Virus record (IMG/VR): IMGVR_UViG_3300027896_000115
Location: 1-37,819 of that record
Reading direction: 5' to 3' (one strand)
Length of the DNA stretch: 37,819 bases
From: a virus
Below the pieces are notes generated by a model. It worked only from the letters and a program-made list of their open reading frames with translations. It was not told the origin of the DNA and searched no databases. Shown here one piece after another: positions 1 through 37,819 of this stretch. The stretch's first letter is position 1, and every line of letters starts with the position of its first letter. A program made the position numbers and the translations under genes.

Positions 1-1
1 G

Positions 2-115
2 ACGAAGAAGGCTTACTCCTACTTCCGCCACCTCTATAGAGTAGTGGAAGTTAAAGTGCCAGGGCTCACAGCCCCGTACCTTACTCCCGCATTAGGGAAT
101 TACGGTACTGGTTAG
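2..115 (+). CDS. possible 3' end of a gene entering from the left edge
   Basis: Frame 2 is open from the window edge to a TAG at 113-115 and would encode the last 37 residues of a protein. The peptide (it includes VPGLTAPYLTPALGNYGTG) looks like ordinary protein. Codons are richer in C at the third position than in the following genes, resembling the capsid-side genes at the right end of the window. The same bases also fold into several hairpins, so the open frame may be accidental. No family was recognised. Confidence 0.3.
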   Translation, partial: TKKAYSYFRHLYRVVEVKVPGLTAPYLTPALGNYGTG

Positions 116-213
116 TTCGGGGTCAGCAATGATTCAGGGCTAATGGTAATCGGGCACCATTTCTGGTCGGTGTCCGTTAGGTGAACAACTTATCAGGAGT
201 GGAAAGGACTCCT
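21..213. other. run of hairpins upstream of the endonuclease gene
   Basis: Several inverted repeats follow each other. One spans 21-52 (ACTTC/CAC arm against GTGGAAGT, with an inner CTC-TATA-GAG). Others are GGGCT-CAC-AGCCC at 62-74, GTACC 76-80 with GGTAC 104-108, CGGGCACC 151-158 with GGTGTCCG 169-176 (eight pairs, one G-U), and AGGAGT 195-200 with ACTCCT 208-213. This density suggests a structured RNA, for example a remnant of a self-splicing intron or a leader that hides translation signals of the endonuclease. I could not fit the conserved group I core, so the class is open. Confidence 0.35.
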
Positions 214-266
214 TGAAAATTTGGTAGATTAGATTTTATCAGATTTTCTAAACCAGGCTCATTGCA

Positions 267-1259
267 ATTGAAAAGACCCGCTCGAATATAAAGGAATTTA
301 TTGATAGGTCTATACAAAAACATGGTAATAAATATGATTATTCCATGTCGGTATATAAAGGTTGCGAAATAAAAGTTGATATAATATGCCCAATGCACGG
401 GATATTTAAACAGAGTCCATCTAAGCACATGACCGGTCGTGGTTGTCCTCGATGTGCCCGAGAACTTGAAAAATATAATGCATTGACCACAGAAAGTTTT
501 ATAGCTAAGGCTAAAATAGTCCATGGAGATATCTATGATTATTCTCAGGTTGATTACAGAAAAAGTTGTATTAAAGTTAAAATAGGGTGTCCAAAGCATG
601 GGATATTCGAGCAGACTCCAAATAATCATATAATGGGTATGAAGTGTATCAAATGTGCCAATGAAGAAAATGGTATTAAACGCAGGTCAAATGCGGAAGA
701 ATTTATTATTAAAGCTAAAAAGATACATGGGGAAAAATATGATTATTCTATGGTGGAATACATTAACTCTCAAGTAAAAGTAAAAATTATGTGCCCTTTG
801 CACGGGTCATTTTTACAGGCTCCATCATCCCATTTAAATAATAGGGGCTGTCCTATGTGTCAGGAATCCCGCGGGGAACGAAAAATAGCTCTATTCTTAA
901 AATCACATGGGATAGAATATGAAAGGCAGAGAACTTTTGACCGTTGTAAAAATATTAGAAATTTGTTTTTCGATTTTTATGTTCCTACTTTAAATACCTG
1001 TATAGAGTACGATGGAAGGCAGCATTTTTTTCCGAGTGATTATTTTGGTGGTATTTCAGCATTCAAATATTTAAAAAAGGCTGATTATATTAAAAACAAA
1101 TTTTGTTCAGATAGCGGAATCAACCTCATTAGAATACCGTATTCAAAAAAGGTCCACGAAATAATATCCATTTTAGAAAAGGAATTATTAGGAAGAGGGC
1201 ATGAGAATAGATTATCCATTCATGGAAATTGTAGATTGGTTCCATCAGTTGTGACGTAA
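267..1259 (+). CDS. homing-endonuclease-like protein, zinc-finger repeats plus Vsr/PD-(D/E)XK-like nuclease domain
   Basis: The protein has three tandem modules of about 60 residues, each with the pattern FI..A..HG..YDYS followed by CP.HG.F.Q.P..H....C..C, a Cys/His zinc-binding signature. The C-terminal domain contains FDFYVPTLNTCIEYDGRQHF and IRIPYSKK. This resembles Vsr/EDxHD-type nucleases seen in phage homing endonucleases; E and D of EYDG are likely catalytic. The frame is open from the stop at 249, and the first module starts at about 279. The only ATG, at 345, lies inside that module, and no in-frame ATG, GTG or TTG exists upstream. The listed start is an ATT at 267 (I-E-K-T-R-S-N), either a rare start or a mutated ATG. 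The gene is flanked by a terminator and appears free-standing. The family assignment is fairly firm; activity is uncertain. Confidence 0.7.
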   Translation: MEKTRSNIKEFIDRSIQKHGNKYDYSMSVYKGCEIKVDIICPMHGIFKQSPSKHMTGRGCPRCARELEKYNALTTESFIAKAKIVHGDIYDYSQVDYRKSCIKVKIGCPKHGIFEQTPNNHIMGMKCIKCANEENGIKRRSNAEEFIIKAKKIHGEKYDYSMVEYINSQVKVKIMCPLHGSFLQAPSSHLNNRGCPMCQESRGERKIALFLKSHGIEYERQRTFDRCKNIRNLFFDFYVPTLNTCIEYDGRQHFFPSDYFGGISAFKYLKKADYIKNKFCSDSGINLIRIPYSKKVHEIISILEKELLGRGHENRLSIHGNCRLVPSVVT

Positions 1260-1291
1260 CTCATTCAAAATCAGTATAATACGTATTTTTT

Positions 1292-1326
1292 AAGGGTTGG
1301 GAATTCTCCTAACCCTTTCTTTTTTG
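1292..1326 (+). terminator. rho-independent terminator after the endonuclease gene
   Basis: AAGGGTTGGG pairs with CCTAACCCTT (one G-U pair) around an AATTCT loop and is followed by TCTTTTTT. It lies about 30 bases after the endonuclease stop and separates that gene from the structural operon that follows. Confidence 0.8.
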
Positions 1327-1413
1327 TATAATTAAATATTCCATCTCTACTCTACTTCATTATAACCTATTGTAATAAATTGAGTTATATGGATAATTAT
1401 GTATTAATACAGG

Positions 1414-1432
1414 ATACTATATCTTATAGTAT
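1414..1432. promoter_or_regulatory. perfect 8-bp inverted repeat upstream of the operon
   Basis: ATACTATA and TATAGTAT are separated by TCT, ending about 10 bases before the ribosome binding site AAGGGG of the next gene. The surrounding 1330-1450 is very AT-rich and probably holds the promoter, but no clear -35/-10 pair or CTTYTAATA box was seen. The dyad could be an operator, a promoter element or a short hairpin at the mRNA 5' end. Confidence 0.35.
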
Positions 1433-1455
1433 TCTAAAATAATAAGGGGTGTATT

Positions 1456-2046
1456 TTGTCTAAAAGAGTTTCTGACTATGTTTTTCATCCGCCTTCAGGG
1501 TCGAATGTTCCGGGCAAAGTCGAAGCTAATCCGTATGTTTTCTATCCCCCGAATGAGCTCCGTAGATTGATTGAAACTACCGAGGATAAAGAAGAACTGG
1601 ATAAAATTAAAAGTGCATTAAAGCAGTGGGAAAGGGTGTATACGTATCCAGGATACCCCTGGAAGAAGTCATCAGATATACTACGTATGGCTGCAATGAA
1701 AATAATAGCTGTGGGTTATCAACAGCAGAATCCAGAATATCGAAATCTTGATTATTATCAGGATATAGATGCTCCTGAAGGTTACGAGGGTATTCTAGAG
1801 GGTCTTACTGAACCATTCGATAATTTTAATATGCCGCGGTTTGACTATTCCAGACAGGGAGAACGGCCGCTTCGTGATATCGATACCGCTGTTGGGGATT
1901 TTTTGACCCCCGACGACCCGGTAGTTAACGGGCCCGGATTAAATGTAGTAAAACCTCGGGGTGATGGCCCAGACCCGGAGGGACTCGATTATCCACCGTA
2001 TACGATACCCGGTGGAGTTGCTGATGGATGGCCGGATAATATTTAA
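1456..2046 (+). CDS. hypothetical protein, 196 aa, Pro/Tyr-rich
   Basis: The start is a TTG seven bases after AAGGGG; there is no nearby ATG with a better site. The N-terminus has a partial internal repeat (YVFHPPSGSNVPGKVEANPYVFYPP). A charged helical stretch follows at about residues 40-60, and the C-terminal half is low in structure and rich in Pro, Gly and Asp. No signal peptide or membrane segment is present. It is the first gene of the cluster that leads to the terminase, which suggests a virion or packaging-related role, but I do not recognise the family. Confidence 0.75.
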   Translation: MSKRVSDYVFHPPSGSNVPGKVEANPYVFYPPNELRRLIETTEDKEELDKIKSALKQWERVYTYPGYPWKKSSDILRMAAMKIIAVGYQQQNPEYRNLDYYQDIDAPEGYEGILEGLTEPFDNFNMPRFDYSRQGERPLRDIDTAVGDFLTPDDPVVNGPGLNVVKPRGDGPDPEGLDYPPYTIPGGVADGWPDNI

Positions 2047-2058
2047 AGGAGATTTTTT

Positions 2059-2325
2059 ATGGATAACATCTACGAAGAGTTAGCTAAGGGGACTGCTGAC
2101 CTTAAAACTGCAGGGGAAGAAATAAGCGGTATGGATGATTTTCTTTCTGGGAATAAAATGAAAGTAGCATCTATTGACCAGCTTGCTGACTTCTTTAGAA
2201 TTAGCTCGGATACTCTGGTGCATAAAGCTAAACGGGATTTATGGAGAATTAGTGAAGATGCAAATGGTCAGACAGTTATTGAGCGTCTTTTTGACCCCAA
2301 TACTAAAGAAGCTATTAAAGTCTAA
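2059..2325 (+). CDS. hypothetical small protein, 88 aa, possible HTH-like segment
   Basis: AAAGGAG precedes the ATG by seven bases, 12 bases after the previous stop. Residues 37-60 (ASIDQLADFFRISSDTLVHK) have the spacing of a helix-turn-helix: a first helix, a short turn, then SSDTLVHKAKRDLW. The C-terminus, ending ERLFDPNTKEAIKV, looks like a small beta-hairpin. This could be a DNA-binding or adaptor protein. Its position upstream of the terminase would also fit a small packaging factor, but that is inference. Confidence 0.75.
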   Translation: MDNIYEELAKGTADLKTAGEEISGMDDFLSGNKMKVASIDQLADFFRISSDTLVHKAKRDLWRISEDANGQTVIERLFDPNTKEAIKV

Positions 2326-2337
2326 AAGGGGAATAAT

Positions 2338-2910
2338 ATGAGAAAACGTCTTACTGAAAAGTTAGCTACATCGGGAGGTCTTCGTAGACAAATACCGGAT
2401 GATTTTAAATATAACCCTAAGAAACTCAAGCATTTAAAGAAGGTTTTACATAATCTTAGTGTTTCTTTAGGAACTATGGTATCAGCTTTAAATGAATTTT
2501 CACGGGTAAAGGGTCCTGATATCAGTCCTGACGGGCATCTGGGTGGGTTCGGATATATAATTCCTATTAAAGATATTAAGCAGGAAATGAATCAGATGGT
2601 TCAAAAAATCAGTGATATAGCGGATTGTATTGCTGATGAGCTTACAAATCCAAAATGGAATGCTAAAGACGATAAAGAAATAAAGGAACTCATCAAAGAA
2701 AAAGAGAAGGTTGATGAAAAAGTTGATGAGGAAGTGGGTCCTTCCGATGAGTCCGATGATGTAAATCCAGATGATGTAAAGACAGTTTATGAAGAAGAGG
2801 AAGCAGTGGAAGAGGAGCCCGTTCAAAAGCAGGCTTCTGAAGATAAAGTTGGAACAATTTTGGCTTCTGAAATTAAAAAATCTTTAATAAAATTTCGTAC
2901 AGGAAAATAA
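2338..2910 (+). CDS. hypothetical protein, 190 aa, helical with acidic linker
   Basis: AAAAGGGG lies just before the ATG. Residues 1-120 are mostly helical, with basic patches (PKKLKHLKKVLHNL) and a helix MNQMVQKISDIADCIADEL. That helix weakly resembles the LDKIAEDVQ-type helix found in two head-region proteins at 32137 and 33286. Residues 120-165 are a long Glu/Asp/Lys linker and the end is short and basic (KKSLIKFRTGK). No enzymatic motif is visible. The composition fits a structural or scaffold-associated protein. Confidence 0.75.
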   Translation: MRKRLTEKLATSGGLRRQIPDDFKYNPKKLKHLKKVLHNLSVSLGTMVSALNEFSRVKGPDISPDGHLGGFGYIIPIKDIKQEMNQMVQKISDIADCIADELTNPKWNAKDDKEIKELIKEKEKVDEKVDEEVGPSDESDDVNPDDVKTVYEEEEAVEEEPVQKQASEDKVGTILASEIKKSLIKFRTGK

Positions 2911-2920
2911 GGAGGAAATT

Positions 2921-4456
2921 ATGAATTTAACATCTGACATCGTCGGAACCAACCCTAAGTATCCAAAAATTGTTAATCATGGATGGCAGGAAGTAGACGT
3001 TAAAAGTTATGACAACTACCCATCGGATAACAATCCTGTTCGTGTGGTTCCTAAATTAAATGAAATGTGGAATCAAGAATCGAATATCCGTTTGGTTCCA
3101 AATATGACCGTGCAACCTTTAGGAGAGCGTAATGCTGAGGATGCAACTCCGGGCGTTATTCGGGAAGCCAAAAAGGCTATGATGTCCGGTTTAAAAGGAA
3201 AAGAGATTTCTGAACATCTTAGGTCCCGTTTTTCATCTAAAAGTATTTCGGCTGCAAAAGAACAGTTAGAAAAACTGGCCGAAGAGCAGGGTCTTCTAGG
3301 TAACGTATATATTGATGCATCCGCTTTTACATCTTATGCTGACGCTGAACAATTTTTGACTCAACATCGGAATCGTTTAGCTAAATATATTGTTGCTAAA
3401 AATAGCACAATTGACCAAAATGTGGTCTCCTATTTAGCTTCTCGGTTTCATAAAAATGTTGTGCCTGAAATGGTTTACGGGTCGGATTTATATGGTCAGT
3501 ATAAAATGCATCTTGCTGCAACGGGTAATGTGGGGTCCGATTATGTAATTGATTCTAAGGAATCTTTGAGAATGGCTTTTTTGATGAAAAAAGAAGCTCC
3601 GGTTGAACCTTCTAAAAAAGAAGCGAAAGCAGTTTCGAAAGAAATTATAAATGATGCACTTACTAAAATAGCGGAAAAAAATGAGGAATCATCTCGTATT
3701 TCAAGTGATGAATTGTTAATTGGAAAAATTCGTTCAGTTCTTGAATACGCTCAGTCCCAATTAGTAAAAGGAAAAACAGCATCGGATATAAAAGAAATGC
3801 TTCGTTCCAGGTTTGTTATGGAGGATATTCGTGATTCCGCTAAAGGTCTTTCAGTAATAGCCTGCGGGAATTTATCTGCATCCTATATTGATACCCTGGT
3901 AACAGAAAAAAAGATTACCCCTGTATTGGCTGATGAACTTAAAAGAATTGCTAAAAAATTTCCTTCTAAATCGTCTACAGTTCCGGAATATGACAGACCT
4001 CAGAAGGAAGCCGGCGTGAATGGTTTCTTTTATGCATTAACAGGAAAGAAATCGACAGAGATGGGTGACTTTAAAAAGGCATCCGTTGAAGCCCTGTTAA
4101 AAGGAATTGAACCGGAAAAAGTTCAAGCTAAACTCCTTACTAAATTATCTGAAGAGCAGGCTGTACAAGTGATGGCTGAAGCCATTAAAGAAATGAATTC
4201 TGTTTCAGCCGGTGTTAAAGCTAATGCTACTGTAAAGGCAAAAAAAGAATTATTTCCAGAAAGAGCCGAAACTGTAAATTTTGGTCTCTTTGCTTCAGAA
4301 TTACCAGATAAAAAGTCAGCCATAGAAGAAAATGCAGAACTAATGAGTTTTTATCAGGGTTCTAAAATTGATGTTGATGTATCTGCAAGTGAGGTAGAAC
4401 CATCGCAAGAAATAGGCGGTTTAGAAGGTCATTCTGGAATAGACTCGGTACTTTAA
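2921..4456 (+). CDS. hypothetical protein, 511 aa, with repeated helical module
   Basis: AAGGAGG precedes the ATG. The protein is mainly helical. A module with the pattern I-R...L.KGK...I...LRSRF occurs twice: LRSRF is at residues 100-104 and again at 294-298, each followed by a helix and then by YIDA or YIDT. A weaker third copy (LLKGIEPEKVQAKLLTKLS) lies near residues 393-411. The N-terminus (about 75 residues) and the C-terminus are polar and probably unfolded. No signal peptide or catalytic motif was seen. It is most likely a virion or packaging-associated protein built from a duplicated helical unit; no known family was recognised. Confidence 0.75.
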   Translation: MNLTSDIVGTNPKYPKIVNHGWQEVDVKSYDNYPSDNNPVRVVPKLNEMWNQESNIRLVPNMTVQPLGERNAEDATPGVIREAKKAMMSGLKGKEISEHLRSRFSSKSISAAKEQLEKLAEEQGLLGNVYIDASAFTSYADAEQFLTQHRNRLAKYIVAKNSTIDQNVVSYLASRFHKNVVPEMVYGSDLYGQYKMHLAATGNVGSDYVIDSKESLRMAFLMKKEAPVEPSKKEAKAVSKEIINDALTKIAEKNEESSRISSDELLIGKIRSVLEYAQSQLVKGKTASDIKEMLRSRFVMEDIRDSAKGLSVIACGNLSASYIDTLVTEKKITPVLADELKRIAKKFPSKSSTVPEYDRPQKEAGVNGFFYALTGKKSTEMGDFKKASVEALLKGIEPEKVQAKLLTKLSEEQAVQVMAEAIKEMNSVSAGVKANATVKAKKELFPERAETVNFGLFASELPDKKSAIEENAELMSFYQGSKIDVDVSASEVEPSQEIGGLEGHSGIDSVL

Positions 4457-4471
4457 ACTTAGAGGTGTATT

Positions 4472-5008
4472 ATGCCTGAATACAGTACTGATGATATCGT
4501 AAAAAAACCAGAGGAGATGTCCTCGGTTCCTTCTATTTTAATGGCTGAAGCAAGTGCCATTATACCTGCTCAGGAGGAGCCAGAAGACCCTATTTGCCTT
4601 ACTATCAAAGAGGATGAAGTTCCAGACGCAGTTCTTAAATCTGTTTTATGGGGTCTTGCTGAAGAGCAGGCATCTCTTAAAAATCTGCGTCTGATGAGAA
4701 CAAGGGAAGGAAAAGATACTGCTAGTATATCAATAAAGCGTGGTCAGCTTCTTAAATACATGTCGGAGACCGTGTTACAGAAGCAGGCTTTGATGGGGTC
4801 CTCGGGTGGAGAAATTGATTTACAGGGTCCAAAATTTCGTGAAATTTTTAAAATGTTCCTCGGAATTATTTCTGATACTTTTGATGAAATAAAAGTTCCG
4901 GAAGAATATAAGGAAATGTTCTTTCACGCTCTTTCCAGGAACATGGAAGGGTGGGAGGACAGGGCAAAAAAAGTATTAAAAAAAATGAGCCGGCCTATAC
5001 AGGGTTAA
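4472..5008 (+). CDS. hypothetical protein, 178 aa, directly upstream of terminase
   Basis: The ribosome binding site is AGAGGTG. The first 45 residues are acidic and Pro-rich, and the rest is helical (LKSVLWGLAEEQASLKNLRL; FREIFKMFLGIISDTFDEI). It ends six bases before the terminase start. A small terminase subunit commonly sits here and is mostly helical, so that role is possible. There is no recognisable DNA-binding motif and I cannot confirm it. Alternatives are a terminase accessory or a head-completion protein. Confidence 0.7.
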   Translation: MPEYSTDDIVKKPEEMSSVPSILMAEASAIIPAQEEPEDPICLTIKEDEVPDAVLKSVLWGLAEEQASLKNLRLMRTREGKDTASISIKRGQLLKYMSETVLQKQALMGSSGGEIDLQGPKFREIFKMFLGIISDTFDEIKVPEEYKEMFFHALSRNMEGWEDRAKKVLKKMSRPIQG

Positions 5009-5014
5009 AAAATA

Positions 5015-6895
5015 ATGAGTCTTTCGGACCTTTGCACAACTTACATAAATAATTCTGTAAAACTAAAGGATGAGTCCGAAAGGAATATCGTTGAATTTTG
5101 TGAGGCTCCCTGGGGACTCGGAATGGGTTCGGAGCCTGGCGTACCCCCTCTACTTCCAGTTCAAAAATTCATCCTAAAATGTTATTATAATATCCTTCTT
5201 AATGGTCAAGACAAAACGATTATTATAAAGGATAAATTTAATGAAAAGGAGCTTTTTAGGTTTACGGAAATTGAGTATCTGCATTATTTATACGAAGAAG
5301 GACGAATCAATATAAAAGAAGTTACAGGAGACCCTAAAGATATACGTCCTAGTTTATGCTTGGTAATTGGTAGACGTGGTACTAAATCTACCACTATATC
5401 GTTGATTGTTAGTTTTGAGACTTATCGTTTGTTAAAAAAAGTCTGTCCGCAGGAATATTATAAGCAGATTCCAGACCAGGAAATACGAATCACCTGTATA
5501 GCCACGAATCAAGAGCAGGCTGCAAGTGTATTTCGGATGATAACAGGTCATATGGAGCGGGCTGAGTATTTTAAAAAGTATCGTAATAAGCCAACAATGA
5601 CATATATGCAACTCAGTACCCCAAAAGATATTGAACTTTATGGGGCTGAAATGAGGCCGTCCATAAGAATTGTAGCATCCCCGTGTAGTGGAAGAAGTAC
5701 AAGAGGTTATAACAATATTATAGCTATTATGGACGAAATGGGATACTTTTTTGAATCTGAAAGTTCAACGGATAAATCAGATAAAAATATTTATGATTCA
5801 TTAACTCCTTCTGTAGCCCGATTTAATTCTCCAGAAGGGGAACCCCATGGAAAAGTAATATGTATTTCTTCACCTGCTGCTAGAACGGGTAAATTTTATG
5901 ACTTATATCAGAGGTCTTTTGAACCAAATTGTAATGATTTATTAATGATACAGGCTCCTACATGGGAAGTTGACCATACACTTTCTTCTAAATTTCTCAG
6001 AGCTAAATATTCTGAATCCCCAAGTACTTACATGGTCGAATATGGGGCACAGTTCAGTGACCGTGTTACTGCGTGGATTGAAAACGAGCAGGTATTAAGG
6101 GTTAATATTATACCAAATTTACGAATGAAAACTGTAAGCTATGAACAGACCCCTCATTTTATGGGGATAGACTTAGCATCTAAAAATGACGGTGCTGCTG
6201 TAGCAATCGTCCATGTTGTACGAAAAGAGCATGAGGGTGGATTCAAGGATTTTATTGAACTCGATTATATAGATGTTCGGTATGCTGCTGATGAGGGTAA
6301 GGAATATTTCAGGATAGAGGACCAGGTTGAGTGGATATGTGGGCTGGCACAGAAATTTTTCATTACTAGGGGTATTATTGACCAATACATGGGATTCGGG
6401 TATCTTCCTGCGTTTCATGATAGGGGTCTTACACAAATTGAAATAGTACCAATGTCTAGAGATATGAATTCTAAAATTTATCAAACTCTTATGTCTAAGA
6501 TGCTGGATGCTTCATTGAGGATACCCGAAGGAGATGAAAGGGAAGTAGATAATAAAAAGACTAAGGACATAGCACTTGTTACTGAATTGTTAAGATTACG
6601 ATGTCTTATACATTCAAAATATATGATTGAAGTAAAGGCTCCGGAAATTAAGGGTTTACATGATGACTTATCTGACGCATATGCCCGGGCTGTATATATA
6701 GCAACGGAACACATGTCGAAAAGTAGTTCGATATCTAATAATATAGTAAATAATACATCTAAATCCGGATTGACCTATAGACAATATAATTTGCATCAAA
6801 AAAAGGCCTCAATTTATACCAACCGTCCGTCTACAGCTATTCAGGCGGATTTTGCCAGGTCTCGTCAGTCAATGGGGTCCCGGATTTGGAGGTAG
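5015..6895 (+). CDS. terL: terminase large subunit (packaging ATPase and nuclease)
   Basis: This is the motor that pumps DNA into the prohead through the portal and cuts the concatemer. The N-terminal ATPase has a Walker A variant GRRGTKST (residues 119-126, Lys124), a Walker B IIAIMDE (residues 235-241, Asp240, Glu241), and a Ser-containing coupling segment ICISSPAA. The C-terminal RNase H-like nuclease has MGIDLAS (Asp386), GIIDQ (Asp456) and HDDLSDA (Asp550, Asp551 and Asp554), the usual acidic triad. The length of 626 aa is typical, and unlike the portal and protease genes it has no intein. The ribosome binding site is weak (CAGGG), so translation may be coupled to the preceding gene. It overlaps nothing and the next gene starts four bases later. 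Confidence 0.96.
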   Translation: MSLSDLCTTYINNSVKLKDESERNIVEFCEAPWGLGMGSEPGVPPLLPVQKFILKCYYNILLNGQDKTIIIKDKFNEKELFRFTEIEYLHYLYEEGRINIKEVTGDPKDIRPSLCLVIGRRGTKSTTISLIVSFETYRLLKKVCPQEYYKQIPDQEIRITCIATNQEQAASVFRMITGHMERAEYFKKYRNKPTMTYMQLSTPKDIELYGAEMRPSIRIVASPCSGRSTRGYNNIIAIMDEMGYFFESESSTDKSDKNIYDSLTPSVARFNSPEGEPHGKVICISSPAARTGKFYDLYQRSFEPNCNDLLMIQAPTWEVDHTLSSKFLRAKYSESPSTYMVEYGAQFSDRVTAWIENEQVLRVNIIPNLRMKTVSYEQTPHFMGIDLASKNDGAAVAIVHVVRKEHEGGFKDFIELDYIDVRYAADEGKEYFRIEDQVEWICGLAQKFFITRGIIDQYMGFGYLPAFHDRGLTQIEIVPMSRDMNSKIYQTLMSKMLDASLRIPEGDEREVDNKKTKDIALVTELLRLRCLIHSKYMIEVKAPEIKGLHDDLSDAYARAVYIATEHMSKSSSISNNIVNNTSKSGLTYRQYNLHQKKASIYTNRPSTAIQADFARSRQSMGSRIWR

Positions 6896-6898
6896 ATA

Positions 6899-9800
6899 AT
6901 GTCCGAAAAATATACTGGTGATTATGCTCCTGAAATGTTTAATGAAGAAAAAAGGTATTATTTTCTTCAAGCACAGGAGAAGGCAAATCTCACAGACGCT
7001 GAGCTCCGTGACCTTCATAATATATCTAATACTAATTTAAGACGATTTATTCAGTCCCAACTTGGCAACTGTTCTATTAATGATGGTTTTAAAATTGTAG
7101 AGAGCGGTAGTCCATCCAATGATTTTACAATTAAGGGTGGAGACGGGTCTCTAAATAACCCCGGGGTCTATTATTTAAACGGGTATCGTTTTTTTCTTAA
7201 GGATGATATTTTATATTCTGACCAGACTAGTACCGGTGGTTCTTTAACCGATGACTGGTATACAAAATGGCCCCGTCCTGACCTTACAACCCCATCGGGT
7301 ACATCCAACACCTTAAATACTATTACTATTAGTGGGACTAATACTATTGCTGGTGGCGTATTACAGACAGTAGTTAAGTCATCGGATAGTGGTAGGAATT
7401 TTACTACATCAACCGTTCCTCCCGGGACTAAATCTATTGAAAATATTTCTATGGGGGATACAAGTAATGGATTTGCGGTTGGTACGACTGGTCTTATTCT
7501 AAAAACAACTGATGGTGGGACCTCATGGACACCTCTTTCATCGCCCAGTGCAAGTTCCCATTTTTATGGTGATAGTTTCATTAATAGAAATACTGGGTGG
7601 GTTGTAGGTGAAACAGGTAAAATATTTGAGACGGGTGACGGTGGTACATCGTTTATTCAACAGGGTATTGGAATTACATCTTATGACTTATATAGTGTGT
7701 CAGCAGCGGATGCAATCGATATATGGGCAGCTGGGGCTTCCGGTACAATTGTTTATAGTGATGATGGATTAAATTGGTCTAGCCAGCTTAGTGGGGTTGT
7801 GCTGGATTTAAATCATATCTTTGCTGTTGATGCAACCTATGTCTTCGCTGTAGGTAATTTAGGAACAATAATACGAACATCTAATAGTGGTATTCCTTGG
7901 TCTACTTGTACATCGGGTGTTACTAATAATTTATATGGAACTTTTTTCAGGAATAGACTCAGAGGTTGGGTCGTCGGAGCTAATGGTATTATTCTTAATA
8001 CGACTGATAGCGGTACAACATGGGATTCTACAGTTTTAGATTCATCTATTGATTTTAATAGTGTAACTTTTTCAGATACTACCGGGTTTACAGTTGGAAC
8101 AAATGGGACTATTTATCGAACATTAAATGATGGGACAACATGGGATAAGTATCGTTCTGATTACGTATATATAGATTTTCATTTGGCAGAATCATCAGGG
8201 GATGCTACCTCTGGGAGTGAATACATTGATTCTACGTTGTACGACCCATTAGTTGGGTTGCCCAATGCTAATCGTTTAAGAATTGTTCAGGATGTAAAAG
8301 TCTCCGAAGGATGGCCGGCACCATCTGATTATATTGGACCCGATGGAACTGTTCAGCATTATACTTCAACGATAGCAAAAATACAACGGTCGGTTGGTAT
8401 AAGTAATATCTTACAGGCGAATATAACGGACCTTCGAAGAGTTGTAAAAACAATATCCCAATTAGATAGTGCTTTAAGTAATGGTGGAATTGATACTTCT
8501 GCCATTGCTGACCATGCAATAACACCCATTAAAATAGACCCGACTGCTGATTATACAATGAGGTCTTTATATTTAACTGGGGATGAAACTGTAAGTGGAA
8601 ATTTAACAGTCCACGGTACTCTTACTGTTCAGGATTATCAGGCCACTATCAATACTGCAAATTTGAGCGTAATAGGGTCTTCTACTCTTGGAGCTTCTGA
8701 TAATACATCTGATTCAACTACTGCTATTAATGGAAGGATAATTCAGCATCATATAGCTAATTATCCAGCATATGATTTAACAGCATCAGCTTCTGTAATA
8801 AATTACCCTTTATTTAATATACACTCAGATGGTTCAGGTAGCATTTTGCATGCGGAAAGGATGTCTGATACTTCTGCTTGCTTCTTTGATATTACGAACT
8901 ATGGAAAAGGATATGATTTCTGTATAAATCATTTGGGAACAAAGGGCGGTATATTTAAGATAAGAGATGATGCAAGCGGAGATAGTATTGTTATTACTAA
9001 AAATGCACCCGGTTTTTTAGGTTCTGTTTTCAATGTTTCTAGTAATAGCTCCGACCCTCTTTTCAATATTTTTAATAAGGCTCCTGTTGCATCGGTTAGC
9101 ATAAGTATTGACCAAACATCAGGAACAATTCTTAGGCTTAATACAAATGGGAATGCATCGGCAATAGACATACAGTCGGCTGGGTCCGGTACAGACATTA
9201 AGGCTATACATAATGGAACAAGCGGGCACGCATTAGATTTAACTAGTTCATCCTTATCCGGGGCGGCTGTAATATCTAATACGGCCGGGCAAGCATTCCG
9301 TTTAACACAAAAAGCCAATGAAACTGCCCTTGTTATTGAAAAGGACGGAACGGGGCGTGGTCAGGGTCTTGAACTTTATAATCGTGGGTCTGATGTTGGC
9401 CTTGGTGTATATAACACTGGTACAGGTATTGGTCAGCTTATTTCTCATGTAGGAGACTCAACACAGCCCGGGTTGGATATTTTTATTGCCGGGAATGAAA
9501 GTGGGTCTGGATTACGGATTAATAAATCGAATGATACAACCGGTGAGCTGGTTCGTTTATGGAATCAGGGTTATAGTGAAACAATATGGATTTCTCATGA
9601 CCGTACTGATTCAACTGCATCCGCAGTAAAAATTTATAATCATAGCCGTGGACTAGATATTACATCGAATAATTGGTGGATAGATAGTTCGGGTAATTTT
9701 TATACCCTTGGATATGTTCATACCCCCCTAGTACGGTTTGACACTACTCATTATTTCTCGGCTGCATCTATGTGGTTGGATTATACCAACATGGACTCGT

Positions 9801-10312
9801 CTAATCCCGGTGTTGCTGGAAAAGTTTACAGAGAATTTGGATTTCTTAGATTGAGTGATGGGACGGGTGCTTCTCCTACTCCTTTCTTTGGTTCTACGGG
9901 CATTCAGGGTCCGACAGGTCCACAGGGTGTAACAGGACTTCAGGGGGTCGGTGTAACCGGTATCCAGGGGGTCGGTGTAACGGGTCTTCAAGGGTATACA
10001 GGGATTCAAGGGTCCACCGGTGTAGGGGGTAGTGGTTCATATAATCAAATAATGCACAAGGTAACAAGTGCAGAAGATTCTACTGGATGGTTTTCTGTAT
10101 CCCCTAGCCCTGCAGCTCCTAGTAGTGTAACTATTAATGTTGTCGGTGCTTTTAAAATTATAAATAAGCAGGTTGTCGGTGCTACAGGTGCAACTCCCGA
10201 TTTCGACGTTTTAAATGTTAATGAGATACATATTAAAAACGACGGTACTGCAACAGGTTTAAGTCAATATGTAGGCACAAACGATATCTTAATTATTGAA
10301 TATTTTGCATAA
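6899..10312 (+). CDS. large virion/tail protein with Ycf48-BNR-like propeller and short collagen-like segment
   Basis: GGAGG is six bases before the ATG. The 1137-residue product has an N-terminal domain of about 150 residues. At about 155-420 it has six or so repeats of the type G.AVG..G.I..T.DGG.TW (for example GFAVGTTGLILKTTDGGTSW and GWVVGETGKIFETGDGGTSF), characteristic of Ycf48/BNR-type beta-propellers. A helical segment near 500-535 precedes a long repetitive beta region rich in Ser, Thr, Asn and Gly. A short Gly-X-Y stretch (GIQGPTGPQGVTG) lies near 1001-1042, followed by a C-terminal beta domain. It follows the terminase directly. This architecture suggests a tail or fibre protein contacting the host surface; a ligand is not deducible. 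Confidence 0.8.
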   Translation: MSEKYTGDYAPEMFNEEKRYYFLQAQEKANLTDAELRDLHNISNTNLRRFIQSQLGNCSINDGFKIVESGSPSNDFTIKGGDGSLNNPGVYYLNGYRFFLKDDILYSDQTSTGGSLTDDWYTKWPRPDLTTPSGTSNTLNTITISGTNTIAGGVLQTVVKSSDSGRNFTTSTVPPGTKSIENISMGDTSNGFAVGTTGLILKTTDGGTSWTPLSSPSASSHFYGDSFINRNTGWVVGETGKIFETGDGGTSFIQQGIGITSYDLYSVSAADAIDIWAAGASGTIVYSDDGLNWSSQLSGVVLDLNHIFAVDATYVFAVGNLGTIIRTSNSGIPWSTCTSGVTNNLYGTFFRNRLRGWVVGANGIILNTTDSGTTWDSTVLDSSIDFNSVTFSDTTGFTVGTNGTIYRTLNDGTTWDKYRSDYVYIDFHLAESSGDATSGSEYIDSTLYDPLVGLPNANRLRIVQDVKVSEGWPAPSDYIGPDGTVQHYTSTIAKIQRSVGISNILQANITDLRRVVKTISQLDSALSNGGIDTSAIADHAITPIKIDPTADYTMRSLYLTGDETVSGNLTVHGTLTVQDYQATINTANLSVIGSSTLGASDNTSDSTTAINGRIIQHHIANYPAYDLTASASVINYPLFNIHSDGSGSILHAERMSDTSACFFDITNYGKGYDFCINHLGTKGGIFKIRDDASGDSIVITKNAPGFLGSVFNVSSNSSDPLFNIFNKAPVASVSISIDQTSGTILRLNTNGNASAIDIQSAGSGTDIKAIHNGTSGHALDLTSSSLSGAAVISNTAGQAFRLTQKANETALVIEKDGTGRGQGLELYNRGSDVGLGVYNTGTGIGQLISHVGDSTQPGLDIFIAGNESGSGLRINKSNDTTGELVRLWNQGYSETIWISHDRTDSTASAVKIYNHSRGLDITSNNWWIDSSGNFYTLGYVHTPLVRFDTTHYFSAASMWLDYTNMDSSNPGVAGKVYREFGFLRLSDGTGASPTPFFGSTGIQGPTGPQGVTGLQGVGVTGIQGVGVTGLQGYTGIQGSTGVGGSGSYNQIMHKVTSAEDSTGWFSVSPSPAAPSSVTINVVGAFKIINKQVVGATGATPDFDVLNVNEIHIKNDGTATGLSQYVGTNDILIIEYFA

Positions 10313-10335
10313 TAATTTTATGGGACTGATTAAAA

Positions 10336-10401
10336 ATGAGCGGAAGTTTACTTACAAACAAATGGATTACGGATAATATTCTTCTAATAAGAAATATTTA
10401 G
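10336..10401 (+). pseudogene. 21-codon remnant duplicating the start of the next fibre gene
   Basis: The first 11 codons encode [11 protein letters not shown], the same N-terminus as the gene starting at 10471. The DNA differs at several third positions, so the copy is old and was once under protein-level selection. The frame then runs into the 38-bp repeat and stops at TAG 10399. There is no good ribosome binding site. It looks like the stump of a deleted paralogous fibre gene. Confidence 0.6.
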
Positions 10402-10410
10402 GTTATATCC
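10373..10410 (+). promoter_or_regulatory. 38-bp repeat with dyad and CTTYTAATA box, probable late promoter (copy 1)
   Basis: The segment matches 17189-17226 with three differences in 38 bases. It contains an imperfect dyad, AATATTCTT against AAGAAATATT, around CTAAT. The core TCTTCTAATAA (10380-10390) also occurs before the genes at 26705, 31544 and 36324. It ends about 60 bases before the start of the 10471 gene. A promoter read by a phage-encoded sigma-like factor is the simplest reading; a recombination site is the alternative. Confidence 0.5.
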
Positions 10411-10470
10411 CTATAATCGAATATGCCTTGTAAGACAATCAGTGCTTAGTCATAACTGGGAGCTAAATTA

Positions 10471-13400
10471 ATGAGTGGAAGCCTACTTACAAATAAGTGG
10501 ATAGATAGTTCTGTTGTTAGTTTTGATAAACTTAAAACGTCTCATATATCTGGACTTGAAGGTGACAGTACTAATGGTATACGTATAAAAGTAGGAAGTG
10601 GTTTATCCCTTGATGTAAATGGACTCTCTGCTGATACGGGAAATACCGGGGTTCAAGGTACGACTGGGGTTCAAGGACGGACCGGAGTCCAGGGAACTAC
10701 CGGGGTTCAGGGTTTAACTGGAGTTCAGGGAAACACCGGGGTTCAAGGAGCTACTGGAATTCAGGGTACTACCGGGGTTCAAGGACGGACTGGAGTTCAG
10801 GGAGCCACAGGAGTACAGGGTTCAACAGGAATTCAGGGAACGACTGGGATTCAAGGGACAACAGGACCGGGGTCCACTGGTGTACAGGGAACGACTGGGG
10901 TCCAAGGCGCTACGGGACCTGGAGCCACAGGAATTCAAGGGACGACAGGAATTCAAGGTTTAACAGGAGTTCAAGGAGCCACCGGGGTTCAGGGAAATAC
11001 CGGAATTCAGGGAGTTACTGGGGTCCAAGGAATAACCGGAGTTCAAGGAACCACCGGTATTCAGGGTTCAACGGGACCTGGAGCCACTGGAATTCAGGGT
11101 TCAACGGGAGTACAGGGAACGACTGGGATTCAAGGAACCACAGGGTTCCAGGGAACGACCGGTATTCAAGGTACAACAGGACCAGGAGCTACCGGGGTTC
11201 AGGGCACAACAGGAGTCCAGGGATTTACCGGAGTTCAGGGCTCAACAGGAGTCCAGGGAACGACTGGGGTCCAAGGCACAACAGGGGTCCAGGGAACGAC
11301 CGGGGTCCAAGGCTCAACCGGGGTTCAAGGGCGGACTGGAGTTCAGGGGTCGACTGGAGTTCAGGGTTCAACAGGAGTTCAGGGCTCAACAGGAGTTCAG
11401 GGCTCAACAGGACCTGGAGCTACAGGGGTTCAAGGCACGACCGGAGTTCAGGGTTCAACAGGAATTCAAGGTTCAACAGGAGTTCAAGGTTCAACGGGAC
11501 CCGGAGCTACTGGGGTACAGGGTACGACTGGAGTTCAGGGTAATACCGGGATTCAAGGTTCAACAGGTCCGGGAGCTACTGGAGTACAGGGTACGACTGG
11601 CGTACAGGGCGTGACCGGAGTTCAGGGTAATACCGGTTTGGTTGGTTTAACTGGTTCACAAGGTGTTCAAGGTAATCTATATATTTTTAGGGATGGTCAA
11701 TGGCCTACTCCATCATATGCTGGTACTTTAAATTCCAGTATCAGAGAAGGAGCTCCTGATGACCCATATACAGGGCCATATCAATTCCTAGTTGATTCAA
11801 ATGGAGGAGCCAGTGCAGGTTCTCTTATTAAATTTGACCTATCTGTAATACCCTCAAATTTAATTGTATCAAATGTGGTTCTTGGTTTAACAACCACTAC
11901 TGGAAATCAGAATGTTGATAATTATTTTGTAATCTATGAAAGTAGACGAGCGTGGACTGAGTCTGCTACATGGAATAAATATGACGGAGCTAACTCATGG
12001 GGAACGGCTGGTGCAAGTAATACGTCATCAGATAGATATAATACTAGTCTTGGTACTATACATGATGGTGGTTCTGCTAATACATATTATGAGACAACAT
12101 TAAATTCGTCGGGTTTATCAACAATCCAGGCATGGATAAATGGTACAACTACTAATAACGGATTTGTGATACAGACATACGGTGGAGGGGGAACTAAAAG
12201 TAATTCTTTTTATACAAAAGACCAGGCTACATCGATAAGGCCAATATTATATGTATATGCAAGTGGACCTCAGGGAAATACTGGGGTTCAGGGCTCAACA
12301 GGAGTTCAAGGAGCTACTGGGGTCCAAGGTTCAACCGGGGTTCAGGGAACCACTGGAGTTCAGGGGCGGACTGGAGTTCAAGGCGCAACAGGAGTTCAGG
12401 GCTCAACCGGGGTTCAAGGAACCACTGGGGTTCAGGGAGTCACAGGAGTTCAGGGAACGACTGGGGTTCAGGGTTCAACGGGGGTCCAAGGAGCCACCGG
12501 GGTTCAGGGAGCCACTGGGGTACAGGGCTCAACGGGAGTTCAGGGCTCAACAGGAGTTCAGGGCTCAACAGGAGTTCAGGGCTCAACAGGAGTTCAGGGC
12601 TCAACAGGAGTTCAAGGAGCCACTGGGGTACAGGGAGCAACAGGAGTCCAGGGAACTACTGGGGTTCAAGGAGCCACTGGAGCCACCGGGGTACAGGGTT
12701 CAACTGGGGTACAGGGTTCAACTGGGGTACAGGGTTCAACTGGAGTTCAGGGAGCTACTGGGGTTCAAGGAGTAACAGGAGTTCAGGGTTCAACTGGAGT
12801 TCAGGGAGCTACTGGAGTTCAGGGAGCTACTGGAGTTCAGGGAGTAACAGGAGTTCAGGGCTCAACAGGAATACAAGGAGCCACCGGGGTCCAAGGTTCA
12901 ACTGGGGTTCAGGGAGCCACTGGAGTTCAAGGACGGACTGGAGTTCAGGGAACGACTGGGGTCCAGGGGTCGACTGGAATCCAGGGAACGACCGGGGTCC
13001 AAGGTTCAACCGGGATACAGGGCACAACTGGGGTCCAAGGCTCAACAGGGGTACAGGGTTCAACAGGGGTTCAGGGAACTACCGGGGTTCTTGGTGGTGA
13101 TGCAACTGCAACCTCTTATACTATATATAAGGGACATGACGGAACTTATGTACAAATGCAAATGGACTCGGGCGGTAATTTATTTTTAAATCCTCACATA
13201 TCTGGAGGAGAGAGTACTAGTGCAAATGTAATAGCGGCTGGACCACTATATGCCAGTTCCTTATACGCTTCGAGTTTAACGTCCAATAACGCAGTTTTGG
13301 GGCAAAGTATATACAACGCATCTAGTAACGGTATACGTATATCACAAGATAATACGGTTACGTTTTCTGGAGTTGTTCTTGGTAGTTTTACGGCTGGTAC

Positions 13401-14280
13401 TATAACAGCTTCCGGGCTTTCTACCACCGGTAATTTTACTGCGGCTAATATACATGCAACAGCTAATCAGGCAGTTGATGGGACGCAACATGTCTATGGA
13501 CAAGCTACATTTGATGGTACAGTAACTACCAATAAACCAATAAGCGCAGCCGACGTGCATATTGGATATGATGACCCGAGTCTTCATCCTGGGCAACTGT
13601 ATGTTGGATATACCGGATATCCAAGTAAAATAACTCTCGTTGGGGATATGTCTGCAACGGGTACCATACAAATAGATACACAGTTAAAATCGGCAATAGG
13701 AAAGTTTGGTGTAGATACGGGATATTCCCCCTCATCGAATAGTGTTTTACATCTGTCTGCAAAAACCAGCGGGAACGATGAAGCATTTGCGATATATAAT
13801 CATGCAGGTACGAGTCATCAATTGGTAAGAATGGGTGAGGCATCCTCCGGTGGAGCCATCGCTGGAGATAAAACAAGCGGGGCAATTACACTATTAAATA
13901 TGAATGGTGACTCAAGAGTTGTACTCACGGGTATAACTGGAGGCACTAATTATTTCAGTTTAAACACTGAGTTCTTGAGTGATGTAAAAGTGGACGGATA
14001 TTTAAATACAGGGTATGATAGCATTAAATATAAAGTATTGTCTGGTACAACGGGAGCACTAAATACTGATGCAAGTTTTGCTCATGGAGTTACATCTGGT
14101 ATAGACAAAATTGTTGGGTGTCAAGTAGGTATTATAGGTTCAGATACCTACAGATGGTTTAACGTTGCCAATGCAATGTATTGGTCAACAAAAATAAGTG
14201 ACACTGATGTAGTTATTAAGGTTGTTAATCTTTCTTGGACAAGTTGTTCAGTAAAAATATTTATAACGTATACATCTTAA
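10471..14280 (+). CDS. collagen-like tail fibre protein with DNRLRE-like domain, 1269 aa
   Basis: GGGAG precedes the ATG by nine bases. The domain order is: N-terminal segment 1-55; collagen-like rod about 56-400 made of [12 protein letters not shown] units; globular domain about 402-598; second rod about 599-875; C-terminal domain 876-1269. The globular domain has [26 protein letters not shown] and [20 protein letters not shown], the pattern of DNRLRE (CBM96-like) carbohydrate-associated domains. The rods are broken by GPGAT insertions that shift the Gly register. Residues 1096-1169 are nearly repeated in the spare cassette at 14842. No S74 chaperone motif was seen. The role inferred is a trimeric host-binding fibre whose last ~100 residues form a replaceable tip. 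Confidence 0.85.
12541..12612 (+). repeat. identical 18-bp tandem repeats in collagen-like coding DNA
   Basis: CAGGGCTCAACAGGAGTT (one QGSTGV unit) occurs four times without change, while most of the rod uses varied synonymous codons. This is a local, recent expansion where slippage or unequal crossing-over could change rod length in steps of six residues. Confidence 0.85.
13754..13977 (+). repeat. 224-bp direct repeat, expressed copy (fibre C-terminal region)
   Basis: The segment encodes [18 protein letters not shown] onward to SLNTEFL in the fibre gene. It aligns without gaps to 14842-15065. The last 84 bases (13894-13977) are identical, while the upstream part has scattered, mostly synonymous differences. 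The shared sequence stops abruptly at TTCTTG, after which the two copies encode unrelated C-termini. Confidence 0.9.
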
Positions 14281-14291
14281 GGAAGTGAAAC

Positions 14292-14603
14292 TCAACGTGT
14301 AGTAATAGTGTCTGTGTAAACGCCACAAATTGGGCAGGCGTGTATAACGTATATCCTATTGCATTGGGGGCACGTAAAATGCATTACCACGGACAAGCCC
14401 AAACATGTTTTTGTTATACTAGATGAGTCCCCAATTACTGGAGTACCATCATGGGGGCAAATGGTTATGTTATTAGTTACTGGTATACGTAAAGCCAGAG
14501 GATTACGAGTAACTCTTGGCTCAGTTGTTAACATTGATTTTGACTGAGAATAACAAAAAATAATTGATACAAATATAAAACTATAAATCATACGGCATTT
14601 CAT
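14292..14603 (-). CDS. small secreted or membrane-anchored zinc-ribbon-like protein, 103 aa
   Basis: On the minus strand AGGAGG lies five bases before the ATG at 14603. A GTG at 14609 would fall inside that site and was rejected. Residues 4-20 (RMIYSFIFVSIIFCYSQ) form a hydrophobic N-terminal segment, a signal peptide or anchor. The C-terminal half has Cys49-Pro-His, then Cys78-x2-Cys81 and Cys90-x2-Cys93, typical of a zinc ribbon. The Cys in the hydrophobic segment is preceded by Phe, so it is not a standard lipobox. The gene overlaps the end of the broken gene upstream (14581-14841). Both face against the fibre genes and look like an inserted accessory module. The function is unknown. Confidence 0.55.
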   Translation of the reverse strand: MKCRMIYSFIFVSIIFCYSQSKSMLTTEPRVTRNPLALRIPVTNNITICPHDGTPVIGDSSSITKTCLGLSVVMHFTCPQCNRIYVIHACPICGVYTDTITTR

Positions 14604-14841
14604 AACCACCTCCTATTTCTCTTTGTATAATTCCATTGCCTGTATTATGATACGCGATTTTTCTACCTCCAAGAACTATTCCTTCATACAAATTTTTGAG
14701 CCTGTGTATATCCCTTGGTTTTAATTGCATATTTTCCAGTATTACAAGAGCTTGGTCTACTAACTCATCCGGTTTAAAAATAGTAGTTAGTTCTCCTTTT
14801 TCGGCCGATACAATTATCGGTTCATTTTTTGCAATTTCAAA
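14581..14841 (-). pseudogene. 5'-truncated opposite-strand gene
   Basis: The frame encodes about 86 residues (including KPDELVDQALVILENMQLK and GGRKIAYHNTGNG) and ends at 14581, overlapping the zinc-ribbon gene. Read upstream, the coding sense breaks exactly where the 224-bp fibre repeat begins (14842). The open frame continues into the antisense of the repeat to an ATG at 14931, but those 30 residues are simply the reverse strand of fibre DNA. The original start was evidently removed when the fibre segment was joined here. A chimeric expressed protein is possible but unlikely. The family was not recognised. Confidence 0.5.
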
Positions 14842-15395
14842 TGTCTGCAAAAACCAGCGGGAACGATGATGCCTTCTCAATATATAATCACGCAGGTACG
14901 AGCCATCAACTTGTAAGAATGGGTGAGGCATCTACCACTGGAGCAATTGCTGGAGATAAAACAAGTGGGGCAATCACACTGTTAAATATGAATGGTGACT
15001 CAAGAGTTGTACTCACGGGTATAACTGGAGGCACTAATTATTTCAGTTTAAACACTGAGTTCTTGGCCCGGCTTACTCCTACAAAATTTGGGTATGGTGC
15101 GGCTGAAACAAACACGATTGCCTCGGGGGTAATTACACCGACCAAATCATTTATCGCTGTTGAAGTAGAGTCTGGGACAACAGATAATTTGGATACGATC
15201 ACAGCTACAAATTTTGCAGTTGGTGATATAATTATTATATCAACACTGACTACGGGTCATACTATAGGGATACGTTCTGCTGGTAATATAGTAACACCAA
15301 GTAGTGGTGCTACTAGATATCTAACCACAATTTATGGACGATGGCAAGGAATGTGGCAAGGGTCCAACTGGGCAGAAATGTCATTTGCACAATAA
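14841..15395 (+). pseudogene. silent alternative C-terminus for the collagen-like fibre
   Basis: This frame begins in the second 224-bp repeat and continues into about 110 residues unlike the tip of the 10471 gene (ARLTPTKFGYGAAETNTIAS, then IAVEVESGTTDNLDTITATN, ending GMWQGSNWAEMSFAQ). It is intact to its stop but has no ribosome binding site, and its only starts are an ATG at 14841 and a TTG at 14829 at the junction. The reading frame matches that of the expressed gene across the repeat. Homologous exchange within the repeat would therefore delete 1088 bp and replace the tip in frame. It contains one of the six GATC sites in the window. Its last 15 bases overlap the end of the convergent helicase gene. 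Confidence 0.6.
14842..15065 (+). repeat. 224-bp direct repeat, silent copy
   Basis: This is the counterpart of 13754-13977 in the same orientation with no gaps. At protein level four of 74 residues differ. Divergence is confined to the 5' two thirds. Confidence 0.9.
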
Positions 15396-17105
15396 TTTGA
15401 GTTTTTCAGAACTTTGAATAAATAGATAACTGGGGCTGACCTGGATAGGCTGACCCCTAAATAGTCGGCTCATAGAGTACGATACATTTAAATAATTCAT
15501 AGCCCTTGTAATTGCCACATAATAAAGTCGGTCTTCCTCCTTAATATCCTCTGACCTGGCGTGGGGCCATACATCCTGTTCTACTCCTACTACAAAAACT
15601 CTTTTAAATTCTAAACCCTTGCTAGCATGGGCTGTCATAAGTTTTACACCGTTACCTGAGTCATTTTCAAGAAAAGTGCTTGCTAATACCATCTCGTTAA
15701 TGGTATCAAATCCGGATGCTATGTCTATCATAGCTTCGGTCATACTTATATCGGAATCTTTAGTGAGTGTATTTCTATATCCTGTCCTATTTATGATTTC
15801 TTTAATGGCATTCATGGGAGTCATTACCCGTATATCATTTAGAAGGTTAACGAATAACTTAATTTCCGGCATCTCCTGAGATATCTGATTTATATAAGGC
15901 CATCCTTCTGATAATACTTTTTCCTGTTTAGCATCACCAAATCCCCTTTTAGGTACATTTATAATCCTCGTGAGACTTTCTATGTCATCCGGGTTACTGG
16001 CAGCTTTAAGATAAGATAAGAGGTCTTTAGAAACTTTTCTTTTATAGAAGGGCATATCACCAATTACTTTATATGGTATCCTGTTTTGTGCAAAAGCCCG
16101 TTCAAATAGTATAGACCGGGAGTTCATCCGGTATATTATGGTGGTATCCTCATAATTACCCATTTTTTTAATGGCATCGGCTATTTTTGTTGCTTCGTCC
16201 TCCTGACTACGAAATACCGAAACGGATACTTTACCTGTATTATTCGATTTAGGAACCATTTGTTTACCGAACTGCAGGAAACTGTTTGCGTGGTTTATAA
16301 TGTCAGAACATGACCTATAATTATATGTTAAATGATTTATGGTCGGATTATACTTCTTTATAAATTCATCCATGTTACTAGGTTTAGCCCCACGCCATGA
16401 ATAAATACTCTGATTCTGGTCTCCAAATACCATCATGGTTTTGGTTTTTATAGGGTCATAGATAGATAAAATAATGTCATATTGAATGGCCGATGTATCC
16501 TGAAATTCATCAATTAAAATATGATGCCATAGATTAGTGAAATGGGTACGACAATCTTCTTTTTTTAAACAATTGTTGGCATATACCAACAGGTCATCAA
16601 AGTCGCAGGCGTTATTTTTTAATAAGATTTTCTGATACTTATTGTAAATTTCTTCAAGGGTATCATCTTCAATTTCTGATTGTTCAGATTTAGTTTTACC
16701 GATAAGTCCTAATACCTCGTATGGGTCAGTAGTTATACCCCTTGTTTTAAGAATGGTTTTTATTACCGACATTTGGTCACTGTCATCATATATACTGAAT
16801 GGTAATTTTAGAGGAGTATATTGTATAAATTCTTTCATTATCCTGACACACAGACTATGAATTGTGCTCATTTGCATATCTTTTATGTTATGGTAAGTTT
16901 TTATACGCTCCTTCATCTCTTTCGCGGCTTTATTGGTGAAAGTAACAGATAAGATGTTTTTTGGATTTGCTCCATTATCAATGAGATAACGAATTCTTGC
17001 TACAAGACAACGTGTTTTTCCGGACCCCGCGGAGGCATAAATGACAGAGGGAGATTTAGAAGTCACAGCATTCCACTGTTCGTTGTTTAATCCATACTGC
17101 TCCAT
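15381..17105 (-). CDS. UvrD/Rep-type superfamily 1A DNA helicase, 574 aa
   Basis: The motifs are complete: a Q motif with Gln10 (GLNNEQWNAV), Walker A ASAGSGKT (24-31), motif Ia VTFTNKAAKEM, Walker B LIDEFQD (197-203), motif III FGDQNQSIYSWRGA (227-240), motif IV LTYNYRS, motif V MTAHASKGLEFK and motif VI YYVAITRA. An ATP-driven 3'-5' translocase acting in replication, recombination or repair is expected. At 574 residues it is shorter than bacterial UvrD/PcrA (about 720), as in other phage members. It lies on the opposite strand inside the tail-fibre block, with an upstream region (17106-17188) separate from the late genes, so it is probably an early gene. Its 3' end overlaps the silent fibre tip by 15 bases. 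Confidence 0.93.
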   Translation of the reverse strand: MEQYGLNNEQWNAVTSKSPSVIYASAGSGKTRCLVARIRYLIDNGANPKNILSVTFTNKAAKEMKERIKTYHNIKDMQMSTIHSLCVRIMKEFIQYTPLKLPFSIYDDSDQMSVIKTILKTRGITTDPYEVLGLIGKTKSEQSEIEDDTLEEIYNKYQKILLKNNACDFDDLLVYANNCLKKEDCRTHFTNLWHHILIDEFQDTSAIQYDIILSIYDPIKTKTMMVFGDQNQSIYSWRGAKPSNMDEFIKKYNPTINHLTYNYRSCSDIINHANSFLQFGKQMVPKSNNTGKVSVSVFRSQEDEATKIADAIKKMGNYEDTTIIYRMNSRSILFERAFAQNRIPYKVIGDMPFYKRKVSKDLLSYLKAASNPDDIESLTRIINVPKRGFGDAKQEKVLSEGWPYINQISQEMPEIKLFVNLLNDIRVMTPMNAIKEIINRTGYRNTLTKDSDISMTEAMIDIASGFDTINEMVLASTFLENDSGNGVKLMTAHASKGLEFKRVFVVGVEQDVWPHARSEDIKEEDRLYYVAITRAMNYLNVSYSMSRLFRGQPIQVSPSYLFIQSSEKLKLLCK

Positions 17106-17188
17106 TTTAAATAATACCTACATTTCATAGTTAAAATAAAGCAATATATAGGATTTTTTGTATCCCTATTATTTTCAACGCATTATAA

Positions 17189-17226
17189 ATAATATTCTTT
17201 TAATAAGAAATATTTAAGTTACATCC
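17189..17226 (+). promoter_or_regulatory. 38-bp repeat with dyad and CTTYTAATA box, probable late promoter (copy 2)
   Basis: This is the second copy of the element at 10373-10410, with TCTTTTAATAA at 17196-17206 followed by GTTA 12 bases later. It lies between the divergent helicase gene and the next collagen-like gene, about 115 bases before the proposed CTG start. The two copies differ at three positions only. Confidence 0.5.
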
Positions 17227-17318
17227 TTCAACAGGTGTATAAAATTTTCGTCCCGTAGGACATATTCGAGGGTGCGATTAAAAGCGTACAAACTCGACAA
17301 AAAACGGGGGAGGTTCTT

Positions 17319-20300
17319 CTGGCTAAGACCAAATCACGCTGGATTGTCGGTACAAAACGAGAATCCGGTCAATTCACAGAAATTACAAATCCCGATGCTC
17401 TCACTGCTGAAAAAGTACCCTATGATTCTACATGGAGTGTTTACGATGCAATACGCTTTGGATTAAGTGGCGTCCAAGGACCAAAAGGGTCTACCGGGGT
17501 TCAGGGCTCAACCGGAGTAGCAGGAGTTCGGGGTCTCACTGGAATTCAAGGTACAACCGGTATTCAAGGTTTGGGATATACAGGGGTTCAGGGCGAAACC
17601 GGAACCGCAGGAATAGGGTATACAGGGGTTCAAGGTACAACAGGCCCAACAGGTGGTGAACAAGGACATACTGGAGTTCAGGGAGTAACAGGAGTTCAGG
17701 GCTCAACAGGGATTCAGGGAACCACTGGGGTTCAGGGCACGACTGGAATACAGGGCACAACTGGACCGGGAGCTACTGGGGTTCAGGGTTCAACGGGTGT
17801 CCAGGGAACCACCGGAGTAGGACAGACTGGTATACAAGGCACGACCGGGGTTCAAGGAGCAACAGGAGTACAGGGAACCACTGGGGTAGGACAGACCGGG
17901 GTTCAGGGAACGACTGGAGTACAGGGAACCACCGGGGTTCAGGGAACGACCGGAGCTCAATTAACCGGCGCTTCTTACTTTTTTCATAGTAGTACTTCTG
18001 ATGCGACATCATCTTATAAATTGTTATCTAGGATTTTACCGGACACTACAGAATCACAATCTCAAGTTATTATAAAAAATACAACAAGTCCTCAGCTTAT
18101 AGGGAACTGGTGTACTATCGCTGGAGACCCAGGAATACCATTACCTACGGGTATAAGAACATATAGGTTATGGGAGTCAATGTCTTCATCCAGTGGAAAT
18201 ACAACTTTTTCCGCTCAAATGTTTAAAAGGGATTCATCCGGGAATGAAACATTTCTTATTGATTCAACATCTGGGTCTTTTACATCTGTAGCTGATGTGT
18301 GGAATGAAGTTATTTGGGATGTAAATATTTTAAGTTCCAGTATAATATTTGGTAGTACGGACCGATTTGTTCAAAAAATTTGGATTAATACAACCGATGT
18401 TTCTGATAAAACTGTAACTTTTGCATATGAGGACCAGTCACATTCATCTCATATCTTAACTCCAATTACTATAGGACTTCAGGGGGTAACTGGTGTACAA
18501 GGAGATACCGGAGTTCGAGGTACGACCGGGGTCCAAGGAACGACTGGAATACAGGGCACAACAGGACCCGGAGCTACTGGGGTTCAGGGCACGACCGGAG
18601 TTCAGGGAACGACAGGAATTCAAGGCTTAACAGGGGTTCAGGGCTCAACAGGAGTTCAGGGTACAACTGGTATAGAAGGTCTTGCTGGATTAGATGGAGT
18701 AACAGGTCCGCAGGGTTCAACAGGAGTTCAGGGCACGACCGGAGTCCAAGGTACGACTGGTGTCCAGGGAAATACAGGAGTTCAGGGCTCAACAGGAGTT
18801 CAGGGCTCAACAGGAGTTCAAGGCTCAACTGGGGTCCAAGGCTCAACTGGGGTTCAGGGAACCACCGGAGTTCAGGGCTCAACTGGAGTCCAAGGAGCGA
18901 CCGGAGTTCAGGGCTCAACTGGAGTCCAAGGAGCGACCGGAATTCAGGGTACGACTGGAGTTCAGGGAACGACTGGAGTTCAGGGAACGACTGGAGTTCA
19001 GGGAGCCACAGGAGTACAGGGTTCAACAGGAATTCAGGGCTCAACAGGAGTTCAAGGTTCAACTGGAGTACAGGGAGTCACAGGCGTTCAGGGAAGTACT
19101 GGGATTCAGGGAACAACAGGACCTGGAGCGACTGGAGTTCAGGGAACTACTGGAGTTCAGGGAACTACTGGTATTCAGGGCTCAACTGGAGTTCAGGGGG
19201 CCACTGGGGTTCAAGGAGCCACTGGGGTTCAGGGAAATACAGGAGTTCAGGGAGCGACCGGAATTCAGGGACGGACTGGGGTTCAAGGAAATACAGGTAT
19301 TCAGGGAGCTACTGGGGTTCAGGGCACGACTGGAGTTCAGGGAACGACAGGAATTCAGGGCTCAACCGGAGTACAGGGAGCAACAGGTGTCCAGGGAGTA
19401 ACAGGAGTCCAAGGAACGACAGGAATTCAGGGGTCTACTGGAACAGGTTTAGGACTGACTGGAGTACAAGGAACTACAGGGACCCAAGGAAATACTGGAA
19501 TTCAAGGGTCTACTGGAACAGGGCTAGGACAGACTGGTGTTCAGGGGGCGACTGGAATTTCTGGAGGTGGCACGGGTGTTCAGGGAGCAACCGGAATTCA
19601 AGGCTCAACAGGAACAGGTTTAGGATTGACTGGGGTACAGGGAACGACTGGCATACAAGGAGCCACTGGTGTTCAGGGAACTACCGGGGTTCAAGGCACG
19701 ACTGGGGTTCAGGGGTCGACTGGGGTTCAGGGGTCGACTGGAGTACAGGGTTCAACAGGAGTCCAAGGTTCAACCGGGGTTCAAGGCTCAACAGGAGTCC
19801 AGGGTTCAACAGGGATACAAGGAGCTACTGGAACAGGTTTAGGACTGACTGGAGTTCAAGGAACCACTGGGGTTCAGGGAGTCACAGGAGTTCAGGGAAC
19901 GACTGGGGTCCAAGGTTCAACTGGGGTACAGGGAGCCACTGGGGTACAGGGAGCCACCGGGGTACAGGGAGTAACAGGAGTCCAAGGCACGACAGGAATT
20001 CAGGGGTCTACTGGAACAGGTTTAGGATTGACTGGAGTTCAGGGAACGACAGGAATTCAAGGCTCAACCGGAGTACAGGGCTCAACGGGGGTTCAGGGAG
20101 CAACGGGAGTTCAGGGTTCAACAGGGGTCCAGGGAGCTACTGGAGTCCAAGGAGCAACAGGGGTCCAGGGAGCTACTGGAGTCCAAGGAGCAACAGGGGT
20201 CCAGGGAGCTACTGGAGTTCGGGGGGCTACTGGAATTCAGGGTTCAACAGGAGTACAAGGGTCTACTGGGATACAGGGAACGACAGGAGTCCAGGGTTCA

Positions 20301-20921
20301 ACAGGAATACAGGGAACAACTGGGATACAGGGAACGACAGGAGTCCAGGGTTCAACAGGAATACAGGGAACAACTGGCATACAGGGAGCCACGGGAGTAC
20401 AGGGAGCTACTGGAGTTCAGGGCTCAACAGGAGTTCAAGGTTCAACTGGAGTACAGGGAAATACAGGTATTCAGGGCATTACCGGCCCACTTATACCGCA
20501 TACCTCTCTTACAGATATGCCTGATACATCCGGTACTAATACAAACCACGATGTAAGATTAGTAACTAAAGTACAATCTACAACACCAACGATTCCAACG
20601 CCTTTTGCCGGTATGCTTTGGTGGGACACTACAGCGGCAACACCCGGAAATACTTTAGCAGTCACAACGGTTACATCGGGACCATATACAGTTACAAGTT
20701 CAGATGAACTTATCGTAGTACCAAGTGGGTCTTTTACTGTAAATTTGCCTGCTGCAACGGGGTCGGGTCGACTTATCTGGGTGAAATATTACGGGACAGA
20801 CACTCTTTCAGTAGATGGAAGTTCAGCAGAGACTATTGATGGTACTACAGTACAAAGTCTGTTAAATTCAGATAGTTTAATGGTTGCTGATTATGCTTCA
20901 GGAAAATGGGCAATTCTATAG
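17319..20921 (+). CDS. collagen-like tail fibre protein, about 1200 aa, probable CTG start
   Basis: The frame is open from 17259 and contains no ATG before 17571, which lies well inside the first collagen rod. GGGGGAGG at 17306-17313 is five bases before a CTG at 17319. The peptide from there ([12 protein letters not shown], then a segment to YDAIRFGLS) reads as genuine protein, so I start the gene there. The order is: N-terminal segment 1-49; rod 1 about 50-216; globular beta domain about 217-386 ([20 protein letters not shown] onward); rod 2 about 387-1056; C-terminal domain 1057-1200, containing [15 protein letters not shown]. The rods are broken by GPGAT, GVGQT and GTGLGLT interruptions. 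Alternatively the gene is 5'-truncated and the true start is lost upstream. A fibre role is inferred. Confidence 0.75.
20119..20218 (+). repeat. 36-bp exact tandem repeat in collagen-like DNA
   Basis: A 36-bp unit (two hexapeptides, QGATGV twice) is present at 20119, 20155 and, incompletely, 20191, without changes. It indicates a recent duplication in the second rod. Confidence 0.85.
20268..20375 (+). repeat. 54-bp exact tandem duplication in collagen-like DNA
   Basis: Two identical 54-bp units (20268-20321 and 20322-20375) encode three hexapeptides each. Their identity, against synonymous scatter elsewhere, marks a recent expansion. Confidence 0.85.
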
Positions 20922-20933
20922 AGAGGAAATACT

Positions 20934-22322
20934 ATGAGTTATTTTAGGTCAATTAATCAGGCAGTAACAGATAGCTTACCTAATGACAGTACTGTAAATT
21001 TGGACCCAGGACAATTTTTTACTGGTACAGCGGCATCAACTCTTGGCGTGAATGCTATTCAGATAGGTTTAAAAGCAGATAAAAATTGTACCGTTTATGT
21101 AGAGCAATCGAATGATAGCTCAAATTGGGATATTTCAGACCCTTATAACTATTACTCCTCGATATCTAATTTTGGTGTGACAGTGCAAGCTATCAGCAGC
21201 TATTTCAGGACCCGTGTAAAAAACATATCGGATACGAGCACATCTTATTTCAGGCTATCCTCAGTTTTGTGCCCTATCGTAGAAGCAGTACCACGGTCTT
21301 TAGATGAATTTGGGAATTTAAAAGTTGGTGTAAAGAGCCTATCAGATGAATATAATTGGTCTGTTGAGAACACACCTTTAGGAGAAATGAGAACTGTTAT
21401 ACCTACAAGACTTGTTGGCGCTTCCTTTGATGGTAATACTTTAGACCCCAATTTTTGGGACTCTACTGCTTCTACAGGAGCTTCTGTATCACAGTCTGGT
21501 GTTCAGGTTACAATATCCTCGGGAACGAACAAGGGTTCTTTTGCAAAATTATATTCACATCGTAGAGCAAGGTATGTTTCAGCGGAATGTCAAAGATTCA
21601 GAACTGTGATACAACTCAGTGATACCACTACAACAACGAATGTTAAAAGATGGGGCATTGGATGGGGAGCAACGATGCCTACGATAACGGATGGTGCTTA
21701 TTTTAAGATGGATGGGACTACCTTAAAAATAGAGACCTTAAAGGGTGGAGTACCATCCACAATAAGTTCAGGCTCTTTTAATGGAGTACTTGGTGCTACA
21801 TATATCCCGGACACTACGGCAGTACCGTATGAAATTTATTGGACAAGCTTTAAGGCTTGGTTTACGATTAATGATACTTTATTGCATACGATAAACAGCA
21901 CTGCTTGGGCCAATACTATGAACTACTATGTATACCTGGATAGCAGCAATAGTGGTACATCCCCAACAGCATTTAATTGCAGTATAGCTTCTATATCTCG
22001 ATTGGGTGCTCTTTCTACTCAGCCTACTTCTTATTTTTCAGGTGCTACATCGGGTGTTGTATTAAAATATGGGACAGGCAATCTTCATTCTTTGACAGTT
22101 ACAGGGATACCCGGGGCTACATCTACCAGTCAGGTAGGGTTATATGATAATACGGCTGCATCGGGTACGGTTATTTTTACTACAGGTTCTCTAAATACAG
22201 GTAACACAGCTAATAATTTTACGAGTAATTTCCCATTCACGATTGATTTTAAGGGAATTCCTTTTTTTAACGGATTAGATATGACTTGTACAAATTGTAG
22301 CGCTTTGGTAGTTTACGAATAA
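20934..22322 (+). CDS. virion surface protein, lectin-like beta-sandwich, 462 aa
   Basis: GAGAGG precedes the ATG, 12 bases after the fibre gene. The sequence is rich in Ser, Thr, Asn and aromatic residues and predicted all-beta, without membrane or signal segments. Residues about 160-355 (ASFDGNTLDPNFWDST..., VSAECQRFRTVIQLSD, VPYEIYWTSFKAWFTINDTL) resemble concanavalin-like/LamG sandwich domains often used for glycan binding. The N-terminal 130 residues may be the attachment module. It belongs to the fibre operon and is probably a minor fibre or receptor-binding component; the exact family is uncertain. Confidence 0.7.
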   Translation: MSYFRSINQAVTDSLPNDSTVNLDPGQFFTGTAASTLGVNAIQIGLKADKNCTVYVEQSNDSSNWDISDPYNYYSSISNFGVTVQAISSYFRTRVKNISDTSTSYFRLSSVLCPIVEAVPRSLDEFGNLKVGVKSLSDEYNWSVENTPLGEMRTVIPTRLVGASFDGNTLDPNFWDSTASTGASVSQSGVQVTISSGTNKGSFAKLYSHRRARYVSAECQRFRTVIQLSDTTTTTNVKRWGIGWGATMPTITDGAYFKMDGTTLKIETLKGGVPSTISSGSFNGVLGATYIPDTTAVPYEIYWTSFKAWFTINDTLLHTINSTAWANTMNYYVYLDSSNSGTSPTAFNCSIASISRLGALSTQPTSYFSGATSGVVLKYGTGNLHSLTVTGIPGATSTSQVGLYDNTAASGTVIFTTGSLNTGNTANNFTSNFPFTIDFKGIPFFNGLDMTCTNCSALVVYE

Positions 22323-22337
22323 TTTTGGAGAAATAAC

Positions 22338-23705
22338 ATGCCCTCATTAAAAATATACGATGGTACCAATTGGAATAGTATTCGAGGTGGAGCGGGTAAT
22401 CCTGGAGCCACTGGGGTACAGGGTGTTCAAGGAAATACGGGTCCTTTGGGGGGTCCTGCCGGGTCTACAGGTTTTCAAGGAATTACCGGGGTCCAGGGAG
22501 CCACAGGTATTCAGGGGGCGACCGGAGTACAAGGAAATACGGGCATACAAGGGTCCACTGGAGTACAGGGAACGACTGGGGTTCAAGGAACGACCGGGGT
22601 TCAGGGTTCAACCGGGGTTCAAGGTTCAACGGGACCGGGAGCTACTGGGGTTCAGGGAACAACAGGAGTACAGGGCACGACTGGGGTTCAAGGGTCTACA
22701 GGAGTTCAGGGAGCGACCGGAGTCCAGGGCTCAACCGGGGTACAGGGAACGACTGGGGTGCAGGGCTCCACAGGAATTCAAGGGTCTACTGGAACAGGTT
22801 TAGGACTGACTGGGGTACAGGGCACGACTGGGATACAGGGCACGACCGGAATCCAAGGCTCAACGGGAGTTCAGGGCTCAACAGGGGTTCAAGGTTCAAC
22901 CGGAGTTCAAGGCTCAACAGGAGTCCAGGGTTCAACAGGAATCCAAGGAGCTACTGGAACAGGTTTAGGATTGACTGGGGTTCAAGGCACGACCGGGGTT
23001 CAGGGCTCAACTGGAGTCCAAGGCTCAACAGGGATACAAGGGTCTACTGGCACAGGTTTAGGATTGACAGGAGTCCAGGGTACGACTGGGGTTCAAGGAG
23101 CCACAGGAGTTCAGGGAAACACAGGGGTACAGGGGACGACCGGGGTCCAAGGAGCGACCGGAGTTCAAGGCTCAACTGGAGTCCAGGGAAACACTGGGGT
23201 ACAAGGACAAACTGGGGTTCAGGGAGCAACAGGAGTTAGAGGAGCAACTGGCATACAGGGCACGACTGGGGTTCAAGGTAGCACTGGAATACAGGGTTCT
23301 ACGGGTATCCAGGGCTCAACCGGAGTAGGTCAGACTGGCGTTCAGGGGGCGACCGGAACAGGCTCTTCAGGGTCATCATACATATCAATAACTGTTGAGG
23401 GCCCGGATACGACAGAAAATATTCCATGGATATATTTACCAAGTGCTGTAACGGTATCGCAAATACATGCAGTAGTTAAGGGTACAGGCCCGTCCTGTAC
23501 AATAGACCCTTATTGGACATCAAGTGTTGCTGCAGACCAAACACATTTTTTTGCTTCACCGACGGCTATTACGAGTACAACAACGGGACAGGACTTTACA
23601 TCGATATCTAATGCATCCGTTACGGCAGGGTCGTGGATTATGTATCGTAATACAGACAGGTCCGGGTCACCCGTTACGGTCTCGGTAACAATGAAATACG
23701 CGTAA
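22338..23705 (+). CDS. collagen-like protein with small C-terminal beta domain, 455 aa
   Basis: TTTTGGAG precedes the ATG. After about 15 residues (MPSLKIYDGTNWNSIRGG) comes a single Gly-X-Y rod to about residue 342, with [12 protein letters not shown] (three times) and GVGQT interruptions. A C-terminal domain of about 110 residues follows (IPWIYLPSAVTVSQIHAVVK, ending VSVTMKYA). Such a short N-terminus plus rod plus beta head is typical of phage fibres that trimerise through the head domain. Rod DNA segments closely resemble those in the 17319 gene, so the two have exchanged sequence or share recent ancestry. Confidence 0.8.
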   Translation: MPSLKIYDGTNWNSIRGGAGNPGATGVQGVQGNTGPLGGPAGSTGFQGITGVQGATGIQGATGVQGNTGIQGSTGVQGTTGVQGTTGVQGSTGVQGSTGPGATGVQGTTGVQGTTGVQGSTGVQGATGVQGSTGVQGTTGVQGSTGIQGSTGTGLGLTGVQGTTGIQGTTGIQGSTGVQGSTGVQGSTGVQGSTGVQGSTGIQGATGTGLGLTGVQGTTGVQGSTGVQGSTGIQGSTGTGLGLTGVQGTTGVQGATGVQGNTGVQGTTGVQGATGVQGSTGVQGNTGVQGQTGVQGATGVRGATGIQGTTGVQGSTGIQGSTGIQGSTGVGQTGVQGATGTGSSGSSYISITVEGPDTTENIPWIYLPSAVTVSQIHAVVKGTGPSCTIDPYWTSSVAADQTHFFASPTAITSTTTGQDFTSISNASVTAGSWIMYRNTDRSGSPVTVSVTMKYA

Positions 23706-23722
23706 TATACGGAGAATTAATT

Positions 23723-24112
23723 ATGGCACAATTACTTTTGATTTCGGATATGACTTATCGAGAAGGGATTAATGAGATAGGAGACATTGTAGGTGTTTTT
23801 GATGATGACCATGTATTTTCGCCAGCAGAGATTGATTCTTTTACCATAAAGCAAGTAGATGAGTCAGTAGAAGATGTGTATGCAGAGCTAGACAATAAAT
23901 CGCCGGATACTTCTGCTTTAACTCAGGAGCAAATACAAAGGGATGTGATTCGTCCTAAGTACGCTAACCAGGTTACTGATTTAGAGGTTACAAGCATTGC
24001 CGATTGTGCATCATGCAAGATAGCCGTAGTAGGAGAGTCTGCTGCACTTGTAAAGGTTAAACCAGTACTAGGAAAAACGCCAGTTGAAAAATCACCAGGA
24101 GTTTCTCCGTAA
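23723..24112 (+). CDS. hypothetical protein, 129 aa
   Basis: ACGGAG precedes the ATG. The product begins with a beta-like MAQLLLISDMTY and has an acidic middle and a CASC pair near residue 95. The stop TAA shares its last A with the ATG of the next gene (TAATG), so the two are translationally coupled. It could be a small partner or chaperone of the beta-helix protein. No family was recognised. Confidence 0.7.
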   Translation: MAQLLLISDMTYREGINEIGDIVGVFDDDHVFSPAEIDSFTIKQVDESVEDVYAELDNKSPDTSALTQEQIQRDVIRPKYANQVTDLEVTSIADCASCKIAVVGESAALVKVKPVLGKTPVEKSPGVSP

Positions 24113-26565
24113 TGGCTACGAATGTTTATTATTCTGTAGGTCAGAACTCAACGGACCATAAGACAGGTTCTCCTACGATTACAATAGCTTCGGGAGTAGC
24201 TACTTTTTCTGTTGCTCAGACAGCAACAAACATGGGTGTAGGTGATCGAGTAACTTACAATACAACAAGCATTTGCTATTTAGTTGCTAAAACATCGACA
24301 ACGGTTTGGTCAGTTGTAACCGCTCTTGGAGTTGCCCCAGCAGATGTTTCTGGGCAGACAGTAAATTCCATTGCTCATGAGTATACTTCATTATCAGCAG
24401 CAGAAGCTGGCGCTCCAGATGCGGATCATATCAACAACACTTCTTTAGTTGCTGCTGATGTTGCTTTAAATATTCCTTGTTATTACGATTCAGCAGCAGA
24501 CACTACGTACTGTGTTATTTCTGGGTGGACAGTTGGAGAAACGAATTGGATAAAAGTTTATACTCCATACAATACGTCTACAGAATGCAATCAATCTCAA
24601 AGACATAATGGAGCATGGTCTAATACTGCATACAGTATGGCCCCGACAACTCAGGTTCATACGCTTACCTTATCTCAAGATTTTATTAGAGTTGATGGAT
24701 TACAGGTATCCACAACCACCTATAATGCTGAATATTTGAATGGTATATACATAAATGATGCAGGTAAGCCTGTAGCATGTCGTATAAGTAACAATATCGT
24801 AAAAGAGGGGAATGCTTCATCTGGTCGTAGGTATGGAATTTATATATCGAGTGAAGTTTATGCTGCTCTTCCGCATTATATATGGAATAATATTGTTTAT
24901 GGATTTTCTGCCTCTGGAATTAATAACGGTGTCTCATCCGCTACATTAAAGTGTTATGTGTATAATAATACGATTGCGAACTGTGCCGTAAGTGGAATAG
25001 CATCTACCTATAGAACAACTTTATCATATAACAGTATAATCTATGGTTGTCCGGATGCTGTAGATGGTGATGCACTTGACCCTTCAAGTGATTATAATTC
25101 TACTGATATTAATGAAACAAGTACTCCTTGGGGAACCCATAGCCGTAAGAATCAAACGTTTTCATTTGTAAATGCAGCAGGAAATGATTTTAGACTGTTA
25201 AAAACAGATGTTGGTGCAAGGACTTATGGAACAGATCTTTCTGGAGATTTAAACCTACCGTTTTCTACGGATATTGCTAATAATAACAGAAAAGTTCAAT
25301 GGGATATAGGTGCTTATCAGACACCAAAGACTGTTTACTATTCTGTAGGTCAGAACACAACTGATCATAAGACAGGCTCACCGAATGTAGTAATTGCATC
25401 AGGGGTTGCCACATTTGACGTAGCCCAGACAGCCACTAATCTTGGAGCAGGAGATAGGCTTACAGCTGGCGGAAATGTGTATTATCTATACTCTAAGGTT
25501 TCAACTACAGTATGGAATGTTGTAACAAAATTAGGAGTAATTCCAGCAGATTTGGCATCAACAGCCGTAACATCGATAGCTCACGAGTATACGTCTTTTT
25601 CCGCAGCAGAAGCAGGCGCTCCAGACGCTAACCATCTAAATACTTCTGATTTGGCTACAAATAACTTCATATTAGTTATCACATGCTATTATGATTCTGG
25701 CGAGGATACTAACGTGACAGATATTAATGGGTGGACAACGGATTCTACGAGGTATTTTGTTTTATATGTACCATATCTATCTACAGAATGCAATCAGTCT
25801 CAAAGACACGGTGGAGCATGGAGTTCATCTGCATATGTACTTAGCTATAATTCAACGCCTTATGTTTTATTAAATGCTGCAGAATTTACAGTAATTGATG
25901 GGATACAGCTTGCAAGTAGAAACGGTTCGCAGTACGGAGCCTTCGGAATACAAGATGCCAATTCTTCCACAGTTAGAAATTGCATTATTAAAGCTGAAAT
26001 GACCAATATAATTTCCATAAGTTATGGAATAGCCTACTACGGTACAACGAATGCTTCTTATTACTATAACAATATTATATATGGATGGATATCCTCTGGA
26101 AATAGAGCGTGTGGGATTTTTTCTTCAACTTACGGTTCAAGTTATTTATACATATATAACAATACTGTTTATGGTTGTGGCGGCGCTGGAGATGTAAGAG
26201 GTGGGAATATTCTTATTGGCGCTACTATTACTGTAGCAAGAAATAATCTTATGCAGGCTCCAGCTTATGGAACTAATGATTTTTATTCTACTGGTGGGGC
26301 TGCATTAACAAGTTCAAATAATATAACGAGCGATGCTTCCAGCCCGGATACGGCATACCGTAGTAAAACGGTTACTTTTTCCAGTCAGCAGTCCGTTGAT
26401 TATCGTTTAAGCCCCAAGGATTGCAACGCAAAAAATAAGGGCTATGACCTGTCTACGTTATTTACGACGGATATACAGAATAGAAAGAGACCTATAGGAA
26501 ATTCATGGGATATCGGAGCCAGTGAGGCTAAAGCTAGAGTAAGAATAACTTCAGTTAGCCACTAA
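24112..26565 (+). CDS. tandemly duplicated beta-helix (tailspike-like) protein, 817 aa
   Basis: The start is coupled to the previous stop, and AGGAG lies 12 bases upstream. The protein consists of two homologous halves, about residues 5-404 and 408-812. Each begins VYYSVGQN(S/T)TDHKTGSP, contains AHEYTS(L/F)SAAEAGAPDA and STECNQSQRH.GAWS, then short repeats such as YIWNNIVYGF and YIYNNTVYGC, and ends with TDI.N..R....WDIGA. The Asn-rich strand repeats and the DIGA ending are typical of right-handed parallel beta-helices found in tailspikes and polysaccharide lyases. No catalytic residues could be assigned. Four of the six GATC sites of the window lie here, unlike every neighbour, which points to later acquisition. 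Confidence 0.8.
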   Translation: MATNVYYSVGQNSTDHKTGSPTITIASGVATFSVAQTATNMGVGDRVTYNTTSICYLVAKTSTTVWSVVTALGVAPADVSGQTVNSIAHEYTSLSAAEAGAPDADHINNTSLVAADVALNIPCYYDSAADTTYCVISGWTVGETNWIKVYTPYNTSTECNQSQRHNGAWSNTAYSMAPTTQVHTLTLSQDFIRVDGLQVSTTTYNAEYLNGIYINDAGKPVACRISNNIVKEGNASSGRRYGIYISSEVYAALPHYIWNNIVYGFSASGINNGVSSATLKCYVYNNTIANCAVSGIASTYRTTLSYNSIIYGCPDAVDGDALDPSSDYNSTDINETSTPWGTHSRKNQTFSFVNAAGNDFRLLKTDVGARTYGTDLSGDLNLPFSTDIANNNRKVQWDIGAYQTPKTVYYSVGQNTTDHKTGSPNVVIASGVATFDVAQTATNLGAGDRLTAGGNVYYLYSKVSTTVWNVVTKLGVIPADLASTAVTSIAHEYTSFSAAEAGAPDANHLNTSDLATNNFILVITCYYDSGEDTNVTDINGWTTDSTRYFVLYVPYLSTECNQSQRHGGAWSSSAYVLSYNSTPYVLLNAAEFTVIDGIQLASRNGSQYGAFGIQDANSSTVRNCIIKAEMTNIISISYGIAYYGTTNASYYYNNIIYGWISSGNRACGIFSSTYGSSYLYIYNNTVYGCGGAGDVRGGNILIGATITVARNNLMQAPAYGTNDFYSTGGAALTSSNNITSDASSPDTAYRSKTVTFSSQQSVDYRLSPKDCNAKNKGYDLSTLFTTDIQNRKRPIGNSWDIGASEAKARVRITSVSH

Positions 26566-26636
26566 GTATAATGAAATAAATGAGTTACATTATATACGTA
26601 AGCAAAATTCGATTATAGGGTACCTAAACTTGATTA

Positions 26637-26647
26637 TCTTCTAATAT
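26637..26647 (+). promoter_or_regulatory. CTTYTAATA box before the head operon
   Basis: TCTTCTAATAT stands in the 127-bp gap between the beta-helix gene and the head genes, with GTATA starting 11 bases after the box and the first head gene about 58 bases downstream. It matches the core of the two 38-bp repeats. The rest of the gap (26566-26704) is AT-rich and has no other recognisable feature. Confidence 0.45.
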
Positions 26648-26704
26648 TTTATACCTATGTATAAATATCAAATATAAATAATATAACAAATTTTGGAGGG
26701 CCCC

Positions 26705-26911
26705 ATGACTGATGTTTATTCTAGAGAATTGCTCGCTTTTGATGAAAAAATAGCACTGGCCGAATTGGAAGAATCCAAAGCAGCAGAACGAGTTAAAGAA
26801 TTAAAATATCATAGGGCTCGATTCTGCATGGACTACTTTATAGAAGTACAAAAAGAACGGGAAAAACAGATGCAGGCCCAAAAACAAGCACAAGCACCAG
26901 AGGTAAAATAA
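26705..26911 (+). CDS. small coiled-coil protein, 68 aa
   Basis: GGAGGG ends four bases before the ATG at 26705; a TTG at 26693 would overlap that site and was rejected. The product is almost entirely helical and charged (DEKIALAELEESKAAERVKE), with heptad-like spacing and a Gln/Lys-rich tail. It is the first gene of the head operon and overlaps no gene. A role in portal or scaffold assembly is plausible but not shown. Confidence 0.7.
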   Translation: MTDVYSRELLAFDEKIALAELEESKAAERVKELKYHRARFCMDYFIEVQKEREKQMQAQKQAQAPEVK

Positions 26912-26913
26912 CG

Positions 26914-27216
26914 ATGCCAGGTGATTTAAGAGACCCGGAATCTACGAACCCTTTCTATTATGATTCTAGGTACGAAGAACCTAAAAATCCATTCGAAGCC
27001 GGTGCCCCGGATACTGATAAGTATCTGCAATCTATAGCTATAGAACAAACTGGCTCCAGGCTCAATCAGGAAAAAATGGAGGCATTAAAACAAATCCTAA
27101 ATGAAAAAGGCTTCTTTCATAGAAATATCGGGGACCAATCCTTTATAGATGAAGTAAAAAAACAGGTCAATGTTCTAAAAATGGCCCGGAGGATAATAAA
27201 TGCCCGAATTAAATAA
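26914..27216 (+). CDS. hypothetical protein, 100 aa
   Basis: It starts two bases after the previous stop, and its last 17 bases overlap the start of the next gene, so translation is probably coupled. The N-terminal 35 residues are polar and Pro-rich (RDPESTNPFYYDSRYEEPKN) and the rest is helical. No motif was recognised. Confidence 0.7.
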   Translation: MPGDLRDPESTNPFYYDSRYEEPKNPFEAGAPDTDKYLQSIAIEQTGSRLNQEKMEALKQILNEKGFFHRNIGDQSFIDEVKKQVNVLKMARRIINARIK

Positions 27217-27613
27217 TATGCTGGATAGTATACAAAAGAAAACGTCTGAAATAGAAAAATCTGTTAAAGACCTATTATCCGGGTATAATGACCTCTTTCG
27301 GGAAGGAGCACGTACTCTTAATGCAGAACGTTCTGCATCAAATGGGAACATGGAAGGACTTGAAGACTTCTATCGACTTATGCAAATAATACGTAGGAAC
27401 CGGGATGTAGTCGGGTCCGTAAGTCTTGGAATTAAAAATATTAAAACAATGGATAAATTTAAATTCGTAGAGGAAGATGTGCCGAAGACCAAGAAATCCA
27501 CGAAAACTCCACCAAAAACAGGAGCTACGGTTAGGACACCACATCCAGAAGGACCTTCTATGGATTTACAAAATATCCAAATACCTGAAACAGGGATGGT
27601 GACCAATGGCTAA
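27200..27613 (+). CDS. hypothetical protein, 137 aa
   Basis: The ATG lies inside the previous gene, preceded by CCCGGAGGA, and the 3' end overlaps the portal start by eight bases. Residues 1-95 are helical, likely coiled coil (MLDSIQKKTSEIEKSVKDLL). The tail is basic and Pro/Thr-rich (TKKSTKTPPKTGATVRTP). Its position just before the portal suggests a portal-associated or head-assembly role. Confidence 0.7.
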   Translation: MPELNNMLDSIQKKTSEIEKSVKDLLSGYNDLFREGARTLNAERSASNGNMEGLEDFYRLMQIIRRNRDVVGSVSLGIKNIKTMDKFKFVEEDVPKTKKSTKTPPKTGATVRTPHPEGPSMDLQNIQIPETGMVTNG

Positions 27614-30600
27614 ACGAATGCGTGTTGTGACAGGGGATGAAAAACCATCCGTTAAAATTGTTGCATCCGATAATCCTAAAGTAAATAATCAGCTAACAGC
27701 AAATGAATTTCAAGCCCGGGTCAATGCTAAATACGCCACTACGACAACCATGGGCGCCCTGGGTATGAGAAGGTCAGCCGGCGATGTGATGGATAGTGGC
27801 GGTGGTTCATTCTATTCACCACAGTTATCTACGGACTTTTTAGAGAAACCACAGAATTTACGTGAAAGACGGGCCTTTTATCGGTTCTTCTATAACACCA
27901 ATGAAATGGTAGGACGTGCCGTTGATATCCACTCCGAATTACCAATGTCTAAGCTCAGACTCGTACCACCTAAAGCTAAAAATCGGCACCAGGCAGCCTA
28001 CGTTCAAAAGTTTTTTGAAGATATGTGCGAACGCATGAAATTGTTCGGGACTCTTATTGAAATAAGCCATGAATTTTATTTGATGGGTAATTGCCTATGC
28101 AAGTACGCGGAAGTAGGAATTCCTGGAGGATTTAAGAGGGCGGACCAAATAAATGTTGGTGACCTTGTTCTTACCCATATGGGTCGATACCGTAGGGTGC
28201 TAAAAACATGCGTTAGGCCATCGGATAAAATTTTAAATATTAAATGTTGGAAAGATTTTAGATGTATCCCTGTTACGGAAGAGCATCCTATTGAGATTTT
28301 AAGAGGGGGTGAATTTTTATTTGAGCAGGCTGAAAATATATCAGTTAAAGATTACATTAGGGTGTCTTATCCCACTGAAATTGAGGACACAAATAACATA
28401 AACTTTGAAATTCCAGAAAAATTCAGAAAAACGGAAACCGGGTATGAGTATACTGTGGAAATACCCCATCTTCGAAGTCCTATAGCTATCGATATTAGAA
28501 AAAAGTTATTGTCGTGGTTAGGCTCATTAACTGAACCCACTATCAGAACTAGAGAAGATATAGCTAATGATTTTAAAGTATCACAAGTAAACTTAAATGG
28601 AATCATACTTAATTTAGATAATGAATTAGAGGAGCCTTTTCATAAAAGAATAGGAGCCGTTGGATATCAAAAGGGGTCTCAGGTTATATGGTACCCAATA
28701 AAAGATATTCCAGAAGTTACAGATTCATACACCATGTATCGAAATCAGTCTTTTAATGCTATCGCTAGTATAAAGATTGATAATGATTTTGCTTATCTTG
28801 CTGGTTTCTGGTTAGGGGACGGTACCCTTGGAAGGGATAACAATAGAAATATATGGGGTCGTGGTTTATGGCAAATCTGTTTTTCAGAGAATGAGATAGA
28901 AAACATATCCCGTATAGAAAACATTTTAATTAAAATATTCGGTAAGGATGCTATAGTAAAGTGGTCCTGTAATACCATTGTTTTTATTAAGGTTATATCC
29001 AACCCAATATTTATTGAATGGTGGGCGAATAATTTTGGTGAAACATCATTTGGTACTAATAATAAACGAATCCCAGAATGGTTTAAAAAACTTCCAATCG
29101 AAAAATTAAAATATTTTTTAGCTGGACTTATTGACTCGGATGGGTGTGTATCTGTATCAGGCCCGAAGAGACATTGCGTAGTTAGCGCTACCATGGCTTC
29201 TAGGTCTATTATGGATTCTGTCAGAGACATAGCTTTGAAGTGCGGAATAGTAATAAGCTATAATGAAATAGATGAGAGAGAAGTAATATTACCCAATGGA
29301 AATAAGGATACATCAAGAAAGATGTATTCGATAATAGCGTCGGATGAAGAATCCTGTCTTATCTTTGCTGAATATTCTAACAAGGTAATACCAGAAGACG
29401 CTCATTTTTCGAATATGGATAAGTACTGGCAGAGGACGGATAACGGATTAGCTTTTAGAGTTAGGGGTATTACGGAAGAAGATTATAATGATTTGGTTTA
29501 TAATTTTGAGGTGGAAGAAGACCACACATATCAAGTAGCCGGATTCAGTACCCATAATTGCTTCATCTTTTGTGAAAATAATGATATCTCCGGTTCTCCA
29601 GAAGAGATGTCCAGGATAAAGGAAGAATCAAGGCAAAAGTCCGAATTTTTAAAACAGAAATATGATATTAAAGATATAAATCCAGCCTATAAAGGATGGG
29701 GAAAACTTATAATTCTTCCACCGGACCAAGTCCGGGTTCGTAAACTTCCTTTAACGGACGCTGTGGCTATCGAGTATATGCCGGACCCTGAAACTAGAAA
29801 ATTTCTTACATCGGATATACCCATTGACCCCTCTGACCCATCTAAAGGAATTAAAAGTGATGTGTCTGATGAACTTAGGGAAAAAGTCAGACAAAGTGGG
29901 ACCATACCCATGGATACGGACCCCTACTCCGGGTCACATGTGTATCACCTTGCAAGAAAAAAATCACAATATGAACCCCTCGGAATATCTATTCTGGAAC
30001 GATGCGTAAACACGCTTGTATATATGGATAAGCTTCGTCAGGCTCAAACTTCTATTGCATCCCGACATATGACCCCTATGAGAATTGTATGGGCTGAGGG
30101 TCTTAGTAATGACCAGGTGGATAATCTTCGTGAACAAGTAGATTTAGCCCTTATAGACCCTGATTTTAGTATCATAGCTAACTATGAAGTACACTGGGAA
30201 GAAATGGGCTCCCAAGGTCGTATCCTTGATTTAGAAGGAGAGTACACTGGATGTACCGACCGTCTCCTGGCCGGTTTAGGGATGACACGGGAGATACTGA
30301 CTGGGGAAGGGTCGTATAGTGGAAGTCGTATCTCCCTGGAAATAATGAATACACAGTATTTATTGTTCCGGGAACGTATTCAGGAGTATGTAGAGAATTA
30401 CTTATTTAAACCAGTAGCCAGGAAAAAAGGTTTTATTGAATACGATGACTACGGAAATGAAGTACTTATCTATCCTAAATTGTCCTTTACACGTCTGTCC
30501 ATAAGAGATAATGAAACTTATTTTGATGCCGCTTTCCAGTTATACCAGAAGGGTTCCGTTTCGATTGACCTGATTCTGGATATCCTTAATATTGATTCGG

Positions 30601-30929
30601 ACTCTACTAGGGAGAAAATTGAAAAAGACCTTTTGACAGTGAATGACTCAATGTTCAATGAAGTTATGCGTAACCTTTATACCAGTGCTGCAACGGCTCT
30701 GGTAGAGAAAACGGATGTCACTCAAAAACTGGCTGACTATCTGAAGTTGAAAATGACTGAAGAGACCCCGCCGCCGGAGGGTACCGCTCGATTCAGTTCT
30801 GAAGCCGGTACATTAGATAAAGACCACGCCATAAAGTTAGCAAAGTTAATGACTTATATGAAAAATAATCCGGCGGCATTGGATAAAATGTTTACTAACG
30901 GAGCTAATAATGCGAAAACCAATAAGTAA
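27606..30929 (+). CDS. portal protein interrupted by an intein
   Basis: The mature portal is formed from residues 1-162 and 652-1107 (618 aa). It would be the dodecameric channel at the prohead vertex to which the terminase docks. Portal-like features are the N-terminal LRERRAFYRFFYNTNEMVGR, LIILPPDQVRVRKLP, the long helix region RQAQTSIASRHMTPMRIVWA, and LLAGLGMTREILTGEGSYSG with an aromatic and acidic surround. Residues 163-651 are an intein with intact splice residues (see separate entry). The ribosome binding site is weak and overlaps the previous gene; the 3' end overlaps the next gene by 20 bases. The portal assignment is supported by gene order (portal, protease, capsid). Confidence 0.88.
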   Translation: MAKRMRVVTGDEKPSVKIVASDNPKVNNQLTANEFQARVNAKYATTTTMGALGMRRSAGDVMDSGGGSFYSPQLSTDFLEKPQNLRERRAFYRFFYNTNEMVGRAVDIHSELPMSKLRLVPPKAKNRHQAAYVQKFFEDMCERMKLFGTLIEISHEFYLMGNCLCKYAEVGIPGGFKRADQINVGDLVLTHMGRYRRVLKTCVRPSDKILNIKCWKDFRCIPVTEEHPIEILRGGEFLFEQAENISVKDYIRVSYPTEIEDTNNINFEIPEKFRKTETGYEYTVEIPHLRSPIAIDIRKKLLSWLGSLTEPTIRTREDIANDFKVSQVNLNGIILNLDNELEEPFHKRIGAVGYQKGSQVIWYPIKDIPEVTDSYTMYRNQSFNAIASIKIDNDFAYLAGFWLGDGTLGRDNNRNIWGRGLWQICFSENEIENISRIENILIKIFGKDAIVKWSCNTIVFIKVISNPIFIEWWANNFGETSFGTNNKRIPEWFKKLPIEKLKYFLAGLIDSDGCVSVSGPKRHCVVSATMASRSIMDSVRDIALKCGIVISYNEIDEREVILPNGNKDTSRKMYSIIASDEESCLIFAEYSNKVIPEDAHFSNMDKYWQRTDNGLAFRVRGITEEDYNDLVYNFEVEEDHTYQVAGFSTHNCFIFCENNDISGSPEEMSRIKEESRQKSEFLKQKYDIKDINPAYKGWGKLIILPPDQVRVRKLPLTDAVAIEYMPDPETRKFLTSDIPIDPSDPSKGIKSDVSDELREKVRQSGTIPMDTDPYSGSHVYHLARKKSQYEPLGISILERCVNTLVYMDKLRQAQTSIASRHMTPMRIVWAEGLSNDQVDNLREQVDLALIDPDFSIIANYEVHWEEMGSQGRILDLEGEYTGCTDRLLAGLGMTREILTGEGSYSGSRISLEIMNTQYLLFRERIQEYVENYLFKPVARKKGFIEYDDYGNEVLIYPKLSFTRLSIRDNETYFDAAFQLYQKGSVSIDLILDILNIDSDSTREKIEKDLLTVNDSMFNEVMRNLYTSAATALVEKTDVTQKLADYLKLKMTEETPPPEGTARFSSEAGTLDKDHAIKLAKLMTYMKNNPAALDKMFTNGANNAKTNK
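28092..29558 (+). mobile_element. intein with LAGLIDADG endonuclease in the portal gene, 489 aa
   Basis: It begins at Cys163, after FYLMGN, and ends with STHN, followed by Cys652 as the +1 residue. Block B has TEEH (Thr224 to His227), and the end has the usual His-Asn. The endonuclease has two dodecapeptides: LAGFWLGDG (398-406) and LAGLIDSDG (505-513), with Asp405 and Asp512. All splice and nuclease residues are intact, so it should be active. The precise ends rest on the Cys/His-Asn-Cys pattern and on continuity of the flanking portal sequence (LMGN joined to CFIF). Confidence 0.93.
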
Positions 30930-31197
30930 TCTTATTAGGGACCTGGTCCTGGCTACTAAACCGGACGGAGAAATAAAGAAAATCCATCATCCGAGCCCGG
31001 ATGTAAAACCACCCCGTCGTCAGTCGCCAATAAAAAACGTGACATCCAAACCGGAATATGCTAGAGAATATATGGAAGAGTACCGGGAAAATGGTAAGGA
31101 TTATCAAAAGGTACCGGATGAAGTAAGGAAATTCCGGAGAGAGCAGAAGAAGCGCCTTAAAGAAAAGCTGAAATTATCTTTTAATAATTGGGAATAA
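30910..31197 (+). CDS. hypothetical basic protein, 95 aa
   Basis: The gene starts inside the portal 3' end. The product is highly charged and basic (PSPDVKPPRRQSPIKN; FRREQKKRLKEKLKL), unfolded in its first half and helical at the end. No family was recognised. Its coupling to the portal gene suggests a virion assembly role. Confidence 0.65.
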   Translation: MRKPISNLIRDLVLATKPDGEIKKIHHPSPDVKPPRRQSPIKNVTSKPEYAREYMEEYRENGKDYQKVPDEVRKFRREQKKRLKEKLKLSFNNWE

Positions 31198-31226
31198 ACG
31201 ATTTAAAATATCGTGAGGTTCATAAT

Positions 31227-31514
31227 ATGCCGAAAAAGCATGAGTTAGGACGAGATGTGCATAAATCCCTTGAGATTATGGATAAATTATCTGATAGTCT
31301 TAAAGAATTTTCAAATATGCCGTTGAAACGGGGTCTGCAGTCCAATAAAATAGCAGATGAGAAATTGGTTAAAATAATCAATGACGCTTCAGAAAAGGCC
31401 ATATCTCTGCGAAATTCGATTGAGGATATAAAAGAGCAGGTGCATGCAGCGAAACCACCTAATAATAGTCGTTTCGCATCCAGAGTTGTGGCTAAATTTT
31501 TGGAAAGTCTTTAA
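31227..31514 (+). CDS. hypothetical helical protein, 95 aa
   Basis: GTGAGG before the ATG at 31227 decides the start over a TTG at 31188 that has no site. The protein is helical (LEIMDKLSDSLKEFSNMP; ASEKAISLRNSIEDIKEQV) and ends SRFASRVVAKFLESL. No motif was recognised. Confidence 0.65.
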   Translation: MPKKHELGRDVHKSLEIMDKLSDSLKEFSNMPLKRGLQSNKIADEKLVKIINDASEKAISLRNSIEDIKEQVHAAKPPNNSRFASRVVAKFLESL

Positions 31515-31517
31515 TAA

Positions 31518-31528
31518 ACTTCTAATAA
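31518..31528 (+). promoter_or_regulatory. CTTYTAATA box in a short intergenic gap
   Basis: ACTTCTAATAA begins four bases after the stop of the previous gene and 26 bases before the next ATG. It matches the core of the other four boxes. The closeness to the start would leave a very short leader if transcription begins about 12 bases downstream. Confidence 0.35.
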
Positions 31529-31543
31529 CGGATATTGTTACTT

Positions 31544-32077
31544 ATGAATATAATGGTCATAGTCCCAAAAGTAGTAAAGAGCTATCTGGCTCAATTTCCA
31601 GAAGTTACGCATAATGCCTACCCCTATTTCAATTTCGATAATCGTGTCGTAGAGGAAAGGGTAGACCGGGGAGACTATAAAGCTCCCTATAAAGTGGCGG
31701 ATGACTTCGTGGATGCTGATTACGATTCCCTGGTGAAATACGCACAAACCATTGTAAATCCTATACTTGCAAAATATAGTTCCAAAGTAGCCCATGAAGA
31801 CGCAATGAATATGGCTATTAAATCTTTTTCAAATGGGCTATTTGATGGAAAAGTTAATGCCAATCGGTTTGAAGTCCTAGTGAATTCCATGGAAAAGGTG
31901 AAAACGGCCGGCAAGAAGAAATCAGAACCTAAGGAACCCGTTATAAAACCCCACATACTTAAGCAACTCGGTTTAAAACCAGGGGATGTTCCAAGGAAAC
32001 AACAGATTTTACAAAAAGTTCAAAAAGGTGTCCCCCATCTCGTGAAAACGGATAAGGGTACCATAGTTAAGAAATAA
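31544..32077 (+). CDS. hypothetical protein, 177 aa
   Basis: There is no clear ribosome binding site. I take the ATG at 31544; a TTG at 31535 and an ATG at 31553 are alternatives. The product has a helical core (DYDSLVKYAQTIVNPILAKY; HEDAMNMAIKSFSNGL) and a basic C-terminal tail (KAGKKK-like, then KPHILKQLGLKPGDVPRKQQ). It lies between the portal and protease genes and is probably a minor head protein. The family was not recognised. Confidence 0.65.
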   Translation: MNIMVIVPKVVKSYLAQFPEVTHNAYPYFNFDNRVVEERVDRGDYKAPYKVADDFVDADYDSLVKYAQTIVNPILAKYSSKVAHEDAMNMAIKSFSNGLFDGKVNANRFEVLVNSMEKVKTAGKKKSEPKEPVIKPHILKQLGLKPGDVPRKQQILQKVQKGVPHLVKTDKGTIVKK

Positions 32078-32100
32078 ATACCCCTAAAAGGAGGCCCTAA

Positions 32101-32475
32101 ATGGCACTTAAGAATGCTGCCCAGTACACAGAGCAACTTGATAAAATTGCTGAAGATGTACAGCAATTCAGCCCGGAAATTGCTCTCATGATCGATAAAG
32201 TCGCTGACGTTATCGAAGGCAAAAAGGACGCATCTACGTTGAAATTCGACGCGGATGAAGCCCGTTATATGGCTAATCGTTTCAACATGAATGTTCGCAA
32301 ACGTGAAGCTGATGAGCCCTTCATGGACCAATATAATAAGAGCAACTTTGAACAGGTCATCACTGTTAAAAAGAATCCGACTCCTATTAAAACAGCCGCG
32401 GCCCCTTATCAAAAAATGACAGCGGATGATGCTGCAGAAGAAGCGAAAGAAAAAAAAGAAACAGACAAAGAATAA
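32101..32475 (+). CDS. head-region protein with LDKIAEDVQ helix motif, 124 aa
   Basis: AAAAGGAGG precedes the ATG. Residues 13-39 (LDKIAEDVQ...PEIALMIDKVADVIE) closely match the last 29 residues of the 33040 gene product (LDKMAEDIQ...PVIAMAIDKISTTLEK), so the two share a helical module. The rest is charged with a Lys/Glu tail (EEAKEKKETDKE). The module may be a protein-protein interface or a pre-segment removed by the prohead protease; that is inference. It contains the only GATC of the head region (32190). Confidence 0.7.
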   Translation: MALKNAAQYTEQLDKIAEDVQQFSPEIALMIDKVADVIEGKKDASTLKFDADEARYMANRFNMNVRKREADEPFMDQYNKSNFEQVITVKKNPTPIKTAAAPYQKMTADDAAEEAKEKKETDKE

Positions 32476-32487
32476 ACAAACCGTGTC

Positions 32488-32513
32488 GGGGGCTTTTTTA
32501 ACCGAAAGCCCCC
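32488..32513 (+). other. strong intergenic hairpin without U-tract
   Basis: GGGGGCTTT pairs with AAAGCCCCC around an 8-base loop, between two head genes. A T-run lies inside the hairpin rather than after it. It is therefore more likely an mRNA-stabilising or partial attenuating element than a full terminator. Confidence 0.5.
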
Positions 32514-32534
32514 ACTCTATCTGGAGGCCTATCA

Positions 32535-33035
32535 ATGCACGCTTTGTATCCAATGATGGCCGACGCGGTAAATTTTAACGTCGGGGACTGTGTACGTAAA
32601 TTCATCAGTGAAAGAGCCGTAACACCGTATGCCGGCGTGGTAACACATGTCGTACCTGCTACACAGAAAGTATGGGTACAATGGCCAACCGAAAATTCCC
32701 AAGAAAGTCCTGAACTCCTTATTAAAGTAAACCCATTTATTTTCGGAATGCCCACTGTAAAACAGGATTCAGGTTATAGCTCATGGGAAAAAACTCTGTC
32801 TGAAAAAATGCAGGGTCATCTTCCTAAACGTATTGCATCCGAATCCATGGCAATCCGTATCGCTAGTACATTCGCTACAAAAATAATCGGACATTTGATT
32901 GATGATATCAGCGGATGCAAAAAAGAGAATATGACGGACATTCAAGCTTATAATCGTGTGTACGAAAAATATTCAACTGTATGTTCCGACCATATCCTAA
33001 AGACTTCAATTACAAAGATTTATAAGGGAGAATAA
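32535..33035 (+). CDS. head-region protein with SH3-like N-terminal domain, 166 aa
   Basis: CTGGAGG precedes the ATG. Residues 14-70 (FNVGDCVRKF..., YAGVVTHVVPATQKVWVQWP, then LLIKVNPF) show the alternating strands of a small SH3/KOW-like barrel. The C-terminal half is helical with MAIRIASTFATKIIGHLID. No enzyme motif was seen. Gene order suggests a minor capsid or assembly protein. Confidence 0.7.
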   Translation: MHALYPMMADAVNFNVGDCVRKFISERAVTPYAGVVTHVVPATQKVWVQWPTENSQESPELLIKVNPFIFGMPTVKQDSGYSSWEKTLSEKMQGHLPKRIASESMAIRIASTFATKIIGHLIDDISGCKKENMTDIQAYNRVYEKYSTVCSDHILKTSITKIYKGE

Positions 33036-33039
33036 TCCT

Positions 33040-33375
33040 ATGTATGTTCATAAATATTCAGATGGTGAGGATATTTTTTTTAGGATATCAAAAGGCTCCG
33101 GTAAACCGTCGAAAACTGTCACACTTTCAATAAATGACTGGAAAGGTAAAGTTTCTGAAAATGCAGGGAATGTCGGCCGTGCTATTTCTTTCCTGAAAGA
33201 TGCCCCGTGGAGTGTGAAAGAGGAAGAAGTAAAAGAAGAGAAGAAGGAACCCAAAGAGGCCCATATAGCTCATATCGTGTCATATCTGGATAAAATGGCC
33301 GAAGATATCCAGGCCCAGGACCCGGTCATAGCTATGGCCATTGATAAAATCAGTACAACACTTGAAAAAATATAG
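33040..33375 (+). CDS. head-region protein with C-terminal LDKMAEDIQ helix, 111 aa
   Basis: AAGGGAG precedes the ATG. Residues 1-60 are a beta-rich domain (IFFRISKGSGKPSKTVTLSI). A Glu/Lys linker follows (KEEEVKEEKKEPKEAH). Residues 83-111 repeat the helical module of the 32101 gene product. It ends 11 bases before the protease gene, as would fit a protein processed or used during prohead assembly. Confidence 0.7.
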   Translation: MYVHKYSDGEDIFFRISKGSGKPSKTVTLSINDWKGKVSENAGNVGRAISFLKDAPWSVKEEEVKEEKKEPKEAHIAHIVSYLDKMAEDIQAQDPVIAMAIDKISTTLEKI

Positions 33376-33386
33376 GTAAAAAATTA

Positions 33387-36230
33387 ATGGCAATGTTCCG
33401 AAACGGTTCGGCCTCCGTGGTCGAATCTAATGTAAAAGAAAACAACTGGTTAGAAAAAAAGTGCCTCTGTGGCAATTTTTGTTTTAAGGATACGTCTAAA
33501 CAAGCATGCAAAACAGCATCCTGCCCGGTTAAAGTAGCACGAAACGTCTTTGCAAAATACTCTCCTACTAAATACCTCCTTAGCCATTGCACAATAATCG
33601 CTGCCGTCGACGTAGATGAAGCAAAGGATAAAACGGCTAAGTATAAAGACTATTTAATAAAACCAGAATATTCTCAATTTGTAAATAATAATGGGGACGC
33701 ATGGACCAAGAAAATGCTGGCCTCATGCTATAGGTCATTTATCGGGGCAAATAATTATTGCTTTCCGGCTGGAACTAGGATTTTAATGTCAGATGGTACC
33801 TATAAAAATATTGAATTGATTCATGAAGGTGATAAAGTAATAAATCGTAATGGTGAAATTGCTAAAGTCTTACAGACCGTGTCTCATACAGCAGACGGTC
33901 TATTAGAAATAGAATCTACAAATATTCTTTCTCGAAGTTTATTCGTAACTAAGGAGCATCCTTTCTGGGTTTATAAAGCAAGAAAAACATGTCCAAAAAC
34001 TGGTAGACCTAATTTTTTCAATGCTGATGTGAATTTCTCTAACCTTAATAATTGGATAGGTTTCTCCACGGGTGTACACAAGAAAAAAGGGGAGTCTTTT
34101 CCTTGCGGAATTACACCCGATTGGGTAGAAGCATCTAAATTGGACCCTAAAAGGGATTTTTTTACACACCCCGTTTCTTTAATAGAAATTCCTAATACTG
34201 AAATAAATGAAAACAGGGCAGAATTAATTGGATGGTTCATTGCAGAAGGTTCCTATATGAGTACCAATAAATTCTGTGAAGAAGATGAATCCGGGATAGT
34301 TTTTAATCTTGGTAACGATGAAGTTCCTGTGGCTGACCGATTATCGGACCTTCTTATTAAAGAATTTGGTAATTTATTAAGAGTGGATTGTAAACCTAGG
34401 TTATATGAAGCTGAATCTGGGTCGTATTGCTTATACTTGAGTAATATAGAAGTTGCTAAGTTTTTTATGAGGTGGTGTGGAAAATATGCATGGGGAAAAA
34501 GAATGCCAGAGGAAGCTATGTGGCTTCCTAAAAATCTTCAAGCAATTATAATAAAATCATGCTTGAAAGGGGACGGATGTGGAACTATTGACTCCCGTGG
34601 GTATGGTATTGAAATAAAATCACAATATATTATTCAGCAATTAAACTGGATGTCATGGAGATTAGGTCTACTTCCAACATATAGAGAAACAGGTGTATTG
34701 CCTAGATATACTGATTGTGAAATTGTAAATGGATATGAGGTATATACCGACCCTATTACTAATAAAAAATCCAGACCAGGATATATTTTAAGATTTACGG
34801 TGGATGACTCTAAAAAATTAAATACTATAGTTAATGAATTAGATGCTGAAATTTCAAAAAGGGTTTCGAAAAGGGCTTCACATATATTTTATGATAATAA
34901 TAATAGCTGGATAGTTTCAAAAATTGATAAAATTAGTACAACGGATGTATCTTGCGAAGTTCATAATATTCAGGTTGAAGGAGATAATTCTTACATAGCT
35001 GAAGGAGTTGTAGTACATAACTGCGAGCATGTACAAATCCCAGAATTATCGAAAGGAAAAGTCGTTGATGCTGTTCTTCGAGAAGTTCCTATTGGTAAAG
35101 ATAAACAAGGAAATGACCTCACTACATATTATGTTGATATCCTTGTAGCTACAGATAGAAAGCATGAAGAACTCGTAAATAAAATATCGTCCGGCCAGCT
35201 GAAAACTTTGAGCATGGGCTGCACAATCCAGTTTTCCCAATGTTCTAAGTGTGGTAATATAGCCAAGGATGAAACTGAAGCTTGTCAGCATGTCCGGTAT
35301 GAAAAAAATAGCACGTTCTATGATAACGACGGAACTCCGAGAAAAGTTGCAGAACTCTGCGGGCATGCCTCATTAGAAGACTCGGTAAAATTTGTAGATG
35401 CATCATGGGTCGCTAACCCTGCTTTTACAGGCGCGGTTATTCGAAATGTTATCGAACCACCAAAAGATATCCAGGCAAAAATAGAATCGGCAAATAAAAA
35501 AGAAACTTATCTGTTTAAAGAAGGGGAGTTCCTTAAAGCAGCCTCAGCACTAATAGCTGCTGACCCTGAGCCACCGGAGGATGAACCGGCTACAACAACA
35601 GATGAACTTAAACCACCAGAAGATAAAACACCTGATGCACCGGTTGATGCTCCTGCTGATGAACCAGTAACTGAGGAAGAAGCCCCGGCCGAAGGTGACG
35701 TAAATACTTGGAAACAACAGATTAAGCAAAAAATAATGAATGAACTCGGGGAAGAAATAGCACAAGAATTCTCCGGGGAATCCGATGACCTTCGTCCATC
35801 AGAACTCGAAACCCTGGACGAAAGTCTTATTCAGCCCACAGCTGGAAAAATTCTCAAAAAAATGGGAAAAGTAAAACGAAATTGGGACCTGTTCCTCAAA
35901 AAAACAGCAGGAAATCTTAACTCCAATGATTTTAACAGGTTACGTCATGGTACCTATATCATGCTCACAAGCAGTGACCTGACGGAACTGGCAAAATATG
36001 GATATAACCGTAGGGAATTCCTTGCAGTCATGTCCTATTTAGACGAGTGCACTACAAAACCTATGGCATTACCTTTAAAACGAGTCATCGCCAGTATGAA
36101 CGGGACAGAAGGTAAGAATCCATTGGAGCTCTTAACCAGTCTTGTAAATAAAATAGGTCGGAAATTAACAAAAAAAGAGGCTATGAAGTCAATTTCATGG
36201 CTAAAATTAATGGATTCATATAAGGAATAA
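33387..36230 (+). CDS. prohead maturation protease with scaffold-like C-terminus, interrupted by an intein
   Basis: After splicing (residues 1-124 joined to 546-947) the protein has 526 residues. A Cys-rich N-terminal part (CLCGNFCF; CKTASC) precedes the protease fold. EHVQIPELSKG carries the likely catalytic His548, and LKTLSMGC the likely Ser609, as in herpesvirus/prohead-type serine proteases. A CSKCG...CQH zinc-like loop follows, then KFVDASWVANPAFTGA. A Pro/Glu linker (about 715-775) leads to a helical C-terminal domain that may act as internal scaffold. Its role is to cleave scaffold and capsid precursor inside the prohead. The third catalytic residue could not be assigned. The start follows a weak AGGT site. 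Confidence 0.83.
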   Translation: MAMFRNGSASVVESNVKENNWLEKKCLCGNFCFKDTSKQACKTASCPVKVARNVFAKYSPTKYLLSHCTIIAAVDVDEAKDKTAKYKDYLIKPEYSQFVNNNGDAWTKKMLASCYRSFIGANNYCFPAGTRILMSDGTYKNIELIHEGDKVINRNGEIAKVLQTVSHTADGLLEIESTNILSRSLFVTKEHPFWVYKARKTCPKTGRPNFFNADVNFSNLNNWIGFSTGVHKKKGESFPCGITPDWVEASKLDPKRDFFTHPVSLIEIPNTEINENRAELIGWFIAEGSYMSTNKFCEEDESGIVFNLGNDEVPVADRLSDLLIKEFGNLLRVDCKPRLYEAESGSYCLYLSNIEVAKFFMRWCGKYAWGKRMPEEAMWLPKNLQAIIIKSCLKGDGCGTIDSRGYGIEIKSQYIIQQLNWMSWRLGLLPTYRETGVLPRYTDCEIVNGYEVYTDPITNKKSRPGYILRFTVDDSKKLNTIVNELDAEISKRVSKRASHIFYDNNNSWIVSKIDKISTTDVSCEVHNIQVEGDNSYIAEGVVVHNCEHVQIPELSKGKVVDAVLREVPIGKDKQGNDLTTYYVDILVATDRKHEELVNKISSGQLKTLSMGCTIQFSQCSKCGNIAKDETEACQHVRYEKNSTFYDNDGTPRKVAELCGHASLEDSVKFVDASWVANPAFTGAVIRNVIEPPKDIQAKIESANKKETYLFKEGEFLKAASALIAADPEPPEDEPATTTDELKPPEDKTPDAPVDAPADEPVTEEEAPAEGDVNTWKQQIKQKIMNELGEEIAQEFSGESDDLRPSELETLDESLIQPTAGKILKKMGKVKRNWDLFLKKTAGNLNSNDFNRLRHGTYIMLTSSDLTELAKYGYNRREFLAVMSYLDECTTKPMALPLKRVIASMNGTEGKNPLELLTSLVNKIGRKLTKKEAMKSISWLKLMDSYKE
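33759..35021 (+). mobile_element. intein with LAGLIDADG-type endonuclease in the protease gene, 421 aa
   Basis: It begins CFPAGTRILMSDG at residue 125 and ends VVVHN at 545, followed by Cys546. Block B has TKEH (188-191). The endonuclease dodecapeptides are LIGWFIAEG (280-288, with Glu287 in the acidic position) and CLKGDGCG (near 392-399, Asp396). Splice residues are complete. The insertion point is two residues before the protease catalytic His548, so the enzyme is inactive until splicing. It differs clearly in sequence from the portal intein. Confidence 0.93.
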
Positions 36231-36259
36231 TTCTAAGTTCAACAGTTTCAATTTGATAA

Positions 36260-36270
36260 TCTTTTAATAA
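36260..36270 (+). promoter_or_regulatory. CTTYTAATA box before the scaffold/capsid genes
   Basis: TCTTTTAATAA stands in the 93-bp gap after the protease gene, followed by GGTA 10 bases later. The next gene begins about 54 bases downstream with a strong AAGGAGG site. It would give the highly expressed capsid genes their own late promoter. Confidence 0.45.
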
Positions 36271-36323
36271 TTGGAAAAAGGTACTGAAGAACGAGAATAA
36301 AACATAACCCTAAGGAGGTTTAG

Positions 36324-37133
36324 ATGGCACGTAATAGACTCAGTTGGGATGCGGAAAAAGTGGCAAGCATTGAAAAGCAGGCCGACCCGTATACCATGAA
36401 CCAGAATCACGCCAATAACCCGGTAGAAAAGTATAAAAACTGGGATACCGAAACAGGCGGAGAAGGTGTTGATACAAAAACACCATGGAAAGGTGAAGGC
36501 CGTACTGAAACAGGTCATCCCTCCCCGGAACGTCAGGCTGTAATGGCCGCCAGGAAACTGGAAGACAAAGCCATTAAATGTATCACCATCGCACAAAGAA
36601 TGCTTCCTGGTGCATCTGATTCCATCGTTGAAGAACAGGCAACGGACCTTATGCATATGCCAGAAACAGCAATTCTTTCGACTCTGAATCGTCAAGCTTC
36701 ACTGGCTGAAGTATTAGCCGGTAAAGAAAAAGAAGAGGAAGAAGTCGAAGAAGCTAAAGAAGCTGCTAAAAAAGAAGTGGCTCCTGAAATGAAACCGGAA
36801 GTCGAAGAAGCTAAAGAAGCCAAAAAAGAAGTGGCTCCTGAAGTGAAACCGGAAGTCGAAGAAGTTAAAGAAGCTGCTAAAAAAGAAGTAGCTCCTGAAG
36901 TGAAACCGGAAGTCGAAGAAGCTAAAGAAGCCAAAAAAGAAATGGCTCCTGAAGTGAAACCGGAAGTCGAAGAAGCTAAAGAAGCCGGCGATATGCTCGA
37001 TGTGATTTTTGATAATGTAGAAAAAACTGGAGCAAAGAAACTCAGTGGACTTGTCAAACAGGCCTCCACAGGGGACGATACCCTGAATGGTCTGTGGGAT
37101 TCTCCACCCGATGTTTCTAAAGCTTTTAAATAA
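36324..37133 (+). CDS. scaffold-like protein with charged tandem repeats, 269 aa
   Basis: AAGGAGG precedes the ATG. The N-terminal 130 residues are mixed (KWEGEGRTETG-like, then MLPGASDSIVEEQATDLM). Residues 140-221 are four units of EVEEAKEA(A)KKEVAPEVKP, alternately 19 and 18 residues, plus a partial fifth. The C-terminus ends MLDVIFDNVEKTGAKKLS onward. Highly charged helical proteins between protease and capsid genes are commonly scaffold or core components. This is inference from composition and position. Confidence 0.7.
   Translation: MARNRLSWDAEKVASIEKQADPYTMNQNHANNPVEKYKNWDTETGGEGVDTKTPWKGEGRTETGHPSPERQAVMAARKLEDKAIKCITIAQRMLPGASDSIVEEQATDLMHMPETAILSTLNRQASLAEVLAGKEKEEEEVEEAKEAAKKEVAPEMKPEVEEAKEAKKEVAPEVKPEVEEVKEAAKKEVAPEVKPEVEEAKEAKKEMAPEVKPEVEEAKEAGDMLDVIFDNVEKTGAKKLSGLVKQASTGDDTLNGLWDSPPDVSKAFK
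36741..36986 (+). repeat. alternating 57/54-bp tandem repeats
   Basis: Units are 36741-36797 (57), 36798-36851 (54), 36852-36908 (57) and 36909-36962 (54), plus a partial unit to 36986. The alternation shows that a 111-bp pair was duplicated as a block after the first duplication. Confidence 0.9.
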
Positions 37134-37140
37134 TAAACGT

Positions 37141-37156
37141 CGCATTAATAAATGCG
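37141..37156 (+). other. short hairpin in the leader of the decoration-like gene
   Basis: CGCATT and AATGCG pair around AATA, between the scaffold-like stop and the AGGAGGTG site. There is no U-tract; it may protect the downstream mRNA. Confidence 0.4.
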
Positions 37157-37191
37157 ATAATTAGTAACTTTTGAGGAGGTGAAATTCAAAC

Positions 37192-37749
37192 ATGGGTTCA
37201 AATCTTCCAGTCCCTAACACTCATTGTGAAGTTCTGTATCGTCAAACCTATAATACCCTCGGTGGTATCGTAGCGCGTGACCTTACTCAGGACAATCGCG
37301 TGGGTAACGCCCAGAAAGTAGCCAACACCCGCCTGAACGATAAGACCAATAAAGGTATTCTCGCAGGGTCGTGTGTGGCAGTTGTTGGAAGCGGACTTAT
37401 CGGACCTGCATCCACATCTGCAGACGGCACATTCGTCAACAAAGTAGTTGGCATAGCCGTTAATGATGCTGTGGGCAATCCTTTCGAGTCTAGTTCCGCA
37501 GTCGCAAGCCAGAAGGTCGTGTATATGCATGGTACTGGTACAGTATTTAGCACCGACATATATGAAACTTATGACGCCGCAACAGGCGCATCGGCTCTCA
37601 ATTATGCTTATGGTGATTTACTGTATGCGTCTCAAAACGGCCTGTTAACAAAAACTGATACGTCCATGGGAACTGTGGTGGTTGGTATAGTGTTGACCGC
37701 GCCTGCAGCAGGCAACAACTACTATATGACCGTCCAAATGAGAATTTAA
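37192..37749 (+). CDS. probable capsid decoration or head-fibre protein, 185 aa
   Basis: A very strong GAGGAGGTGA site precedes the ATG, and codons are more GC-rich than in the fibre genes, as expected for high expression. The product is Gly/Ala/Val-rich and all-beta (GILAGSCVAVVGSGLIGPAS; YGDLLYASQNGLLTKTDTSM; ending NYYMTVQMRI). Short beta proteins of this kind next to the capsid gene are often decoration proteins. The specific family is not certain. Confidence 0.6.
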   Translation: MGSNLPVPNTHCEVLYRQTYNTLGGIVARDLTQDNRVGNAQKVANTRLNDKTNKGILAGSCVAVVGSGLIGPASTSADGTFVNKVVGIAVNDAVGNPFESSSAVASQKVVYMHGTGTVFSTDIYETYDAATGASALNYAYGDLLYASQNGLLTKTDTSMGTVVVGIVLTAPAAGNNYYMTVQMRI

Positions 37750-37765
37750 GGAGGTGAGTCTTTCA

Positions 37766-37819
37766 ATGTCAGATGTTACAAATGATGTAAAACAGCAGAT
37801 TATTAGCGATTATATCAAG
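37766..37819 (+). CDS. 5' end of next gene, probably the major capsid protein (partial)
   Basis: AAGGAGGTGAG precedes an ATG at 37766. The frame is open to the edge for 18 codons (MSDVTNDVKQQIISDYIK). Identity as the major capsid gene is inferred only from position after protease, scaffold-like and decoration-like genes and from the strong ribosome binding site. Confidence 0.5.
   Translation, partial: MSDVTNDVKQQIISDYIK

Follow-up and report, generated by a model that had tools for sequence, protein, structure and literature searches.

Silent-cassette antigenic variation, as at pilE/pilS, draws on part of a gene that has no promoter and is flanked by sequence homologous to an expressed gene. 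Among T5-like phages, DT530(1) arose when an in-register deletion fused ltfA and ltfB into one frame, an event ascribed to homologous recombination across direct repeats of the two genes, and in DT571/2-ABF a deletion fused LtfA residues 1-663 to LtfB residues 288-767 and host range changed (PMC4728585). In T-even phages, the adhesins of genes 37/38 are swapped when conserved motifs recombine (Tetart et al. 1998, cited in PMC3797505). Shuffling of fibre modules is widespread (PMC10684548, PMC12028318), and mosaicism of receptor-binding-protein domains, in which unrelated C-terminal domains come after a related segment, is as a rule a difference between genomes (PMC10684548).

Here we analyzed a fibre locus in a metagenome-derived virus contig of 37,819 bases (the window), which covers part of one genome. 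As in the ltfA-ltfB genes of DT57C, DT530(1) and DT571/2-ABF, an in-frame direct repeat links the expressed rod to an alternative tip (tip B), so that an in-register deletion would join the rod to the other tip, and single-gene and two-gene fibre versions exist among relatives. In the DT57C group, however, both fibre genes are complete and expressed beforehand, whereas the second copy in the window is a headless 3' end with no rod, Shine-Dalgarno sequence (SD) or natural start, and no deletion product is known for the window locus. Repeat-mediated fusion of tips is thus, given the T5-like precedent, not new in kind, and it is the headless second copy that differs. With the T-even genes, the locus shares a conserved segment beside a variable adhesin as recombination point, but exchange there takes place between co-infecting phages and the window has both tips in one genome. 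It likewise has the related segment and unrelated C-termini of receptor-binding-protein mosaics, except that the leftover lies within a single genome. Like a pilS copy, tip B is part of a gene, has no promoter and adjoins homology to an expressed gene; unlike pilE/pilS, the window has one cassette with homology on one side of the variable part only. Recurrent transfer is not in evidence, and the one possible trace of transfer from or to the silent copy is a single 84-nt identical tract (p about 0.003).

Source of the contig and a syntenic relative

The portal encoded in the window shared 45% identity with the one from an uncultured 485-kb phage; those of Tunturi_5 and Bacillus phage G were more distant, and the best relatives in IMG/VR had portals 64-69% identical to the window's; the source of the window is a large-genome (giant) phage. 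Single-protein scans of IMG/VR with the orphan, the repeat, the helicase, the protease, the minus-strand fragment and tip A (the C-terminus of the intact fibre) returned no relatives, nor did scans of genome_contigs with the orphan and with the rod end plus tip A, and no near-identical contig was returned from either collection.

A single syntenic relative was found, IMGVR_UViG_3300028840_006907 (G004; 469,617 bp), which has the gene order of the window: orthologues of 1456-6895, TerL (62%), fibre, a small minus-strand frame and a helicase (53%, minus strand). Its slot holds a single uninterrupted fibre of 2337 aa and no orphan tip, and 10313-15380 of the window is therefore a variable slot. 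The comparison of related phages for either tip on this rod, which the first-pass annotation had called for, thus yielded a single fibre in G004, and the IMG/VR and genome_contigs scans turned up neither a variant nor a relative in which the rod of 10471-14280 carries tip B. Elsewhere, G004 carries two tandem complete fibre genes (L133:4980-12173) that are 76% identical over approximately 1000 bp of 5' sequence and then have unrelated ends; the first of the two weakly matches the N-terminus of the window fibre. As these tandem paralogues have common 5' ends and unrelated 3' ends, turnover of fibre paralogues is, judging from these genes, normal in this phage group. Since a small minus-strand frame also separates the fibre and helicase genes of G004, tip B may be an intruder rather than the native end of the slot.

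Two fibre ends share a direct repeat

The intact fibre gene (10471..14280, plus strand; SD GGGAG) encodes a collagen-like tail fibre of 1269 aa (Pfam Collagen, 1e-86; PHROG tail fiber, 2e-123) that consists of a GXY rod, repeat copy 1 (R1) and tip A. Tip A (13978..14280, plus strand; 100 aa) is the expressed copy, and its GC content (33%; GC3, 19%) lies at the low end of the window's coding range. Orphan tip B (15066..15395, plus strand; 109 aa) is a C-terminal fibre-type domain. It resembles the C-terminus of a protein of Vibrio phage LP.2, with 30% identity across the aligned end, and one domain in a phage protein from IMG/VR (L007; 40%). AlphaFold single-sequence models of both fibre ends were uninformative (pLDDT 34 and 37), and a PDB sequence search gave nothing meaningful.

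In agreement with the first-pass annotation, a gap-free 224-bp direct repeat precedes the two unrelated C-termini: R1 (13754..13977, plus strand), inside the fibre gene, and copy 2 (R2; 14842..15065, plus strand) are identical at 206/224 positions (92%) with a spacing of 1088. Both copies are in the same reading frame, and a crossover in the repeat therefore yields an in-frame fibre with tip B, as had been claimed; from the coordinates, the product would be an uninterrupted fibre with tip B at its end and 1088 bp deleted. The homology stops at 13977/15065 with none beyond the tips, i.e., it is one-sided; the 5' end of the repeat is the cut of a rearrangement, and its 3' end is the point where two fibre types diverge.

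Divergence was followed site by site along the repeat, as had been suggested, and all 18 differences fell between 13782 and 13893, within the first 140 bases, leaving the last 84 nt (13894-13977) identical in R1 and R2. Identity of the end of the repeat and drift of its upstream part were thereby borne out: an identical run of at least 84 nt is improbable under random placement of the differences (p = 0.0025 anywhere, p = 0.00016 at the 3' end) and also when placement is by codons (p = 0.0044 and p = 0.00025, respectively). The synonymous differences numbered 12/18 (Nei-Gojobori count), with dS 0.28 and dN 0.036; R1 and R2 diverged as coding sequence under purifying selection, as expressed genes. 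Chance is thus a poor explanation of the 84-base identity (p about 0.003), and the tip-proximal part of the repeat has probably been through at least one exchange or conversion, more recent than that of the rest. The first-pass annotation had gone further, to exchange that recurs; past exchange is the part that stands, as a single tract in a single case shows at most that and not recurrence. Local constraint may be an alternative source of the identity.

The orphan frame comprises 184 open codons, and tip B is intact, with no stop or frameshift. It had been described as lacking a start; an ATG is in fact present in this frame at 14841-14843, exactly at the break junction, but its SD pairing of -2.7 kcal/mol, where most window genes reach -6 to -18, amounts to no SD, and the frame has no ribosome-binding site. 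Given this missing start signal, tip B is most likely not translated. As stops, frameshifts and other visible decay are absent, a relic of this kind must either be young or be under constraint. Tip B was found free-standing in no relative, and self-comparison of the fetched loci (collagen repeats filtered, coverage partial) revealed no second headless tip repeat.

The borders of the second copy and of the intact fibre gene

Directly left of R2 lies the 3' remainder of a minus-strand gene (14584..14841; 84-86 codons), and the sequence places the break junction between this fragment and R2 at 14836..14843. Upstream of 14842, the frame enters the fibre repeat without a plausible start; the sole in-frame ATG ahead of it, at 14931, is part of the fibre repeat and lacks an SD. 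Read from its sequence, the frame looks like the rear of a gene beheaded at the start of R2. Its 3' end overlaps, and contains the strong SD (-15 kcal/mol) of, a small cysteine-rich, zinc-ribbon-like gene (14292..14603, minus strand), for which Pfam matches were zinc-finger and weak only. No relatives of the 14584..14841 fragment were found. The break at the left border of R2 thus truncates a neighbour gene, and G004 has no equivalent orphan fragment, which is the pattern of a mosaic scar. On the other side, a convergent UvrD-type helicase gene (15381..17105, minus strand) overlaps tip B by 15 nt, and the slot has this same boundary in G004. Truncation of the helicase by tip B was considered and rejected: the protein ends about 12 residues past PSYLF, versus about 9 in G004.

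The first fibre gene of the slot (6899..10312, plus strand) has its own short collagen stretch and its own tip, and its first 999 aa are 52% identical to the N-terminal part of the long G004 fibre L097 (tblastn). It is followed by a 5' scar (10336..10368, plus strand), where a related fibre gene starts and breaks off after its first 11 codons. These 33 nt match 10471-10503 at 27/33 positions; the six differences are all synonymous, leaving the 11 residues unchanged, and with both strands of the window considered the next best match reaches 20/33. With fibre fragments at 10336-10368 and in R2-tip B, the intact gene is therefore flanked on both sides. Both flanking scars could come from one displacement event; two separate events are possible, since synonymous divergence is higher in the 5' scar (6/6 sites) than in the diverged part of R1/R2 (12/33). 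The idea that the 5' scar and tip B are two equally diverged ends of one displaced gene was dropped on these counts.

Between the 5' scar and the intact fibre gene lies an AT-rich imperfect palindrome (10373..10410, plus strand) that is 92% (35/38) identical to 17189-17226. The two copies in the window stand one upstream of each of two collagen-fibre genes, and the element, a candidate promoter or operator, was absent from the relatives checked. Matches to promoter and terminator consensus sequences in 10200-17700 were at chance level, and Rfam gave no match.

Interpretation of the locus

We consider the locus to be, more likely than not, a mosaic scar of fibre-gene turnover, in which tip B is a relic, still intact and open to re-fusion by a crossover; such a relic together with one past exchange accounts for everything seen. 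Recombination between related fibre alleles or paralogues would have produced the intact fibre (rod, R1 and tip A) with R2-tip B trailing it, or, in the alternative order, a fibre cassette would have been placed in front of R2-tip B. The 5' part of the gene to which tip B belonged would have been lost at the break that beheaded the minus-strand neighbour, the order of events being presumed, and R1 and R2 would have diverged as coding sequence before a crossover or conversion, to which the tract points, homogenized their last 84 nt. Homologous recombination within the repeat could still re-fuse tip B in frame, at the cost of a one-way deletion of 1088 bp. The abrupt left border at the beheaded frame, the further fibre-gene scar at 10336-10368 and the orphan ATG without SD support this explanation, as do the orphan-free slot and the tandem paralogues of G004, the R1/R2 divergence (dS 0.28, dN 0.036), the RecA homologues of the relatives tested and the wide spread of fibre-module shuffling; the undamaged state of tip B and the 84-nt tract, which means that the copies have interacted, count against it, and the unequal synonymous divergence of the 5' scar and R1/R2 counts against a single displaced gene. 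Even read as a relic, the locus offers a rarely preserved view of a fibre being replaced, in which the two tips, the recombination arm and the broken neighbour still adjoin.

The first-pass annotation had instead proposed a stored tip that is reused. That tip B is a functional reserve, with crossover or conversion in the repeat swapping it for tip A in part of the population as a host-range switch, appears doubtful to us, even though the frames agree, identity reaches up to the junction (p about 0.003), tip B is intact, RecA homologues were found in 4/4 relatives tested, which makes homologous recombination plausible, and DT530(1) and DT571/2-ABF provide a laboratory precedent. Storage does not fit an orphan that starts at a gene-breaking junction, with another fibre scar upstream; a switch does not fit a crossover that is a one-way loss of tip A and two minus-strand frames, nor the lack of a tip-B rod in the relatives searched, and one past exchange suffices for the 84-nt identity. 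Still more reserved is our view of a maintained single-cassette reserve, a headless second tip swapped onto the rod by RecA-type recombination of the phage in the manner of pilin silent cassettes, which we regard as unlikely. Were tip B ever re-fused, such phages would hold an alternative receptor-binding tip reached by plain homologous recombination, and exchange of tips would need neither an invertase nor a diversity-generating retroelement (DGR).

Independent translation of tip B into a short fibre-tip protein, with the ATG at 14841 as its start, is very unlikely. This ATG coincides with the junction, has the right frame and is followed by the 184 open codons, but SD pairing is absent, the ATG arises at the break and a free-standing copy occurs in no relative found. 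An assembly chimera, in which two co-occurring variants with different tips were joined in one contig, is a slim prospect as well: 84 identical bases in a metagenome contig are a classic misassembly site, yet a chimera at that block would give the rod with tip B or R2 with tip A, not both tips in series, and the junction of the minus-strand fragment and R2 is unique sequence that needs a real joint. A DGR or site-specific inversion, for which the position of the repeat at the end of a receptor-binding gene might speak, has practically no chance. The repeat is direct, with no inverted pairs of at least 30 nt in 10000-17000; the differences between R1 and R2 are not adenine-targeted (3 and 4 of 18); and neither a reverse transcriptase in the four relatives tested nor a serine recombinase or resolvase in G004 was found. 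Both hallmarks of a DGR (reverse transcriptase and adenine-specific differences) and of Mu/P1-type inversion (inverted repeats and serine invertase) were thus missing, in line with the exclusion of these systems in the first-pass annotation. Its statement that no invertase or reverse transcriptase is nearby is correct as far as the main ORFs of the 37.8-kb window go, which is part of the genome.

Other fibre genes and homing elements

An HNH/homing-endonuclease-like gene is located at the start of the contig (345-1259), and homing could drive exchange in this genome. The portal gene (27606-30929) contains an in-frame intein with a LAGLIDADG homing endonuclease (Pfam LAGLIDADG_3, Hom_end and Intein_splicing), and the prohead-protease gene (33387-36230) contains an intein-like insert (Hom_end_hint and Intein_splicing). 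The 817-aa protein encoded at 24112-26565 has two similar halves, each opening with a VYYSVGQN..TDHKTGSP motif. The second collagen fibre (17319-20921) has an apparent CTG start with a strong SD (LAKTKSRW...), and its relatives begin MAKTK...; since the gene seems to start at this CTG, the start that ORF callers place at 17571 would be wrong.
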